IMG/VR virus record: IMGVR_UViG_3300028920_002953
Coordinates: 1 to 64,000 of that record
DNA: 64,000 bases
Reading direction: 5' to 3' (one strand)
Source of the DNA: a virus
The notes beneath the pieces were generated by a model, which worked only from the letters and a program-made list of their open reading frames with translations, did no database searches and was not told where the DNA came from. A program made the translations under genes and the position numbers. Shown here one piece after another: positions 1 through 64,000 of the stretch (the first letter of the stretch is position 1; every line of letters begins with the position of its first letter).

Positions 1-366
1 ATGAAACGCAAAGCAAATTGGGCGATTTTGATTTTGATCCTTGGTGCTTTTATGCTGGCGGCACATGGTTGCACCGGCACATTTGGTGGAAAAGAAACGA
101 AGTCTTTCACAGATATGAACACCAAGGAGAAAGCAACATTCCTTATGAGCATGTACAACAAGCAATACGATGATTACAGGCTCATGTGGAAAAAGGAACC
201 CCGTACAGAAGCAATGCAAAAATTGCTTGATGACAAGCATGCCTTGCTTACCGAGTTGTATCCGGTAGTAGATGTGTATGCGGGTTACGCTGAATCGGGT
301 GGCATACCTCCAGCAGAGACGGAGCAGCTTGCCATCGAACTTGTCAATCGGGCGTTAGGAATATAA
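1..366 (+). CDS. Small predicted lipoprotein (121 aa)
   Basis: The N-terminus reads as a bacterial lipoprotein signal: a basic MKRK start, a hydrophobic stretch at about residues 8-21, and a lipobox-like A-H-G-C ending at Cys24. The mature protein would be lipid-anchored after signal peptidase II cleavage. The remaining ~95 residues are charged and probably helical, with no domain I recognise. The ATG is the first base of the window; because the signal peptide is complete I take it as the true start. An outer-membrane spanin or a superinfection-exclusion lipoprotein are possible, but nothing here decides between them. Confidence 0.6.
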   Translation: MKRKANWAILILILGAFMLAAHGCTGTFGGKETKSFTDMNTKEKATFLMSMYNKQYDDYRLMWKKEPRTEAMQKLLDDKHALLTELYPVVDVYAGYAESGGIPPAETEQLAIELVNRALGI

Positions 367-378
367 AGGAGGGGTTGA

Positions 379-636
379 ATGGATCCTGTTACAGCAACAA
401 TCATTTCGCAAGCGGCGACGGCATTGATCCAAGGTGCTTTCAGTTACATGGAACAAGCAGGTTTGTCCGAGGAAGAAATGGATGCCCTTTTTGCAAAAGA
501 ACGAGCAAGGTTCAAAGCAAGGCATTTCAGTTTTTTGCCGCCTCCAAATTTAAAACCAAGTGACGGCATTTCCGTCGATCCAATGCCACCTGATATGCAG
601 GAACAGTGGAAAGAGGAACACGGAGAGGCGTCGTAA
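379..636 (+). CDS. Hypothetical protein (85 aa)
   Basis: An AAAGGAGGGG ribosome-binding site lies just before the ATG, so this frame is preferred over the overlapping one at 375. The N-terminal half is Ala/Gln-rich and helical (MDPVTATIISQAATALIQGA), then acidic, and the C-terminal half is Pro-rich (PPPNLKP, DPMPPD). Small proteins of this kind are common beside phage structural genes, but I recognise no family and assign no function. Confidence 0.6.
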   Translation: MDPVTATIISQAATALIQGAFSYMEQAGLSEEEMDALFAKERARFKARHFSFLPPPNLKPSDGISVDPMPPDMQEQWKEEHGEAS

Positions 637-655
637 ACAAAGGAGAAACTGACAC

Positions 656-2410
656 ATGGCAATAGACGCAACAGACTGGACAGTAACCAGATCAACAGGT
701 GTAATTGCATATATTGGTGATGATCACGATGGGGCTTCACCTTCATATGCAACAGTAATTGAGTTCCATAGATGGTTACAGGGATTGGCAGATGATGCTG
801 TATCAAGTGGTGATGATGAACTTGATATCACTAATACAGACCCATCTCGTAGATCAACTGATAACATTATCACACTAATCAACGGATATACGATTGGAGA
901 TACAGAAGCAGAGCATCTTTATGATGGTTCTATTATATATGATGATGGTGATGAGATTTATGATGGTATTGTTAACTTTGGTAATAGTGATGCACAGATT
1001 CAAATCATCCAAAATGGTGCAGTTCTTACGGATGATTGGTGGAATCACAGAGATGGTGTTAAAGGAGATGGTGGACTGAACTATAGTGATGCTGCTGGTA
1101 TATCACATAGATTTATGATTAAAACAAGAACAGGTGGAGCAGATGTAGATGGTAGACGTTTAATCGGTACTTCTCGTAGATTTGGGTATACATATGCTGA
1201 ATTTAGTATCAATGGTACATCAAGAGGTAACAACGTATTGGCTCTTTCTGATTCTAATGACTTGAATAATGAGAGTAGTGCTGGAACATTGGTAACTTGG
1301 GATCAGTTTGTTAATGATACAAGTGGTTACAATGCAATGGACGTTGATAATAACTCTGTTAATGAATATTACTACAGTAGATGGGATAATGATGATGGTT
1401 CTACACCAGCTTCACCAACCATCAATGATTTCTATGAGTATTGTAAATATATAACTAGAGATGGGTCTGCTTCTACAATATATGGTATTAGTGGAGAACT
1501 ATTTAGAGGTATCACTCACGAAGTTAATGTTGATAATATTTTAAGTGGGCCATTCAGTGCTTATGAAGCAGTAAGTTGGACAGGTGGTACAGGTCAGATG
1601 CTTGCTATTGATAGTGTATCTGCTCCTACCAAAATGTGGATTCAGCTTCTAACAGGAGTTGCTCCTACAGATGGTCAAGAAATTACAGGTGGAACATCAA
1701 GTGCTACTTGTGATGTTGATACTACAGTAACTGATAGATCGGCTACAATAGCAACACCTTTCGTTGGTGCTTCTACTGGTTCGGCTCTTATCGGTGCTTA
1801 CGGTGTTGGTGTTGATGTTGGTAATTTGACATCTTCAGATAAACTTACTGACCTTGGAAACAATGTTATCACACCTCCTAACTATGTAACAAATACTGTT
1901 GCTGGTCTGGTAAGTGGTGAAGATAGAGTGTTGGTTGCTCCTTGGGATGGTTCATCAACAGATACTAATGGTGATCCAGCAATTGATAAGGATCAACTGT
2001 CATTAGCCACAGCATTGACAGCAGATAATATTACATCAGTAGTTGTTTCTGAAGTAATTCCTGCTGACACACCATCATCAGGTTATATTCGTGTAACAGA
2101 TGATAATGGATTTGAAAGAAGACTTCATTATTCAAGTTGGGCAACATCTACATTTACTATTGATACAACTGATGGTAATGAGGACTTTTCTGGTGATGAA
2201 GCAGCTATTGGTAACGATGTTTATATTGCTTACATTGATGAATTGGCAAGTGGAACAACTGCTACCTTCCAATCAGTACAGTCAGGTTCAAGAAACTTGG
2301 TTGTTATTGTTCGTGATGGTGATTCTACTCCAATTAAGCAGTTCATTTCGTCTTGGTCACAAGGTACTGCTGCTCAGACCATTACAGCAATTAGAACAAC
2401 AGATGCTTAA
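656..2410 (+). CDS. Putative virion structural protein (584 aa)
   Basis: A good AAAGGAGA site precedes the ATG. The protein is Gly/Ser/Thr/Asp-rich with very few Lys, as in beta-structured phage surface proteins, and has no signal peptide or membrane segment. The first ~250 residues carry aromatic, Asp-rich stretches (YDDGDEIYDG, DDWWNHRDG). The C-terminal third looks like repeated beta-sandwich units. I recall similar proteins from uncultured marine phages but cannot name a family. Its place in a run of overlapping structural genes supports a fibre, decoration or neck role. Confidence 0.6.
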   Translation: MAIDATDWTVTRSTGVIAYIGDDHDGASPSYATVIEFHRWLQGLADDAVSSGDDELDITNTDPSRRSTDNIITLINGYTIGDTEAEHLYDGSIIYDDGDEIYDGIVNFGNSDAQIQIIQNGAVLTDDWWNHRDGVKGDGGLNYSDAAGISHRFMIKTRTGGADVDGRRLIGTSRRFGYTYAEFSINGTSRGNNVLALSDSNDLNNESSAGTLVTWDQFVNDTSGYNAMDVDNNSVNEYYYSRWDNDDGSTPASPTINDFYEYCKYITRDGSASTIYGISGELFRGITHEVNVDNILSGPFSAYEAVSWTGGTGQMLAIDSVSAPTKMWIQLLTGVAPTDGQEITGGTSSATCDVDTTVTDRSATIATPFVGASTGSALIGAYGVGVDVGNLTSSDKLTDLGNNVITPPNYVTNTVAGLVSGEDRVLVAPWDGSSTDTNGDPAIDKDQLSLATALTADNITSVVVSEVIPADTPSSGYIRVTDDNGFERRLHYSSWATSTFTIDTTDGNEDFSGDEAAIGNDVYIAYIDELASGTTATFQSVQSGSRNLVVIVRDGDSTPIKQFISSWSQGTAAQTITAIRTTDA

Positions 2411-2424
2411 TGGAGTAAGTTAAT

Positions 2425-3747
2425 ATGGCATATAGTGATGATATTCAAAACTTGGGAGCAGATCATCATTGGGATTTTGATGGTGATTCAGTAGATGCGG
2501 TCGGTGTGGTGACAAGAACTGATACAGGTATGGCATATACTGGATCACCTATTGCTGAAGATGCAACGTATTCGGCAATAATGAATGGCCGTGGTGATCG
2601 TGTTGCTCTCACAAACACAAGCACTATATCAAACTCTGCCCAGGCAAGAAAGGCCGTCTGCGGCTGGTTTATGGTATCTGCCAAAGAACTACCTTCGTGT
2701 AGAATATACGGGGAAGGTGCTGCGACTACTACATTTCAGTTCATCATCTTTCCCGGTAATTCTATTATGCTTGAAGTAAGAGACACTGGATTTCAAATAC
2801 AGATATACTCTGATATAGCACTAGAACTTAACAGAGCATATCACCTGTGTGGTATATTTGAAGGTAGTGGTTATGGTAACGAAGTTAGATTTTATATAGA
2901 TGGAGTAGAACAAACATCAGCCGATCCTTCCGATAGACAACCCGATGCTGCAAGTTTATCTGCAAGAAATCCAGCGGAGTTTGGTGATCCAGCAGGAACG
3001 GTAGGTATTAATGGTGTTGCTTTACTTATGCAATCACCGGGAGATAACAGAACTGCTGAACAGGTTATCAATGCCTACTATCAACATTGGGCAGCTTGGG
3101 GTGACGAAGTAGATGCCGTTCTAACTGATACAGAAGTAAGAGAAACATTGTTCGAGCGAGGGTCGTTGGCTGATATAACAATTAGCACCGGTACGGAAAG
3201 TGCTATGCAGACAGCCTTAGATGCTTATAGTTCAACAACAAGAGATAATGCACCGCTATGTATTGAGATTGAAGCTGTTTCTGGCGGCGGAGATTTCACA
3301 CTAGATGTTGACGATATTACTTTTGACGATTTAGCATCTTGCCATATAAGATATAATGGAACAGCAGACACTCTTACATTAAGAAATACTAATGGTTCAA
3401 ACTGCTCTATCACATCAGCCCCTTTTGGTGGAGACATTGAATTGTTTACAGAAGTCGATTTAACAATAACAGTGAAGTCGGCTACTGACTTCTCTAATAT
3501 ATCTGGTGCTCGTGTACTACTGGAGGCAGACACTGGTGGGGATTTAACCGCCGGTGATGATATTATGTCAGGAACAACAGATGTTAATGGAGAAATTACA
3601 ACAACATTTGATTATAGTTCTGACCAACCAGTAATAGGTAAAGTAAGAAAAGGATCATCAAGTACATATTACAAAGAAGGATCAATATCTACAACTATAA
3701 CAGAAGATGGACTAGATATTACAGTCTTGTTAGTGGAGGATGAATAA
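2425..3747 (+). CDS. LamG-like virion protein with shared C-terminal module (440 aa)
   Basis: Residues ~10-215 resemble a concanavalin/LamG fold: an HHWDFDGDSVDAVG opening, a central GRAYHLCGIF-like strand (NRAYHLCGIFEG), RFYIDGVEQT, and FGDPAGT near the end. Such domains usually bind carbohydrate. Residues ~230-440 form a second module that recurs at the end of the 3983-6268 product, with shared features such as SGTESAMQT, LRYNG/IGG and GARVLLEADTGG. The stop overlaps the next ATG by 1 nt, suggesting translational coupling. A host-surface or capsid-decorating lectin is an inference. Confidence 0.65.
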   Translation: MAYSDDIQNLGADHHWDFDGDSVDAVGVVTRTDTGMAYTGSPIAEDATYSAIMNGRGDRVALTNTSTISNSAQARKAVCGWFMVSAKELPSCRIYGEGAATTTFQFIIFPGNSIMLEVRDTGFQIQIYSDIALELNRAYHLCGIFEGSGYGNEVRFYIDGVEQTSADPSDRQPDAASLSARNPAEFGDPAGTVGINGVALLMQSPGDNRTAEQVINAYYQHWAAWGDEVDAVLTDTEVRETLFERGSLADITISTGTESAMQTALDAYSSTTRDNAPLCIEIEAVSGGGDFTLDVDDITFDDLASCHIRYNGTADTLTLRNTNGSNCSITSAPFGGDIELFTEVDLTITVKSATDFSNISGARVLLEADTGGDLTAGDDIMSGTTDVNGEITTTFDYSSDQPVIGKVRKGSSSTYYKEGSISTTITEDGLDITVLLVEDE

Positions 3748-3983
3748 TGAGTATACCATTTGGAAACCATTATGGAGTAACATTTAAAGAAGCAGTAATT
3801 ATTCTTGAAAGTTTACAACAAGTAACATTTGATGAACCTGAAAAAGAGAAGGTTCGTTTGAGTGTTATAAACTATACCGAAAGCAAATTAAAATCAGTAT
3901 ATCCTTATCAATGGGATGATTATTTTCTTAAAAACCCTACTTACAAGAATCCAGAAAGTTTGGAAGCAGAGAGGAATAAATAA
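3747..3983 (+). CDS. Hypothetical protein between LamG-like genes (78 aa)
   Basis: It overlaps the upstream stop and the downstream start by 1 nt each (TAATG), a strong sign of a real coupled gene. The protein is small, charged and probably helical, with PYQWDDYF near the C-terminus and no Cys or membrane segment. It sits between two proteins that share a C-terminal module. An accessory or chaperone role for its large neighbours is possible but not shown by the sequence. Confidence 0.55.
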   Translation: MSIPFGNHYGVTFKEAVIILESLQQVTFDEPEKEKVRLSVINYTESKLKSVYPYQWDDYFLKNPTYKNPESLEAERNK

Positions 3984-6268
3984 TGGCAGCACCTGCATAT
4001 CAAGCAGGCACTACTCAAGATAGTGCTGGCGCACAATCTCTTACTTTTACTATACCGGGAGGTGCGTCTTCTGGTGATTTCATGTTGGTTATGGTTAAAC
4101 AATCAGAGAATACCGCACAACAGATATGGGATGATGATGGTGGTGGTGGTAATGGATGGACTAGATTAGATTATCATAGAACTACTGGTGGTAGAGATCA
4201 AGAAACAGCAGTATATTATAAGTTTCATTCAGGTTCAGAATCTAATCCAACATTTACATGGAATAGTGGTGGTACAAATGAACCTATGTCTGGAATTATG
4301 CTTGTTTATGATAATGTTGATACAATCAATCCTATAGCAGATTTTGCATGGCATTGGGCGCAGAATGATTGTAATCCACCCAATCCAGATGTTAATATTG
4401 AATTTGAAAATACAAGAGTTGTTTGTTTTCATGCTGCTACACACGATGATATTTCTTCAGTAGGTGCGCCCACAGGGTTCACGATAAGAGATTATGTATA
4501 TGGTGGATCAGCAGGACATACAGCAGATCATAGAGATTGTTTTTCAGCAGATATAGAGGTAGATACAATAGGTAATTATAGTCCTCCTGATTGGACACAC
4601 GGAGCAAGTAACACCACTCCTGAATATCAATGTTATACAATAGCTTTAAATGAATTACAACCTATCCATTTAACAGCACCAAGTGATAATACTAACTGGG
4701 CGTGGAAAGGTACAAATCAAACTGTTTCTGGTGACGGTTTTGAATCATCTCAAGGAACAGGTAAGGTAGAATTATGGAGTGATACAAGTGGAACTACGAA
4801 AGTATCACAATCTGTAGATTCGTGGAGTGATACATCTATACAAATTGATGTTGTGCAAAGTACTCTTGTTGATGGAGTTAATTATTTAGTTGTTACAAAT
4901 AATAGTGGAGATGTATCCAGAAAAGTTCCTTTGATAATGGGGTTTGCTCCTTATAATCCTGTTACTGCTACTGATGCAGATTTGTATTGGACTATGAATA
5001 ATACATATGCTGATACTGGAGCAAGAGGGGAAAGTAATAGTTTTGACGCTGTTCAAAGAGGTAGTTATTCTTTCTCTGCTACTCCAATTTGTAGATCAAC
5101 CACACATTCATTTTATATTGAAGATTCAAGTGGTGGATCAGAACCTGCTAATAGTGATTATACAAACATGACCAACACACATACATATAGGAACATTGGT
5201 GGGTGGGTAAGAATAGAAGCATACCAAAACACACCCGCTGTTATTTATGAAGAAGGTGGTGGTGTTAATAACATATATATGCTAATGATGCCTAATGGTA
5301 AATTGGCAATAAATGTTGCTGACTCAAATGGAAGTCCTGATTTTAAACATCAAGCATATTCTGATTTCTCATTAATTACTGGTAGACCTTATCATGTAAT
5401 GATTGATGCAGAGTTTGGCGATCATTTTGATTTATATATTGATGGTGTTAAACAAACTACAGAACATGGTGGTACACTTGGAGCTGATACCAGCATGTCA
5501 ACACATTCAGGTGGTTGGTCATTTGGTGATCCCGATGGTAACCTTGATACAGGTGGAGTTGATATTGCATATGATGCTTGTAATCCTATGTATCTTGCTC
5601 ATTGGGGAACTTGGTCTGGTGTTGGAGGTGGAGCACCACTTTCAGCTACTACTGATATTCGTGATTCTTTATTTAGAGATGGTGCTTTAGAGGAACATTC
5701 AATTTCAAGTGGAACAGAATCAGCTATGCAAACTGATATGGAAGCATATGATTCACAAACTCACGCTGATTATCCATTAACATATCATATTCCACAATGT
5801 ACTGGTGGAGATTTTGAATTAACTCTAACAGATCAAGTATGGCCTGATGAATGTAAATTTCATTTAAGATATATTGGTGGAGATACATTAACAATCCGTA
5901 ATAGTGGAACATCTAACTTTGATGTTACAAAATCACATACACCACTTGGTGGAACGATTGAAGTCATTGAAACTGCTGGTATTACTATTACAGTAAAGGA
6001 TATTTCTGATAATTCAGTTATAGATGGAGCAAGAGTATTACTTGAAGCAGATACAGGTGGTCCATTGACCGCCGGCGAAGATATTATATCAGGAGTAACA
6101 AATGCTTCAGGTATCATCACAGGTGAGATTGACTACACATCAAATCAACCAGTAGTAGGTAGAGTAAGAAGTGCTTCAGGAACCACAAAATACCAACAAT
6201 CGGATATTGTTGCAACCGTAACATCTTCCGGTTTAAATCTTACAGTATTTATGGTGGGGGATGAATAA
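3983..6268 (+). CDS. LamG-like multidomain virion protein (761 aa)
   Basis: Three regions are visible. Residues 1-225 form a beta-rich domain (QSLTFTIPGGASSGDFMLV, YYKFHSGSE, VVCFHAATHDD) of a type seen in phage adhesins. Residues ~228-315 look like an Ig/IPT-like domain (VSGDGFESSQGTGKVELW, VVTNNSGDVS). Residues ~330-550 are LamG-like (YWTMNNTYADTGARGE, DLYIDGVKQT, FGDPDGN). Residues ~555-761 are the module shared with the 2425-3747 product, including GARVLLEADTGG. It overlaps both neighbours by 1 nt. Likely an appended host-recognition protein. Confidence 0.65.
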   Translation: MAAPAYQAGTTQDSAGAQSLTFTIPGGASSGDFMLVMVKQSENTAQQIWDDDGGGGNGWTRLDYHRTTGGRDQETAVYYKFHSGSESNPTFTWNSGGTNEPMSGIMLVYDNVDTINPIADFAWHWAQNDCNPPNPDVNIEFENTRVVCFHAATHDDISSVGAPTGFTIRDYVYGGSAGHTADHRDCFSADIEVDTIGNYSPPDWTHGASNTTPEYQCYTIALNELQPIHLTAPSDNTNWAWKGTNQTVSGDGFESSQGTGKVELWSDTSGTTKVSQSVDSWSDTSIQIDVVQSTLVDGVNYLVVTNNSGDVSRKVPLIMGFAPYNPVTATDADLYWTMNNTYADTGARGESNSFDAVQRGSYSFSATPICRSTTHSFYIEDSSGGSEPANSDYTNMTNTHTYRNIGGWVRIEAYQNTPAVIYEEGGGVNNIYMLMMPNGKLAINVADSNGSPDFKHQAYSDFSLITGRPYHVMIDAEFGDHFDLYIDGVKQTTEHGGTLGADTSMSTHSGGWSFGDPDGNLDTGGVDIAYDACNPMYLAHWGTWSGVGGGAPLSATTDIRDSLFRDGALEEHSISSGTESAMQTDMEAYDSQTHADYPLTYHIPQCTGGDFELTLTDQVWPDECKFHLRYIGGDTLTIRNSGTSNFDVTKSHTPLGGTIEVIETAGITITVKDISDNSVIDGARVLLEADTGGPLTAGEDIISGVTNASGIITGEIDYTSNQPVVGRVRSASGTTKYQQSDIVATVTSSGLNLTVFMVGDE

Positions 6269-6492
6269 TGGAAAAAGAACTTCGTAAAGCGTTTGAAGAG
6301 GTTACAACTAGTAATGTTAAAGCGAGTATTGATTTTACAAACGAGACAAGAAAAATGTTTAGAGGGTTGTCTGATAAATTTGATTCATTAGAAGCAAGGA
6401 TGACTCAATACGACGAGAAATTACAATTGCTACAGAAACAAGTGTCAATTATGCAAGCAATAGTATTTAGAGGAGGAACCAGTGGCACTTAG
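6268..6492 (+). CDS. Small coiled-coil protein (74 aa)
   Basis: Heptad-like hydrophobic spacing runs through residues ~25-65 (FRGLSDKFDSLEARMTQYDEKL), predicting a helical, possibly oligomeric rod. The ATG overlaps the upstream stop by 1 nt, and the end overlaps the next gene by 11 nt. The AGGAGGAACC ribosome-binding site of the next gene is embedded in its last codons. Function unknown; a connector or trimerisation accessory is only a guess. Confidence 0.55.
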   Translation: MEKELRKAFEEVTTSNVKASIDFTNETRKMFRGLSDKFDSLEARMTQYDEKLQLLQKQVSIMQAIVFRGGTSGT

Positions 6493-8500
6493 CATCAATC
6501 CAATAACATATATAATTTCAATCCCTAAAGCAGATTTAACTTTAATACAGTTGTCTCCCGTTGAGATTAGAGAATTGAATTTAAATACATTTCGTTTGGA
6601 CTTGAAGAGTTGGGAGGACAGTGAGGAGGGTATAGTACAACCAAAGACCCACACTCATAATACTGAGGTGTCGCTAGCTGGTATCACATTCGCAAGGGTG
6701 ATTGAAATACTTGACCCGTATAGTATCACCTTTGAAGATGGTCAGTATGCTGTAAACCTCATAGGGGCTAATAGTAATGTTGGTGATAAGGTAAATGTTA
6801 ATCAAGTTTCTGTTCGTTCAGCAAATAGTGCTGGTTTGATTTCATCTCCTGATATTGAATACTCATCTTTTAATGGTGCTGTTTCTCTTGATGTAGATAG
6901 TGTATATGCTGGTACTACATTTCCTATTGGTACAGAAAGACAACCTGTAAATAATATTGAAGATGCTTTATTGATTGCGGAATATAGAGGATTTAAAAAA
7001 CTTAGAATGTTAAGTGATTTTACTTTTACAACAGGTGCGAATATAGATGATTTTGAAATATTAGGTGAAAGTAGAGATACCACAAGTATTGTTTTAAGTG
7101 CCGGTGCTAATTGTAGTAATCTTAGAGTAAGAGATTGTGGTGTAACAGGTATTTTAGATGGTAGAACTAAACTGACTAATTGTGAAGTAGGTAATTTATT
7201 ATATATAGATGGTGATATTACTAATTGTGGTTTGTTTGGATCGTTATCTTTAAGTGGATCAGGTAAGGTTGTTATTGCTGATTGTTATACAGTAGATCAA
7301 GATAATCCTCCTACAATAAATATGGGTGGCAGTGGAAACGATCTTGCAATGCCGAACTACTCAGGCATTGTGACTATCAAAAACCTCTCCGGTGCTGATA
7401 ATGAAATTGGACTTGGGATGGATGCTGGTATGTGTATCCTTGATAGTACAATTACAGCCGGAACAATAATTGTATCAGGCATAGGAGTTCTCTTTGACTA
7501 CTCCGATGGAGCGACTGTTAACACGGATGGTATTCTTAATACCCAACAAATATCGGCGTCAGTATGGGATGAAAATATTGGTAATCATTTGGTTCCAAAT
7601 ACTACCGGCCATGAAATGTATCATCAGGTTTACAATGATACAGTAACCATTGACACTGTGAATGGAACAAGCGGCACAACGTTTCCAACTGGTTCTGAGG
7701 AAAACCCCGTTGATAACTTAGCCGATGCTTTGACTATTTGTAACGAGCATAACTTTAAGACTATCCATATTCATGGTGCGGCGATAATTAACGGGGAAGA
7801 CGTTACAGGGATCACTTTCAGTGCTGATAGAAGTTTAGGCAACAGCGTTACGATAAATTCAATGTTCAATACGGGCGCTTGTTATTTTACTGATCTCACT
7901 GTCAGTGGCACTCTGTCCGGTTCTGTGCGCTTTACAACTTGTGTACTTGGAAGATTGACAAGCTTTGACGGAGGCGCAAAGAACTGCCTGTTAACCGGTG
8001 ATATAGACTTGACTGGAACCAATGCCAATTATTTTACTGAGTGCGATACTTACATGGTAGACGACACGTATAAAACCATCAGTGTTGGCACAAGCAATTT
8101 GAACTTGATAAAATGCAGAGGCGCATGGGAGATTGCTGATCTTACAGGCATTCAGCAAATTGCTTGTGATTTAAACGGCCATTTTCATATTGCTGATACG
8201 TGTGTCTCTGGTTTGGTTGCTGCTGCTGGCAATATGCGGTTGCGCGATGACAGTGGCGCTGGTTGCACTGTCATTGATGGCTCCTTGAACGTAAGTAAAA
8301 TTGGCGAAGGCGTTTGGGCTGATCCAAATGGTTTGTCTGTTATGTCTGATCTGTCTTTTATCAAGGGTATAGAAGGAGGCCGTTGGATTATCTCGGGTGG
8401 TCAAATGATATTCTATACAGATGATAATATAACCGAGTTGGCAAGGTTTGACCTAACATACGATGCCAATCAGAATCCAGTTGAAAGAACACGCATATGA
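6482..8500 (+). CDS. Beta-helix-like virion structural protein (672 aa)
   Basis: It starts at GTG behind a strong AGGAGGAACC site. Residues ~1-140 match an N-terminal domain I associate with phage structural proteins (THTHNTEVSLAG, FEDGQYAVNLIGANSN, VNQVSVRSANSAGL). Two homologous beta-helix-like repeats follow at about 140-270 and 390-525. Each opens with GTTFPxGxExxPVxNxxDAL and continues with short Cys-containing turns. The C-terminus (LTYDANQNPVERTRI) is a typical tail end. Probably a fibre or upper-tail/neck appendage; the exact location is inferred. Confidence 0.65.
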   Translation: MALSINPITYIISIPKADLTLIQLSPVEIRELNLNTFRLDLKSWEDSEEGIVQPKTHTHNTEVSLAGITFARVIEILDPYSITFEDGQYAVNLIGANSNVGDKVNVNQVSVRSANSAGLISSPDIEYSSFNGAVSLDVDSVYAGTTFPIGTERQPVNNIEDALLIAEYRGFKKLRMLSDFTFTTGANIDDFEILGESRDTTSIVLSAGANCSNLRVRDCGVTGILDGRTKLTNCEVGNLLYIDGDITNCGLFGSLSLSGSGKVVIADCYTVDQDNPPTINMGGSGNDLAMPNYSGIVTIKNLSGADNEIGLGMDAGMCILDSTITAGTIIVSGIGVLFDYSDGATVNTDGILNTQQISASVWDENIGNHLVPNTTGHEMYHQVYNDTVTIDTVNGTSGTTFPTGSEENPVDNLADALTICNEHNFKTIHIHGAAIINGEDVTGITFSADRSLGNSVTINSMFNTGACYFTDLTVSGTLSGSVRFTTCVLGRLTSFDGGAKNCLLTGDIDLTGTNANYFTECDTYMVDDTYKTISVGTSNLNLIKCRGAWEIADLTGIQQIACDLNGHFHIADTCVSGLVAAAGNMRLRDDSGAGCTVIDGSLNVSKIGEGVWADPNGLSVMSDLSFIKGIEGGRWIISGGQMIFYTDDNITELARFDLTYDANQNPVERTRI

Positions 8501-8655
8501 GCGGCCACATTATCACACGAGGTTTTATTGGCGGCACAATGATTACTCGCGGTTATGGTGTAAATTCGTTTACCGCTATTATCATCAGAGAGATACTTAG
8601 ATTGTACTCTCATATCAAACAAACCTTAACCATTGAGAGCCGATTATGGCAGTAG
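8497..8655 (+). CDS. Short protein with GGTMITRG motif (52 aa)
   Basis: The ATG overlaps the upstream stop as ATGA, and the end overlaps the next small ORF by 10 nt, so it fits the coupled gene chain. The start reads MSGHIITRGFIGGTMITRGY, a Gly-rich stretch with a duplicated ITRG, followed by a basic/hydrophobic helix. I recall similar very short proteins in phage structural clusters, but function is unknown. Confidence 0.45.
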   Translation: MSGHIITRGFIGGTMITRGYGVNSFTAIIIREILRLYSHIKQTLTIESRLWQ

Positions 8656-8819
8656 AATTACTGGCATTGGAGAGCTTCATAACTACCGGCATTGATTTAG
8701 TTTCTGACCCTGTGGAAACTATTGATTTAGTGTCACAACCCATATATAATGTAGCACTCGAAAGCTACTATGATAATACAATCGCAGTAGAATCTCGCAT
8801 TTATTTGGAGGAAATTTAG
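8646..8819 (+). CDS. Short acidic hypothetical protein (57 aa)
   Basis: It overlaps the preceding small ORF by 10 nt and ends one base before the next ATG. The product is acidic and hydrophobic with an internal near-repeat (ALESF/ALESY and GIDLVS/TIDLVS). The GGAGG of the next gene's ribosome-binding site lies in its last codons. No family recognised. The overlap geometry and in-frame repeat support it being translated. Confidence 0.45.
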   Translation: MAVELLALESFITTGIDLVSDPVETIDLVSQPIYNVALESYYDNTIAVESRIYLEEI

Positions 8820-8820
8820 C

Positions 8821-9105
8821 ATGATACCTTATGTTTTTCTCAACGATATTGGCACCTTAATCCGAGTGGATGTGGGATCAGATGTTACTGGAGCTACGAT
8901 CAAGCAGATCAAATACATAAAACCTGATGGTGATTCTGGCAATTGGGATGCTACGGTTAACGGTCAATATCTTGAATATACCACCGTGGATGGTGATTTA
9001 GATCAAGAGGGGGAATGGATAGTACAGGCCAAAGTGGCAGTGACAGGTGGTACATGGCACGGAGAAATCACACGGTTTGAAGTTCAAAAACCCATTTTTG
9101 CGTAA
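8821..9105 (+). CDS. Small beta-sandwich phage protein (94 aa)
   Basis: A GGAGGAAATTTAGC site precedes the ATG. The alternating hydrophobic pattern (VFLNDIGTLIRVDVGSDVTG ... EGEWIVQAKVAVTGGTWHGE) is typical of a single Ig-like or BppU-like beta-sandwich ending in RFEVQ. The position just before the connector genes suggests a neck, head-decoration or baseplate-associated small protein. Function is inferred from fold pattern and location only. Confidence 0.55.
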   Translation: MIPYVFLNDIGTLIRVDVGSDVTGATIKQIKYIKPDGDSGNWDATVNGQYLEYTTVDGDLDQEGEWIVQAKVAVTGGTWHGEITRFEVQKPIFA

Positions 9106-9114
9106 GGAGATAAG

Positions 9115-9831
9115 ATGAGTACCTATGCTTCCAACAGTGAAATCAAGTTTGACACTGGCCGAGCGATCACCACCTTATTAGATGAGGAACTCTCTGCAAA
9201 CGAGCAGCAAAACGTGATCCGTGTTGCTCGTGAAAGGGCATACAATCGCATCAATGCCAAGTTGCGTGGCAAGACCGCTATTCCGGCATTTCACGTACCG
9301 TCTTTAAAACAAGTGGAGATTGATTATGTTATCTCCGATCTTGTAACTGGTGCATATACTTTGGAGGTTGTCAACCAAAGTGAATGGGCTGAAAAGTACA
9401 TGGAACGTGCCGATGAGGTTTTAGCCACGTTGGTATTTGAAGCAAGTGCCGAAAGGCCGGTTGCTGACCGTTCTAACGTGGGTGATGGCACACTCAAAAT
9501 CATTGATGTTTTCTCAGAGTATGCCAAAACAGAAGTTTGGACATTTACTGCAACAAGCTCCACTGAATTTAGCGTGTATGGCAGTGTGTCCGGCGCATTC
9601 CCTGCCTTGACCGTAGACACTGAATATCCTGAGAGGGAATGGGCAACTGGTATAGGCAATGATTATGGACTGCAGCTACAAGCTTACCCTGCACCCGGAA
9701 GAACACCGTTTAGCTGTAAGATCAACGAAGGGAATACGCCTTTTGAAAAGTACGATGTCTTTACGGTGAAAATCTTTGCCTCTGAGGAAAGTCGCCAAAA
9801 CATCAGTAGTGGAAAACTTGTGAGGGCATAA
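9115..9831 (+). CDS. Putative head-tail connector / head-completion protein (238 aa)
   Basis: Residues 1-115 are helical and resemble gp6/DUF1320-type adaptors: MSTYASNSEIKFDTGRAITT followed by helices with ARERAYNRINAKLRG and a conserved-looking VIDYVISDL-type segment. Residues ~120-238 add a beta domain (TEVWTFTATSSTEFSVYG). It starts the morphogenesis cassette and ends in a TAATG overlap with the virion morphogenesis gene, the usual order in siphophages. The adaptor role is inferred from order and helical pattern. Confidence 0.55.
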   Translation: MSTYASNSEIKFDTGRAITTLLDEELSANEQQNVIRVARERAYNRINAKLRGKTAIPAFHVPSLKQVEIDYVISDLVTGAYTLEVVNQSEWAEKYMERADEVLATLVFEASAERPVADRSNVGDGTLKIIDVFSEYAKTEVWTFTATSSTEFSVYGSVSGAFPALTVDTEYPEREWATGIGNDYGLQLQAYPAPGRTPFSCKINEGNTPFEKYDVFTVKIFASEESRQNISSGKLVRA

Positions 9832-10457
9832 TGGCAATCCAATTATTTGCACAATTAGCCGCTGGTGGTTCTGTACTCCGAAGGGTGGCTTCACGGGAAA
9901 ACGCAGAATTACGCCGAGAGACATTAAGGGCAGCTATGGAGGATTCTTTGCAGATTATCTTGCAAAGTACCCTTATGGGTTATGTTAAGCGCCAAGCACC
10001 AGATGGCACTCCCTGGCGGCCGAATGCAGCATGGTATTCGGAGATGAAAGGTGGGGGTTCACCGAATGTTGGGCCAATTTCCAAGAACATCCAAGGTGGT
10101 CCGCTTGCCGGAACATATGAGTTTTCACAGGTGAATCGTAAACGCATGATGCATTCCTTGATGAAAACCAACAATGTTACCAGTGGTGTTGTGCAGTATG
10201 AACAAGCGGCTCGACAACGTGCAGCATTAACCCAAAATGGAGGTTCATCAGAAATACGATTGGTGCGTAAAGCTGGTGTGGGTCCTGGTCCGGGTCAAGA
10301 TTTGGTTTTTAATGTTCAGAGTATTGAAAGACCGCACCTTGGCGTTGCCACGTATCCAAGAATTGGAAGCAGAACTGATGCACAATGGATTGAGCATTAT
10401 TTTGGGGAAGAGGTCGAAACGCAACTTCGAGACACACTTGGTTATACCGGAGAATAA
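9831..10457 (+). CDS. Phage virion morphogenesis / tail completion protein (208 aa)
   Basis: Residues ~50-75 contain RQAPDGTPWRPNAAWY, close to the PDGxPW core of the phage virion morphogenesis family (tail completion protein S / Mu gpG type). The N-terminal helix LRRETLRAAMEDSLQIILQS and the C-terminal hairpin region (IERPHLGVATYPRIG) also fit. Family members act at the head-tail joining stage. Its place between connector and terminator genes agrees. Confidence 0.7.
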   Translation: MAIQLFAQLAAGGSVLRRVASRENAELRRETLRAAMEDSLQIILQSTLMGYVKRQAPDGTPWRPNAAWYSEMKGGGSPNVGPISKNIQGGPLAGTYEFSQVNRKRMMHSLMKTNNVTSGVVQYEQAARQRAALTQNGGSSEIRLVRKAGVGPGPGQDLVFNVQSIERPHLGVATYPRIGSRTDAQWIEHYFGEEVETQLRDTLGYTGE

Positions 10458-10460
10458 CAA

Positions 10461-11288
10461 ATGTCATTCAAAACAGTTTATAATGCCGTTTATGATCAGT
10501 TGCTCGCAGATACAACCCTTATCAGTTATGTTAAGGCCAGTGATTTTGTTAGGGGTTTCAAGGAAGTATTACCTGCGAAAAAATATATGATTATCTTTGA
10601 ACCCGGACAGGAAACAGAAGTCACAAAACGGCAGGATGTGCAACAGGTTCTCGAAATCCAATATGAAATTCAGTTATACTGCCGATTGCTTTTAACTTCC
10701 AGTAAAGTAGAATCTGCCATTCTCGGTAATACAAGCAATAAAGGCTTGTTAGATTTTGTTGACGATGTAAAGGCAGCTATTAGGAAGGACATGAGTTTTT
10801 CCTATAATAACTTTGGACGGTCACTATCGGGGGAGAACGCCGCTGCTTCATTCGATCTGACCAGTTCAAACCGGTATCTAACCGTGAGTATTGATGGCAA
10901 TACACCAACGGGATATGATGCCATTGACTGTGGTTCATCCACATTGGCCGGTGCGGACGTGGCAGTTAACATCCAAAATGCTTTGAGAGCATTGGGGAGG
11001 TATGCCGGTGACGGCTATTACGAAGCGACCTGCACCTTTAACTCGGTGAACAACCAGTTTACCATTAACTCAGAAAACATTGGCCCAAAGGCGACAGTAG
11101 AGGTAAGTGCTGGTGCCACTGATGATGCTTCGACGGTGCTTGGTTTTGATACACCAACGGAGTACAGTGGCACTAACATTATCAGAACGCAAATCGAATC
11201 GGTTACAGTGGAAAACTCAGCCTTTCCAGTTAGGTATCGCATGCTTCCACTATTAGTGACCGAAGAAACTCTTATAGGAGGACAATAA
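10461..11288 (+). CDS. Putative tail terminator with inserted beta domain (275 aa)
   Basis: Residues 1-115 and 245-275 look like a tail terminator: MSFKTVYNAVYDQLLADTT start, IQYEIQLYCRL strand, and a C-terminal strand with VENSAFPVRYRMLPLLVTEE. Residues ~125-235 look inserted: YLTVSIDGNTPTGYDAIDCG, then VNIQNALRALG, NQFTINSENIGPKATVEVSA and STVLGF. That series resembles flagellin_IN-like domains found in tail sheath and other virion proteins. The order before the tube gene is standard. The insert may project from the tail-head junction. Confidence 0.55.
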   Translation: MSFKTVYNAVYDQLLADTTLISYVKASDFVRGFKEVLPAKKYMIIFEPGQETEVTKRQDVQQVLEIQYEIQLYCRLLLTSSKVESAILGNTSNKGLLDFVDDVKAAIRKDMSFSYNNFGRSLSGENAAASFDLTSSNRYLTVSIDGNTPTGYDAIDCGSSTLAGADVAVNIQNALRALGRYAGDGYYEATCTFNSVNNQFTINSENIGPKATVEVSAGATDDASTVLGFDTPTEYSGTNIIRTQIESVTVENSAFPVRYRMLPLLVTEETLIGGQ

Positions 11289-11290
11289 AT

Positions 11291-12325
11291 ATGGGTAGAA
11301 AAACTGGTGCAAATGCAAGTGTCCAAATCGAACTCGGGAGCGTGTCTTATCCGATGGCAGCATTGTCTTCGGTAAGCTCTCCTGCGTCTGAGGTAAACAA
11401 GAAGTTTCTTACTCAGGCTGAATACATCTCTGACCTTGCCGGTATCCAAGCCGAGGTGAGACTGGATGGTGTTATTTCCGGTTTCGCCTTAACTCCGGGG
11501 TCCGGTTTCAATGAAGTGGACTATTCCGCTGGTTCCCTGTATATCAAGGGTCAACTGGTTGAAGTTGAAGCAGGAACCATTTCCAACATTACACGGCCGA
11601 CCAGTGTGGGTGAAGTACTTGTAACCGCATTGACCGTGAATGCGTCCGGTACGGTAAGTGCGACGCCCAATACCGAAGGTGCCACAAGTACGACCCGTGG
11701 TTCTGCTGGTGGGCCTCCGTTCTTGCCGGTGGATGAAGTGCTTATTGGCTATATTACCGCCACGTACTACGAAGGTTCTGCCTCCGGTGAAAAAGTGCTT
11801 ACCGTTGGTGAAATCGACTCCTACACCAAAGAGTATGCGGCCATTCCTTCCGCCAAAGTCATTTTCCATGATGAGGATCAGGATTATGGTTGTATCGAAC
11901 TGGCAAATGTACTTCCGGAGATTCATGCTGCAACTGCTGCCGGTCCCGGCACCGCTGTTCGCAATGTCTATGCGTCTTACTACGAGCCGGAATTTGAGGA
12001 AGTGCCGGACGCAAAAGACTTCTCCTTTGACGAGGATGTGTCCACTTACAAATCCAAGGCATACAAGGATGCTTCCGAGGAAACCGCACTTGGCACACCT
12101 TCGTGGTCTGGTTCCTTTGATGCGTACTTTTCCACTGTTGAGGATATCCTCAACTTGGTTAAAAACAGCAAGCGTTGGGTAAAACACTTCCCCGATGCTG
12201 ACCTGACGCCTCATTGGTCGGGCATGTGTATTGTCAAGGTGTCTCGTGAAACACCGGTTGAAAATAACATGATGGCGAGCGTTACCCTTGAAGGATCGGG
12301 TAAACTCTATCCGAAATCTGCGTAA
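11291..12325 (+). CDS. Major tail tube protein (344 aa)
   Basis: It is placed directly before the frameshifting tail chaperones, as tube genes usually are. The C-terminal half carries a tube-like pattern: a SWSGSFDAYF-type strand (PSWSGSFDAYF), helix STVEDILNLVKN, and final strands ENNMMASVTLEGSGKLYP. The first ~190 residues form an extra beta-rich region (LYIKGQLVEVEAGTISN) that could be surface decoration. It polymerises around the tape measure to form the tail shaft. AAGGAGGAC follows for the chaperone gene. Confidence 0.75.
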   Translation: MGRKTGANASVQIELGSVSYPMAALSSVSSPASEVNKKFLTQAEYISDLAGIQAEVRLDGVISGFALTPGSGFNEVDYSAGSLYIKGQLVEVEAGTISNITRPTSVGEVLVTALTVNASGTVSATPNTEGATSTTRGSAGGPPFLPVDEVLIGYITATYYEGSASGEKVLTVGEIDSYTKEYAAIPSAKVIFHDEDQDYGCIELANVLPEIHAATAAGPGTAVRNVYASYYEPEFEEVPDAKDFSFDEDVSTYKSKAYKDASEETALGTPSWSGSFDAYFSTVEDILNLVKNSKRWVKHFPDADLTPHWSGMCIVKVSRETPVENNMMASVTLEGSGKLYPKSA

Positions 12326-12341
12326 GGAGGACTATTAGATA

Positions 12342-12794
12342 ATGGGCGAAGGTAAGAAAATTCTCGACAAGAAAGTTCTTCGGGACAATCTTGTCGAGAG
12401 GGCAGAGAAAGAAATTGAGGTTCCTGAATTGAATGCGTTGATGGGTCTTGACGACGGTGAAATGGCTGTCGTCAAGATTCGTCAATTAGACTTGGATGAA
12501 TACTTGGGCTGTCAAATGATGCAGGAAGATCAAATGCGTAATTTGATAGAGGGCGTAATTACTGCCGCAGAAAAACGTGGAGAAGTTGAAGAGGAGATCT
12601 TAGCGGCATACAAAGGGTTGTCACCACAGGCACAGTATTATATTGACCTTTGTATAAAAGGCACTATTGAACCAATCATGCAGCGGAATCATTGGGTGTT
12701 TATGGCAAAGCGCTTCCCATTGGTTATTGAACGCATTGCATCGGAAATAATTTTACTGACCAAAGGTGGCGCTGATTTAAAAAAAAATTCTTGA
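12342..12794 (+). CDS. Tail assembly chaperone, short form (gpG-like, 150 aa)
   Basis: It lies between the tail tube and tape measure genes and is mostly helical (LVERAEKEIEVPELNALMGL, VVKIRQLDLDEYL, IIEPIMQRNHW-like segment). Tail assembly chaperones keep the tape measure soluble and recruit tube subunits. The last codons run through T_TTA_AAA, where a -1 shift would avoid the TGA at 12792-12794 and continue into the next frame. The region VPELNALMGL...VKIRQLDLDEYL is paralogous to the 13032-13499 product. Confidence 0.75.
   Translation: MGEGKKILDKKVLRDNLVERAEKEIEVPELNALMGLDDGEMAVVKIRQLDLDEYLGCQMMQEDQMRNLIEGVITAAEKRGEVEEEILAAYKGLSPQAQYYIDLCIKGTIEPIMQRNHWVFMAKRFPLVIERIASEIILLTKGGADLKKNS
12776..12782 (+). 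promoter_or_regulatory. -1 programmed ribosomal frameshift site T_TTA_AAA
   Basis: In the chaperone frame the codons are TTA (12777-12779) and AAA (12780-12782) preceded by T, a canonical X_XXY_YYZ heptamer, inside a run of nine A. A -1 slip resumes at 12782 and reads through to 13054, giving a fusion of about 237 aa (147 + 90). This matches the conserved G-GT strategy of long-tailed phages. A downstream stimulatory structure was not analysed. Confidence 0.75.
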
Positions 12795-13054
12795 AAATGG
12801 CACATGATGAAATGTTGTGGCTTTTGTTTCAATTATGTGATGATAAGGATAGATTCGTATATGAAATTACGCCGATGTTTGGTAAAATTTTGACCATTGA
12901 AGAAATGGAATACTGGATTGTCTACAACATTATTCAAAGGGCCAAGGTAAACGAAGTAGAGTATCAAGCGTTACCAATGACTGAAGTTATCCGCTTATGT
13001 GACGAGGCAGAGAGCAAAAAGAGGGCAAAGTATGCGAAAAGTACCGCTAAGTAA
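12783..13054 (+). CDS. Tail assembly chaperone frameshift extension (gpT-like)
   Basis: This frame is open from the slippery site to the stop at 13052-13054 and encodes ~87-90 residues (KMAHDEMLWLLFQLCDDKDR ... EMEYWIVYNIIQRAKVNEVE). It has no good ribosome-binding site and only a TTG at 12791 near its beginning, so it is best read as the C-terminal part of a -1 frameshift product of the preceding gene. In this family the T part binds the tape measure or tube. Confidence 0.65.
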
Positions 13055-13499
13055 TAAACGTCTTATGGCTTATGCCAAGGGTTTTAAAAAAGAAGAGGAT
13101 GTGGAGTTTCCGGAGTTGACCGGTAAAATGGGTTTTTCGGATGATGTTACCCCTGTTTTAAAAATCAAAGCTGCGAGTCTCGATGATCAATTACGGGCTA
13201 ATACTATTGCTGAACGTGCCTCTATTATGGGTATTCAAATTTTTGAGGCTATGCAATCTGGTAATTTCAAAAAGTTCACCAGTATAGATGAATTAAACAA
13301 AGAACTTAGAGAGCCGACCAATCAGAAGACTTATTTGGAAGTTTCTTTGTTTCATCGATGTGTTGTCAAGCCCAAATTTACAATGCGCGAGGCTTTTTTG
13401 ATATCGGCAGCTCTACCGGAAGTTGTTAACAGGGTGGCAGCACAAGCTTTGTTAATGTCTTCATTGGAGAATGTAGATGCCAATTCAGAAGGAAGTTAA
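13032..13499 (+). CDS. Second tail-chaperone-like protein (155 aa)
   Basis: I chose ATG 13032 (MRKVPLSNKRLMAYAKG) with a nearby GAGGG; an in-frame GTG at 12999 would add 11 residues. Residues ~22-60 (VEFPELTGKMGFSDDVTPVLKIKAASLDDQL) align by eye with the first chaperone (IEVPELNALMGLDDGEMAVVKIRQLDLDEYL), pointing to a duplication. The C-terminal helices (REAFLISAALPEVVNRVAAQ) also parallel the first protein. It overlaps the extension frame upstream and the tape measure start by 23 nt. Confidence 0.6.
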   Translation: MRKVPLSNKRLMAYAKGFKKEEDVEFPELTGKMGFSDDVTPVLKIKAASLDDQLRANTIAERASIMGIQIFEAMQSGNFKKFTSIDELNKELREPTNQKTYLEVSLFHRCVVKPKFTMREAFLISAALPEVVNRVAAQALLMSSLENVDANSEGS

Positions 13500-16227
13500 A
13501 GTTGTAATATCTGCTGTCGACCAGTATTCCGCAGGGATGTTGGGGTTTGGTGGTCAAGCTTTAAAAATAATAGGTTGGGTTGAGGCCATTGCTGCTGCAA
13601 TGGTCGCCGCTTCTATAGTTGCGGGTAAATTTGCTGCTGATCTTGGTCAAAATATTTGGAAATCTGCAACGGACTTTCACGATGCGATATATAACGTTGA
13701 AGCTGTTGCACAGTCTTTTGGTACGACAGGCCAAGAGATTAGTGATATTCTTGACGACCTCACGCAAAAGTTTCCTGTTACCGGAAAACAAGCTGGCGAA
13801 TCTATGCAGTTGATTGCGCAATTGGGTTATGGTAGTGCCGAAGAATTGCGTAATATGTCTGAGGCAGCAAATACACTCGCCATTGCCACTGGTACAAATT
13901 TACAAACTGGTGTAATGGGAACATTGGCGATTCTTAACTCATTCAACCTTGAATCATCCGAAGCAACAAGAATTATTAACTTGCTTGCTGCTGCCTCATT
14001 CTCCTCTGCTGCCAATGTTGAGGATCTTGGTATTGCCTTGCGTTATGCTGCTCCAATTGCTTCATTGATGGGTGTATCCGTTGAAGAAACGGTTGCTGCA
14101 TTGGCAGTTCTCCGTGATCGTGGTTTGGAGGCAAGTCAGACCGGTACAACTCTGCGTATGGCGCTTATTCAACTTGGTAAGGAGACCAAAGCAAAGGCAG
14201 AAGTCCTTAGACAATATGGATTGACATTCAAAGAGGTCAACCCTGAGGTGGTTGGTTTAACCGGTGTTGTCGAGGCGTTTAACGGCCAAATGCTTAAGGG
14301 TTCTGATGCTGCAGTCCTATTCGGTACTCGTTCTGTTGCAATGGCGAACATTATTAACATGGGTGCTGATTCTTGGAATAATTATCGTTCATCTATAACC
14401 GGCACCAATGCAGCATATGATGCCATGGAGAAAAAGCTTGAAACGTGGACTGTTGTACAGAAAAACGTCATTGGCAACTTAGACCTATTTGCAAAGACCA
14501 TAGGTGGCGACACCATAGCCAGTATTTTGCACATGATTGGCACAACCGAGGATGAAGGGTTGCGTGGCGTAATTAACTACCTTACCAAGCTTGAGGAACG
14601 CACAGGCACGTTGAATGAAGCATTCGTAGGGCCGATTCAGTACGCCATGAACTTAGTCAAGGAAATATTCGACGAGCAGTTTGATAATCGGTTGACTAAT
14701 GTTTATGACTTTATGGGCATGATCGCGCTGGCCTTGTCTGAAAACCTTAAGCTCCTTATGGATTGGGGTAGTTTCTTTGGTATCGTTGCGGGTGATATGG
14801 TCAACGAAATGGAAGACATCCAAAATGGTTTGAAGTTGATAAACATTGCTTTTGGATTGGTGGCAGGGCCGCTTGCTCTTGTGCATGATACTTTTGCACT
14901 TTTTGTCAATACTTTTAATGGTGCTATCGCCATTATCAAGGCTGATCTTATTCGTCTAAAAATTGCATGGAAAGATATCCAAATAGCCATTGCCTCTGTG
15001 ATCGGTATGATTCCTGGATGGAGCGATTCGATGGAAGACTTTATCGCTCAAGCAGAAGAAAAAATTAAGGAGTACAAAGGGGAAATTGTTGCTGTTAAAA
15101 ATGAATGGGAGGATAACGAATACATAGATTTTGTTCTCGATGATGTTGTTAGAATGATTGATCAGATGAACGAAAAAATCAACAACTTGGAAGCGCCCAC
15201 ACCTGCATTAGATACTTTTTGGCCTGAAGAAACCGTTGCCAAGGTAGAAGACGATCTTGCCAAGATAGCTGAGGGTTTTCAGGTATTGGATGACGAAACA
15301 TTAGCATATGCCGATACTCTTAATACAGAACTTGCATCACCTATAGCAGTGCATAAAGAGGCAATGAAGGACTTTGGTACGCTTGTTAAAGAAATGGGTG
15401 ATGACACTAAAAATTATTTCAGTCAATTTTCTAACATTGCTAATGATACGGGTATTACCGGTCTTAATACAGAATTGGAAAAGCAAAGAGACATCATAAC
15501 TGAAGTAGACACCCAATTTATGTATTATGGTATGGGTTTGGAAAAGGTTGGTGATGCGGCCGAAGAACTTGAAACCAAAATCAAAGATATTCGTGCTCCC
15601 GGTGACTTGATTTTCAACACTATTACCGGCGAAGCCATTCTTATGAGTGGTGCTATTAACGAGGGTCTTGAGGAGATTAAAGTATTAGACAAGACCATTG
15701 ATGAAATGTCAGATCGTGAGTTTAAGATTCATACGGAACAACTGCAACATAATCTTAAGATGGCGGAAGACGACGCCAAACGCACCCATGAAATTATTAA
15801 GCAAAAGGTTGAATGGAAGGCCAAACTTGATATTGCTCAGGTAGAGGCAAATGCAGAAGTGCTTAAAGCGGCATTTGAAGGTGTTGGAAAGTCTGTTGAG
15901 GCGACAGCAAGTGCTGCTGGCACCATGTTTGATAAACTGCTCGATTTCCAAGGTTCAATGAGCGACAAGTGGTTGTATCAAGAAATTCTACAAGAACAGA
16001 TGGCCTTACAGAAGCAAGCACTTGATCAACAAAAAGCACTTAATGATGCCGAGATTGCATTTTTAAAGGCCAAAACCGAATTGCTTAAAACTGAGGATGC
16101 GGCTAATTTAATACAGGTGCAAGTGGTGGGTGAGACGGAACCTTGGCTCAAAGGTTTGTTGGAATCATTGTTTAAAGAACTGCTTATCAAGGCAGCAAAC
16201 GAGCCCTTTAAAGTGTTTGGAGCTTAA
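13477..16227 (+). CDS. Tail tape measure protein (916 aa)
   Basis: The N-terminal ~350 residues match the TP901-type core: helical, Ala/Gly-rich, with DFHDAIYNVEAVAQSFGTTG, KFPVTGKQAGESMQLIAQLG, ASSFSSAANVEDL-like and VAALAVLRDRGLEASQTGTT. Hydrophobic patches follow at about residues 425-500 (FFGIVAGDMV, FGLVAGPLALV), and the rest is a long coiled-coil-rich helix. It sets tail length and is ejected with DNA. At roughly 1.5 A per residue, 916 aa would give a tail near 135-140 nm, an estimate only. Confidence 0.85.
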   Translation: MPIQKEVKVVISAVDQYSAGMLGFGGQALKIIGWVEAIAAAMVAASIVAGKFAADLGQNIWKSATDFHDAIYNVEAVAQSFGTTGQEISDILDDLTQKFPVTGKQAGESMQLIAQLGYGSAEELRNMSEAANTLAIATGTNLQTGVMGTLAILNSFNLESSEATRIINLLAAASFSSAANVEDLGIALRYAAPIASLMGVSVEETVAALAVLRDRGLEASQTGTTLRMALIQLGKETKAKAEVLRQYGLTFKEVNPEVVGLTGVVEAFNGQMLKGSDAAVLFGTRSVAMANIINMGADSWNNYRSSITGTNAAYDAMEKKLETWTVVQKNVIGNLDLFAKTIGGDTIASILHMIGTTEDEGLRGVINYLTKLEERTGTLNEAFVGPIQYAMNLVKEIFDEQFDNRLTNVYDFMGMIALALSENLKLLMDWGSFFGIVAGDMVNEMEDIQNGLKLINIAFGLVAGPLALVHDTFALFVNTFNGAIAIIKADLIRLKIAWKDIQIAIASVIGMIPGWSDSMEDFIAQAEEKIKEYKGEIVAVKNEWEDNEYIDFVLDDVVRMIDQMNEKINNLEAPTPALDTFWPEETVAKVEDDLAKIAEGFQVLDDETLAYADTLNTELASPIAVHKEAMKDFGTLVKEMGDDTKNYFSQFSNIANDTGITGLNTELEKQRDIITEVDTQFMYYGMGLEKVGDAAEELETKIKDIRAPGDLIFNTITGEAILMSGAINEGLEEIKVLDKTIDEMSDREFKIHTEQLQHNLKMAEDDAKRTHEIIKQKVEWKAKLDIAQVEANAEVLKAAFEGVGKSVEATASAAGTMFDKLLDFQGSMSDKWLYQEILQEQMALQKQALDQQKALNDAEIAFLKAKTELLKTEDAANLIQVQVVGETEPWLKGLLESLFKELLIKAANEPFKVFGA

Positions 16228-16229
16228 CT

Positions 16230-16670
16230 ATGTTGGCAGCTATTTTATGTACCAAACAACGTGTCAGTGGTGAGTCGTCTATTCAATTTATGATTGATGA
16301 AAATGACTACTCAGATTCTGCTTCGAGACAGATCACCAAAGTTGATACCCTTAATGGTAATGTAATCACTACCGATTGGGGTTTTGCTGAAGGAAGGAGG
16401 GAGATCAGGATCATCACTTGGCTGACTCTCGATGAATATGAAACTCTTATTTCCTTCAAAGAGGATAATGATTCAACATTCATTTATTGCTATCTCACTT
16501 CAATATGGAGAGTTATCATTCGATCTGCTTCTGGTTCTCCAGATGGAGAGAAGATCAAGACATCAATTCAATTATCAGTAGTCGAAAAACTACTGGGAGA
16601 TGGTGATTATCAATTCACTTCATCCTCATCCTCGAGTACTTCCTCATCCTCATCCTCGAGTTCAGCATAA
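16230..16670 (+). CDS. Tail-tip protein with poly-Ser C-terminus (146 aa)
   Basis: It follows the tape measure, where distal tail genes lie. Residues 1-125 are beta-rich (IQFMIDENDYSDSASRQI, RREIRIITWLTLDEYETLIS), and the last ~17 residues are almost all Ser. The end overlaps the next ATG as TAATG. A distal-tail or tube-initiator role fits the position but no named family is recognised. This is the first of five genes with serine tracts. Confidence 0.6.
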   Translation: MLAAILCTKQRVSGESSIQFMIDENDYSDSASRQITKVDTLNGNVITTDWGFAEGRREIRIITWLTLDEYETLISFKEDNDSTFIYCYLTSIWRVIIRSASGSPDGEKIKTSIQLSVVEKLLGDGDYQFTSSSSSSTSSSSSSSSA

Positions 16671-17752
16671 TGAAATTGACGATACCATATGAGATGAGAT
16701 TTTTTGACTCCTCATTTTGTGATCTCATCTTCAAAGGGAAATTGCATATGCCATCCGCATCTATTAGAATAAACAAAGGGAACGAAGCATATATCGATAT
16801 GCCAACCGTCACGAATTTCTCAATCAGTCTTGATCGTTCAAACCCTCTTTCCACCTTCACCTTCAATATATCGAAGGCATCAGAATGGAATCCAAGATTG
16901 AAAACAGATCTCTTGGTTCCTTACATTGGGAATGAAGTCGAGATCTTTTATGGTAGGGGGGACATCCAATCGATTCAAGTCATGATCGGGTTGATTAGGA
17001 GCGTATCGGAATCTTATGTCTCCGCCGCAACTAATTCCATCAATATTTCCGGAGTGAATCTTGCGAGGCGATTGGAATTGTCGAAAGATCTATGGTCATC
17101 TGATGAATATACGGGTTATTCGAAAGCACTCGTCGAGTATTGGTGCGAACAGGCGGGAATAGAGTATGCTCTATCCTTCACCGATTATCTCTCGCTCACG
17201 TCGTTCTCACTGAGTTATCAGAATGCTCTCGCCGGTTTGAATGATATGAGGACATCATGGGGTCCAGATGTAGAAGCGTATATTGATTCATTCGGAAAAC
17301 TGATCGTTCGTGATGTCGCAGAATCGTCACCAGAGTTTTACTACGACGAAACTGACATAACTCAGATCGACATCGTTGGGTCCTCAGAAGATGTGTATAC
17401 CAAAGTAGAAGTAACAGGAGCAACCGACCCGATCTATGCTGAAGCGATTGCCTCGTCTTCTTATCTTTCTAAATACGGTACAGTCACGTTTTCAATTTTT
17501 ACCTCACTCGTAGAAACCCAGACTCACGCAGAGAGATTGGCCGATGCTTATTTACGGGAGGGATTAAGACAAGGAAGTCAAATTAAATTTACGTCTCTTC
17601 TCAATCCTTATCTTACAGTAGGTAGCGTTATCTCTATCAAAGATAGTCGCCTCTCCGGCATTGGTCGGCAATCCGTGAGGGTAACAAAGATCACTCATGG
17701 GTTTACTTCCAACAGGAATCATTCCTCTACGGTGGAGGGTTATTTCATATGA
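16670..17752 (+). CDS. Baseplate hub / tail-associated protein (gpD/gp27-like, 360 aa)
   Basis: The order of domains fits a phage hub: an N-terminal beta domain with FSISLDRSNPLSTFTFNIS and EVEIFYGRGD, a middle segment NISGVNLARRLELSKDLW, LIVRDVAESSPEFYYDE, and C-terminal LADAYLREGLRQGSQIKFTS and VGSVISIKD. These are features of the late-control gpD / Tal N-terminal family that forms the trimeric hub at the tail tip. It overlaps the next gene as ATGA. Confidence 0.7.
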   Translation: MKLTIPYEMRFFDSSFCDLIFKGKLHMPSASIRINKGNEAYIDMPTVTNFSISLDRSNPLSTFTFNISKASEWNPRLKTDLLVPYIGNEVEIFYGRGDIQSIQVMIGLIRSVSESYVSAATNSINISGVNLARRLELSKDLWSSDEYTGYSKALVEYWCEQAGIEYALSFTDYLSLTSFSLSYQNALAGLNDMRTSWGPDVEAYIDSFGKLIVRDVAESSPEFYYDETDITQIDIVGSSEDVYTKVEVTGATDPIYAEAIASSSYLSKYGTVTFSIFTSLVETQTHAERLADAYLREGLRQGSQIKFTSLLNPYLTVGSVISIKDSRLSGIGRQSVRVTKITHGFTSNRNHSSTVEGYFI

Positions 17753-20388
17753 GTTATGCCGTCATCACTTATGCCGACTCGGCAAACAATCTATATCAAA
17801 TAAAATTTCCGGGTAATAACTTTGCCTACTGGGCAAAAGGAATCACCAAGGATGAACTCGAAGAGGGAGCCAAAGTCAGGGCAGTTGATATCAATAATTG
17901 GTATCCCGAAAAGTCAAAGCAGATTGGCGATTCTTATATCCGCTTGGTTCCCAATGTTGGAGCTTATTCTCAAACTCCTGATCGGAGATGGGCCGATCCT
18001 ATTGATTTGATCAAGCAGAAGAAAGCAGAAGCCGGATCTGTTCTCTTTTATATCTTCTCACATAAAGACAATCCCAGATGGCAGGAAGAGTATCCCCTTT
18101 ATCGTAAGGGTAAAATAATATCCAAGATTGACACCAAGAATGTTGAGGTCAGATTGGATGCTTCCGTCTTCTCCCCAGAGAGAGAAGTGATCCAATGCCC
18201 GGTCAATTACATGCAATGCGATGCTGAAGCCTTTGACGTAGGAGATACCGTAGTTGTTCAATATGCTAATCAAGTCCTCCGTCATCCTCGAGTGATCGGT
18301 TTCTGGGATGATCCAAAGTCCTGTGATAAAGTTCCCCTCCTCATTCTCATTGGTAATGATGGAATTGGATATGATTGGTTCGTTTATTCTATTGGAGATA
18401 ATCAACTTCTTACTGGGTATAAACATAGCCACACTCTACAGGATGTCTTTAAGCAGTATGCCCCCGTCGTAGAGGCGGATGATATCTATGTTTTCAGAGG
18501 GAGACATGGGATTGAAGATAGTGATCTTGAAAGTACAAATCCCTGCGTAATTGGAGAGAATGCCTGTGATGGTTGTAGCGAAGTCTATCGTCACAATGAG
18601 ATTCATCAGGGAGATAATAAAAATCGGCAGGCAGTTCAAACATTCACTACTTGGTGGGAAGATGACTGTGACGATAAGGGAGGGTATCCGGCCATCCCAG
18701 CAGGAACAGTATCTTATAGAGGAACGAGGAAACTAAATCACTGTAAGGATTTCACGAATGGATTGATGGGAGGATTGGCTCCTGTGATCAAGACTCCTCA
18801 GGGATTCAATACCAAGGCCATCTTCCAGAGTAATCAATGGACTGAGGAATTCTCCAACGCTTACTATGATGCTTATGCCAACGCCGATTATTTCCTTCGT
18901 TCCAATATTCAATTGATCACTCCCATTGGTATTGAAGACTTTGAGGATCATGATGAGACAGCAGAGTTCGGAAAGGATGATAGCAAAACTCCATGGGTTC
19001 CATTCGCTGCTCCAAAGTCTTATAAGCAGGATACTCTTCTGAGAATTCCAAACTTATCAGGATTACCCAGAGCCAAGTGGTGGATGCAATCGAAGTTCAC
19101 TACAGAATGCATGTATCAATTATATGTCTGGCATGGAGTGATGAGAAGAAAGAGCGTATACTATAGTTGGCATAATGCTCTTGATAATCATTGGATCTGT
19201 TCTTGGTATAAGTTGATCAATAACAAAGGAGAATTAACTGGGACAGTATCTCCTCCAATAGCATCGGCAGAACTTTGGTTTAATGAGTTATCTCTGGGGT
19301 CGGCGATGATTGCGGGGGTCGTTGGAACTACTCCCGTCAATGAGCAGGTGATGTCTAAAAATGGGAGGATGTTGGAAGTTTCTTTATCTTCTAATGGAAA
19401 CTATCGAGTATCTGGGGAACCATGGACATATCCCATTGCTATCCTCTATACCTACAAGGTTTCATGGGAGGATTATGATCCATCTTTCCTTGCGCCAAAT
19501 GATCTGGCGATGGCAGACTATCGGACTTCTATTGATGGAACAAGAACTTCTTATACTGAGAGTTTCTTCCGCCAAACTAAAGTCATGGCTGCAGCCGATA
19601 TAGTTGACGTTGATCCTGTCGATCCATTAAGCCAATCTCGGTTGGTTATTCTTGAAGAGGCTATTGAGGGGCTAATAAATTATTCCGAGCAAAGACAGGT
19701 GGCTGCCGGCGTTATTGAATCCAACCAGACAATCGGAGGAACCCTTGATACATTCGTTGTAGAGTTCGTGTCCTCATCCTCTTCTTCTTCCAATTCATGG
19801 TCATCCACCTCAGTATCAAGCAGTTCTAAGTCGTCATCCTCATGCTCCTCATCCTCTACATCATTTTCCCTTTCAAGTTCATCTGAGTCGTCCTCCTCGA
19901 GTTCTTCGTCATCTACATCAATCAGCGTATCCTCCTCATCCTCATCCTACGCGGGTGATCGATTGGGATTGATGTTCGAGTTTATCGATATCATGAATGC
20001 TGAGAGAGATTTACTGAATCTCAGTCCTTGTGTCTATAATCCTAATCTTACTCTTGCCGCTAAAAGGCATGCTCTGGATATGGCGGACAGGCAGGACATC
20101 AGTCATCAGGGATCAGATGGAACTTGGCCACCGGAGAGAATAGAGGATGCTTTTTATAATGACGGAGGAGATACTTTCATCGTGGGTGAGAATGCTGCCT
20201 ACGGAGGATCGTCTGCTCAGGATGTTTTCGATATATGGAAGGATTCCCCTCCCCACTATAATGCGATGGTAGATGGGAGGTTCAAAGAGGTAGGGTTCTA
20301 TTTCCAGATCAATCATGACGATGGGCTGATCTATTGGTGCTTGACATTTGGTACTCACGCAGAACACAAATGCACAGTTGAAAGGTAG
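17749..20388 (+). CDS. Tail-tip protein with poly-Ser linker and C-terminal CAP domain (879 aa)
   Basis: Residues ~1-200 include beta/OB-like segments (DSANNLYQIKFPGNNFAYW, FDVGDTVVVQYANQVLRHP) typical of hub-associated proteins. Residues ~200-665 are an uncharacterised tail-tip region rich in Trp and Tyr. Residues ~673-735 are a serine linker. Residues ~742-879 form a prokaryotic CAP (SCP/YkwD-like) domain: MNAERDLLNL, LAAKRHALDMADR, VGENAAYG, and WKDSPPHYNAMVDGRFKEVG. CAP domains bind lipids or glycans, or are proteolytic in some cases; the GEN Glu and SPPH His are present. An attachment or envelope-penetration role is inferred. Confidence 0.65.
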   Translation: MSYAVITYADSANNLYQIKFPGNNFAYWAKGITKDELEEGAKVRAVDINNWYPEKSKQIGDSYIRLVPNVGAYSQTPDRRWADPIDLIKQKKAEAGSVLFYIFSHKDNPRWQEEYPLYRKGKIISKIDTKNVEVRLDASVFSPEREVIQCPVNYMQCDAEAFDVGDTVVVQYANQVLRHPRVIGFWDDPKSCDKVPLLILIGNDGIGYDWFVYSIGDNQLLTGYKHSHTLQDVFKQYAPVVEADDIYVFRGRHGIEDSDLESTNPCVIGENACDGCSEVYRHNEIHQGDNKNRQAVQTFTTWWEDDCDDKGGYPAIPAGTVSYRGTRKLNHCKDFTNGLMGGLAPVIKTPQGFNTKAIFQSNQWTEEFSNAYYDAYANADYFLRSNIQLITPIGIEDFEDHDETAEFGKDDSKTPWVPFAAPKSYKQDTLLRIPNLSGLPRAKWWMQSKFTTECMYQLYVWHGVMRRKSVYYSWHNALDNHWICSWYKLINNKGELTGTVSPPIASAELWFNELSLGSAMIAGVVGTTPVNEQVMSKNGRMLEVSLSSNGNYRVSGEPWTYPIAILYTYKVSWEDYDPSFLAPNDLAMADYRTSIDGTRTSYTESFFRQTKVMAAADIVDVDPVDPLSQSRLVILEEAIEGLINYSEQRQVAAGVIESNQTIGGTLDTFVVEFVSSSSSSSNSWSSTSVSSSSKSSSSCSSSSTSFSLSSSSESSSSSSSSSTSISVSSSSSSYAGDRLGLMFEFIDIMNAERDLLNLSPCVYNPNLTLAAKRHALDMADRQDISHQGSDGTWPPERIEDAFYNDGGDTFIVGENAAYGGSSAQDVFDIWKDSPPHYNAMVDGRFKEVGFYFQINHDDGLIYWCLTFGTHAEHKCTVER

Positions 20389-20393
20389 AGACT

Positions 20394-21467
20394 ATGGAAT
20401 CGAATAAAAATATCAAGCGCATAATGATCGAGCAATGGGATGGCAAGTCTGACAAGGAATTTGACCCATGTTCACTGTACAATTGGCGCTTAGATTGGCT
20501 TGAGAAGAAAGTCAAACAACATCGTGACCGTGGGTTAGAACATAGTGATGCGCAATACCAACGCTGGTGGGATGAGGAACACAAGGTTTATCAAAACAAT
20601 GATCGTGATTTAAAGTCTGCTCAAAGACTGAGAAAGAAAGTGGCAATTATTGTTCCATCCCATTATTATCAAGTGAAATGGTTGGGTGCTTGTCTCGATT
20701 CATGTAGGAAAACCGGATACTTTACATTGTTGGCATACGACAACCCCTTCTATGCAGAAAACCTACAGGTTGAAAGAAGGATGCCGTCTACGGCTACATT
20801 GATGAAAGCCGATGCTTTAATGATGAAACACAAAACATGGGCCTCTGGTGTGGGCATTCCCCATGCATGGAATATGTGGTATGGCTTGAAAATGCTTTGG
20901 TCGATGGGGTTTGAATATGTATTTAACCTTAACGGTGATTGCATTTTGGAAAAACCCGAGAACTTTTACATGTTGTTTGAAATGCTTGAATATCACGACA
21001 TGGTAACTTGCGAGTATATCCCAAAGAAAAACTATGCCGGTACGATGGCATGGTTGACCAAGATAGATATTGCAATGGATATATGGGATACCTATGTGCG
21101 CAAGATTTATACTTTCAATGTAGGCAATGCAGAGGCCCGTATGGGCAAACACTGCCATGAAAACGGTTACAGAATTAGAATAGTTGACAATCCGTATGAA
21201 GCCCATTTCAAATGCTTTCCTCCGGGTGACGAAAAGAATGAAATAACAGAGAGGTCAACGTTTCGCAAACACTTTGGGCTTAGACATTTGCATGCTGAGC
21301 ACAAGGTAAGGCGTGACTTTAGAATGGAACCGGTGGAACGCAAGTATTGTGATTTTGGCCCCAATATGATATTCCTCAACCGTTCTGAACAAACAACCTT
21401 AGTCCCTTATTGGGAAACTGGCGATAAGAAGTATCTTGAAGGGTGGTGGGATGGTAAAGTACTTTAA
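20394..21467 (+). CDS. Glycosyltransferase, GT-A-like (357 aa)
   Basis: After a charged ~85-residue N-terminus comes a nucleotide-sugar-binding start (KKVAIIVPSHYYQVKWLGAC), ALMMKHKTWASGVGIPHAWN, and FEYVFNLNGDCIL, which resembles the DxD-like metal site of GT-A enzymes. The ~HCHENGYRIRIVDNP segment is also family-like. No signal or membrane helix is seen, so it would act in the cytoplasm. It sits between tail-tip genes and the poly-Ser fibre genes and directly upstream of a radical SAM gene. Substrate unknown; virion protein modification is an inference. Confidence 0.65.
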   Translation: MESNKNIKRIMIEQWDGKSDKEFDPCSLYNWRLDWLEKKVKQHRDRGLEHSDAQYQRWWDEEHKVYQNNDRDLKSAQRLRKKVAIIVPSHYYQVKWLGACLDSCRKTGYFTLLAYDNPFYAENLQVERRMPSTATLMKADALMMKHKTWASGVGIPHAWNMWYGLKMLWSMGFEYVFNLNGDCILEKPENFYMLFEMLEYHDMVTCEYIPKKNYAGTMAWLTKIDIAMDIWDTYVRKIYTFNVGNAEARMGKHCHENGYRIRIVDNPYEAHFKCFPPGDEKNEITERSTFRKHFGLRHLHAEHKVRRDFRMEPVERKYCDFGPNMIFLNRSEQTTLVPYWETGDKKYLEGWWDGKVL

Positions 21468-21484
21468 TAGAACGGAGCGAGTGA

Positions 21485-22423
21485 ATGGAACGTAAGATTT
21501 ACTATTACTTGGATAAAGTGGAGCGGTTAGTTAAAGGTGAACCAACGATGCCGGTGTCAGTGGAAATTGATCCTACCAATCGTTGTCAGTTGATGTGTGA
21601 CTTTTGCATGTTTGCCAAAGTACGAGAGAGTAATCCTAAAGATTTACCAATGGATTTGTATCGGTATCTGTTGTTGGATTTGAAAAAAGTATTTGTGCGA
21701 TCTATTACATTCACAGGTGGTGGAGAACCTACGCTTCATAAAAACTTTCACGATATGGTAGACTATGCCATAGCGTTAGGTTTTGAAGTTGGTTTGGTCA
21801 CAAATGGTTTAAGAATCGATGGTATACCAAGGCCAGACCGGTTCAAATTTATTCGAGTGTCTTTGGATGCTGCAACGCCAGAAGTCTATCACAAAGTAAA
21901 AGGTGTTGCATGCTTTGAAAGAGTCATATCAAATATCAAGATAGCGAAGAGCCACGGAGCGCTGGTTGGCATTTCTTTTGTTGTGAATGAAACCAACAAG
22001 GTTGACATACCCAAAGCGCAAGAACTGGCTAAGGAATTGGACGTTGCTTACATTCAATTCAAGCCAGCATGGTATAACGGGAGCAAATATGATGACTACG
22101 TTATTCCGGGTGTTCAAGAGAACAAAACAATCAGGACGGATAGATATGTTGCTGTTGATGATCTGCCTTGTGCTATTGCTGGCCTCGTTGGGATTGTATG
22201 TGCTGATGGAAAAGTATACTATTGTTGTCAGTATCGTGGCATTGATCGGTTTTGTCTTGGTGATCTTCGGAGTGGTTCGTTTGCTGACATCTGGGATCGA
22301 CGTGTAAATATGCATCCTGACTTTGAACGCTGTCCTCATTGTCGTTATATGAATTATGCAAAGGCATACAAAGACTTGGTGGAAGGTGGCACCATGTTTT
22401 TTAAGCATCGTAACTTCTTATAG
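21485..22423 (+). CDS. Radical SAM enzyme with SPASM-like C-terminus (312 aa)
   Basis: Residues ~37-44 are CQLMCDFC, the CxxxCxxC motif that binds the SAM-cleaving 4Fe-4S cluster, preceded by EIDPTNR. The GGGEPT motif (FTGGGEPTLHKNF) binds SAM, and VTNGLRI and FIRVSLDAATPEVYHKVKG are further core features. The C-terminus has a Cys-rich SPASM-like region (CADGKVYYCCQYRG, CLGDL, RCPHCRYMNYAKAYKDL) that would hold auxiliary clusters. SPASM members often modify peptides or sugars. A GGAGCGAG site precedes the ATG. Its substrate could be a fibre protein or the sugar added by the neighbouring transferase. Confidence 0.8.
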   Translation: MERKIYYYLDKVERLVKGEPTMPVSVEIDPTNRCQLMCDFCMFAKVRESNPKDLPMDLYRYLLLDLKKVFVRSITFTGGGEPTLHKNFHDMVDYAIALGFEVGLVTNGLRIDGIPRPDRFKFIRVSLDAATPEVYHKVKGVACFERVISNIKIAKSHGALVGISFVVNETNKVDIPKAQELAKELDVAYIQFKPAWYNGSKYDDYVIPGVQENKTIRTDRYVAVDDLPCAIAGLVGIVCADGKVYYCCQYRGIDRFCLGDLRSGSFADIWDRRVNMHPDFERCPHCRYMNYAKAYKDLVEGGTMFFKHRNFL

Positions 22424-22432
22424 GATAAGATA

Positions 22433-25400
22433 ATGGTAGCTTGGGCCGGAGTAGGTATCAACCTTATAGGATCATCTGCTTACGCAATAAGCGGAACTCA
22501 GATTACATGGACTTGGAGAAATAGTAATCAAGCTTCTGCATTCTTGGATGTTGTTCTTGATAGCGGTCAATGGTATATGGAGTTCCAAGCTGGATACTCC
22601 CTTACTCATAATGTGGGTGTTCGCCTATCCACAATGAACTTTCCATTTGGTGATCAGCTTGGTGATTACCGGGACAATGAAGCATGGCAAGAACATCCAG
22701 ATCATATATCTTATCGTGGTGATGGTCAACTATGGTATGACCAATCCGGCAATACTTTTGGAAGTGCTTACACCGGCAATGATATCATTGGTGTGGCTAT
22801 TGATGCCACCGAAGGTAAGATATGGTTCAGTAAAAACGGTGTTTGGCAGGGTAGTGGTAATCCAGCGACAGGAGCAAATCCGGCTTATACTTATGGGCGT
22901 GGTTATTCATTCCGTGTTGGCATATCGACCAATGTTACTAATGGTTGGTATAAACATCAGGCAACCGAAGCTCTCTGTGATTACAGCGCACCAAGTGGAT
23001 TCTACTATTTGGATGAAAGTTCCAGTTCATCGTCATCTTCTCTTTCATCTTCCAGTAGTTCCCGTTCATCCTCTTCTCGTTCACTTGTTACAGGCAAATG
23101 GGATTCCAGCAACCTAACGCCAGAGGCTCATTCTCTATCTAATAAAGACAGAACGGTCACTCATTCCGGCACATCAGATATATCTGCCATTATGGGTCTC
23201 CCATCGAAGAGTGCGGGCCGGTGGTACTTTGAAACAAAGTTTACTACCCACGGAGCATTCCAAGTCATAGGTATTGCCAACGAATCCTATGTTTTCGATG
23301 ATGAATATACTCCCGGTGGTACTGCTTATGAATGGGTCTTCCGCACCGACAACCGAAGATACTACAATGACAATACACAAACAGGAAGTATTGGAAGTTC
23401 ATTAGTCGATGGTGATATTGTTGGCGTAGCCTTTGATATCAGTAGAGGGAGAATTTGGTTTAGTGTAAATGGTGTTTGGCAGAATTCTCCAACTGAAGGA
23501 CAACCGGGAGAGCCTCACAATAATAAGTATCCGGCAATGACCGGTATCACTGGAAACTCATTTACTCCTGTTGCATGTACTTATATTGATGGCGATGTAA
23601 TGGAGATGCAGGGTGACTGGTATGATCAAACATACAGCGCACCCACAGGGTTTCTTGACTTCTTCCCTATGGATTGGAGTTTCTCAAGTAGCTCATCCAG
23701 TTCCACTTCAAGTTCCAGTTCATCCCGTTCCAGTTCATCAACTTCTGAATCAAGTTCTTCCCGTTCATCGAGTTCATCATCAAGGTCTTCCAGTAGCCGT
23801 TCATCCAGCTCAAGTAGCCGTTCATCCAGTTCAAGTAGCAGCAGCAGTCGGTCATCCAGTTCATCCAGTTCAAGTTCTTGTCGATCATCAAGTTCATCGT
23901 CACGATCCAGTAGCAGTAGTTCAAGCTCATGTAAATCCAGTAGTAGTAGCTCTGCTGCTATTTATGATATTAAGGATGGGTGGGAAATTGGCAATGCCGG
24001 TATCTTTGTTGGCAACAATGATCGTGTTGCAACTATGCTTTCCAGCAATTCCCATTCGTGTTTGTCCAAATGGATTCACTCACATGGAAAGTTCTATTGG
24101 GAAGTAGACTTTCCGGTTAGTACTTATGCGGCAAGTTTTGGGATTGCTCTGCGCAACCAACCCTATGAAGAAGATGATTGGGGCATGATCCTTAATTTTA
24201 ATTTACAGGATCAAACGGGTACAAAGCGATCTTATGCTTGGCATATGGCGTCTGGATATATTTGGTCAAATTACATGTTGAAGTATGATCCGGGTGCAGT
24301 TTATATGGGGAGGTATTCATTTACTACTGGTTTAGGATACAATGATCCGCACACCTTGATGATGGCCCTTGATATAGACAGGGGAAGATTTTGGGTGGGG
24401 GTAGATGGTGATTGGATTGGTGATGGTGGTAATCCAGAGACCCCTGCCGATCCTGAGACCGGTTTCTATCCAACATATCACAAGCATACTTTTGACCCTT
24501 ATAGTTGGAGCGGTATTTATCTTTATGATCTTGAATACAGGGATTATACTTGGGATCGCCCAATTGATTTCAAATACAAACAAGTCTCTGCTGCCGTTAC
24601 GTTGGGCAACGAAAGTAATATTGCCAAGTCGAGATTTGCTGATTGGCAATGGGAATATGAAGCACCCGAAGGGTTTGTATCACCTTTGACTTTACCGGTA
24701 GATGTGAGTTCATCTTCGAGCAGTTCAAGTTCTGCTTCTACTTATAGTTCATCGTCTTTTTCCAGCAGTAGTAGCTCCTCCCGTTCATGTTATATGGATC
24801 ATGCGTTGCATACCTTTACAGGTAATGACGGTGACAGGGCAAACAATAACATGTGGGATACGGTAGAAGTTGGTAGAATCCCGCACCAATTAAGAATCAA
24901 AGACAACCAGTTAAGATTTATTTCTCCTGTTGGCCCCGATAAATATGAATCATATATCCAATCGCGTTTTACTATTAGTGGTGATTTTGATGTCAGGGTT
25001 GAGTTTGGCGTTGAGGAGTACTTGCTTACAAATGCCGCTGTTGATATACCCAATGGGGATTCTGTGTTTCCCGAACTGGCGGTCTACTCTGTCAATGGTG
25101 ATAACAAGCTTGGATCAATCAAACGCTTTTTCTTCTATGAAGATGCCGTTGATGAGTACGATGGTTACGAATGGTTTAATGGTCAGGACTCTGTAGGTGG
25201 CACATATTACACCGATCACCCATCATTGATCTTTTATGGCACACTTAGAATTGTCAGGGAGTCAGGTGTAATCAAGTGTTGGTATCACGATCCACGCTAT
25301 GAGAACCCTTGGGCATTTGCTGATAACTTTGATCCGATAGAACTCAATCGTGATGGTGTTGTATTATTTGATGGGTATAGCTTGGATGTTTACTTTAGAG

Positions 25401-26764
25401 TTTACTTCTCTCGATATGATGTGGATGATCCAGACAACGAAAACAATTGGGGTTATGTCGATGCGTGGGCTGACAATTTTCAAGTCTATAGTGCTGATAA
25501 TATTAACTGTTTAGGTAGTTTGTCATTGTCTTCGAGTAGCTCCTCTCTCAGCACATGGTCTACAAGTAGCTCGTGTTCATGTTCATCATCTTCTACCTCT
25601 TGGTCTTCATCCTCATCTTCTTTCTCAACGCCAACGGAAGGTTTGAGTTCTTACATACTTAGTTTAGACCCCGAAGTATATTATAAGTTTGATGAGACAT
25701 CAGGCACAACAATGGTGGATGCAGCTAACAAATTTGGTGATAACCGCTACGATGGTTTGTATTCTGGCGACTATACTTTGAATCAAACATCATTGGTTGG
25801 GGATGGGCAAGCATCTGTTGATTTCAGTGATGGTCGTGGTTGTATCTCTGCTATTACAATGGACAGGGACAATCCCGGAACATGGGCCATTGCTGGTGTT
25901 TTTAAACCTACGACAGTAGAAGCTGGTATGATTATTGCTTCGTCTAATGAAGGAGAAGAGGTAACATATTATACTCAGGCCCGTATGATTATTGGTATTG
26001 ATCCAGCTCCAGAACAAATGAACTTGGAAGACAATCTGTTGTCGGTGTCTTACTTTCATAGAATAGATCCAGATACCCAACTTTCAAACAGAACAGTAGT
26101 AAAAAGCACAACGCCGATTGTTGCGGGTAACACGTATGCCTATGCCGTTGTATGCAATGGAGAATCAATCAAGCTGTATTTGAATGGCGTGTTGGAAGGT
26201 GAATCTTTCAGAACAGGTTATACTCTTAGCCTTGAGTTTAGTGCTCGTTTATGCTTTGGCGATGCATATGTATTTGAGGATTATAGTAGAAGTTTCCAAG
26301 GCACAATGGATGATTCATGCAGCTTTTTCAGAGAACTAAGCTACATGGAAGTTTCCACCATTGCATACAAAGCAGGATTGATGGACACTACGGATGGAAG
26401 ACATTGGGGTTGGACGCCACCTTCCCCAAGTGGGTATGATACCTTGCAATGGTCTTTGTGGAATTTTAAAGGGCATGATGATAGCGAAGCCCGTTATGAT
26501 ACCGTTTATGGTAGTCTCATGCTTAATACGGGTGAAGAAGTTGTTTCCAATGTAGTTGACTTTGGCGATTTTGAGGAAGGCAGATACAAAGAAATTGTCA
26601 TTGATAAGGATCAACAATCAACCGGCAGAGGCAATGCATCTATTCAATACAGATTGTCAAATGATCTATTCACTGTAGATGCCAGTTCCCCATCTTGGCA
26701 AAACTACACTGGTGAAATACACATTACTTCGAGATACTTTCAAGTGAAAGTGACGGCCCTGTAA
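22433..26764 (+). CDS. Giant SPRY/LamG fibre with poly-Ser linkers (1443 aa)
   Basis: Domains in order by eye: three SPRY-like domains at about 20-195, 219-415 and 515-755, each with GVAxDxxxGxIWFSxNGVW or close; serine linkers at about 196-218, 420-512, 760-786 and 1030-1063; a beta-sandwich (~787-1028, QSRFTISGDFDVRVEFG, VIKCWYHDP); a LamG domain (~1070-1320, YYKFDETSGTTMVDAAN, LYLNGVLEG); and a C-terminal domain (~1330-1443, VDFGDF...SPSWQNYTG) that recurs in the next gene. Linkers mix TCN and AGY codons. The protein is expected on the virion surface as an adhesin. Confidence 0.7.
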   Translation: MVAWAGVGINLIGSSAYAISGTQITWTWRNSNQASAFLDVVLDSGQWYMEFQAGYSLTHNVGVRLSTMNFPFGDQLGDYRDNEAWQEHPDHISYRGDGQLWYDQSGNTFGSAYTGNDIIGVAIDATEGKIWFSKNGVWQGSGNPATGANPAYTYGRGYSFRVGISTNVTNGWYKHQATEALCDYSAPSGFYYLDESSSSSSSSLSSSSSSRSSSSRSLVTGKWDSSNLTPEAHSLSNKDRTVTHSGTSDISAIMGLPSKSAGRWYFETKFTTHGAFQVIGIANESYVFDDEYTPGGTAYEWVFRTDNRRYYNDNTQTGSIGSSLVDGDIVGVAFDISRGRIWFSVNGVWQNSPTEGQPGEPHNNKYPAMTGITGNSFTPVACTYIDGDVMEMQGDWYDQTYSAPTGFLDFFPMDWSFSSSSSSSTSSSSSSRSSSSTSESSSSRSSSSSSRSSSSRSSSSSSRSSSSSSSSSRSSSSSSSSSCRSSSSSSRSSSSSSSSCKSSSSSSAAIYDIKDGWEIGNAGIFVGNNDRVATMLSSNSHSCLSKWIHSHGKFYWEVDFPVSTYAASFGIALRNQPYEEDDWGMILNFNLQDQTGTKRSYAWHMASGYIWSNYMLKYDPGAVYMGRYSFTTGLGYNDPHTLMMALDIDRGRFWVGVDGDWIGDGGNPETPADPETGFYPTYHKHTFDPYSWSGIYLYDLEYRDYTWDRPIDFKYKQVSAAVTLGNESNIAKSRFADWQWEYEAPEGFVSPLTLPVDVSSSSSSSSSASTYSSSSFSSSSSSSRSCYMDHALHTFTGNDGDRANNNMWDTVEVGRIPHQLRIKDNQLRFISPVGPDKYESYIQSRFTISGDFDVRVEFGVEEYLLTNAAVDIPNGDSVFPELAVYSVNGDNKLGSIKRFFFYEDAVDEYDGYEWFNGQDSVGGTYYTDHPSLIFYGTLRIVRESGVIKCWYHDPRYENPWAFADNFDPIELNRDGVVLFDGYSLDVYFRVYFSRYDVDDPDNENNWGYVDAWADNFQVYSADNINCLGSLSLSSSSSSLSTWSTSSSCSCSSSSTSWSSSSSSFSTPTEGLSSYILSLDPEVYYKFDETSGTTMVDAANKFGDNRYDGLYSGDYTLNQTSLVGDGQASVDFSDGRGCISAITMDRDNPGTWAIAGVFKPTTVEAGMIIASSNEGEEVTYYTQARMIIGIDPAPEQMNLEDNLLSVSYFHRIDPDTQLSNRTVVKSTTPIVAGNTYAYAVVCNGESIKLYLNGVLEGESFRTGYTLSLEFSARLCFGDAYVFEDYSRSFQGTMDDSCSFFRELSYMEVSTIAYKAGLMDTTDGRHWGWTPPSPSGYDTLQWSLWNFKGHDDSEARYDTVYGSLMLNTGEEVVSNVVDFGDFEEGRYKEIVIDKDQQSTGRGNASIQYRLSNDLFTVDASSPSWQNYTGEIHITSRYFQVKVTAL
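23683..23955 (+). repeat. Poly-serine-encoding tract (~90 codons)
   Basis: A low-complexity stretch of TCN and AGY codons interrupted by Arg, Thr, Glu, Cys and Lys. It separates the second and third SPRY-like domains. Both serine codon classes alternate, so it is not a simple triplet expansion. Shorter tracts in the same gene lie near 23010-23082, 24708-24786 and 25523-25627. Confidence 0.85.
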
Positions 26765-29286
26765 TGGCACATAACTGGAGTAGTACTTATAAAGATGCAA
26801 ATATCAGCCTCAGTCTTAGTGATTCCAGAGCCACCAAAATTACTAACAATGCTTATCACGTTGTCGCAGGGGAAGATGAAATAACATCTGGCAAGTGGTA
26901 TTGGGAAGTATATTATGGTGGTGGTGGTTCGCACGAAGTCTTTGCCGGTGGCCTTATTAGTCCAGACTTCAGTTTTCCATTTACGAATTACTTAGGATAT
27001 GATGTTGCCGAAGACTCCATTGGTTATTACAACAATACTGGCGGTATATTCTTTGGTGGCTCTGGAAGTAGTTTTGGAAGTACTTATTCCTTTGGTGATA
27101 CTATTGGTGTTGCCTTGGATGCCGACACTGGCAAGGTTTGGTTCAGCAAGAATGGCGTTTGGCAAAACTCAGGTGATCCAGCTAATGGAACCAATCCAGC
27201 AGCAACACTTTCTTGGTCTTCTTTCCGACCTGCCGCCTCTATCTTCTACAGCGGTCATTATCTGGATGAAGCATTCAATGAAGCTGATTGCTCGTACTCT
27301 GCTCCATCTGGATTCAATTATTTAGATTATGAGTCATCATCGTCATCGTCTTCCAGTTCTCGTAGTAGTTCATCCAGCTCCTCTAAAAGTAGTTCATCAA
27401 CCTCTGAATCGTCAAGCTCGTCAAGTAGCTTCTCTGTAGAGTCAAGATCAAGCTCCAGTTCTTCGTCTTCTTCTGAGGAACGTAGTTCATCGTCTTCAAG
27501 CAATTGCAATTCATCTTGTAGTTCATCGTCTTCGTCATGTTTGAGTGAATCCTCGTCATCGTCTTCAAGTTCGTCACGTTCATCGTCATCAACTTCTGTA
27601 TCTTCATCGTCAAGTTCTCGATCCAGTAGCAGCAAATCCAGTAGCAGTACATCTACCTATGTACGTGTAGCGGATATAACACTCAACATAGATTGGCGCA
27701 GCTCCTCCTCTTCCTCCAGCTCCAGTACTTCTGTTTCTGAGTCAAGCTCTTCGAGAAGTTCAAGTTCATCGTCAGAGAGTTCATCAAGCTCTCGGAGTAG
27801 TTCGAGCCTGTCAAGTTCTTCTCGTTCCAGCTCTTCCTCTTTCTCTCTCATTCAAATATTGGGAGTTGGCACTGCATTTGGAGAAGAGAATCCACCAGCA
27901 CAGTTTGATGCATCGTCTTGGGCACTCTGGTCTGATGGGGCTGGTGGATCTCCTACCATATCCGGTGATTCAGATTGGGGCCAGATATCTCTTCAGCAAG
28001 GAGAGATTGGTCACTCTCCGGTAGTAGACACAGAGAACAACTACAACGAATTTGACCTAACATTTGATGCCTTTGGATCTCTCGGTGGGTCTGGCATATT
28101 TGAAGTATATATTCGTGGAAGTGCTACTTCTTTCACACAAGATTCAACGAGCATAAGTTGGGAGTCTTGGGCAGGAGTAAAGAAGCTCAGGTCATGGAAC
28201 TATGTTCAAGTAAAACTTATTGGGTATGCAGATCAAGCAAACCTAACAGATGACCTTACATTGTCTTGGACTGAGGAGTCATCTTCCAGTTCCTCCTCCA
28301 GTTCATTCTCATCCTCGAGTTCATCCAGATCATCCTCTTCCAGATCCAGCTCATCCTCTTCAACATCCTCCTCAAGCGAATCCTCATCGTCATCCTCGTC
28401 CCTTTCTTCCGCATCCTATGGGACAGCCCCAGAGACGACGAGAGGGATTATTGATATCGTGTATGATGGATCTCAATCTGAGAAATATATCTGGATCTCC
28501 AACTATGGGGATGACGATCTGATCAATCTCAAATTGACGATCGGCACTTCAAATCGGCAGTTCTCCGGACAGACATATTCAAAGGGACAAAGAGTCGTCT
28601 CAGAAAAATGGATCAGAGCCCGTTCCTCTGGTGTTCGAGGATCAGGAATAATAGATGATCTTCAATCCAATTACAAACCAATTGGAGGGGGCTGGAGTCG
28701 GTCTGATGATTATCTGAGCATTGGTGATATTCCATCAGGGACATCGAGGCGCATTTATATTGAAATCATATATCCCATGGATATACCGAGTCATGAAATA
28801 ATCATCCCTCAATTTATGCTCGATTATGAAGTTGATGTCTCTTCCTCCTCTTCAAGCAGTCGGAGTCTTTCGGAATCTTCCTCTTCCTCCAGTGTATCCT
28901 CTTCCACCGCTTCGATATATGGATGGCATTATGGAGCGAGACCTCCTCAGGATTACGATTTGAATGATTGGTTGGAATGGACTGTCGAAGGGGAATTGAC
29001 GCAAGCTCGCATTACCATGTATGGCACAGAAACTCTGAGATTCGATGATATCATTTTAGGAGGAGGAGAATCATTCGTCTCTCCGGTTATGGATACTGGG
29101 GATACTAATCAGAAATTTATCAATCTGAGTTACAATCAAGATGATTCCGGAGTAGGGACTCCAACTATAAGCGTGAGAGGGCAGTCTGATTCTTTTGATC
29201 AGGATGCAGCTTCTCCATCATGGCAAGCCTATAGTGGAAGTACCGTGGTGGATTGGAGATATATTCAAATCAGGGTATCAGGGTGA
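26764..29286 (+). CDS. SPRY fibre with poly-Ser linkers (840 aa)
   Basis: The ATG overlaps the upstream stop by 1 nt. A single SPRY-like domain covers residues ~5-188 (GKWYWEVYYGGG, GVALDADTGKVWFSKNGVW). Serine linkers cover ~190-298 and ~312-361 with a short YVRVADITLNIDW between them. Then come a domain ending SWESWAGVKKLRSWNYVQVK, a linker at ~505-550, a domain with KYIWISNYGDDDLINLKLTI, a linker at ~693-717, and a second copy of the VMDTG...SPSWQAYSG...RYIQIRVSG domain. Codon style changes after ~28,250 (more GATC, TCC). Likely part of the same adhesin set. Confidence 0.7.
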   Translation: MAHNWSSTYKDANISLSLSDSRATKITNNAYHVVAGEDEITSGKWYWEVYYGGGGSHEVFAGGLISPDFSFPFTNYLGYDVAEDSIGYYNNTGGIFFGGSGSSFGSTYSFGDTIGVALDADTGKVWFSKNGVWQNSGDPANGTNPAATLSWSSFRPAASIFYSGHYLDEAFNEADCSYSAPSGFNYLDYESSSSSSSSSRSSSSSSSKSSSSTSESSSSSSSFSVESRSSSSSSSSSEERSSSSSSNCNSSCSSSSSSCLSESSSSSSSSSRSSSSTSVSSSSSSRSSSSKSSSSTSTYVRVADITLNIDWRSSSSSSSSSTSVSESSSSRSSSSSSESSSSSRSSSSLSSSSRSSSSSFSLIQILGVGTAFGEENPPAQFDASSWALWSDGAGGSPTISGDSDWGQISLQQGEIGHSPVVDTENNYNEFDLTFDAFGSLGGSGIFEVYIRGSATSFTQDSTSISWESWAGVKKLRSWNYVQVKLIGYADQANLTDDLTLSWTEESSSSSSSSSFSSSSSSRSSSSRSSSSSSTSSSSESSSSSSSLSSASYGTAPETTRGIIDIVYDGSQSEKYIWISNYGDDDLINLKLTIGTSNRQFSGQTYSKGQRVVSEKWIRARSSGVRGSGIIDDLQSNYKPIGGGWSRSDDYLSIGDIPSGTSRRIYIEIIYPMDIPSHEIIIPQFMLDYEVDVSSSSSSSRSLSESSSSSSVSSSTASIYGWHYGARPPQDYDLNDWLEWTVEGELTQARITMYGTETLRFDDIILGGGESFVSPVMDTGDTNQKFINLSYNQDDSGVGTPTISVRGQSDSFDQDAASPSWQAYSGSTVVDWRYIQIRVSG
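27331..27848 (+). repeat. Two poly-serine tracts flanking a VADITL spacer
   Basis: Tracts at 27331-27655 and 27700-27848 are dominated by TCN and AGY serine codons with scattered Arg, Glu, Lys, Thr and Cys. The short in-frame spacer between them encodes YVRVADITLNIDW. A very similar spacer (YLYVADITLEVER) sits between two serine tracts in the 3368-aa protein. Confidence 0.85.
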
Positions 29287-29423
29287 GGAGATCTCTATTG
29301 CAAAAGTGCGTCTGTTCTAATTGTAGAAAGTATCGAGTGATAGTTAAAAGAATCAGCACAAAAGAGAAGTATTGCGTTTATTGTATGTCGGCAGCATTTT
29401 TTAGGGAAAGGAAATATAAATGA
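29283..29423 (+). CDS. Tiny Cys-rich (zinc-binding-like) protein (46 aa)
   Basis: A GTG at 29283 overlaps the upstream stop (GTGA), and its own stop overlaps the next ATG (ATGA), so it bridges two coupled genes with no gap. It carries CVCSNC and CVYC, enough for one zinc site, in an otherwise basic protein. Alternative start: TTG 29298. Unknown role; the coupling and paired Cys motifs are the support. Confidence 0.5.
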   Translation: MRRSLLQKCVCSNCRKYRVIVKRISTKEKYCVYCMSAAFFRERKYK

Positions 29424-30622
29424 CTTTAGCAAGTGTGGTCGGTTATTATGCGTCTGATACTCAGGATGCGATTGATAAAATCAAAGACACCTTGGTATCC
29501 GCTGGTTGGACTTTGGAGGACACAACCTCCACCAATTATGGTTACGTTTTATCATCCTCAGGTGAGTCGGGTAATGAACAGAAAATATATGTTTGGATTC
29601 ATCAGGATACTAATGTTATTGAAGTGTTTGGGTGTGCTGGATGGGATGGCGTGAGTCATGCCCAAACTTATTATTTTGGCAATGCTACTTATTCTCATAT
29701 TGACTTTGATGACGATGGTCCTGGTTATGTGTGGGCATCTGCTACCAAGGATGGATTTATTATTTGTTCTTATCACGACCAAGCTACGGAAGCTGATGGC
29801 ATTGTTTTTGGTTTGTTCACTCCTTGGTATGAGGAAGCAATTGGTACATTGGCATCGGGTGTATCATCTGGAAGTAGTGTGGTTATAACTCTTGGTTCTG
29901 GTGAAGCGGATGATTTCACTGTTGGGAATGAGTACAAGATATTCAATGAAGATAATAGAGAACTCTGCACAGTTACAGCAGTGAACTCTGGATCGGATCA
30001 AATTACTGTTGATTCGTTAACTTATTCTTATGATTCTGGTGATAAAATTGGAACATATCCATGTAAGTGGGCAATGGCCTTAACTGATTATAATTACGCG
30101 TATAATTTTTGGTATGCAACCGAGGGTACTGGGCCTAATACCGATTACAACGCTCCGCAAAACCCCATTAACCCAGGGGCGATGGATCCTGATCCAGCGC
30201 AACAAAATATGTATGGTATGGCTCCTTGGGCGGTATATAATGGTGATAATTGTTATGGTGGGCCTTTTCATAAAGACTGTCCATTTCTTAGGGTTCAATG
30301 TGGCAACACTCATGAAACTACTATTTCCGTGGGTGATATAGACACAGGAACGTCGTCTGGATCGAATACATCTACAACATTGAATGATACCACTAAGTCG
30401 TGGACTAATGATGAACATATTGGTAAGGTTTTAATCATCACTGGAGGAACGGGTGCTGGTCAATTCAGAGCGATTACTGATAACGATGGAACATCATTAA
30501 CGGTAGCAGCTTGGGATACAACTCCTGATGGTACTTCAACCTATACCATTTGTGACGAAGGTTGGTTATATATGTATTGCAATGCCAATGTTAGTAATTC
30601 GCTCGCAATGAGGGTAATTTAA
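29420..30622 (+). CDS. Virion-associated protein (400 aa)
   Basis: Residues 1-145 form a domain beginning with a helix (DTQDAIDKIKDTLVSAGWTLED) and strands (KIYVWIHQDTNVIEVFGCAG), like small modules seen in phage tail accessory proteins. Residues ~145-200 are an SH3-like segment (VVITLGSGEADDFTVGNEYK). Residues ~310-375 are a beta segment (GKVLIITGGTGAGQFRAITD) of a kind common in tail fibres. It is coupled to both neighbours by overlaps. No serine linker is present. Function beyond structural is unknown. Confidence 0.55.
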   Translation: MTLASVVGYYASDTQDAIDKIKDTLVSAGWTLEDTTSTNYGYVLSSSGESGNEQKIYVWIHQDTNVIEVFGCAGWDGVSHAQTYYFGNATYSHIDFDDDGPGYVWASATKDGFIICSYHDQATEADGIVFGLFTPWYEEAIGTLASGVSSGSSVVITLGSGEADDFTVGNEYKIFNEDNRELCTVTAVNSGSDQITVDSLTYSYDSGDKIGTYPCKWAMALTDYNYAYNFWYATEGTGPNTDYNAPQNPINPGAMDPDPAQQNMYGMAPWAVYNGDNCYGGPFHKDCPFLRVQCGNTHETTISVGDIDTGTSSGSNTSTTLNDTTKSWTNDEHIGKVLIITGGTGAGQFRAITDNDGTSLTVAAWDTTPDGTSTYTICDEGWLYMYCNANVSNSLAMRVI

Positions 30623-30780
30623 TGGCACACGTAAAGGGATATAAGGCGGTTTATGTTTTTAATTTTACTGGTGTTGTGAAGTATGGCAATGCTAAACCGA
30701 ATAAATGGTCAAATAATGGTAGGTATCCATCTGTTAGAGCTTATAAGGCATTTAAGCAATTAAAGACGAATGGTAAGTAA
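30622..30780 (+). CDS. Short basic protein sharing its N-terminus with the next gene (52 aa)
   Basis: The ATG overlaps the upstream stop by 1 nt, and the stop is directly followed by the next ATG at 30781. The product starts MAHVKGYKAV, close to MAHVKAYRLW of the following giant protein, and is basic (Lys/Tyr/Asn-rich). No known family. It may be a short paralogue of the giant protein's N-terminal tag. Confidence 0.5.
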   Translation: MAHVKGYKAVYVFNFTGVVKYGNAKPNKWSNNGRYPSVRAYKAFKQLKTNGK

Positions 30781-33700
30781 ATGGCGCATGTAAAAGCATA
30801 TCGACTGTGGTTTGAGGAGTCGAGCAGTTCAAGCAGTAGTAAATCTTCAAGCTCTCGATCTTCCTCATCGTTGAGTAGTTCAAGCTCTACTCTTCCCGGC
30901 ACCAAGTTGCGCTTTCTGTTTGATGAAGGATCATCATCTTTCCGTGGTTATGTAGTACTTACCAAAATACTTATATCCGAAACAATAGGTGGCAGTCAAG
31001 CTATGTCTGAAGCAAATGGCGTTGCTTCTGCCTCCTCTGAATACAACGACAGTAATCCTGCCGAATATGCTCTTGTTGATTCCGGTATGTGGCACTCAGG
31101 CTACGATACCCCAATAACCGATCATTGGTGGATGTTTGAATTCAATGACGGCATTCAAATTGATCCAGTTTGGTATCAAATCCAAGCCAGAGGCGGCAGC
31201 TATTCAGACAATGACGCACCTGTTGGTTGGCGCTTACAGGTTTACAACGAGAGTACTTCTCAATGGGATACAATAGACACCGTATCAGGTGAGCCTGACT
31301 TTGGTGATGCAGAGATAAGATCATACAGAGTGGGATACAACGGCTCATCCTCTTCCTCTTCGGAGAGTAGTTCATCAAAGTCTTCATCCAGCTCTTCGGA
31401 GAGTAGTTCATCCAGTTCATCATCGGCAGTACCACCACCAACCTCTCGCTCAATCTATTATACCATTGACTCGACAAAGGTAGACTCTGACCTCTCCAAC
31501 TTTCCGGTAGCAGTAAAGATTGAAGAGAGTTCATTCTTTACTGATCTTGATGATCAAGATTGGGAGTACTTAAAAGCAACTGTTGGTGGAACTGAGTGTT
31601 ACATAGAAGTAGATAAATGGGATCCAAATAATGATGAAGCAGTTCTCTGGATAAGAGTCCCAAGTGTCTCCTCTTCTGAAGATACCGTCATCACTATCAC
31701 TACTCTCTCATCCATTAACCTCTCCTATGTAGGTTGGGTAGGTAGTACTCCCGGCCAAACGGTATGGTCTGCGTTTACAGCAGTCTATCATATGTCAGAA
31801 GATCCATCTGGCACTGCTCCACAAGTCAAAGATTCCAAGGGAAGTTATAATTTGACTTCAAATGGAACAATGACTGACACCGATCTCGTTGACGATGATT
31901 GGAACAAGGGCATTGCCTTTGATGGAGATAATGATTATCTCTCCAATAGTAGTCTACAACTTGGCACAAACTTTACTGTCATTGCCAAGATGAATTTCTC
32001 CTCTGCTACTCACACCAGTTCCAGATCGATCACCCACCAAGGTCACTTCGGAACATCCGGTCAGCAAGGTGTCAGCATTCTTATAAGTGGTACGAGTAGT
32101 TTTGTTCGTTGCACCTACCTAAGAAGTGTATGGAGAAATGTAGACTCAACCAACCTTATCTCTTCCGGTGACAACATAATAGGTGTTGGGTTTGATTCAT
32201 CAGGAAGTAATGTCCACTACAACATTAACGGAAATGCGGAAGATGTAGCCCAACCATATGCATACAACCAAACTCCTTCACAACCATTCCATGTAGCTGC
32301 AAGAAACTATACTGATAGTCAAGATCTTTTCAGCGATGGCACATATGACGAACTCTTTATAGCAACAAGTGTTCTCTCTGATGATTTCATTCAAGCGATG
32401 TACGAGAACTTGAATGGATCATTGATTACACATACCCCTCCAGATGAAAAGATTTACTATACCATTGACAGTAGTAAAGTTGATTCTGAGCTTACTGACT
32501 TTCCGGTGGGTATAGAGATCAATGCTGAAACTGGATTTGTATTTGGTCGGTCATCTACTGATTGGCGCAACATTAAGGCAACGGTAGAGGGAGAAGAGTG
32601 CTATGTGGAAGTGGTTGATTGGGATACTACCAATCAAACAGCTACTATATGGGTCAAAGTTCCAACGGTATCAAGCACAGAAGATACATGTATCACCATT
32701 GAACTATTAGGAAGTAGAAATGATGAAGTAGAAGTATCCAGCCAGACGGTTTGGGATGATTTTACAGGAGACGATGGCGACACTCCTGATACTTCTCTTT
32801 GGTATCAAAGTACAACCGCTGGAACAACCTATCTTAGCATTCAAGATAACAAACTCCATTTCGATGCTACTTCTGTATCAACAATGACGCAGGAGAGGTT
32901 TCAATCAAAGTTCGGCTTTACCGGCGACTTTGATATTCAATTAGATGTTGATGTCATCGAGAATGGTGTTCCATCTACTAATGTAAACTATGCCCCTACA
33001 CTCTCTGTAGTTGCTTATGGTTGGGTTGCTTCTATAAGTGTTTATAGAAGTGTAAGTGAAAGAAGGATTGACGCTCGAAGTACTGATGTATCACAAGATC
33101 ATTTTACCCCTCCAAGTGAACCTTATTCTACTAAGTTGAGGCTCAGAAGGGTAAGCGGAGTTGTTGCTGCTCAATGGTATGATCCGGTAAGTGACAGATG
33201 GGAATGGGATGGTGTTGCTGGTGCTTGGTATTCTCTCGGAACCAAAACGGGAGAAATGCAGGTTCAGATTACTTTTGAGCAGGAAGTAAATGGCGAAGTT
33301 GAAGTTGACATCGATAACTTTACTATCAACTCAGCCGATGGTGTAACCGCATATGTTGGCTACACTGGTGGCATAGCTGGTAGACAAGTATGGTTAGAGA
33401 AGTATATCACTGTTCACCACATGGCACAAGATCCAAGCGGTGGAACAGATTGCATCCTTGATTCAAATCGCACTCGCCATCTTACCCCTTATGGTTCAAT
33501 GGTTGCTGGTGATCTTGTTGATGAAGGTTTCGGCAAAGCACTTGACTTCAATGGAACATCGCAGTACTTACTTGCGTCAGCTTTTAGTAGAGAAGACACA
33601 CCAATCTCGATTGAAGCCTATATTAAGGCTGAAACACAAGGTGCTACTCACGGTGGGTGGATAGCTAACCAAAGGGATGCAAGTACTGGAGATCAGTGGC

Positions 33701-36700
33701 AGATTGCAATCTATCCTCCTACCTCTGATGATGATGTACTTCTCGATGTTTTTAGTGGGGCTTCAACTCGATGCGGTAGAGGACAGTTTGACGGTATTGA
33801 CGGTGGTGGGTGGAAGTATTTAGCTTTTGAAACCGATGGGGGAAATGGAGACACTCTTACTCCTTATGAAGATGGTGTAGCTGGAACAACAGATACATTA
33901 ACAGCCGATGTTACTCTTACATCCATAGCTATGTATGTGGCGAGAAGAGGCTGGGACCCATCCGGTTACTTCAAAGGTAAGATAAGTGAACTCAGAGTAT
34001 CCAGAGATGTCAAAGGTTCTGCTTGGATAAAGGCAACTGCTGCTGTATACGATGGAACACTTTTAGAATTTGATGCCAGTAGTTCATCCTCTTCCTCCTC
34101 TCGTTCATCTTCGTCAAGTAGCATATCATCCTCATCCAGAAGTAGTAGTTCATCTGTGGGCGTACCAAGCTCAAGAGAAGCATGGTATTCAATAGACTCC
34201 ACCAAGATCGATGCAGAACTAACTGACTTTCCAGTAGGTATAAAGATAGAAGAATCAAGTTTCTTCTCTACTCTTGGGGAAGATTCATGGCAGTATCTTA
34301 GGGCGACAGTAGATGGAGAGGAATGTTTTGTAGAAGTAGATGTATGGGACCCTGCTAATGACGAAGCGGTAATATGGGTCAAAGTTCCAACGGTTTCTAA
34401 CACTGCCGATACGGTCGTCAAGATTGAAACAATTACCCGGCGAAATGATGATATTGAAATCACGTCGCTGGAAGTATTTGACGACTTCACCGGGAATGAC
34501 GGTGACGAACCGAACGCGACTCTTTGGACAAAAACGGTTTCGGGCGGCGACGATTGTCTTTCGATTCAAAGCAATGCCTTGAATTTTGATTCGCCCGGAA
34601 ATTCGTCGGAACATAATAATTATGTCACTTCTAACTTTGAAATCGAAGGCGATTTCGACGTTGAGGTTTCATTTGAAATCACGACCGAAAACGATGGGAC
34701 AAGTTCTTTGAACTACATGCCGACGATGATGGTGAGAAAATCGTCGGACGACTCAACGTTGGGACAAATCGGCGCGATTCAGACAGCCGATAATGTTAAA
34801 CGGTTACAATGCACCGGAACCGATATATCGACGACCTATATTTCAAGGACGGCGACAAGTGGAAAGTTACGGTTGACGCGGGTTTCGGGCGTTATCACGG
34901 CATATTATGACACGGGTTCTGGATGGGAATGGGACGGAAGTCCATCCGGGCTTGCCTTGGACAACAGCGAGACCGGCGATGTTTATTTCATTATTTATTT
35001 CAGACAAGATCCAAACGGCAAGGTCAACGCTTCCGTCGACAATTTCACGATAAACAGCGCCGATCAAGTTCTCACAGACGGGACCGCCACCGGGTACGTC
35101 GGCAAGACCGTCGACGCGGCGGCACAGAATGTTTGGGATGATGACTTCGTTGGCGTTTGGCACATGTCGCAAGACCCAAGCGGTGGAACCAATGCGATAA
35201 AAGATAGTACGTCGAACGCGAATCATGGGACGCCCGCAGGGTCAATGACGTCCGGGGATTTGGTTGACGGCGATTTCGGCAAGGCAATTGATTTTGACGG
35301 GTCGGACGACGTCATAAATGTTTCGGCCTTGGGGTCCGCGTTTACGGAATGGACGGTTGAAGGCCATGTCAACCCGGACGCGCTTGGAGCCGACAAAACT
35401 ATTCTTACGAATGACTTGCCCGGCTGGAATGATGATGTCTTGATCGGCTTTGACCCCGAATCGGCGGGCATTGATTTAGATAACGATGTTCTTTCGGTTT
35501 CGCACCAAGATTCAACCGACGAAATTCGCACAACGGTCACGAATTCAACTTCTTTGACGATCGGAACCGCCTTTGTTTTCGGGGTCACAGCGACAAGCGC
35601 CGACACCTTGAACATTGTCGTCAACGGCGGGACAGTCGCCTATGATACCAAGGAAGGCGACGCGCTAACATTCGGGAATAATGCGATTCAAATCGGGTAT
35701 AACGCGAACGGCGCGCGAGCTTTCGACGGAAAAATCAGCGAACTAAGGATTTCAAATTCCGCCCGATCCTACGCATGGATCAAAGCCACTGCCTGTGTTA
35801 TGGATGGCACCCTATTAACTTACTCTGCTGATGAACCTTCATTGTCTTCATCCTCTTCGAGTAGTGCCAGTGGGGTATCTGTTTCTTCAAGTAGCAGTTC
35901 AAGCTCTTCTCGTTCATCTTCATTGTCGAGTAGTTCAAGTTCAAGCTCAAGCTCTTATGTACCTGTATATGAATACACAGCTAAATCCTTGGTATTAGAT
36001 ATAGCCACCAACCATGGAGACGCTTCTTACATAGAAGTCAGACAAATAGACTTCTGGTATCAGGGAACTAAGTTAACTCTTGGCCCATCTGATTATACTT
36101 GTTATGGTCAATATTATAGTTATGGACTTGAAACGCGCAATATATACGACACAAGTAGTAGTAAAACCGGCTCTACAAACTATAATGGATGGGTGCGTAC
36201 AGGAGCTTCAAATCAGAGATCAACTGTAGTATTTAACACTCCAATTACGTTTGATGAGATTAGAGTAAACAACGGCCATCATTTTGGGGGCAATACTACC
36301 AGAGGTGTTAATGCGGTAGTAATGACCATATCTTCTGATTCAATAACTTCAACAACATATGAAGCAACGATAACAAATGCTACTGTAATATTTGATGGTA
36401 ATTGGGATGAACATGTTGGTTCAGACGTTGAAGATGAGCAGATTTTATTCGATATAGCTTCATCCAGTTCTTCCTCCTCCTCATCCTCAAGCTCATTCTA
36501 TCTGAGTTCCTCCTCATCGTCAAGCAGTAGTTCCAATTCATCGTCAAACTCATCTTGTGAATCAAGCTCAAGCTCATCCTCAAGTAGCAGCAGCTCCGAA
36601 TCATCAAGCTCCTCTGAAAGTGCGACATTAGACCTTAGCAATGGTCTCCAGGCGTATTATTCATTTGAAAATAATTGTAATGATAGACTTGGCAACTATG

Positions 36701-39700
36701 ACGGTACAGGTAATGGAGTTGACTATTCCACTGGTAAGATTGAACAAGCAGTTTTATTTGATGATACCACGGACTATGTCAGTCTTGGTAATTCAATACT
36801 TAATGATTGGACTCAATTATCAATATCGATGTGGGTTAACTTTGAAACCCTCCCATCTCACGATGAAGATTTAATTAGAAAAGGCGCTCATGATAGCGGA
36901 TCTTCATTTGTATTTTGGAGAGATTATACAGCAACAGAAAACACCATCGCATTTCTTATTAACGACGGTTCGGATTACTCTGGTGTTTATTATTCCGATA
37001 CGAATATATCTACCGGTTGGAATCACATTGTATTTACTTTTGATGGAAACAATGAGTCGAGACTTTTTATCAATGGGTCAGAGGATTCAAACTCCCCATT
37101 TGATATGTCGAGCATTGATTTTATTGAATCAGATGGCAACAGTACAGTTCTCGGTAAAGATACAGATTCTAACAAGACACTTGATGGTAGTATTGATGAA
37201 TTAGGAATATGGAACAGGATACTTACTGCTAATGAAATAGCAACATTATATAACAGTGGTGATGGTATATCCTATTGGGATATACAGGGTTCTTCATCCT
37301 CATCCAGAAGTAGTAGTTCATCGTCTACGGCAAGTGGGGTATCTTCGTCCTCATCGAGTTCTTCCCGATCATCCTCAAGCAGTTCCAGTAGCTCCAAATC
37401 ATCCAGCTCAAGCAGCAGCAGTTCCCGATCATCCTCAAGCAGCAGTAGCTCCGAATCATCCAGCTCAAGCAGCAGTAGCTCCGAATCCTCGTCCTCATCT
37501 TCGGAATCCAGCTCTTCGTCCTCAGAATCGAGTGTCTCCTCTTCAAGCAGTTCTGAGTCGTCCTCAAGCAGCTCAGAATCCAGTTCCAGTTCCTCGAGTA
37601 GTTCAGAATCAAGCTCATCGGAATCTTCAAGCTCACGGAGCTCGTCAAGTAGGTCTTCATCAAGCAGCTCAGCATCAGTATATCTCTATGTGGCAGACAT
37701 CACCTTAGAAGTGGAGCGGAGTATATCTTCAAGCTCAAGGTCGTCAAGTTCCAGTAGCCGATCATCCAGCTCTTCCTCCAGTTCTCGTTCATCCTCTTCG
37801 AGTTCAAGTAAATCTTCATCATCAAGTTCTCGGAGTAGTTCACGATCCAGCAGCTCTTCGAGCCTGTCAAGTTCCAGCCAGAGTGTCTCAAGCTCTTCCT
37901 CTTCTTTTACTGAGTCCAATAAAGTCTATTATACGGTAGATTCCACCAATGTGGATTCTGACTTGACAAACTTTCCTGTAATGATAAAGATTGATTCTGC
38001 TGATACTGACTTCCTTGAAGGTGTTACTTCATCTTCATGGCAGTACTTACACGCCACAGTTGACGGAGAAGAATGCTATGTAGAAGTAGATGTTTGGGAT
38101 ACTATTGCAGAAGAAGCTTTACTTTGGGTCAGGGTGGATGATTTATCATCAACTGTAGACACTGCCATTACTCTGGAAATGCCTGGAACACTTAACACCG
38201 ATAATGTTGGAAAGGCAGGAAGTACTCCTTCTCAAAATGTATGGACCTATAACTATGCCGGTGTTTATCATATGTCAGAAGATCCTTCTGGGACTTCTCC
38301 GCAACTATTAGACTCAACACCAAATGGAGATGATTGCATTTCTTCTGGGTCGATGACTTCCGGTGATTTAGTTGATGGTGATATCGGCAAGGGTATAGAC
38401 TTTGACGGCAATGATGATTACTTCTATAATGATGATCTGAGATTTGCTTTTAATGGATCATTCGAATTCGCATTAAATGTATCCTCTCTGCCATCCAGCG
38501 ATGAGACTATAATGCACTCCGGTGATTCATTCAATGGAACCAGAAGTAGAATGATAAGGCTGACATCCACAGGGAAGATCGCCTTCAGATATTATAGTGT
38601 AAGCTCTTGGCATTCGGCTGTATCCACTACTTCTATTTCAACAACGAGTACTAACATAATATCAATCTCTATCAATGATGGCGATAGTGAGGTGACATTC
38701 AATATAAATGGTACTGAGAATGTAGTCTCTCTGCCTCAAAGCCTCTCCTCTGTTAGCAACTATCCGTTCAAGATTGGCGCTGATAAGAGTATAACAATGG
38801 GCAACTTCTTCACAGGGAGAATGGATGAAGTCAGAGTATGTACGCTTCAAAGGGATAGTGCTTGGCAGAAAGCAACATACCACTCTCTGAATGATAGTCT
38901 TCTGACATTTGCCTCTTCTTCCAGCTCCTCTTCGAGAAGTTCATCTTCAAGCTCTTCTTCTTCGGAGTCTTCCAGCTCATCATCTTCAAGTGCGGTACTA
39001 ACTGAGCAAGCCAAGGCGTGGGATGACACAAATATCGATTCGAATATAGCACTGAGCATCGGCAACAAGAGGGCAACCAAGACTACTTCGGATGGATGGG
39101 TCGCAGTTGTTGGAGATACTGCTGTAACCACCGGTAAGTACTATTGGGAGATAAGTGGATATCAATCTGGAAGTCAAGCACATAGTATTGGAGTTGTTAA
39201 TGAAGACTTCTCTTTCCCATATGGTATTCTCCTTGGAACTGATGGCTCCGGCGATTCATTTGGATTCTCCAGTTTCGATGGAAAGCTAAGAAAGGGCAAC
39301 ACTCAATACTTTTATGATAGTTTCTATCTTGCTTCAAATACTATTGGAGTTGCACTTGATTGTGATACCGGAAAGATTTGGTTTAGCAAACAAGGCACTT
39401 GGTTACAAAGTGGAGATCCAGCTAATGGAACCAATCCTGCCTTTACTCTTTCGGACTTCTCTGAGTTCAGACCGGCTGTAGGATTGTTTAGAAACACCGA
39501 TTATTTAGATGCTCTATTCAACGAAGCGGATATGACATATACTCCTCCATCTGGCTTCGACTATTATGGCGCTGAGATATCATCAAGCTCTTCCTCTTCA
39601 TCATCATCTTCTCGGTCAAGCTCTTCTTCTTCAAGCTCTTCTTCCAGCCGGTCTTCTTCCAGCTCCTCTTCGAGAAGTAGCTCAAGCAGCTCTTCTCGTT

Positions 39701-40887
39701 CATCCTCGTCGAAGTCAAGCTCAAGCCGATCATCGTCAAGCTCTTCTTCAAGCTCTAATCCTGCGGCAGAGTCTACCATAGAGATTCAAAGAGGTACAGT
39801 GAACGTAGGAAACACAGGCACAACTGATTCTCCTACAACCAACTTCGACTCCCTTGACAAAGCGTTTGTACTCTTCAAGAGTAATCGATTCTCATCCGCT
39901 GGGCCAAGTACTCCGAGTGGAACCAACCGTCTTGTTGATGATGTATCTATGGCAGTTAGGTTAACTGCTACAGATACAATAGCTATTGACCGCCTCTCCG
40001 GTGGCGACAATCAAAACTATAGATGCGAGTGGGAGTCTTGGGAGTATACAGGTGGAGCCGGAGGAGCCAATGAGTTCAAAGTAATCGGGAGAGCTTCTGT
40101 AACGCTAACAGCAGGTACAAGAAACACAACGGTATCTTGGACAGGAAGTAATGCATCAAACGCCGATGACTGTATCCCATTCATCACCGGTATAACTAAT
40201 ACACAGGCTACAACCGATAGTAATGGGCTCACTGCTTACGCCAAGCTCACGAGTACTTCTCAGGTGTTTGTAGAAAGAGGAGGAAGCCTTGGAACGACAG
40301 TAGTAGAAATAACAATAGTAGAGTTTACCGGCTCCAACTGGACTGTGGGACACTCCTTTGTATCTCAGACTACTTCAGACAGCGGAACAGCAACGTTGTA
40401 CTCTAACAAGGATGGAGTGACAACAACCCTAACACTAACAAGTATAGATAATGCATTTCTCGCCTCTGTTGGATCAAGAGGAGATACAAATGATGCTGAT
40501 GAAGCTCTCGCTGATAACTGGCCGAATGCTTATCTCAGTAGTACTACTCAAATCAGTTGGGCCTTTGATGCGAACCACGCTGTCACTAACGGCAACGCCC
40601 ATTTCTTCCACGTACTCTACAACGCTGATATAGATGTAACAAGGTACACAGATACACAAAGCCTCGGCGGAGATATGAATGTAAACATTACTACTGCCGG
40701 CCTAACAGATCTGAGTAAGTCAGCGATATTCGGCACGAGGATTACATCCGGTACAGGAACAGCATTTCCAAGAGGAACTATGACATACAAGCTTGATACT
40801 ACCACTCAGGCGGTGCTATGGTGTACAAGATCTGGTAATACAATATCTTCGAGAATAGAGATAATTGATTTGAGCGGGCTGTCTTAA
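30781..40887 (+). CDS. Giant modular adhesin with poly-Ser linkers (3368 aa)
   Basis: Order by eye: N-tag; serine linker; discoidin-like domain (~50-185); linker; several DUF2341 + LamG units (starting near residues ~225, ~555, ~1135 and ~2380), two of them with an inserted beta-sandwich (VWDDFTGDDGD..., VFDDFTGNDGD...); a discoidin-like domain near 1730; a LamG domain near 1950-2160; the longest linkers at ~2170-2300 and ~2315-2375; a SPRY domain (~2745-2925, GVALDCDTGKIWFSKQGTW); a linker; and a ~365-aa C-terminal domain. DUF2341 and LamG are typical of secreted adhesins. No signal peptide is present, as expected of a virion fibre. One unit has foreign-looking codon use. Confidence 0.7.
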   Translation: MAHVKAYRLWFEESSSSSSSKSSSSRSSSSLSSSSSTLPGTKLRFLFDEGSSSFRGYVVLTKILISETIGGSQAMSEANGVASASSEYNDSNPAEYALVDSGMWHSGYDTPITDHWWMFEFNDGIQIDPVWYQIQARGGSYSDNDAPVGWRLQVYNESTSQWDTIDTVSGEPDFGDAEIRSYRVGYNGSSSSSSESSSSKSSSSSSESSSSSSSSAVPPPTSRSIYYTIDSTKVDSDLSNFPVAVKIEESSFFTDLDDQDWEYLKATVGGTECYIEVDKWDPNNDEAVLWIRVPSVSSSEDTVITITTLSSINLSYVGWVGSTPGQTVWSAFTAVYHMSEDPSGTAPQVKDSKGSYNLTSNGTMTDTDLVDDDWNKGIAFDGDNDYLSNSSLQLGTNFTVIAKMNFSSATHTSSRSITHQGHFGTSGQQGVSILISGTSSFVRCTYLRSVWRNVDSTNLISSGDNIIGVGFDSSGSNVHYNINGNAEDVAQPYAYNQTPSQPFHVAARNYTDSQDLFSDGTYDELFIATSVLSDDFIQAMYENLNGSLITHTPPDEKIYYTIDSSKVDSELTDFPVGIEINAETGFVFGRSSTDWRNIKATVEGEECYVEVVDWDTTNQTATIWVKVPTVSSTEDTCITIELLGSRNDEVEVSSQTVWDDFTGDDGDTPDTSLWYQSTTAGTTYLSIQDNKLHFDATSVSTMTQERFQSKFGFTGDFDIQLDVDVIENGVPSTNVNYAPTLSVVAYGWVASISVYRSVSERRIDARSTDVSQDHFTPPSEPYSTKLRLRRVSGVVAAQWYDPVSDRWEWDGVAGAWYSLGTKTGEMQVQITFEQEVNGEVEVDIDNFTINSADGVTAYVGYTGGIAGRQVWLEKYITVHHMAQDPSGGTDCILDSNRTRHLTPYGSMVAGDLVDEGFGKALDFNGTSQYLLASAFSREDTPISIEAYIKAETQGATHGGWIANQRDASTGDQWQIAIYPPTSDDDVLLDVFSGASTRCGRGQFDGIDGGGWKYLAFETDGGNGDTLTPYEDGVAGTTDTLTADVTLTSIAMYVARRGWDPSGYFKGKISELRVSRDVKGSAWIKATAAVYDGTLLEFDASSSSSSSSRSSSSSSISSSSRSSSSSVGVPSSREAWYSIDSTKIDAELTDFPVGIKIEESSFFSTLGEDSWQYLRATVDGEECFVEVDVWDPANDEAVIWVKVPTVSNTADTVVKIETITRRNDDIEITSLEVFDDFTGNDGDEPNATLWTKTVSGGDDCLSIQSNALNFDSPGNSSEHNNYVTSNFEIEGDFDVEVSFEITTENDGTSSLNYMPTMMVRKSSDDSTLGQIGAIQTADNVKRLQCTGTDISTTYISRTATSGKLRLTRVSGVITAYYDTGSGWEWDGSPSGLALDNSETGDVYFIIYFRQDPNGKVNASVDNFTINSADQVLTDGTATGYVGKTVDAAAQNVWDDDFVGVWHMSQDPSGGTNAIKDSTSNANHGTPAGSMTSGDLVDGDFGKAIDFDGSDDVINVSALGSAFTEWTVEGHVNPDALGADKTILTNDLPGWNDDVLIGFDPESAGIDLDNDVLSVSHQDSTDEIRTTVTNSTSLTIGTAFVFGVTATSADTLNIVVNGGTVAYDTKEGDALTFGNNAIQIGYNANGARAFDGKISELRISNSARSYAWIKATACVMDGTLLTYSADEPSLSSSSSSSASGVSVSSSSSSSSSRSSSLSSSSSSSSSSYVPVYEYTAKSLVLDIATNHGDASYIEVRQIDFWYQGTKLTLGPSDYTCYGQYYSYGLETRNIYDTSSSKTGSTNYNGWVRTGASNQRSTVVFNTPITFDEIRVNNGHHFGGNTTRGVNAVVMTISSDSITSTTYEATITNATVIFDGNWDEHVGSDVEDEQILFDIASSSSSSSSSSSSFYLSSSSSSSSSSNSSSNSSCESSSSSSSSSSSSESSSSSESATLDLSNGLQAYYSFENNCNDRLGNYDGTGNGVDYSTGKIEQAVLFDDTTDYVSLGNSILNDWTQLSISMWVNFETLPSHDEDLIRKGAHDSGSSFVFWRDYTATENTIAFLINDGSDYSGVYYSDTNISTGWNHIVFTFDGNNESRLFINGSEDSNSPFDMSSIDFIESDGNSTVLGKDTDSNKTLDGSIDELGIWNRILTANEIATLYNSGDGISYWDIQGSSSSSRSSSSSSTASGVSSSSSSSSRSSSSSSSSSKSSSSSSSSSRSSSSSSSSESSSSSSSSSESSSSSSESSSSSSESSVSSSSSSESSSSSSESSSSSSSSSESSSSESSSSRSSSSRSSSSSSASVYLYVADITLEVERSISSSSRSSSSSSRSSSSSSSSRSSSSSSSKSSSSSSRSSSRSSSSSSLSSSSQSVSSSSSSFTESNKVYYTVDSTNVDSDLTNFPVMIKIDSADTDFLEGVTSSSWQYLHATVDGEECYVEVDVWDTIAEEALLWVRVDDLSSTVDTAITLEMPGTLNTDNVGKAGSTPSQNVWTYNYAGVYHMSEDPSGTSPQLLDSTPNGDDCISSGSMTSGDLVDGDIGKGIDFDGNDDYFYNDDLRFAFNGSFEFALNVSSLPSSDETIMHSGDSFNGTRSRMIRLTSTGKIAFRYYSVSSWHSAVSTTSISTTSTNIISISINDGDSEVTFNINGTENVVSLPQSLSSVSNYPFKIGADKSITMGNFFTGRMDEVRVCTLQRDSAWQKATYHSLNDSLLTFASSSSSSSRSSSSSSSSSESSSSSSSSAVLTEQAKAWDDTNIDSNIALSIGNKRATKTTSDGWVAVVGDTAVTTGKYYWEISGYQSGSQAHSIGVVNEDFSFPYGILLGTDGSGDSFGFSSFDGKLRKGNTQYFYDSFYLASNTIGVALDCDTGKIWFSKQGTWLQSGDPANGTNPAFTLSDFSEFRPAVGLFRNTDYLDALFNEADMTYTPPSGFDYYGAEISSSSSSSSSSSRSSSSSSSSSSSRSSSSSSSRSSSSSSSRSSSSKSSSSRSSSSSSSSSNPAAESTIEIQRGTVNVGNTGTTDSPTTNFDSLDKAFVLFKSNRFSSAGPSTPSGTNRLVDDVSMAVRLTATDTIAIDRLSGGDNQNYRCEWESWEYTGGAGGANEFKVIGRASVTLTAGTRNTTVSWTGSNASNADDCIPFITGITNTQATTDSNGLTAYAKLTSTSQVFVERGGSLGTTVVEITIVEFTGSNWTVGHSFVSQTTSDSGTATLYSNKDGVTTTLTLTSIDNAFLASVGSRGDTNDADEALADNWPNAYLSSTTQISWAFDANHAVTNGNAHFFHVLYNADIDVTRYTDTQSLGGDMNVNITTAGLTDLSKSAIFGTRITSGTGTAFPRGTMTYKLDTTTQAVLWCTRSGNTISSRIEIIDLSGLS
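34400..35790 (+). other. Intragenic segment with distinct GC-rich codon use
   Basis: Inside the 3368-aa gene, the part encoding one DUF2341/beta-sandwich/LamG unit uses many CG-containing codons (TCG, GCG, ACG, GAC, GGG) not favoured on either side. The reading frame continues through it. The protein it encodes is homologous to the unit at about 32,460-34,070, so it looks like a replaced or imported module. The borders are estimated by eye to within tens of bases. Confidence 0.65.
37290..37910 (+). repeat. Longest poly-serine tracts, with VADITL spacer
   Basis: Two tracts (about 37290-37675 and 37725-37910) encode nearly pure Ser with Glu, Arg and Lys punctuation and are separated by YLYVADITLEVER. 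Sub-blocks such as TCCGAATCATCCAGCTC recur, so local duplication contributes, but TCN and AGY codons are mixed throughout. Other tracts of this gene lie near 30821-30890, 31342-31428, 34075-34155, 35845-35955, 36462-36620 and 38913-38993. Confidence 0.85.
39577..39760 (+). repeat. Poly-serine-encoding tract before the C-terminal domain
   Basis: About 60 codons of Ser with Arg and Lys punctuation join the SPRY domain to the final ~365-aa domain of the giant adhesin. Serine codons are again a mix of TCN and AGY. Confidence 0.8.
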
Positions 40888-40923
40888 TTGGAGCAGACCT
40901 TCTCTATATTCATCATAGGGATG

Positions 40924-40944
40924 CCATGGCAATTGTTACCGTGG
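40924..40944. terminator. Weak hairpin between convergent gene blocks
   Basis: CCATGGCAA and TTACCGTGG can pair around a TTG loop (one C-A mismatch, one G-U) in the 91-bp gap between the last + gene and the last - gene. A terminator would be expected at such a junction, but there is no clear U-run, so this is tentative. Nothing else is seen in 40,888-40,978. Confidence 0.25.
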
Positions 40945-40978
40945 TGATAGAGGTTTCCAACATTTCTTCATCATTGAG

Positions 40979-41230
40979 TTAATTACGAGATACAAGTGTA
41001 CCATCAAGCATAATAAGACCCGGACAGTTATCACCTTTCGCTTCAAATTTGTCTGCTAAGAAGTCTATTTGTATCCGTATACGGTCTTCTAATTTAGCAC
41101 AAACAAGACCATGTTGGCCGGACACAAGGTATCTGCAACACTTTGCTCCTTGACCAACACGGCACCATTTAGATGTCCAGTCGTCTTCGAGATACAGTCG
41201 GGGTGCGAGGTTTAAAACGATCAGCTTCAT
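40979..41230 (-). CDS. Cys-containing hypothetical protein (83 aa)
   Basis: Last gene of the - strand block. Cys residues cluster in the middle (WCRVGQGAKCCRYLV, GLVCAKL), with another near the C-terminus (GDNCPGL), possibly a metal site. It overlaps the previous gene's end by 62 nt, so the true start may lie further in. No family recognised. Confidence 0.45.
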   Translation of the reverse strand: MKLIVLNLAPRLYLEDDWTSKWCRVGQGAKCCRYLVSGQHGLVCAKLEDRIRIQIDFLADKFEAKGDNCPGLIMLDGTLVSRN

Positions 41231-41771
41231 CCTTAACTTCCTTTACCATTTCAGCTATTCTTTGTCTGTATTCCACATCTTGATTCATGCTTTGATATTC
41301 TAAAACCATCGCCCGTATATCTGCATAACTACGTGTTCTTAGAAGTTCTGCACTTGCTTGCCATTCACATTGTTGACATTCCCCGACATCAATGCTCTCC
41401 ATAATGCGCCAAGTGGTTCTCTGCGTACATTTGGGGCAATGACTTGGATATGCCCTTGACCGTATTGTTGCCTCTCCGGATTTTCTATCCGGCCAGTTTG
41501 ATGCAGTGGTGTTCATGTATTCCTGCCTAAATACTTCCTCGAAGTCTTCATGTTCTGGTCTTGGAGTCCATATCCTACTTGGTTCTATTGGCAAATTTGT
41601 TCCTGAGAAATTGCCTTCGTTATCCTCTACCTCTTGCAACGCCCCTTTTGCATTCTTGAATGCCCTCATTGCTTGTTTGGTAGAAATGCCAAATGTTCTT
41701 GCAAGGGAAGTAAAACTGAGTAGGTCTTTTAGGTAAGTCACGCCATACTTCCTTGTTTTAATTATTGCCAC
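41169..41771 (-). CDS. HTH / zinc-ribbon protein (200 aa)
   Basis: I set the start at GTG 41771, just inside the end of the preceding gene; the frame stays open to 41852 through a Lys-rich repeat. Residues ~15-45 (LLSFTSLARTFGISTKQAMRAFKN) look like a helix-turn-helix. Residues ~110-140 contain CPKC and CQQC, a zinc ribbon (HCPKCTQRTTWRI ... GECQQCEW). The combination suggests DNA binding, perhaps regulatory, as one of the last genes of the block. The target is unknown. Confidence 0.5.
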   Translation of the reverse strand: MAIIKTRKYGVTYLKDLLSFTSLARTFGISTKQAMRAFKNAKGALQEVEDNEGNFSGTNLPIEPSRIWTPRPEHEDFEEVFRQEYMNTTASNWPDRKSGEATIRSRAYPSHCPKCTQRTTWRIMESIDVGECQQCEWQASAELLRTRSYADIRAMVLEYQSMNQDVEYRQRIAEMVKEVKDEADRFKPRTPTVSRRRLDI

Positions 41772-42027
41772 CCTTTTTGTCTTTGTCTTTGTCTTTGTCT
41801 TTGTCTTTGCCAAAGAACTCCTCCTTCTTTTCCTTCTCCTTACGCTTGTCAACCTGTTTCCAATTGGTATAACAATTCTTGCAGACGGAAAAGGTATTGA
41901 AGTCGATGTTGATTTCTTTCAAGTAGTGTTGGGCCTTTGCCAACCAACCCTTGCGGTTAGGTGAACCGGTTAATTCAACGGTGGTTTCCGAAGCGCACTT
42001 GTCACAAATATAAGTTACTCGTATCAT
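41758..42027 (-). CDS. Zinc-ribbon protein with KD-repeat tail (89 aa)
   Basis: ATG 42027 follows AAGGTGTAAAA and lies next to the endolysin stop; a start at 42063 would overlap the endolysin. It has two CxxC pairs (ICDKCASE, VCKNCYTN), a likely zinc ribbon. The tail is a charged repeat (GKDKDKDKDKDKKGGNN) encoded by a hexamer repeat. Confidence 0.55.
   Translation of the reverse strand: MIRVTYICDKCASETTVELTGSPNRKGWLAKAQHYLKEINIDFNTFSVCKNCYTNWKQVDKRKEKEKKEEFFGKDKDKDKDKDKKGGNN
41775..41812. repeat. CTTTGT hexamer tandem repeat (~5-6 copies)
   Basis: Tandem CTTTGT units (GACAAA on the coding strand) encode the KD repeat of the 41758 gene. In the next frame they read as a KT repeat continuous with the downstream HTH/zinc-ribbon ORF. 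A hexamer repeat changes length without changing frame, so length variation between relatives is expected. Confidence 0.75.
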
Positions 42028-42029
42028 TT

Positions 42030-42638
42030 TTACACCTTTGCAATTTCTACACGTTTTAGCCAACCAACCAAGAACTCAGCTTGCCGGTAGTCCTTTTCAA
42101 TATATCTCAGGTAGTGGTTGCCCTGCATTATATTCATCATCTTGTATAATGTAGGTACATGTTTTGGGTTGATCTTGGTCAAGGCAGTGTACGTTTTGTT
42201 GCCGAATACACCATCTTCGATCAATGGGGTTGTGGTGGTGACAGATTTGCGCAATCCTATAGCATTCAAGGATTTTTGCAAAAACAAAACAGCCCTCTGT
42301 ACACCCATGTTGACACCAGTATCGAACAGTTCTTCGGCGATCTTTTGATATGATGGATCAAGTAAATCACCAAGGAACACATCCCAATAATAAAGCTTGT
42401 AAAATATGGGTATGCATGCTTGCAACTCATCATAGTCTTTCAAATGGTCAACAAACGCCGCACCGTGTTTCCCCTTGGCATGATCAATGATCTTCCAACC
42501 TTCCCATTCTGGATGAAATACGCGAGAAATACCTTTGTAAGTTTCACCACCTACATCTCTTGGGTTTTTTGAATAGGCAGCAACTTTACTGGCCTCATGT
42601 TTCATAGTTTTTTCATATGCTCTCCCAAAGTCTGCCAT
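42030..42638 (-). CDS. Endolysin: GH108 muramidase with C-terminal cell-wall-binding domain (202 aa)
   Basis: Residues 14-37 (HEASKVAAYSKNPRDVGGET, then YKGIS) match the GH108 catalytic motif HExG...DPRDPGGxTxxGI, with Glu15 as probable catalytic acid. It would cut the glycan strand of peptidoglycan. Residues ~110-180 (FDTGVNMGVQRAVLFLQKSL, DGVFGNKTYTALTKI) fit the peptidoglycan-binding domain that usually follows GH108. There is no signal peptide, so a holin is needed, and no holin is obvious beside it. GH108 lysins are typical of phages of Gram-negative bacteria. Confidence 0.85.
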   Translation of the reverse strand: MADFGRAYEKTMKHEASKVAAYSKNPRDVGGETYKGISRVFHPEWEGWKIIDHAKGKHGAAFVDHLKDYDELQACIPIFYKLYYWDVFLGDLLDPSYQKIAEELFDTGVNMGVQRAVLFLQKSLNAIGLRKSVTTTTPLIEDGVFGNKTYTALTKINPKHVPTLYKMMNIMQGNHYLRYIEKDYRQAEFLVGWLKRVEIAKV

Positions 42639-43006
42639 TATTGTACTCCTGTTGTTATATGGTTTAACTGCATTTTTTGTGTGGCATTTCGTCTGAATTC
42701 TGAAAATCTACTCGTATGCTTTGGGCTTAGAATAACATCCATGTCGATGCCGTATTCAAGCAGTTTCTTTTTTACAAACTCATCTGACTTGTGTGAATAC
42801 AAGACAAATATTGCTGTTATTCTGGATGTCCAATGAAAAGAGAACGGGTCACATATGCCGTGAATACAATCATCAGCTAATTCATCCGATATCTGTTCTG
42901 CGTCTTCCTCTTTGTTGTTTTCTTCGATCTTGTATTTTGCGCCTATCGGTACAAGATACTGAACAATTATGCTCGACTTCAATTCGATTAAGTTCCGCAC
43001 ATACAT
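42638..43006 (-). CDS. Hypothetical protein (122 aa), possibly joined to the upstream 71-aa frame
   Basis: Residues ~20-120 look coding (YKIEENNKEEDAEQISDELA, FVKKKLLEYGIDMDVILSPK), with no known family. The ATG at 43006 has no ribosome-binding site and overlaps the 42882-43097 frame by 125 nt. The two may form one protein through a +1 shift, or one start may be wrong. The C-terminus abuts the endolysin start. Confidence 0.45.
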   Translation of the reverse strand: MYVRNLIELKSSIIVQYLVPIGAKYKIEENNKEEDAEQISDELADDCIHGICDPFSFHWTSRITAIFVLYSHKSDEFVKKKLLEYGIDMDVILSPKHTSRFSEFRRNATQKMQLNHITTGVQ

Positions 43007-43097
43007 AGACGATGGTTTCCAGTGGTAACTTTACCCTTATTCCGTGCTCGTGGCAATATTTGAGTGCCTCTAAGCGTTCTGCCATTTCAGATTTCAT
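42882..43097 (-). CDS. Hypothetical protein (71 aa), start well supported
   Basis: ATG 43097 follows a good GGAGAAAGATCA site and overlaps the previous stop by 11 nt. The start is well-behaved (MKSEMAERLEALKYCHEHGI), but the last ~20 residues turn into an Arg-rich run (RRKIQDRRKQQRGRRR) typical of an out-of-frame reading. That suggests the natural continuation is the 42638-43006 frame. Confidence 0.45.
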   Translation of the reverse strand: MKSEMAERLEALKYCHEHGIRVKLPLETIVYVCAELNRIEVEHNCSVSCTDRRKIQDRRKQQRGRRRTDIG

Positions 43098-43560
43098 TGA
43101 TCTTTCTCCTCAATGCCTCTGCTGCCTTTAAGCACAGATCGTCTTTGTCCTCCCATTTGCCCTGTTGGTCTATCCGTCTTACAAGACCGTTGATCTTGTA
43201 CAATAACTTGTTAAACAACCGTTGTTTTTCACCTTTGGTAATGCTGATTTGATATACCACCATATCAACAAAGATTGCAATACCCATCATAGGGGTGAAA
43301 TGTTTGCCGCTTATTAGGAAAGTATTTTTCATATAGTCGATGGCAACTTGCACTTTTTTAATGTCTTTTGTTGTTAAATGCCCACCCTCCTTTGTAAGGA
43401 ATGCACGAATAATGGCACACCGTTCTTTAATCATCCTCATATCGTTTTGAAATGTGGCGTTGCGTTTTCGATGTCGATAATCTTGCTCCCATAGCATATC
43501 AAGCAACCCTTCTACTAATGCAATGGTCACATGTTGTCTGAGTGCTGATTTGCTTGGCAT
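43087..43560 (-). CDS. Helical hypothetical protein (157 aa)
   Basis: Predicted all-helical with many charged residues (ALVEGLLDMLWEQDYRHRKR, INGLVRRIDQQGKWEDKDDL, AAEALRRKINEI) and one hydrophobic stretch (MMGIAIFVDMVVYQISI) that may be buried or membrane-associated. Its stop overlaps the next gene. No family recognised. Confidence 0.5.
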   Translation of the reverse strand: MPSKSALRQHVTIALVEGLLDMLWEQDYRHRKRNATFQNDMRMIKERCAIIRAFLTKEGGHLTTKDIKKVQVAIDYMKNTFLISGKHFTPMMGIAIFVDMVVYQISITKGEKQRLFNKLLYKINGLVRRIDQQGKWEDKDDLCLKAAEALRRKINEI

Positions 43561-43841
43561 TATATGTTATCCCTTAGTTTGTTAACATACTCTCTGAAAC
43601 GTATTATAAGTTTCTTTTCAACGGGCCTTGTTATTTCCACAACGTAAACAGTGGAGTTGATATCGCTCACAGCATTGCGAAGACCGGTGATAGTACCATC
43701 GTAGATATTCACATGGCCCTTTTTTGCTTCTGAAAAGACACGGTGAGCAATGTCAACTGTAAGATCATTAGAGGAGTACTTTGGTTCCTTGTTGAACAGT
43801 CTTAACCAAAGGGTTTTTATTTTTAGGAAAAGTCTTCGCAT
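43560..43841 (-). CDS. Hypothetical protein (93 aa)
   Basis: It begins with a basic amphipathic helix (MRRLFLKIKTLWLRLFNKE) and continues as a mixed alpha/beta domain (VNIYDGTITGLRNAVSDINS, VYVVEITRPVEKKLII). It overlaps the endonuclease IV gene by 74 nt, so the start may be shorter. The N-terminal helix could bind membrane. Function unknown. Confidence 0.45.
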   Translation of the reverse strand: MRRLFLKIKTLWLRLFNKEPKYSSNDLTVDIAHRVFSEAKKGHVNIYDGTITGLRNAVSDINSTVYVVEITRPVEKKLIIRFREYVNKLRDNI

Positions 43842-44697
43842 ATTTAATGCCTTTTAGAAACTTGAGGTCTTGTATCATAATTGAATGGTCAGTGCGCTCC
43901 ACGATGATTGGCGTTCGTGGCTTTATACGTTTGATAATATCCAGTACAAATTCAACGCCATGCTTACTCTCGATCAATGGTGTAAGACTATGCCGATCCA
44001 AATGGAAACCAAACCGTACATTCCTTGGGATAGCATTCATATGTATACAGTCCATGCTGTGCATATCAATGGACTGCAGGTGTTCACCGGCAGCATAAGC
44101 ATGCTCTGTGTCAAAGCAAATACCAATGTCAATCTTACGATCACGCAAATAGTATTTGATTCTATCAAGCCAAACTGTCGTAGGTGCAGGGTTAGTTTTG
44201 CCTCCAGCATCATTTTCCAACAATAGCCTTAAATTGGGGCATACCTTTGCAAACCGCATGGCATTGCGTTTGATAGCGAGCTTGGTTTGCGTCGGAGTTT
44301 GATGGATACCCTTGCAGTGTACCACTACATCCGTCCTATCTTGATATCGCATCCAGAACTTGTTTAACTCCATGAATCGTTTTGCATGAACTGGTTTGGG
44401 TTTCAAAAGCAAGTGATAGTAAAACGGCATATGCAAGATGATATTGCACTCGCTTGCCAAAGTGGTAATGGTTCTATGGGGTTTGAGATATTTACCCCAT
44501 TTGTTAAAATCAGCGACCACTTGAAAGTTAGTTACATCCTCTTTTATGTAGTCTTCTATTTCACTGATCTTAGGATTGCTGCTAACTGTGACGCCGAGAT
44601 TGAGTTTTCTTTGTTCAGGTTTTTGCTTCTTTTGAACTTTAGTTTTCTTCCGAGCATTGACCGCCATATCCACCCCATATAGGTTTCTCTGGCCCAT
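43768..44697 (-). CDS. nfo: Endonuclease IV-family AP endonuclease (309 aa)
   Basis: Every metal-ligand motif of the endonuclease IV TIM barrel is visible: H89 (IILHMPF), H127 (VVHCKG), E161 (LLENDAGG), D196 and H199 (CFDTEHAYAAG), H219 (CIHMNAI), D234 and H236 (LDRHS) and E267 (IIVERTD). The family cuts DNA 5' of abasic sites using three zinc ions. About 35 basic residues precede the barrel. An internal ATG at 44667 with GGGGTGG upstream is an alternative start. It would act on the abasic sites made by the uracil glycosylase fused to this phage's polymerase. Confidence 0.8.
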   Translation of the reverse strand: MGQRNLYGVDMAVNARKKTKVQKKQKPEQRKLNLGVTVSSNPKISEIEDYIKEDVTNFQVVADFNKWGKYLKPHRTITTLASECNIILHMPFYYHLLLKPKPVHAKRFMELNKFWMRYQDRTDVVVHCKGIHQTPTQTKLAIKRNAMRFAKVCPNLRLLLENDAGGKTNPAPTTVWLDRIKYYLRDRKIDIGICFDTEHAYAAGEHLQSIDMHSMDCIHMNAIPRNVRFGFHLDRHSLTPLIESKHGVEFVLDIIKRIKPRTPIIVERTDHSIMIQDLKFLKGIKYAKTFPKNKNPLVKTVQQGTKVLL

Positions 44698-44766
44698 CGC
44701 ATTTCCATAGTGCGCTTATTTAAAACCATCACGCTGTATGAAAACAATCGGCGTTTGTAATAGTGT

Positions 44767-45636
44767 TCAAACATCTTTTAATATTGTAGCCAAGTATTCT
44801 GTAAATCTATGGTTTTTGTAAATATCCTCGAATGAATACTTAGCAAATACATGCCTAAAGTCTTCGTGTTCAAGATACCATTTTAGGTGATCCTTTAATT
44901 CCCTTGACTTGCACACCATAAAGTGCAATCCGTTTTGGTATGGTGTAAAGTCTTGTTCTGTATCACTGACGACCAGCGTGAACTTTTTATTGGCTAATAT
45001 TTGCATCAGATGCATAGTTGGTATAAGGTATGGTTCCCATGCTGGAATAAATAGGTTGACTTTCGAGAATAGTATATTGTCGTACTTTTTGTGTTGATGG
45101 TGATCGTTTCCAAAAACACTGCTTTTGGTGGTGGGTTCAATAACATCTCGCCATATTTGTTGACGGTATTTGGTTCTCGCACCAAACATGTAACAATCTT
45201 GGTCGCATTTTCCATCAGGAATATGATCCTTAACAGGGTTATAATGATATCCCATGTTATAACCGATAGGGAAAAACTTCACGTTGTCTTGTGAAAACCG
45301 TTGCACGTTGTCTTGAAACACATCCATTACGAGGTCCCACGGTTCACTGTGTGGCATAGAATTAAATTCACGCAACTTTGCATACTGTTCACTTTGAAAC
45401 AGTATATTGATGGCGTGTGCAGGGAGTATATCAGGGTGAAACTCTCTCTGCGCTTTCATCACTATGTTAATATCATGCGACAAAGGTTTTTCAATGGGTT
45501 TCTTAAATGCCCTTTCCGTAGTGATTCTGGATGCACCCAAACTACTGAATGAATGATATAAGCTTTGTATAGCTTCATCGTATATCGTGGGTGTTGCAAT
45601 ACATAATATATGGACGTGTTTACCAAGTATTTTCAT
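44767..45636 (-). CDS. Glycosyltransferase-like protein, CgeB/GT-B type (289 aa)
   Basis: The C-terminal half has the usual series of CgeB-like transferases: YMFGARTKYRQQIWRDVI, VNLFIPAWEPYLIPTMHLMQ, FTLVVSDTEQDF, and a final helix region with HRFTEYLATIL. The N-terminal half (IVMKAQREFHPDILPA, INILFQSEQ, FPIGYNMGYHYN) matches the acceptor domain. It starts in an ATGA overlap with the upstream gene. It is cytoplasmic, substrate unknown, and could modify DNA, capsid or host sugars. Confidence 0.55.
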   Translation of the reverse strand: MKILGKHVHILCIATPTIYDEAIQSLYHSFSSLGASRITTERAFKKPIEKPLSHDINIVMKAQREFHPDILPAHAINILFQSEQYAKLREFNSMPHSEPWDLVMDVFQDNVQRFSQDNVKFFPIGYNMGYHYNPVKDHIPDGKCDQDCYMFGARTKYRQQIWRDVIEPTTKSSVFGNDHHQHKKYDNILFSKVNLFIPAWEPYLIPTMHLMQILANKKFTLVVSDTEQDFTPYQNGLHFMVCKSRELKDHLKWYLEHEDFRHVFAKYSFEDIYKNHRFTEYLATILKDV

Positions 45637-46388
45637 TTGCTTCCTATGTGTAGATAGAAATGGAAATTGAAGTTCCCCTCTACCCTTAACACTGGTACGC
45701 TATCGACATCTTTGATTGTGAAACTGATTGGCGTTTCATGTTTGATCTTGTCGCCTCCGGGTGGCGTTTTCTTTTCCTCTTGTTCTATGCGTGTATCAGT
45801 TTCAACTTGTTCTCTAATTGATTCAGCCTTTTGGCGTACCTTTGTCAATTTACATGCTTGGTCAAAGGTGAGGTATTCTTTGCCATGTAGATAATACCTT
45901 GCTCGTAGTCCTCTTTTTCGTTCAACCTCGATATAATCACCAAGTTGGCTTTTACATACTTTGCCGATGTAGGTGCGTATGCTGTAATTGTTAACCTTCA
46001 TGGGTTTGCCAACTTTGACAAGGCGCTCTGCCTCTTGATTAAGCCTAACTGCTAATTCCATATATGTAAGTGGTTTGTCTTCGGTTAGCAGAATGGCGGC
46101 AACCATCTGTTTGGGATCACTGCTTCGTAATGCCTGTTTGAAGTAATTGTCTCTGTTCTTTGCGTGAATTTCCTCTTTGCTTACTTGTGTCACTGGCCCG
46201 TTCTCCTCTCTATGGTCTTGATACTTTAACCGCTGTGGTGGATGATAAAGGTTGCCCTTGCCTTTAGCTTCATCTACCATTTTGCAGACTTCCTTTCCGA
46301 TCTTGATGTTGGTTAATTTTTCAAGGTAATTGCACAAGGGTATATTGCCAGATATAGTTATACCTTTAAGCCTTTCCTCGTCGTTCAT
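45633..46388 (-). CDS. Putative winged-helix protein (251 aa)
   Basis: Residues ~95-180 look like a winged-helix or tandem HTH region: MVAAILLTEDKPLTYMELAV, SIRTYIGKVCKSQLGDYIEV, and ARYYLHGKEYLTFDQACKL. The start region and the C-terminus (VLRVEGNFNFHFYLHIG) are unlike known families. DNA binding is plausible and would fit a phage regulator or replication-initiation accessory. Confidence 0.45.
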   Translation of the reverse strand: MNDEERLKGITISGNIPLCNYLEKLTNIKIGKEVCKMVDEAKGKGNLYHPPQRLKYQDHREENGPVTQVSKEEIHAKNRDNYFKQALRSSDPKQMVAAILLTEDKPLTYMELAVRLNQEAERLVKVGKPMKVNNYSIRTYIGKVCKSQLGDYIEVERKRGLRARYYLHGKEYLTFDQACKLTKVRQKAESIREQVETDTRIEQEEKKTPPGGDKIKHETPISFTIKDVDSVPVLRVEGNFNFHFYLHIGSK

Positions 46389-46393
46389 TGTTC

Positions 46394-47104
46394 TTATCCT
46401 CTGCGCTTGATCTTTCGTCGTTTAGGTATTTCTTTGGCCTTAGATCGTCTTTTAAGTCTTCTGCCTTGACTACCTTGACTTTCTTTTTGCTCATACGGTT
46501 CTCCTTTCTGTCGTCTAATGGTTTTACGGGTTAATGTTTCCGGTTCACACCACTCTAAGAAGTCTTCGAGTTGCATAATGCGCAACTCGAGACCATTGGT
46601 GTATATGGTTGCATTTGGCCCAAACGGAGGCCAATAGTATTTCTTTTTATTTCGGCGGTTAAGATAATCAAACGTACTTGTATGCATTGCAATGCAAGCG
46701 TTCTTGCGGTCCCGTTTAAAGATGATAAAGCCAAACTTGCGTTTGTGCGTCTTTAATTCCTCGATTAACTTTGTCCACCATTCAACAAGGATAGGTGGCT
46801 TTTCAGCCGTTAGTTTGTCAATGATTGTAAGCAAGCTGATACCACGATTGCTATTCTTAGCAGAATAACCACGTTTCAATTCCCATATCGAAATGCGAGT
46901 GAAACATTTGGCAGAGGGGTGTATAGCACATATATCCCCTGCACTATCAGCGGTCATTAAACCTTGTTTTGCCCTGCATGTTGCACGAGCGCCACTGCCA
47001 GCAGTTCTCCAAAAGATATCATCACGTTCACCATGAGAGAACCACAATGAAAGCTGTTTGCATGTGTCACGTTCAAAGGCGGAACCTTTTTTACTCTTTC
47101 CCAT
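46394..47104 (-). CDS. PD-(D/E)xK-like nuclease with basic tail (236 aa)
   Basis: ATG 47104 is preferred (MGKSKKGSAFERDTCKQLSL); a TTG at 47128 would add 8 residues. The pattern of Glu in SAFERD, FWRTAGSGARAT, GDICAIHP and ISIWELKRGY gives E...D...ExK, the core of Holliday-junction-resolvase/RecB-like nucleases. The C-terminus is strongly basic (RRLKRRSKAKEIPKRRKIKR), and its final codons carry the AGAGGA site for the next gene. A role in recombination or packaging is inferred. Confidence 0.6.
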   Translation of the reverse strand: MGKSKKGSAFERDTCKQLSLWFSHGERDDIFWRTAGSGARATCRAKQGLMTADSAGDICAIHPSAKCFTRISIWELKRGYSAKNSNRGISLLTIIDKLTAEKPPILVEWWTKLIEELKTHKRKFGFIIFKRDRKNACIAMHTSTFDYLNRRNKKKYYWPPFGPNATIYTNGLELRIMQLEDFLEWCEPETLTRKTIRRQKGEPYEQKESQGSQGRRLKRRSKAKEIPKRRKIKRRG

Positions 47105-47477
47105 TGCCCCCCCTTTGTTGTATGTCAAGTTGGCGTTGTAACATATGTGGTCTATCGTCTATCTCCTCACCCCTTGTTTCTAATGATTGTAGCATGCACA
47201 AAATAGAAAACAGTGCGCCTCCTAAGTGATGTTTGGTGATACCTAACTTTGCTGCGTCTGGATCGTAGTCTTCTCCTTTGTAAAAGAAGTCTGTTAAATG
47301 GCGTGTTGTTGCGTCGTACATATCACTGACTTTAAATCCTTGCCGCCATGATTCTCGGTAGTATTTAATCAACCCTTCTCTGTAGGCCGGTTCAAGGTAT
47401 TTACCAAGTACATCAAAGGGTATTAGACTGAATTGCGTCTTGTCTTCCTGCTTATTGTTTTTGGGTGCTGTAACCAT
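47091..47477 (-). CDS. dATP/dGTP diphosphohydrolase-like protein (DUF5664 type, 128 aa)
   Basis: ATG 47477 (MVTAPKNNKQEDKTQFSLIP) avoids the large overlap of the upstream ATG at 47609. Residues ~15-105 follow the DUF5664 pattern: FSLIPFDVLGKYLEPAYREG, YYRESWRQGF, MYDATTRHLTDFFYKGEDYD, and HHLGGALFSILCMLQSL. This all-alpha, MazG-related family has been named for hydrolysis of dATP/dGTP in some phages. It could adjust nucleotide pools. The exact substrate here is unproven. Confidence 0.55.
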   Translation of the reverse strand: MVTAPKNNKQEDKTQFSLIPFDVLGKYLEPAYREGLIKYYRESWRQGFKVSDMYDATTRHLTDFFYKGEDYDPDAAKLGITKHHLGGALFSILCMLQSLETRGEEIDDRPHMLQRQLDIQQRGGNGKE

Positions 47478-47829
47478 CGTGTCTGTTGGCACCCCATTTC
47501 CGTCCGTCACGTCTGCGTCTCCTTGGTTGGTACATATACTCGAAGATTTGCTGTTGAGTATAGGTGCGACCTTTTTTGATGTTTCTGTTGATAATGGTTG
47601 CCCTGCCACTGAGCAGACTTGCGTGAATAGTACAGTACCGAGCCGTAACTGTCATATTGCCACAACCATCGGGCCATTCGCATTGGTGTTGCCGTAAGTC
47701 TTGATAATCAACCTTGTGTGGCTGAAAGTGCATCTTCTTCCCCCAACGTTTCTCACAATTGACGCACTCATCAAAGGTCTTTTTATCTTTGTTGATCCAT
47801 TCGCACCCTCTGCATGGAGACTCGTTCAT
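47452..47829 (-). CDS. Cys-rich zinc-binding protein (125 aa)
   Basis: Two Cys clusters (CRGCEWI ... CVNCEKR, then CEWPDGCGNM ... YCTIH) suggest two zinc sites, with a YTQQQIFEYMYQPRRRRRDG tail. The second cluster (C-x4-C...C-x2-H) resembles small zinc fingers of HNH or transcription-type phage proteins, though no HNH residues are clear. It overlaps the upstream gene by 4 nt. Confidence 0.5.
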   Translation of the reverse strand: MNESPCRGCEWINKDKKTFDECVNCEKRWGKKMHFQPHKVDYQDLRQHQCEWPDGCGNMTVTARYCTIHASLLSGRATIINRNIKKGRTYTQQQIFEYMYQPRRRRRDGRKWGANRHDGYSTQKQ

Positions 47830-48134
47830 TTTTTGCGCCTTTTGATAATGCGTTTTGTGTGGGGTTTTGTTCTCCTTTTGATCTTCCGACCACCATGCTT
47901 TTTTAATTGTACGGCCCTCCTGTATTGCCGCCTTTCAATGCCTTTTTTGCTTGCTTGGTATCTTTTGTTTGCTGCCTGACGCTTGCGATATTGATCCGGT
48001 TGCTTGTTGTACTCAGCAATACACTTCTTACAAGGACGCCTGTAGTTGCCGACACGCTCCTCCCAATAAAACGCCTCGTCAGGGTTCTCATAAAAAGTAT
48101 CGCAGCGATGACATAAAACACCATCTTTTGTCAT
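47826..48134 (-). CDS. Zinc-finger protein with basic C-terminus (102 aa)
   Basis: ATG 48134 (MTKDGVLCHRCDTFY) has a GGAG site; a longer start at 48224 would overlap the previous gene. CHRC and CKKC form one zinc site (LCHRCDTFYENPDEAF ... RRPCKKCIAEYNKQ). The remainder is very basic (GGRKIKRRTKPHTKRIIKRR), likely nucleic-acid binding. Confidence 0.5.
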   Translation of the reverse strand: MTKDGVLCHRCDTFYENPDEAFYWEERVGNYRRPCKKCIAEYNKQPDQYRKRQAANKRYQASKKGIERRQYRRAVQLKKHGGRKIKRRTKPHTKRIIKRRKK

Positions 48135-48135
48135 A

Positions 48136-48405
48136 TCACTTCGCTCCTTGGATTCTACCTTGCTGTTGTTGCACATGCTTTTTGATTGCTTTGATCTTGT
48201 GTTTGTCAAGGAATACAATGCCACACTGAGGGCAAACTAAAGCGCCCAAGTTCTTATTAACCAAGTAGTTGTCAAAGTATTGGTTTTTCTTGCAGCATGG
48301 ACATCGTATCTTTTCATTGTTCTCAATGTGTTTGCCAACCTTTTCCTGTTCCTTCTGTAGTTGTACTTCCTCTGGCGAGGGTGTACGTCCGGGTAGTCTT
48401 GCCAT
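48136..48405 (-). CDS. Zinc-ribbon protein (89 aa)
   Basis: CPCC and CPQC (IRCPCCKKNQYFDN ... ALVCPQCGIVF) form a zinc ribbon, flanked by charged helices. One of several small zinc proteins in this run. Function unknown. Confidence 0.5.
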   Translation of the reverse strand: MARLPGRTPSPEEVQLQKEQEKVGKHIENNEKIRCPCCKKNQYFDNYLVNKNLGALVCPQCGIVFLDKHKIKAIKKHVQQQQGRIQGAK

Positions 48406-48665
48406 TATTCAAGTACCTCCACCTTTTTAAAATGGTAACGTGGGTACAGATCAAATACCGGCCCCGGACTACCACTGCCAAGGTTAACACGTTCAAAATC
48501 CAAGTCCTCCAATTGCACCACCAAAGAAACTGGCAATGCTTCATTGACCAGTTGCTCCAGTGCTGCCACCACATGCAACGTGTCTCGTTCTGTAAGCTTG
48601 TCAGTGTCCAGTTCTGATGATTCAATCTTTACTTGTACGTTTGCCTTAAACTGTACTCTTTTCAT
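48405..48665 (-). CDS. Hypothetical protein (86 aa)
   Basis: ATG 48665 follows AGGAGGGATGTA, so it is preferred to an upstream ATG at 48749. The protein begins MKRVQFKANVQVKIESSELD, has a helical middle (VAALEQLVNEALPVSLVVQ) and ends in VEVLE. No family recognised. Confidence 0.5.
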   Translation of the reverse strand: MKRVQFKANVQVKIESSELDTDKLTERDTLHVVAALEQLVNEALPVSLVVQLEDLDFERVNLGSGSPGPVFDLYPRYHFKKVEVLE

Positions 48666-48817
48666 TACATCCCTCCTAAGATTAAGTGTTTTACGCCTTG
48701 GATGCACATAGCAATGACCCACATTGTCCCCACCAGTATTGCGGTACATATAGCCGCACCAATTATCAATGCTGCCAATTTCTTGTATGCTAATTCTACT
48801 TCTCTTGGTAATGTCAT
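48665..48817 (-). CDS. Small membrane protein (50 aa)
   Basis: The ATG overlaps the upstream stop (ATGA) and the stop overlaps the next start (TAATG). Residues ~12-38 form one hydrophobic segment (KKLAALIIGAAICTAILVGT, MWVIAMC). It is too short to class. A holin-like or other membrane role is conceivable, but it is 6 kb from the lysin. Confidence 0.5.
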   Translation of the reverse strand: MTLPREVELAYKKLAALIIGAAICTAILVGTMWVIAMCIQGVKHLILGGM

Positions 48818-49443
48818 TTAGGCACCCTTATCTCTGCTATGATTTTTGTTGCTATATCTCCTGTGTCAACCATTGCCTTAACACGTTTGGGCGTAGCAAT
48901 ATCTAAACGACGTGCTTGCAAGAACTGACTTACTCTTTCCTCTGGCGTTGTTTGAAAACGTGCCAGTAATTCTAATGCTTGTTCCTGCGCTTCATGTGGA
49001 ATTACAATTCTCGTATCACATGAAGATTCATACTTGGCAAAAAAACCATCGATAGAATATGGGTCAGCTATCGTGATGTGATCTGCCATATCTACTATTT
49101 CACTCACCATGCTAACCGGTCGAAATGAACGTTCTGACACTTTTAATTCATGTACCAATCGCATATGTATTGGGCCAAGTGTCGGAGAATCTACACGATT
49201 ATGATCCATTAGCAATCTTGTGCTAATGTTGTCTGAAATGCCATGTGCTTTGAATTTCTCGTGGCGCATGATAACCACAAAGGATAAATCGTAATCACAT
49301 TGCTCCACTGCGAATTCCCAACCCTGTGATTGCAATTCGTGACTATGAGCTTGAAATCCAGCCCATATAATACGCATAGGTGGTGACAACACTCGTAAGT
49401 TTTGATCCCACGGTTTTTCTGTTCTTGCAAATATGTTTGCCAT
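48814..49443 (-). CDS. Hypothetical protein (209 aa)
   Basis: ATG 49443 (MANIFARTEKPWDQNLRVLS) overlaps the stop of the small membrane ORF as TAATG and is preferred over an upstream in-frame ATG. Mixed alpha/beta with QGWEFAVEQCDYDLSFVVIM, ADHITIADPYSIDG and LLARFQTTPEERVSQFL. No known domain is recognised. Confidence 0.5.
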   Translation of the reverse strand: MANIFARTEKPWDQNLRVLSPPMRIIWAGFQAHSHELQSQGWEFAVEQCDYDLSFVVIMRHEKFKAHGISDNISTRLLMDHNRVDSPTLGPIHMRLVHELKVSERSFRPVSMVSEIVDMADHITIADPYSIDGFFAKYESSCDTRIVIPHEAQEQALELLARFQTTPEERVSQFLQARRLDIATPKRVKAMVDTGDIATKIIAEIRVPK

Positions 49444-49583
49444 TATTCTATCCACCAAGGATGGGTTACAAACAAGAGAAACCCTACAACAAGGCATATC
49501 CTAACAACATGCTCCATAGGGTGCCATTTATATTTGCGTTCAAACTTCATGGTCGCATAATTGTATTTGTAATATTTTATCAT
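49443..49583 (-). CDS. Small membrane protein (46 aa)
   Basis: The ATG overlaps the upstream stop as ATGA, and the stop overlaps the next ATG as TAATG. A basic/aromatic N-terminus (MIKYYKYNYATMKFERKYKW) precedes one hydrophobic segment (residues ~25-40, VRICLVVGFLLFVT). Type II or tail-anchored topology is possible. Function unknown. Confidence 0.45.
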   Translation of the reverse strand: MIKYYKYNYATMKFERKYKWHPMEHVVRICLVVGFLLFVTHPWWIE

Positions 49584-49861
49584 GGGTTGTACTTTCCTCC
49601 TCTTGGTAGGTATACATCATTTCTGCAATCATATACCCTACACAAGTTAGGCCGGTTCTTGTAACAGCCGCAACCCTTTTTGGTTAGCTGAGGGCAGGGA
49701 GAAAATACTGCAACTACCATAATAGTGCCTTGTGCTGTTACTTTGCAACCTCTGGTTCTAAAGTAGTCGGCCTTGTCTTCTATTTGTCTGTCAGATAGAT
49801 TGGAAGTACTAAAACCAAAAGACATATATTCGCAGCAATGAACACAGTTGCCGCAATCCAT
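49580..49861 (-). CDS. YkgJ-type Cys-rich metal-binding protein (93 aa)
   Basis: ATG 49861 (MDCGNCVHCCEYMS) is the likely start. The Cys pattern CGNCVHCC, then PCPQLTKKGCGCY, NRPNLCRVYDC, matches the YkgJ family, thought to bind zinc or an iron-sulfur cluster. Its biochemical role is not established. It overlaps the small membrane ORF as ATGA. Confidence 0.6.
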   Translation of the reverse strand: MDCGNCVHCCEYMSFGFSTSNLSDRQIEDKADYFRTRGCKVTAQGTIMVVAVFSPCPQLTKKGCGCYKNRPNLCRVYDCRNDVYLPRGGKYNP

Positions 49862-49871
49862 ACTAACATGC

Positions 49872-50069
49872 TCACTCGTCGATGTGGCAGTTGTTTGCTT
49901 CTCTCCAGTTCCATTCTTCATCACACTCCTCTATGATGTCCTTTTTGAAACGGGTGTCTTCATCCCAGTTTTCAGCAACATAACGCAAGTAGTTAGACGG
50001 TATCACATCAATATACTTGTCCTTGTACTTGCCCCACGGCATTCGCATTCTTTGCAATTGGCGTTTCAT
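49872..50069 (-). CDS. DUF3820-like protein (65 aa)
   Basis: ATG 50069 overlaps the upstream stop (TAATG). Residues ~10-35 (MPWGKYKDKYIDVIPSNYLR, YVAENW) match the MPFGKYKG...LPxxYLxWL pattern of DUF3820, a small family common in phages and often near exonuclease genes. Function unknown. Confidence 0.6.
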   Translation of the reverse strand: MKRQLQRMRMPWGKYKDKYIDVIPSNYLRYVAENWDEDTRFKKDIIEECDEEWNWREANNCHIDE

Positions 50070-50518
50070 TACTTGTACACCAAGTCCCAAGTGATAATGT
50101 AAGGCTCCTCTTTCTTATATTCCTTTACAAATTCGTCAAATGCCTCTTTTTTGGAATTATAGCGTTTGTGCAATGGGTACTCTGAATGCAACCAAAAGAA
50201 GTTAATCTTAGCACGAGTGAACATTTCAAAGACTTCTTTGGGTGTGTCAATGAAAACACGTTGGCCCCTTTTGGGTACGTATCCGGGCAAGCATTCATCG
50301 CCCTGCCAATCAATATGCATCATATTGCCTTTACAATCACGGCAGTTGATAATAAATGGCGTTACACCATCCCGTGAATTGTAAAGGCGTTCTCTTGTGC
50401 CGCAACTTTCGCACCGGTAAATCATCAGTGCAAATGCCTCTGAGTGATGGAATCCATGTGGTGTCAATTTCATTTCCTCTGCCGTTTTGGTCTCCGGAAT
50501 GTCTTTGCCCTCGATCAT
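50069..50518 (-). CDS. Zinc-ribbon hypothetical protein (149 aa)
   Basis: CESC and CRDC (YRCESCGTRERLYN ... INCRDCKGNM) form a zinc ribbon at ~34-64. The C-terminal half (VFIDTPKEVFEMFTRAKINF, EAFDEFVKEYKKEE) is alpha/beta. It resembles unnamed phage proteins; no role assigned. Confidence 0.5.
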   Translation of the reverse strand: MIEGKDIPETKTAEEMKLTPHGFHHSEAFALMIYRCESCGTRERLYNSRDGVTPFIINCRDCKGNMMHIDWQGDECLPGYVPKRGQRVFIDTPKEVFEMFTRAKINFFWLHSEYPLHKRYNSKKEAFDEFVKEYKKEEPYIITWDLVYK

Positions 50519-50526
50519 TTCCCCTC

Positions 50527-50961
50527 CTAAACTAAGTAAAGATTACGTTTGCCCAACTTCAAGAACTTCTTTATCGTGTCCTCCGCTCCTCCGGTTCTAT
50601 CACTTGCCACACATGCAATAAGTATATCACTGTCCTTGGCGATAAGACCATTGCGCATGAAACCAGCAGACCGGCCATAAGTCTTCCAGTCAGCCGGATG
50701 CCATATATAATCAGTAAAATATAACTGAGACAATATAACAGCAAACCTGTCGCCGCCTTTAGAGCAGAGGCCGCTACAGATACTATCACCCAAATGGTAG
50801 TGTAAACGAAATTCTCCATGAACCAAGTCGAAATCTTCGAGTTCATCGCGTCTCCTTGTGCCTATAACACCAATGACACGTTTACGTCTTTTAATGCTGC
50901 TTTTTCTTATGAAGTCGTCCACCGGTACACCGTTGTACTTGATGTGGATGTGTCGCCCCAA
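50527..50961 (-). CDS. SLOG-superfamily nucleotide-binding-like protein (144 aa)
   Basis: The sequence follows the DUF2493/SLOG Rossmann pattern: RVIGVIGTRRRDELEDFDLV, GDSICSGLCSKGGDRFAVIL, HPADWKTYGRSAGFMRNGLI, DSDILIACV and DRTGGAEDTIKKFLKLGK. SLOG proteins bind nucleotide-derived ligands. In phages this subtype is widespread with no settled function. It overlaps the J-domain gene by 55 nt. Confidence 0.6.
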   Translation of the reverse strand: MGRHIHIKYNGVPVDDFIRKSSIKRRKRVIGVIGTRRRDELEDFDLVHGEFRLHYHLGDSICSGLCSKGGDRFAVILSQLYFTDYIWHPADWKTYGRSAGFMRNGLIAKDSDILIACVASDRTGGAEDTIKKFLKLGKRNLYLV

Positions 50962-51254
50962 CCAAAGTTAACACGCACATACATTGGCATGGGCCGTTGT
51001 GGTATTTCAACCACCCGAACGTTTTTCATTAACCACTCGTAGACATTATTTAAATGTTGAAAATCCTCACGATTGCCACCTTGATCGGGGTGCGTTTTTA
51101 ATGCCTGTTTACGATATGCGCTTTTAAGTTTTTGGCGAAATGTATCGCATGCCTCTTGTGCCTTGCCTCTGGTTTCAAAACGGCCAAAGACATAAGGGGT
51201 GTCTTCGTCAAGGCCAAACAGGTCAAGGATTTGCTGCCAACTGATTTTCTGCAT
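50907..51254 (-). CDS. J-domain (DnaJ-like) protein (115 aa)
   Basis: AYRKQALKTHPDQGGNREDF with the invariant HPD tripeptide, followed by HLNNVYEWLM, is a J domain (residues ~45-78). J proteins stimulate host DnaK. The N-terminus (WQQILDLFGLDEDTPYVF) is an extra helix region. The start overlaps the Rad50 C-part stop, and its ribosome-binding site lies in the terminal codons of that gene. Confidence 0.65.
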   Translation of the reverse strand: MQKISWQQILDLFGLDEDTPYVFGRFETRGKAQEACDTFRQKLKSAYRKQALKTHPDQGGNREDFQHLNNVYEWLMKNVRVVEIPQRPMPMYVRVNFGWGDTSTSSTTVYRWTTS

Positions 51255-51886
51255 TACTTTCTCCGCTTTATTTTTCTGCCACCCTTAACCAATGTAACCA
51301 CCGAGTGTTGCCCGTTGTGTTTCACACCATACACTCGGTCACAAATGTCAATCAGTTCATCATCGTGTGATATCATAATCACTTGAAAGTCAAGTTCTTG
51401 TGAAAGGTATTTTAGCATATAACCGGCCTTTTTTACCAATCGGCCAGTGAACCTAAACGGTTCATCAACAATGAATATATTGCGTTTTTTAGGCTCCTCC
51501 ATAGACCATAACACAATTTTCAATGCTAATGCAACAATATCAACCATACTTCCACCGAGATCTTCTTTGATATTGTCATACTCGTGTTCACCTTCAATGA
51601 TGACGGGAGTGGCATAAACCCTGTTTGCCTTGGTTTCAAATCGAAGCTGAAAAGTGAACTCGCGTTCAAAGATGGAGCGTATTGCCAGTGTGACAAGCTT
51701 TTCAATCTTGTCTTTTATTTCCTCCTGTGTTGCTCTGGCAACTTCTGTGAACACCCACAATGCCTTTTGGTGGTGAATGATCTCCTTCTTTATATACTCC
51801 TTATCATCCTTAGCCTCCAGCAAAAACTTACGGGCATCTTTAAAACGCTTTTCCAACGTTTTGAATTCATCAATGATATCATCCAT
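51254..51886 (-). CDS. Rad50/SbcC C-terminal ATPase half (210 aa)
   Basis: Residues ~1-65 are coiled coil. The rest is the ABC-ATPase C-lobe: signature-like motif EDLGGSMVDIVALAL (108-122), Walker B IFIVDEPF (137-144) and the His-loop MISHDDE (~171-177). There is no Walker A, which lies in the separate 53012-53974 product. The two must dimerise in trans to form a working ATPase. The C-terminus ends KGGRKIKRRK. It overlaps the 82-aa coiled-coil ORF by 8 nt. Confidence 0.8.
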   Translation of the reverse strand: MDDIIDEFKTLEKRFKDARKFLLEAKDDKEYIKKEIIHHQKALWVFTEVARATQEEIKDKIEKLVTLAIRSIFEREFTFQLRFETKANRVYATPVIIEGEHEYDNIKEDLGGSMVDIVALALKIVLWSMEEPKKRNIFIVDEPFRFTGRLVKKAGYMLKYLSQELDFQVIMISHDDELIDICDRVYGVKHNGQHSVVTLVKGGRKIKRRK

Positions 51887-52127
51887 CTTGTGCGGCCCTT
51901 TTCATGGTTCTCTTGATCTTGTCGAGAATAACCTTGCGACGCCTGTCTACATGTTCAAGTTCATCAATAACAGCATCTAACTCTGCCTCAAGATTATCAA
52001 GCGAATAACCACGTTCTGATATTTTTTGTTTGATATCTTCGATGTTCTGTTCATAGATAGTAAGTGTCGTCTTAGATGCTTGCACCCGTTCTGCGATGTC
52101 TTCCAATTGTTGAGTCAAACTTGCCAC
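51879..52127 (-). CDS. Coiled-coil protein, likely Rad50 descending coil (82 aa)
   Basis: It starts at GTG 52127 and is almost entirely heptad-patterned (LTQQLEDIAERVQASKTTLT, LDNLEAELDAVIDELEHVDR). It lies between Mre11 and the Rad50 C-half and overlaps both. Its length plus the coiled coil at the start of the C-half (~140 aa) roughly equals the ascending coil of the N-half (~130 aa), so it is best read as the middle part of a split Rad50. Confidence 0.6.
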   Translation of the reverse strand: MASLTQQLEDIAERVQASKTTLTIYEQNIEDIKQKISERGYSLDNLEAELDAVIDELEHVDRRRKVILDKIKRTMKRAAQDG

Positions 52128-53034
52128 GCATAACCTCCTTTATGATTCTTCTTACACGCCTTGATTTAACGTTTGCCCTCACAAACTTTTTGAGCTTGGC
52201 ATCCCTGTTTTGGGTCATGGATGTCATTGTCTTGATTGAATTAGCAAACTGCTCTAATTCTGTTGAAGATATGTTTTTCTGTACAATATGTTCCCGAGTC
52301 AATACCTTTTTGCTTGGTGCATGTGGAATGATAACCTTCTCGATGCTGTTATCATTTGTGTCGTACACGTAAAAACAAGGCTTATGGCGCATCATATATC
52401 GAGAAGCTTCAAGACGCAGCACGGGACCCGTATTGATGACATAACGTCTGTCCATAAGGTATTTGCCTGTTACATAGCAAAAGTGCCTGTGAACATCACC
52501 AGCGAGCACCAAATCAAAACCTTTATGGCGTTCTAAGAATTGATCTGGATCAGTGAAGTCATGGCCCGGATACTCGGCCCTACGTGCTATGGGTGCATGC
52601 AATACCAAAACGTTACGTTTTTGACCTCCGGGTTTTACTTTAGGAATAGGACCGTTCCAACTCGAACCATAAATAGCTACATTGTTCATATGAACCGGTT
52701 GCTTCCCTAACTGCATCATTTGGGTACTGTGCATCAAAACTGACAATGCAGTGGGCGTCTCGTCTGGATCACGACGCATGTAAAGGTCATGTTGCCCATA
52801 AACCCCTAACATTATTACTTGATACTGCCTTAAAACGTTTATCATATAATGCAGTACTTCCCAATTGCGCGAGGTATCCCCCAAATCACCGGCTTGCAGA
52901 ATAACACACCCATGTTCCTTGGCGTATCGAAATACAAAATCTATCTTCTGCTCGAATGCCTCACCTACTCTATCCTTTCTGCTAACCGGTGTTTTGTATG
53001 TACCGTGGACATCACTTAATAAGAGCAAGTTCAT
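52072..53034 (-). CDS. Mre11/SbcD-like nuclease (320 aa)
   Basis: Calcineurin-like phosphodiesterase motifs are in order: DVHG (8-11), GDLGD (49-53), GQHD (80-83, a variant of GNHD), LHAP (145-148) and GDVHRH (179-184). These bind two Mn ions. The C-terminus (NRDAKLKKFVRANVKSRRVR, RIIKEVMR) is basic and may bind Rad50 or DNA. It is the nuclease subunit of a complex that trims double-strand ends. It overlaps the start of the coiled-coil ORF and the Rad50 N-half end. Confidence 0.85.
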   Translation of the reverse strand: MNLLLLSDVHGTYKTPVSRKDRVGEAFEQKIDFVFRYAKEHGCVILQAGDLGDTSRNWEVLHYMINVLRQYQVIMLGVYGQHDLYMRRDPDETPTALSVLMHSTQMMQLGKQPVHMNNVAIYGSSWNGPIPKVKPGGQKRNVLVLHAPIARRAEYPGHDFTDPDQFLERHKGFDLVLAGDVHRHFCYVTGKYLMDRRYVINTGPVLRLEASRYMMRHKPCFYVYDTNDNSIEKVIIPHAPSKKVLTREHIVQKNISSTELEQFANSIKTMTSMTQNRDAKLKKFVRANVKSRRVRRIIKEVMRGKFDSTIGRHRRTGASI

Positions 53035-53974
53035 TTTGTATCCTTCTCAGCATGTCTGGTTTGACTTTGGAGTAGCATGTGGGGCATTTGCCACTTTCTT
53101 CAAGCTTCTCTATGTATCGCTCAACCAATTTCCTGTGCTCCCGTTTGGCTAACTTGATTAGCTTCTCCTGATCTGCAAGCCCTTCCAACAAGTCTGCTGT
53201 TTCATTAAGCTCGTCAATTTTAACTTGCAGTTTGCGAATCAAATTGACTTTGCGTTCAAGCCGAATAATACGTTTGTGATATCTTACCTTAGACTGAAAG
53301 CCTAAATATAAACCTTGCCACTCTGTAAGATCGTCAAAGTCTTTTTGTAGCTTCAGACGGCTTTTAGAAATGCGTCTGTATTCTATGACGTACCGGCGAA
53401 GCTTGGTGTAGTGTTCTGATAGACGTTCACGTTCAAGCTTGTACTTTTCCTCCCTGTACTCAGCATCTTTCAGCGCAGATTTTAAATGTCTTATACGACT
53501 TGAACAATTGTTGATCCATGTGTCAAGGTCTTCGGCCCCTGTGGTACTGTTGATAGTTCTTGAAATCTCACCAGGACTGGAGAAGATTAAGAATGGCCCT
53601 TCAAATTGACCATGAAAGTTAATGTCAGATAGATTTAACGTGTTTATAATATCTTCTGGAACATGTGTGCCAAACTTGCGAAACTCTTTTGCTCGTACTT
53701 TGTATTTAGCTTGTCTGCCTGTTTTGCGATATGAAACGTTGGTAACATTATTACCATCCTGCCACTCGGTTTCAACTGCCATTGCTTTTGTTTTGACAAA
53801 TCGACTGATATAACCATCACCCAATGGTCGGTTAGTGAAAAGCAATTTGATTGCCCTGAGAATATTTGTTTTGCCAGATGAACCAAGACCAATGATGCCA
53901 TTGATACCTTTAACAAAATCAAGGCGTGTTAATTTGTGACTCCGAAAATGCTTTAATGTTATGCTTTTTAACAT
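53012..53974 (-). CDS. Rad50/SbcC N-terminal ATPase half with zinc hook (320 aa)
   Basis: Residues 29-36 are GLGSSGKT (Walker A), following LKHFRSHKLTRLDF, typical of the Rad50/RecF/SMC group. The ATPase N-lobe continues to ~160 (FHGQFEGPFLIFSSPGEISR), then a coiled coil of ~130 aa reaches the zinc hook CPTC (297-300). The protein ends ~20 residues later, so the descending coil and C-lobe are missing and lie in the ORFs at 51879 and 51254. It is not a truncated remnant: both ends are coupled to neighbours. Confidence 0.85.
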   Translation of the reverse strand: MLKSITLKHFRSHKLTRLDFVKGINGIIGLGSSGKTNILRAIKLLFTNRPLGDGYISRFVKTKAMAVETEWQDGNNVTNVSYRKTGRQAKYKVRAKEFRKFGTHVPEDIINTLNLSDINFHGQFEGPFLIFSSPGEISRTINSTTGAEDLDTWINNCSSRIRHLKSALKDAEYREEKYKLERERLSEHYTKLRRYVIEYRRISKSRLKLQKDFDDLTEWQGLYLGFQSKVRYHKRIIRLERKVNLIRKLQVKIDELNETADLLEGLADQEKLIKLAKREHRKLVERYIEKLEESGKCPTCYSKVKPDMLRRIQNELALIK

Positions 53975-54206
53975 TTCTGCCTCTGTATCTTATGTAGTCG
54001 GTACGCCCACGTTTCTTTTTTATCTCGTTGGATGTCTTCGCCATATCTTTGATCATAAAATCTACTTGCGCCTTAACTAAGCGCAAGCCTTTACGTGCTC
54101 GCAATCCTGCTGCCAAGTTCTCTTTGTCTACAAACTTGCCACAATCCTGTTCTAAATCAGCAAGTTGCTGCATCACCATTGCCAGCATGATATCTGCTCG
54201 TGCCAT
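53919..54206 (-). CDS. Small helical hypothetical protein (95 aa)
   Basis: ATG 54206 (MARADIMLAMVMQQLADLEQ) follows GGAGGTAGCATGC. The protein is helical and basic (AAGLRARKGLRLVKAQVDFM, NEIKKKRGRTDYIRYRGRN). It overlaps the Rad50 N-half start by 56 nt. Possibly a recombination accessory from location only. Confidence 0.5.
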   Translation of the reverse strand: MARADIMLAMVMQQLADLEQDCGKFVDKENLAAGLRARKGLRLVKAQVDFMIKDMAKTSNEIKKKRGRTDYIRYRGRNVKKHNIKAFSESQINTP

Positions 54207-54211
54207 GCATG

Positions 54212-54514
54212 CTACCTCCACATATCTATGTATTGGTGCAAGCTATTCCAAATAATATCCTCACACTCTTTGCTGCAACACCAAGGTTCTATGGGTTGAC
54301 CATGACAGCCACATTGAATCCCACTACAACACATTGCCGGTTCATAGTCTGGCATTTCACATTTGCATGCCATGCAACGCCATCCATACCGACTACTTAT
54401 TTTCAAGTGAAATTCATATGTGAATCTTCCATTACCATTGGTCCATTCAATTGGTGCCATAGGCAAGTCTTCAAATAACCACTCATCATCAAATAGATTA
54501 AGTTGATCATTCAC
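54212..54514 (-). CDS. Cys-rich zinc-binding protein (100 aa)
   Basis: It starts at GTG 54514, overlapping the exonuclease stop. Ten Cys residues are packed into ~40 residues (CMACKCEMPD, MCCSGIQCGCHG, WCCSKECED), implying at least two zinc sites. Function unknown. Confidence 0.5.
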   Translation of the reverse strand: MNDQLNLFDDEWLFEDLPMAPIEWTNGNGRFTYEFHLKISSRYGWRCMACKCEMPDYEPAMCCSGIQCGCHGQPIEPWCCSKECEDIIWNSLHQYIDMWR

Positions 54515-55415
54515 AGAAATGCTCCTTCCACTGGAACAGTTTGTCTCGGTTTACAAATGATCTGAATCCATAGTATTCAAATATGCGAATAAAAGCTTTG
54601 ATGTCATATCGATTGCGACGGCGGATCATACGGGGCATAAGTTCTGGTTTGTATGGTGTGGTAACTATGGGCAAGTTCTTTTGTATGCATTTTTGCCCCT
54701 CGTCACTTTCAATACGGTCATAAATCACGCCTTTGGTTAGTTGGCCTGTCAAATACTTCAAAACCTTACTGGTGGGTTTCTTAGGGTCCGCTGCACCGGT
54801 AATACCTACAACATTGTCACCATCGCAACCACCAATAGCTTTTGCCATTGCCCATTGATCTGCGGTAATGCCGTATTGTTCTTGTAAGTCTTTGTGAGTG
54901 AATAGCTTCTTTTTGCTCGGTGAAAACATATCACAACAATCAAGCACTTGGTACATGTCCTGATCGCTTGTGACCATGATAACATCTTTGCCTTGCTTGT
55001 GAAGACGACGTACCCAATAAGCCAGCAAGTCATCTGCTTCGTAAAGATCACAAAGGTAGTTGTTTTTAAAACCCATAGCAGGGAGAACATCGTCACGCAG
55101 CAAAACAATTTGTTCTAAGAATGATTGTCGGGCCTCCAATTCGGATTCTGACATTTCAGCACGTTTGTCGTGCCGTTTCTTTTTGTAATCCTTGTAATCT
55201 CTTGCTCTGTGAGTATGTTCGCTATCCCAACACATAATAAAATCATTGGATTTGAATCGTCTCGACAAGTCAAGTGTTCGCTGTAAAAACCCATATATTA
55301 CTCCTGTGTCTGTTCCTGCATATGATAAATGTCCAAAGGCATAAAATGCGGCATAGGCAAGTGCCGAACAATCAACTACGATTGATGTTTTTGTTGGGTT
55401 ATTCATAATCACCAT
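54507..55415 (-). CDS. 5'-3' exonuclease, FEN/PIN family (302 aa)
   Basis: It matches the flap-endonuclease family of Pol I N-domains and phage T5 D15 / T4 RNase H: IVVDCSALAYAAFYAFG, FIMCWDSEHTHRARDYKDYK, LCDLYEADDLLAYWVRRL, VIMVTSDQDMYQVLDCCDMF, and a C-terminal helix-hairpin-helix KAIGGCDGDNVVGITG. The acidic residues for two metals are present. It removes RNA primers and flaps, complementing a polymerase with no exonuclease of this kind. ATG 55415 or 55406 both fit. Confidence 0.8.
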   Translation of the reverse strand: MVIMNNPTKTSIVVDCSALAYAAFYAFGHLSYAGTDTGVIYGFLQRTLDLSRRFKSNDFIMCWDSEHTHRARDYKDYKKKRHDKRAEMSESELEARQSFLEQIVLLRDDVLPAMGFKNNYLCDLYEADDLLAYWVRRLHKQGKDVIMVTSDQDMYQVLDCCDMFSPSKKKLFTHKDLQEQYGITADQWAMAKAIGGCDGDNVVGITGAADPKKPTSKVLKYLTGQLTKGVIYDRIESDEGQKCIQKNLPIVTTPYKPELMPRMIRRRNRYDIKAFIRIFEYYGFRSFVNRDKLFQWKEHFCE

Positions 55416-55722
55416 TGCTTTTCATTTCTTCTATCATTTCATCCCATGTTGTAATGTCTTTGCTGTCCCTGTAACAAATGACACCAATACCGACTTCATT
55501 ACCATCGTTCATGTATGAGAAGTCAAGCTGTGAAAAAATATCAATCTGTTCCTTTTTCAATGCTTGGTTCATTACCTTTTGCATCAGCTTGTATCTCGCC
55601 CTAACCATTTGGGTAAACGTAACGGGTGATGGCCCGAGTGATACTGCTACGCGGAACCAGTATGGCCTAAAATCTTGGTTTCCTCTCGCTGACCTCTTTT
55701 TCAAACTCTGCTTCGATTTCAT
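55399..55722 (-). CDS. Hypothetical protein (107 aa)
   Basis: It overlaps the recA end by 56 nt. The N-terminus is basic, the middle (VSLGPSPVTFTQMVRARYKL) is helical, and the end (VGIGVICYRDSKDITTWDEM) is mixed. No known family. It lies between recombinase and exonuclease genes. Confidence 0.45.
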   Translation of the reverse strand: MKSKQSLKKRSARGNQDFRPYWFRVAVSLGPSPVTFTQMVRARYKLMQKVMNQALKKEQIDIFSQLDFSYMNDGNEVGIGVICYRDSKDITTWDEMIEEMKSNGDYE

Positions 55723-56785
55723 ACCATACCCTTGTAGTTTCTTCTATGAGTGCATCTTCCAAGTTATTGTCTTCGATGTATTTGACAAATGATGGTCGGG
55801 TTTTGAATGTTTCACCGTTAAATCGTATAGTCTTTGTACCCCACAAGAAGTCTGCCATCGAGTTAATGTCATCGACTCCATAATCATAAAGGATAGTAAA
55901 TCTGGCCTCTCGAAATGGTTTCGCAACCTTAGACCGTTCAATCTTAGCCTCAGACCGTATCCCATATACTCGCTTGTGTCCCCGCTTTGTTTTGCGTAAT
56001 TTTTCCTGTTCTCTAATCCAAGCAACTTGGTGGGTATAAAAATCGAGAGCCTTGCCTCCGGCCCTGTAGGTCTTTTTGCCAAACATAGCACCAATTTTCG
56101 TCCGAACCTGAGATACAATGAATAGGGTGGCATCGACCTTGTTATTTTCCATTTCGTCGCACGTTCGAGAAAAAAACTTTCCAGCAAACTTTTGTTTTTC
56201 GAGGTTATAGCTACCACTTTCCTCCTTCCCACTTTTCAATGCATCATCGAAACGCTTTTTGTCTGCCGCTGAATACAAAGCATCCCATGAATCAACCACA
56301 TAAAGTAACGCCTCACCCTTGGTTAAATTCTGTACACGGTTGATATAGTCCCTGCCAAATGCCTCAATTTCTTTAATACATATCCACTCAACTGCTTCGA
56401 CGAACTCTTTGCCGTACATGCGCTCTAATGGAAAGTCCATGACGCCTTCGCAGTTGTTATATACAATAGTTATTTTGGTTACCCGAGGAAATATTTTGGA
56501 TTTGATTTTCTTAATCTGTTTCCATACCCAAAAGCAACACTCCAAGGCACATACGGTCTTGCCGCTTGAACCATCGCCAACTACATTATCGACTCTTGCT
56601 CTGGCCCAACCACCGTCTTTGCCTTTACCGCTTAGTGCAAGGTTGAAAGTAGTACACCCCGAATGAATGAATTCAACCTTTTCCCTCTCTTTCTCATTCG
56701 GGGTTCTTTTTCTGCGGCTCGATCTTCTAACACTGTTTGCCATGTTATTTGGCAAGTCAAGTCTTCTGCGTTTAATCTTTCTCAA
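55667..56785 (-). CDS. recA: RecA-like recombinase (372 aa)
   Basis: It starts at TTG 56785 behind a clear AAGGAGAAAAATA site. Residues 70-77 are GDGSSGKT (Walker A). LLYVVDSWDAL is Walker B, and FIVSQVRTKIGAMFGKKTYR followed by AGGKALDFYTHQVAWIR matches the RecA L1/L2 region. Strand-exchange activity is expected. The first ~35 residues are very basic (MRKIKRRRLDLPNN, SVRRSSRRKRTPN), not typical of RecA. A 321-bp non-coding region precedes it. Confidence 0.8.
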   Translation of the reverse strand: MRKIKRRRLDLPNNMANSVRRSSRRKRTPNEKEREKVEFIHSGCTTFNLALSGKGKDGGWARARVDNVVGDGSSGKTVCALECCFWVWKQIKKIKSKIFPRVTKITIVYNNCEGVMDFPLERMYGKEFVEAVEWICIKEIEAFGRDYINRVQNLTKGEALLYVVDSWDALYSAADKKRFDDALKSGKEESGSYNLEKQKFAGKFFSRTCDEMENNKVDATLFIVSQVRTKIGAMFGKKTYRAGGKALDFYTHQVAWIREQEKLRKTKRGHKRVYGIRSEAKIERSKVAKPFREARFTILYDYGVDDINSMADFLWGTKTIRFNGETFKTRPSFVKYIEDNNLEDALIEETTRVWYEIEAEFEKEVSERKPRF

Positions 56786-56809
56786 TATTTTTCTCCTTGG
56801 GGTAAAGGT

Positions 56810-56877
56810 GGGTGCGGCCCATTGTTGGCCTATCCAACAAGCGCGTTACGGTTCGATAACACGTAAAGACCGCACCC
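56810..56877 (-). other. Three-way-junction-like element
   Basis: GGGTGCGG (56810-56817) pairs with CCGCACCC (56870-56877). Inside are a hairpin TTGTTGG-CCTAT-CCAACAA (56822-56840) and a second imperfect hairpin (56841-56848 with 56857-56864). The cloverleaf-like outline does not fit a tRNA. Confidence 0.55.
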
Positions 56878-56928
56878 TGAGGCAAATGTTTGACGCACCC
56901 GAATTTGCGTTATCAACGGTTTGCCTCA
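56878..56928 (-). other. Nested hairpin element (9-bp outer stem)
   Basis: TGAGGCAAA (56878-56886) and TTTGCCTCA (56920-56928) are perfect complements. Inside, TTGACGCA (56890-56897) pairs with TGCG and TCAA at 56906-56916 around a 3-nt bulge. It abuts the three-way element with no spacer. Confidence 0.55.
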
Positions 56929-56936
56929 AATTGGAT

Positions 56937-57017
56937 GGGTGTAGATGGGGACACTCACCAACCCTGATAAATGTCTTTGCGGCTCCCTATGAGCCTACCA
57001 AAACCCCATCTACACCC
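56937..57017 (-). other. Perfect 14-bp inverted repeat enclosing a small hairpin
   Basis: GGGTGTAGATGGGG (56937-56950) and CCCCATCTACACCC (57004-57017) pair without mismatch around 53 nt. Inside is GGCTC-CCTAT-GAGCC (56981-56995), with the same CCTAT loop as the hairpin at 56822-56840. Confidence 0.65.
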
Positions 57018-57106
57018 GAAGGGCATGTTCTTCTACCATGCTCGCTGCTGTAAAAGGTAATAAAACCAACAAGCATGGGTCACAGAAGACTACCATGCCA
57101 CAACTG

Positions 57107-58471
57107 TTAATCTTCTAAACCAAGCTCCTCAATTACCAAGTCTTGCAAATCTTCAAGGTCTTGGGCATCGTCAGGGTCAACATCCAACTTCTGTTTACGA
57201 ATAAACGCTTTCAGCTTGCGCATGTTCATGTCTTCGATGTCTTCAGTTGTGACTTTAGATTTTCCATGCTTACGAGACCGGCGGCGACCACGGCGAGGAC
57301 TTTCTTCCTCATCCTCCTCGTCCTCGTCTTCGTCCTCATCATCTTCATCCTCGTCGTCATCCTCGTCTTCATCCTCGTCGTCGTCATATCTGCCTTTCCG
57401 ACGCCTCTTACCACTGCGCCGGTCGTCATCATCGTCATCATCGTCATCATCGTCGATGTCATCTTCAAACATTTCTTCGATGGCATCTTCAATCTTTTCC
57501 ACGTTGTCGTCAAAGAAACGCTTGCCACCTTTAAGTCTTACCTTGATATCATTGTCAGAGCAGAATGCTCTCAACTCTTTGAGTGTTTCCAATTCAGACA
57601 GTTCGTCGAGCAGTTCATCTTTTTCACTGTCTTCACTGTCATCGTTGTCATCATCGTCAACGTCATCGTCTTCATGCTTGTATTTGCCCTTGGCCTTAGA
57701 ACCCCAATATGCCTTTTCCAATTCCTCGTAAGTGGGGCGTTTTACCAGTTCATCCAAGCAGTGTGCAGCATCAAGGATATCCTCATCGATAATGTAGTCA
57801 CGTTCATCAAACGAATGTCCGACAAACTTAGGAAAGTCTTCTTTGCTTTTGGGTGGTTCAATAGTGAACGAAACTGACTTGCCCTCTTCCTCATCAAAAA
57901 AGACAACGGTTTGCTCTGGCCCACCACGCCGAGAAGGTTTCTTGGACAGTGCCAGTACAAGCTTTTCAAAGTAATGGTAACTCACATCCCACACTTGAAT
58001 GCCTTTTTTCTCCTCGCCTTTGTCATAACAAATGACATTATAAAGGTTGCGTTCCTTGGTGTTCAGTGGGGCAATCTTGGTATCATAGTCGGCACCTTTT
58101 TCAACCAACTGCGCTCTGTGTTCACAAATGGGGCAATCATCCCCCCATGTTCTCGCAGGGCATATATACCAATCATTGTTAGGCCCAACGTTTTTATGAA
58201 TGAAATAATGAAAGGTATAATGTACCTTGGCAGTGCCAATGCGGTTTTTGCCGGTTTCGTAAGGGATGATGTCAATGATATGTGAACCATCTTTAGGACG
58301 CCACACGTTTACATCTACATCAGGCTTGAGAATACTAATGCCACCACCCTCAGCTTGTTTCTGCGCATCTTTCACACGCTGTATCAATTGATCCTTTTGA
58401 TACCGGCGCTTTGACGAACCCCTTTTGCGCTTGCTTACATCGATTCTTCTACCACTACGTTTTCTCACCAT
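57107..58471 (-). CDS. ssb: gp32-like single-stranded DNA-binding protein with long acidic tail (454 aa)
   Basis: Residues ~45-230 match the T4 gp32-type core: DVNVWRPKDGSHIIDIIPYE, ICPARTWGDDCPICEHRAQL with Cys residues for a zinc ion, NLYNVICYDK and VWDVSYHYFEKLVLAL. The C-terminal ~180 residues are Asp/Glu runs enclosing two similar short helical units (LKELRAFCSDNDIKV and MRKLKAFIRKQKLDVD). Acidic tails recruit partner proteins in this family, but this one is much longer than gp32's. The N-terminus is very basic. Its AGAAGGAGG site overlaps the end of the previous gene. Confidence 0.75.
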   Translation of the reverse strand: MVRKRSGRRIDVSKRKRGSSKRRYQKDQLIQRVKDAQKQAEGGGISILKPDVDVNVWRPKDGSHIIDIIPYETGKNRIGTAKVHYTFHYFIHKNVGPNNDWYICPARTWGDDCPICEHRAQLVEKGADYDTKIAPLNTKERNLYNVICYDKGEEKKGIQVWDVSYHYFEKLVLALSKKPSRRGGPEQTVVFFDEEEGKSVSFTIEPPKSKEDFPKFVGHSFDERDYIIDEDILDAAHCLDELVKRPTYEELEKAYWGSKAKGKYKHEDDDVDDDDNDDSEDSEKDELLDELSELETLKELRAFCSDNDIKVRLKGGKRFFDDNVEKIEDAIEEMFEDDIDDDDDDDDDDDRRSGKRRRKGRYDDDEDEDEDDDEDEDDEDEDEDEEDEEESPRRGRRRSRKHGKSKVTTEDIEDMNMRKLKAFIRKQKLDVDPDDAQDLEDLQDLVIEELGLED

Positions 58472-58472
58472 G

Positions 58473-58955
58473 TTACCTCCTTCTGATTTTACGGTTAGCT
58501 TTCTTGACTAATGTTTCACTTTGATTGTCTAATTCTAAATTCCTCCTTTGTTCACCCTTGGGTGTTGAGAAATGCATTTGTATATTGGTAGTCACTAATC
58601 CTTCCAAAGACTTCTTGCGATGTTCCATTGATTTAACTGCACTTTCAAGCAATCGTTTAGTTCTCAAGGCTCTAAGGTATCGTGAATTATCACGTTTGAC
58701 CTTTGGGTGTGTACAGACTGCGGCCTTGACAAGTGCTTCCTTTGGGTTACTTGGTAGATCATACGCTTCGGGGTTTCTTCTAATGCGTATTTCTATTTCT
58801 GATTTGGTAATCTCCACCCTGTCTTTTGCCCTTGCTGCCTTATCAGAAGCAGTTACCTCTGCCTTGGCCCATTTATAAAATAGCTGTGGTTGTTTGACTA
58901 ACTCTTCGTCAAGCCGGTACTTGTTGATATAGCAGTCATCATCAAATTCACTCAT
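58473..58955 (-). CDS. Helical phage protein next to ssb (160 aa)
   Basis: The start (MSEFDDDCYINKYRLDEELV, QPQLFYKWAKAEV) and the middle (EIEIRIRRNPEAYDLPSNPK; LLESAVKSMEHRKKSLEGLV) match a phage protein often found beside ssb and recA. I recall no assigned activity; a recombination-mediator role like UvsY would fit the location. The last codons (KIRRR) double as the next gene's ribosome-binding site. Confidence 0.5.
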   Translation of the reverse strand: MSEFDDDCYINKYRLDEELVKQPQLFYKWAKAEVTASDKAARAKDRVEITKSEIEIRIRRNPEAYDLPSNPKEALVKAAVCTHPKVKRDNSRYLRALRTKRLLESAVKSMEHRKKSLEGLVTTNIQMHFSTPKGEQRRNLELDNQSETLVKKANRKIRRR

Positions 58956-61900
58956 CGTTTGTACCTCTGAAGTGTAAACTACGCAGCAGGGTGCAGAAGC
59001 TTTTCATACCACTCTCGTAGAATACTTTGTTATCTGGATTGTGTAAACTGGCAGCAGGATGCATACAAAAGCAAATCCAAGCATTATGTTTTTCACTCCA
59101 CTGTACCTTGCCACTCATGCTCATAATGCCTGTCTTTTGACCAGTAAAGAAGTACAAACCCGTATTGCCAAAGGCAAGGATCACCTTGGGTTGCACTTTC
59201 TTTAGTTCCTTGTCTAAGTAGGTTCTACCACAAATGCCAATCTGATCGGCGTTGGGTTTTCTGCTATCTTTTGGATAACACTTGGCGACGTTTGTAACGT
59301 GAAAGAAGGGGCGTTCATAACCATACTTAGCTAAGTACTGCCATACTTTTTCACCACTGCGCCCGACAAACCCTTCTCGTTGTTCATCTTCATCTTTGCC
59401 CGGAGCTTCACCAATTATAGCTATGTTATACAACCCCGGACTACTATGCACTGGTGCTAAACATTCTTTACGAAGGGAGCATTTCTTGCAACCTGTCAGG
59501 TTTTTGTTTTTGTATTCAAAGCCAACCTGTTGTATGATTCCTTTTCGTTTGGTGAGCTTTTTCAAAACCCTGCTATCGCCCTCCAATACAGGGTCTAAAT
59601 AGTTCAAGCGCAAGTTGTTATTGAAAAGGGTGTACAGCTTTTGGTATTCGACGGTAGGGTTAGCAGTAATTCTGAATTTGAACATGTCCTTAACTTCTGC
59701 CGTGACATTGAAACGCTCGTGTGATTCATAAGCACCAATCTTGTCGAGCAGTTCACCAAAAGCGCCACCAAACTTTTCAATTTGTTCTTCGGCACCTTTT
59801 TGAAAGAACTTGCGGATGTTATTCTTTTGTGGTTTTGCACTGGCCGCTTGCTCTGCTTTCTTTGGCCCAATGCCATTGGTTTCTATGAAGGGTATTTTCA
59901 ACCTACGATCATCAACTTGCCATTTGGTAGCATGGGACAGCCCAACTTTAGGTAACACAAGGGTTAAGCCTAACCTGTATGCCTCCTCAATAAGCTCGGC
60001 TTTCTTGTCTTGTGCGCCATATGTCAACGATCCACAGATAAACTCAGTAGGGAAATACTTTTTTAACCATGCACACCAATAACCGAGCATGGCATATTCT
60101 ACCGAATGACTACGGTTAAATCCGTACTTACTCCACTTCTCAAGTCCATCCCAAAAATTGATTGCTTCACTGCGGTTGAAATAGCCTGTTTTCTTGCAAC
60201 CCCTAATAAACATGCGCTTGTACTTCTCGAACTCTTTGACGTTGCGTTTCTTGCCTATGATCTTGCGCACCTTGTCGGCAGTGCTATATGGCAAGTCAGC
60301 AATCTCGGAAACCACTTGCATTACCTGTTCTTGGTAGACAAGTAGTCCGTATGTGTCATCTGTGATCTTTTCATAAATCTTATGCATGGGTTCCCAGCTT
60401 GCACCATGTTTGCGCTTTATGTACTCTTGTGTCATACCCGAGTTTGCTGGCCCCGGACGTACCAAGGCAACAGCATCGCTAATGTGCTTGAAAGTACTGA
60501 CACCCATTTCTTTTATTAGGTTGGTCATGGCCCATGTACCAAGCTGAAACACACCGACATTGTTACCGGCATTTATTTCTGCGAGAACATCAGGATCATG
60601 CAAATTGATTTTGGTTAGATCAACAGAAACGTTTTGGTTGGTTTCTGTTAGGCGAACTGTTTCTGCAAGTATAGACAACAGTTTCAAACCCAATGCATCG
60701 AGCTTCATTAAGCCAACATATTCGGTGTCTTCCTTCTCCCAATTAACTAAGGTGGCACCGTCTTTATTGGTAATGAGGTTGCAACGGCCAGAGTGTCCAA
60801 TAGGGTCTTTTGAAACTACTAAAGCAGCAGCATGCTGACTGTAACCACGCACTGTACCCTCAAGCATCTTGGCAAGCTTGATAACTCTTGGGTACTGCGC
60901 AGCAAAGTTAGCACATTCTTCGTATGTGTCTATTGCATCTTGAATGCCGGTATGTTCGTCGTTGTCTTCAACCAGTTTGGTAAACGCATCAGTTTCACGC
61001 CAATGTATGCCAAACACACGACCAACATCTTTAACAACTGCTCTGGCTTTCATGCGGTTGAAAGAAGATACACCGGCAACATTATCTGCTCCATATACAT
61101 CTTCAAGATGCTGCCTTACCAAATGCCGTTTACTATCCTCAAAGTCAATATCGATGTCAGGATAGTCAATACGATCCTCGTTGATAAACCGGCTAAAGAG
61201 TAGATTATGTTCGATTGGATCAACCGTAGTGATTCCAAGCAAATAAGCAATAAGTGAACCACCAACACTGCCACGACCGGGACCAACAAGTATTCCATTT
61301 TCTTTACACCAGTTTATGAGTTCATAGACCATGAGAAAGTAACGTTGAAAGTTCTTGTGTGTGATCAGTTCGTATTCTTCTACCAGTCGTGCATGGTAGA
61401 CTTTATCATCTACAATGCTTTTGTTAAACAATCTTTGAAATGCCATTGTACACAAACGCCACAAGACATCCTTCTCATCACAATGGGCTGGAATACCTCT
61501 GGTTTTGGGCAATTTGATTTTAGGCAAGTCAATGTCACGCTTCGGTATAGTATAGCTGCCACACTTTTCAGCTACTTCAAGGGTGGTAGTTAGATACTCG
61601 GGTTTATACTGGTTATATTCCCTTAACCCTTTTATCATTTCCTTTACTGTTTTCATATGAAAGGTGCGCAAAGAAAATCTAAATCGGTCTTTGTCTGTCC
61701 ACTCAGCTTTGCGTTGTATTGCCAGCAATACCTCTTGAGCTACCGCCTCTGTACGTTTGGGGTAGTGACAGTCGTTGCTTGCATAACATTTGATACCAAA
61801 CCGCTTTGCAAGTCTTATTACTTTGCGATTCCATATGGGTTGTTTTTTGATACGGTGAGGCATAATCTCGGCGTAAAGATCATCCCCCACCGTATCGTAC

Positions 61901-62370
61901 AGGTCTGCAAGAAACTTCATGCCATTAGGTAAGATACGGGCAAACGAGATAAGACAAGCAGTGGAGAAGACTAATCCTTCTGTGTGGGGTAGAAGTGTGG
62001 CGTAGTCTACTCGTGGCTTGTAATAAAAACCGTCCGTATTGGCAAAGGTGAGAAGCTTCGTTAGGTTTTCAAACCCGACCTGATTCTTTACATGAACTTG
62101 AATGTGACCACGTACTTTCGACTTTTCAGCTTTGGTCTTCTCAGCATCCTCCACAATATATAACTCACAACCAAGAATAGGAATAATGTCATGTTTTTTA
62201 CACGCCTTTTGGAACTTGATTAGACCATCAATGTTCGCATGATTTGTTAGGGCAAGATACTTAAAGCCCAATTGCTTTGCTCGTTTGGCATAGTCTTCCC
62301 CTGTACCCATACCATCGAGTTGTGAAAATTCGTTGTGTACATGAAGATGCACAAAATCACTATTGTTCAT
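58948..62370 (-). CDS. dnaE: Family C DNA polymerase (DnaE-like) fused to family 4 uracil-DNA glycosylase (1140 aa)
   Basis: Residues 7-20 (VHLHVHNEFSQLDG) start a PHP domain. GPGRGSVGGS (363-372), PDIDIDF (404-410) and MKLDALGLK (555-563) carry the three catalytic Asp. A helix-hairpin-helix (ETNGIGPKKAEQ) follows near residue 840. The usual OB and tau-binding ends are absent. Instead, residues ~953-1140 (bases 58948-59514) form a family 4 UDG: C961xxC964, GEAPG (987-991), FVGRSG, C1031 and C1047, and HPA near 1104, giving all four Fe-S Cys. It would copy DNA and excise uracil. There is no stop between the parts. Confidence 0.85.
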   Translation of the reverse strand: MNNSDFVHLHVHNEFSQLDGMGTGEDYAKRAKQLGFKYLALTNHANIDGLIKFQKACKKHDIIPILGCELYIVEDAEKTKAEKSKVRGHIQVHVKNQVGFENLTKLLTFANTDGFYYKPRVDYATLLPHTEGLVFSTACLISFARILPNGMKFLADLYDTVGDDLYAEIMPHRIKKQPIWNRKVIRLAKRFGIKCYASNDCHYPKRTEAVAQEVLLAIQRKAEWTDKDRFRFSLRTFHMKTVKEMIKGLREYNQYKPEYLTTTLEVAEKCGSYTIPKRDIDLPKIKLPKTRGIPAHCDEKDVLWRLCTMAFQRLFNKSIVDDKVYHARLVEEYELITHKNFQRYFLMVYELINWCKENGILVGPGRGSVGGSLIAYLLGITTVDPIEHNLLFSRFINEDRIDYPDIDIDFEDSKRHLVRQHLEDVYGADNVAGVSSFNRMKARAVVKDVGRVFGIHWRETDAFTKLVEDNDEHTGIQDAIDTYEECANFAAQYPRVIKLAKMLEGTVRGYSQHAAALVVSKDPIGHSGRCNLITNKDGATLVNWEKEDTEYVGLMKLDALGLKLLSILAETVRLTETNQNVSVDLTKINLHDPDVLAEINAGNNVGVFQLGTWAMTNLIKEMGVSTFKHISDAVALVRPGPANSGMTQEYIKRKHGASWEPMHKIYEKITDDTYGLLVYQEQVMQVVSEIADLPYSTADKVRKIIGKKRNVKEFEKYKRMFIRGCKKTGYFNRSEAINFWDGLEKWSKYGFNRSHSVEYAMLGYWCAWLKKYFPTEFICGSLTYGAQDKKAELIEEAYRLGLTLVLPKVGLSHATKWQVDDRRLKIPFIETNGIGPKKAEQAASAKPQKNNIRKFFQKGAEEQIEKFGGAFGELLDKIGAYESHERFNVTAEVKDMFKFRITANPTVEYQKLYTLFNNNLRLNYLDPVLEGDSRVLKKLTKRKGIIQQVGFEYKNKNLTGCKKCSLRKECLAPVHSSPGLYNIAIIGEAPGKDEDEQREGFVGRSGEKVWQYLAKYGYERPFFHVTNVAKCYPKDSRKPNADQIGICGRTYLDKELKKVQPKVILAFGNTGLYFFTGQKTGIMSMSGKVQWSEKHNAWICFCMHPAASLHNPDNKVFYESGMKSFCTLLRSLHFRGTNDE

Positions 62371-62780
62371 TTATCATCCTTATCTGGAAAACGTTTGCGT
62401 TTTTTTCTTTGTTTAGCAATCTCCTTGTTAATGTCAATGCCCTGTTCTGCAAATTCCCTTTCGGTTCTTTTCTTTTGTAGTATATTAGCCGTAGCATGCG
62501 CACGACGAAGACAAGCGCAACACCACATTACTGTCTCTTGCAGTTTGAACAATGCTCGTGCTTTTTCAATGCGTTGAGCTGGCAGCCTTTCAAGTATGAT
62601 TTGTGCAAGCTCTTGTGTTTTCTCCATGATTTCAACTGCCGCTTCATTGTCGCATTTCTTACCTGTACATCCGTTGATAGGGGTAAACCATAATTCCAGT
62701 ATCTCCTTGTTGGTGAAAGAGTCTATTAAATCCATATTAGCATCATGTTGCATGCAAAAACCTTTACATTCTCTATCCAT
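62367..62780 (-). CDS. Acb2-like (candidate anti-CBASS) protein (137 aa)
   Basis: Residues ~65-98 (ILERLPAQRIEKARALFKLQ, ETVMWCCACLRR) follow the LPxxRExxxAxxxLxEAxMWxxxAIxR pattern of the Acb2/Tad1-type hairpin family, whose members bind cyclic nucleotides and block CBASS or Thoeris signalling. The N-terminal ~50 residues have extra Cys (CKGFC, CTGKKC), and the C-terminus is basic. The call rests on a short motif match by eye. It overlaps the polymerase start by 4 nt. Confidence 0.45.
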   Translation of the reverse strand: MDRECKGFCMQHDANMDLIDSFTNKEILELWFTPINGCTGKKCDNEAAVEIMEKTQELAQIILERLPAQRIEKARALFKLQETVMWCCACLRRAHATANILQKKRTEREFAEQGIDINKEIAKQRKKRKRFPDKDDK

Positions 62781-62801
62781 TTGAACTTGTTACTTTCTTC
62801 C

Positions 62802-63380
62802 TCAGTAGATGATGATCTGCCGCCCGACTTTCTTTTGTTCTTTTACTGCTGGCCCATCTTCTTTGTACTTCACAACGAAACAAAGTTTTTTCATTTGTTG
62901 TATGTTTTTTATGGGATCAAGCGGTAAGCCAGCATGCCGCAAGGTGGCATAAACATTGATACAAAACCCTTCGGTAATACCGGCATATTGCCCCCATAAA
63001 CCCTTGCGCCTAAACCACTCGTGTACCCTTTCATTACGTTTCTTTTTAACTGCTCCTTGCCAGTACAACACATTGCGGCATTGATGCTCTGTCCAATCTG
63101 GATGGGCTTCAAGCATTCTTGCTGCATGTGCTGCAAGATCAAACTCCTCCCATACACACCAACCAACTGCTTTGCGGTCAAAACAATCATCGAATGTGTG
63201 TGTCTTCCTAAATGCGGTGTCACAATTCTTTTTCTTGTTTTGCCACATGTTACAACCTTTAGGATGCCCATGATACGGTAACCGGCACCAACTTCTGTAT
63301 GTTTGTAATCCTACGGTAACCCAGTCCGTAGGATAGATTGCGATCACGTTTTCTCGTCTTCTTATAGTTCTGCGTTTCAT
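62802..63380 (-). CDS. Predicted metal-binding protein (192 aa)
   Basis: WCRLPYHGHPKGCNMW, NCDTAFRK, FDDCFD and AHPDWTEHQCRNVLYWQGAV form a Cys/His pattern I associate with a phage and archaeal protein group of the type WCxLPYPxHxKGCPN. It probably binds zinc or an iron-sulfur cluster. The N-terminus is basic (MKRRTIRRREN). It starts in an ATGA overlap with the upstream kinase gene. Confidence 0.5.
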   Translation of the reverse strand: MKRRTIRRRENVIAIYPTDWVTVGLQTYRSWCRLPYHGHPKGCNMWQNKKKNCDTAFRKTHTFDDCFDRKAVGWCVWEEFDLAAHAARMLEAHPDWTEHQCRNVLYWQGAVKKKRNERVHEWFRRKGLWGQYAGITEGFCINVYATLRHAGLPLDPIKNIQQMKKLCFVVKYKEDGPAVKEQKKVGRQIIIY

Positions 63381-64000
63381 ATGCGTTTGTAATTCCTTGG
63401 GAGTAGTTTGTTGTTGTGCTGTATTATACCACTTTTTAATAAGAATTTCACATCCTGAAATGGGTCTTTATAGTCAAGTATTTGAATGAGCATATGGCTG
63501 TTCGCACTATCCAGAGCCGCCTTAGACCGTATACGGCAAATAGATTTGTACCTTGATACAAAGTTAGCTATGAATTTGTCGCCTTTTGCTTTTCGCAGTG
63601 ATCCCTTGATATTGTTACGTTTCTTTAAACGTTTGATGTTCTCCCTAAACGGTGGCGTAATGAAACACATTATCAAACCTTGTGGTTTTTCACCTAATTC
63701 CATTTGAACGCCCTGTAATCTTTTGGAAAAATCAAGCCAGCGATCATAAGAGTGCGATATAAGCAACCCCTCGAATATCACTGTGGGCCTCACCTGCAAA
63801 GCCTTGACAATAGCGGATTCAACATAACTTATTTTCTTGATTGCATCAACACCACCAAAGTTGCTACCTTCCCTGTACGGGCCGATGATAGCGCAGTCCG
63901 TTGAATAATGCCCAACTACACCTTCGGAAATGGTCAAGGGTGGTGAAAATACTTGGTACTTCATTAGCTCTCTAATGATACTGGTTTTGCCGCTTCCCGT
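63377..64000 (-). CDS. P-loop nucleotide kinase-like protein, 5' end outside window (208+ aa)
   Basis: The frame is open to the window edge, and the first residues seen are TGSGKTSIIREL, a Walker A motif, so the gene starts outside. AIIGPYREGSNFGGVDAI, PTVIFEGLLISHSYDRW and later Arg-rich helices resemble phage deoxynucleotide or AAA-type kinases. It could supply nucleotides for replication. An ATG at 63964 downstream of the P-loop would give an inactive protein and is rejected. Confidence 0.6.
   Translation of the reverse strand, partial: TGSGKTSIIRELMKYQVFSPPLTISEGVVGHYSTDCAIIGPYREGSNFGGVDAIKKISYVESAIVKALQVRPTVIFEGLLISHSYDRWLDFSKRLQGVQMELGEKPQGLIMCFITPPFRENIKRLKKRNNIKGSLRKAKGDKFIANFVSRYKSICRIRSKAALDSANSHMLIQILDYKDPFQDVKFLLKSGIIQHNNKLLPRNYKRI

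Follow-up and report, generated by a model that had tools for sequence, protein, structure and literature searches.

Architecture of the fusion gene

The window (the whole stretch of DNA analysed here, 64,000 nucleotides) comes from an IMG/VR virus record of 71,847 bases and carries, at positions 58948-62370 of its minus strand, one uninterrupted, ATG-started ORF of 1140 codons, the product of which joins a DnaE-type DNA polymerase to a uracil-DNA glycosylase (UDG) domain. The features of this gene are as follows:

58948..62370, minus strand: DnaE-UDG fusion, 1140 aa (ORF list, Pfam, AlphaFold model and fold search)
61531..62370, minus strand: PHP domain (nuclease-type), aa 1-280 (Pfam, alignment)
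59836..61473, minus strand: C-family polymerase core (palm/fingers), aa 300-845, with D405, D407 and D558 (Pfam, alignment)
within 58948..62370, minus strand: linker, aa ~850-950, between polymerase core and UDG
59794..59823, minus strand: low-confidence short segment, aa 850-859, with IRKFF (aliphatic-x-x-FF) (AlphaFold model, motif count)
58969..59520, minus strand: family-4-type UDG domain, aa 951-1134 (Pfam, NCBIfam, alignment, fold search)

Pfam recognizes PHP at residues 8-143 (7e-33), DNA_pol3_alpha at 303-561 (2e-76), the finger domain at 565-729 (4e-44) and UDG (PF03167) at 982-1115 (2.5e-21, above the superfamily cut-off). The protein has the features of a C-family (DnaE-type) polymerase, namely a Pol3 palm with three catalytic Asp, fingers and a PHP domain, and Asp405, Asp407 and Asp558 are the counterparts in alignment of the E. 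coli DnaE Asp residues. All nine metal-ligand positions known for PHP domains (H10, H12, D19, H44, E69, H89, C139, D200 and H202) are occupied, as would be expected of an active PHP nuclease. Neither the OB (PF01336) nor the C-terminal (PF20914) domain gave a Pfam match in the window protein, with E. coli DnaE as a positive control; judged from its sequence, the polymerase is thus a C-family enzyme outside the DnaE1 subgroup, lacking the OB fold and the tau-binding domain. In an AlphaFold model of the full-length fusion (pLDDT 87.3, pTM 0.72, 32 sequences), residues ~1-925 matched DnaE structures in a fold search (5lew, Z 47.7, rmsd 3.7 A over 841 residues) and residues 951-1133 matched family-4 UDG (1ui1, Z 23.2, rmsd 1.9 A over 181 residues), and residues 866-955, hardly covered by the fold search, are predicted to be mostly helical. 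The initial annotation had described a single ORF with the three DnaE Asp residues and a four-Cys UDG in place of the OB and tau-binding ends, and had suggested a domain search and a structural model as checks; both bear this description out.

The start of the fusion gene is overlapped by a 137-aa ORF (62367-62780, minus strand) with a weak match to the Acb2/Tad1 hairpin model (PF24729, 1.7e-5, 25.3 bits against a cut-off of 27), which could be an anti-CBASS-like protein.

A family-4-type glycosylase with intact active-site residues

Cys961, Cys964, Cys1031 and Cys1047 fit the Fe-S pattern of family 4 (C-x2-C ... C-x15-C) and are unchanged across the aligned relatives. The remaining family-4 motifs are also in place: GEAPG with E988, the stacking residue F1001, the pocket residue N1027 and motif 2, H1104-P1105. 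In the PDB, the domain is matched best by family-4 enzymes. It has the fold, the four Fe-S Cys, the GEAPG motif, the uracil-pocket Asn and the HPA motif in common with the family 4 UDGs of T. thermophilus (1ui0/1ui1), S. tokodaii (4zbx) and T. maritima (1vk2); the latter are standalone enzymes, whereas the window UDG is fused to a polymerase. Since its scores against the NCBIfam family-4 models TIGR00758 and NF040953 lie below the curated cut-offs (90.6 vs 125.3 and 95.1 vs 250 bits, respectively), we call the domain family-4-type and do not claim certified membership. A UdgX-type covalent binder was also considered and rejected: the KRRIH insertion with the covalent His is absent between N1027 and C1047, and the score against the UdgX model, 72.8 bits, is too low for its cut-off of 189.95 bits.

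The same join recurs in related loci

A protein search of IMG/VR yielded at least 12 relatives and a profile search at least 80 loci, repeats among them. After removal of repeats, the window's group comprises at least 24 fused sequences, including the window itself and one contig of a bacterial MAG; a few are partial or split over two ORFs. The survey of DnaE proteins with a C-terminal UDG that the initial annotation had called for therefore found the same join in at least 23 other related loci, which rules out chance and a joining error, whether in assembly or through a frameshift merging two genes. A single genome scan for a bacterial source gave one match, the contig of a Sulfuricurvum MAG, which is possibly phage. 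Among relatives, identity is 59-64% in the UDG compared to 71-78% in the polymerase core; synonymous sites are saturated (dS not computable), so that dN/dS per domain was dropped and only dN and identity were usable.

Two clades that differ in their active sites

Phage DnaE-UDG proteins resolve into two clades in a quick maximum-likelihood tree built on 86 rows of the polymerase part, with SH-aLRT as its only support measure: the window lies within a supported group of 27 rows (SH-aLRT 99; clade I), and the Rhizobium/SSU5-type fusions form a second group of 30 rows (SH-aLRT 100; clade II). Among the fused members of clade I listed, the four Fe-S Cys are kept in 24/24 and N1027 and H1104 in 23/24, and the nine PHP ligands are kept in every complete sequence listed; key residues are gone from one fused member (L032). 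In clade II, found in Rhizobium, Pseudomonas, Stenotrophomonas and SSU5-type phages, the UDG Asn and His are lost from all 28 sequences listed, and the same 28 retain 0-1 of the 9 PHP ligands. The C-terminus of a clade II protein (L044) nevertheless models as a UDG (AlphaFold pLDDT 88.9; 1vk2, Z 22.7, rmsd 2.2 A over 180 residues), which indicates that clade II keeps the UDG fold although its UDG and PHP active sites are lost. Since those residues have disappeared in 28/28 clade II sequences, their retention in the window's clade is more than the fold demands. Cultured members of clade II include Rhizobium phages B1VFA and RHEph10, Pseudomonas phage nickie, Stenotrophomonas phage ANB28, Salmonella phage SSU5 and Klebsiella/Escherichia phage-plasmids, and their polymerases, where annotated at all, are called either DNA polymerase III alpha or simply DNA polymerase.

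Nested within the window's group, at three places of the tree, are five rows that lack the UDG (L024; L028 and L041; L030 and L031); the domain is thus dispensable. A six-frame search of the contigs of these UDG-less relatives, which are fragments, found no UDG elsewhere; loss through a frameshift was rejected on the same search. Intein-like inserts of roughly 340-380 aa lie inside the UDG motifs of two relatives, after GEAPG in L022 and before the Fe-S Cys in L025, positions that are typical of functional active sites. In a third relative, L011, it is the polymerase motif GFNK/SHA that carries such an intein-like insert. At another locus (L062), a UDG-like ORF (5749-6324, plus strand) lies just upstream of a DnaE ORF (6282-9536, plus strand) and overlaps its start; in Moorella phage MTATph1, UDG and DnaE are two separate genes.

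Relation to known polymerase-glycosylase associations

The initial annotation knew of no described DnaE-UDG fusion. This claim of novelty holds only in part: a survey had already noted that, in some Y. pestis and S. enterica strains, a DnaE carries an archaeal-type UDG replacing OB/CTD, in one sentence and a figure label and with no active-site analysis (Timinskas et al., NAR 2013; PMC3919608). The window protein falls under the published definition of DnaEX-UDG, OB/CTD being replaced by a PF03167 domain, and has the same order of PHP, Pol3, HhH region and UDG-type C-terminus, both proteins being without OB and CTD (PMC3919608). The Y. pestis and S. enterica proteins probably correspond to the SSU5-type phage-plasmid clade, in which the UDG and PHP sites are degenerate, whereas those of the window are intact. 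What appears to be new here is the division of phage DnaE-UDG proteins into two clades, one with predicted catalytic sites intact and one in which they are lost; we found no paper in the open-access literature that splits intact from dead DnaE-UDG clades, though older mentions may exist.

Family-A phage polymerases with an N-terminal UDG offer a second parallel. PolA-UDG fusions have been published for PaBG-like phages (PMC7412058), and the family-A polymerase-UDG of Thermus phage phiLo has a solved structure (PDB 9qhs). Like the window protein, these are phage polymerases with a UDG-type domain, but the polymerase family is unrelated, the UDG is at the opposite end and the fusion is independent.

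Neighbouring genes and likely partners

Four further genes of the window may act alongside the fusion:

57107..58471, minus strand: gp32-like single-stranded-DNA-binding protein (SSB) with an acidic tail (Pfam)
55667..56785, minus strand: UvsX/RecA-like recombinase, same replication module (Pfam)
54507..55415, minus strand: 5'-3' exonuclease, possible gap-processing partner (Pfam)
43768..44697, minus strand: endonuclease-IV-like (Nfo-like) AP endonuclease, 309 aa (NCBIfam, alignment)

The replication module around the fusion consists of the gp32-like SSB, the UvsX-like recombinase, the 5'-3' exonuclease and SbcCD-like proteins, and the order of SSB, exonuclease and RecA is common to the Rhizobium, nickie and SSU5 modules. 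Elsewhere in the record lie genes for an RFC/gp44-type clamp loader (phrog_168, 4e-71), a DnaB-like helicase and a clamp-like protein (phrog_223, 5e-5). Searches of the record, which may be incomplete, found no dUTPase (PF00692), no thymidylate synthase (PF00303) and no ATP-type ligase (PF01068). In the Nfo-like protein, 8 of the 9 metal ligands known for Nfo align with E. coli Nfo, and the NCBIfam deoxyribonuclease IV match (3e-10) is below its cut-off. It is likely to be a partner of the fusion, separate from it; a search of 13 related records turned up no Nfo-like gene. Also observed were a very long ORF of 3368 aa (30781-40887, plus strand) and, in the same record past the end of the window, a Radical SAM protein related to PA0069/Rv2578c and scoring below cut-offs (L103:7084-8505, minus strand).

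An RFC/gp44-type clamp loader is present in all seven clade I records G017-G020, G023, G024 and G029; some of them have a DnaN-like clamp and no clamp was seen in the others, so that the clamp type has apparently been swapped under one polymerase. The IRKFF segment could, as a conjecture, be a sliding-clamp-binding peptide. The strict FF pattern is found in 18/30 clade I sequences, 2/28 of clade II and 2/33 others. Against this reading, the segment sits at the position of a helix of the HhH region of bacterial DnaE, where similar letters occur, and relatives that have a DnaN-like clamp show similar motifs; for these two reasons we keep it as conjecture only.

A proposed role in repair at the replication fork

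From the conserved fusion, its intact active-site residues, the missing OB and CTD and the accompanying genes, we propose, with a probability of roughly 0.6, that this phage replicase has a tethered, catalytically competent family-4-type UDG that performs fork-linked base excision repair. The polymerase, with its OB fold and tau-binding C-terminus exchanged for the UDG, would be the phage's own replicase and would copy phage DNA together with the phage-encoded clamp and RFC/gp44-type clamp loader. The tethered glycosylase would take out uracil near the fork, arising from cytosine deamination or dUMP misincorporation, which would be most useful in freshly synthesized duplex. The abasic site would then be cut by the endonuclease-IV-like protein and the gap refilled by the polymerase together with the 5'-3' exonuclease. 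Glycosylase activity, coupling to the fork, this order of steps and any clamp contact are thus predicted parts of the model. Coupling to the fork could also do harm, since excision of uracil from single-stranded template leaves lesions that have no intact partner strand. Support for repair comes chiefly from the retention of catalytic residues here and their complete loss in clade II. A fuller version, in which one chain unites three intact sites (polymerase, PHP nuclease and UDG) and couples uracil removal to synthesis, the module being dead or lost elsewhere, is put forward tentatively, at something short of even odds.

The poxvirus D4 glycosylase is a separate protein, of another UDG family and associated with another polymerase family than here. 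It is likewise tied to a viral replicase, and has been described as a processivity factor (PMC10253040). By analogy, the UDG domain of the fusion could be mainly structural or DNA-binding, with any catalysis secondary. Clade II retains the fold with the active site lost in 28/28 listed, so a UDG fold can evidently serve a polymerase without catalysis, and a D4-like structural role is probable for that clade. For the same reason, the fold alone is no evidence for the uracil scanning or proofreading suggested in the initial annotation. In the window's clade, however, 23-24 of 24 sequences retain the catalytic and Fe-S residues, which a structural role alone would not need; we therefore consider such a role unlikely for the window protein, and scanning or proofreading of uracil at the fork plausible for its clade.

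The OB/CTD part of bacterial DnaE lies near the template. A UDG occupying its place might bind template uracil and stall the polymerase, as in archaeal family B polymerases, which use a different pocket, and the phage's UvsX-like recombinase could help stalled forks. Conservation of catalytic as well as uracil-pocket residues goes beyond what binding alone needs, and makes this reading improbable. That neighbouring genes were simply joined, with independent and uncoupled activities, would agree with the separate ORFs of L062 and MTATph1 and with the loss of the UDG in three lineages, but has little to recommend it given that UDGs are attached to unrelated phage replicases (C-terminally to DnaE, N-terminally to PolA), at least two separate fusions that suggest a benefit.

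If the glycosylase of the fork-linked repair model works, one polypeptide would both copy DNA and strip it of uracil, a coupling otherwise achieved via separate proteins. With relatives that have an intact, a dead or a missing glycosylase on the same polymerase, the question of why replicases recruit a UDG becomes testable, and many phage proteins annotated as 'DNA polymerase III alpha' conceal a glycosylase-type domain.
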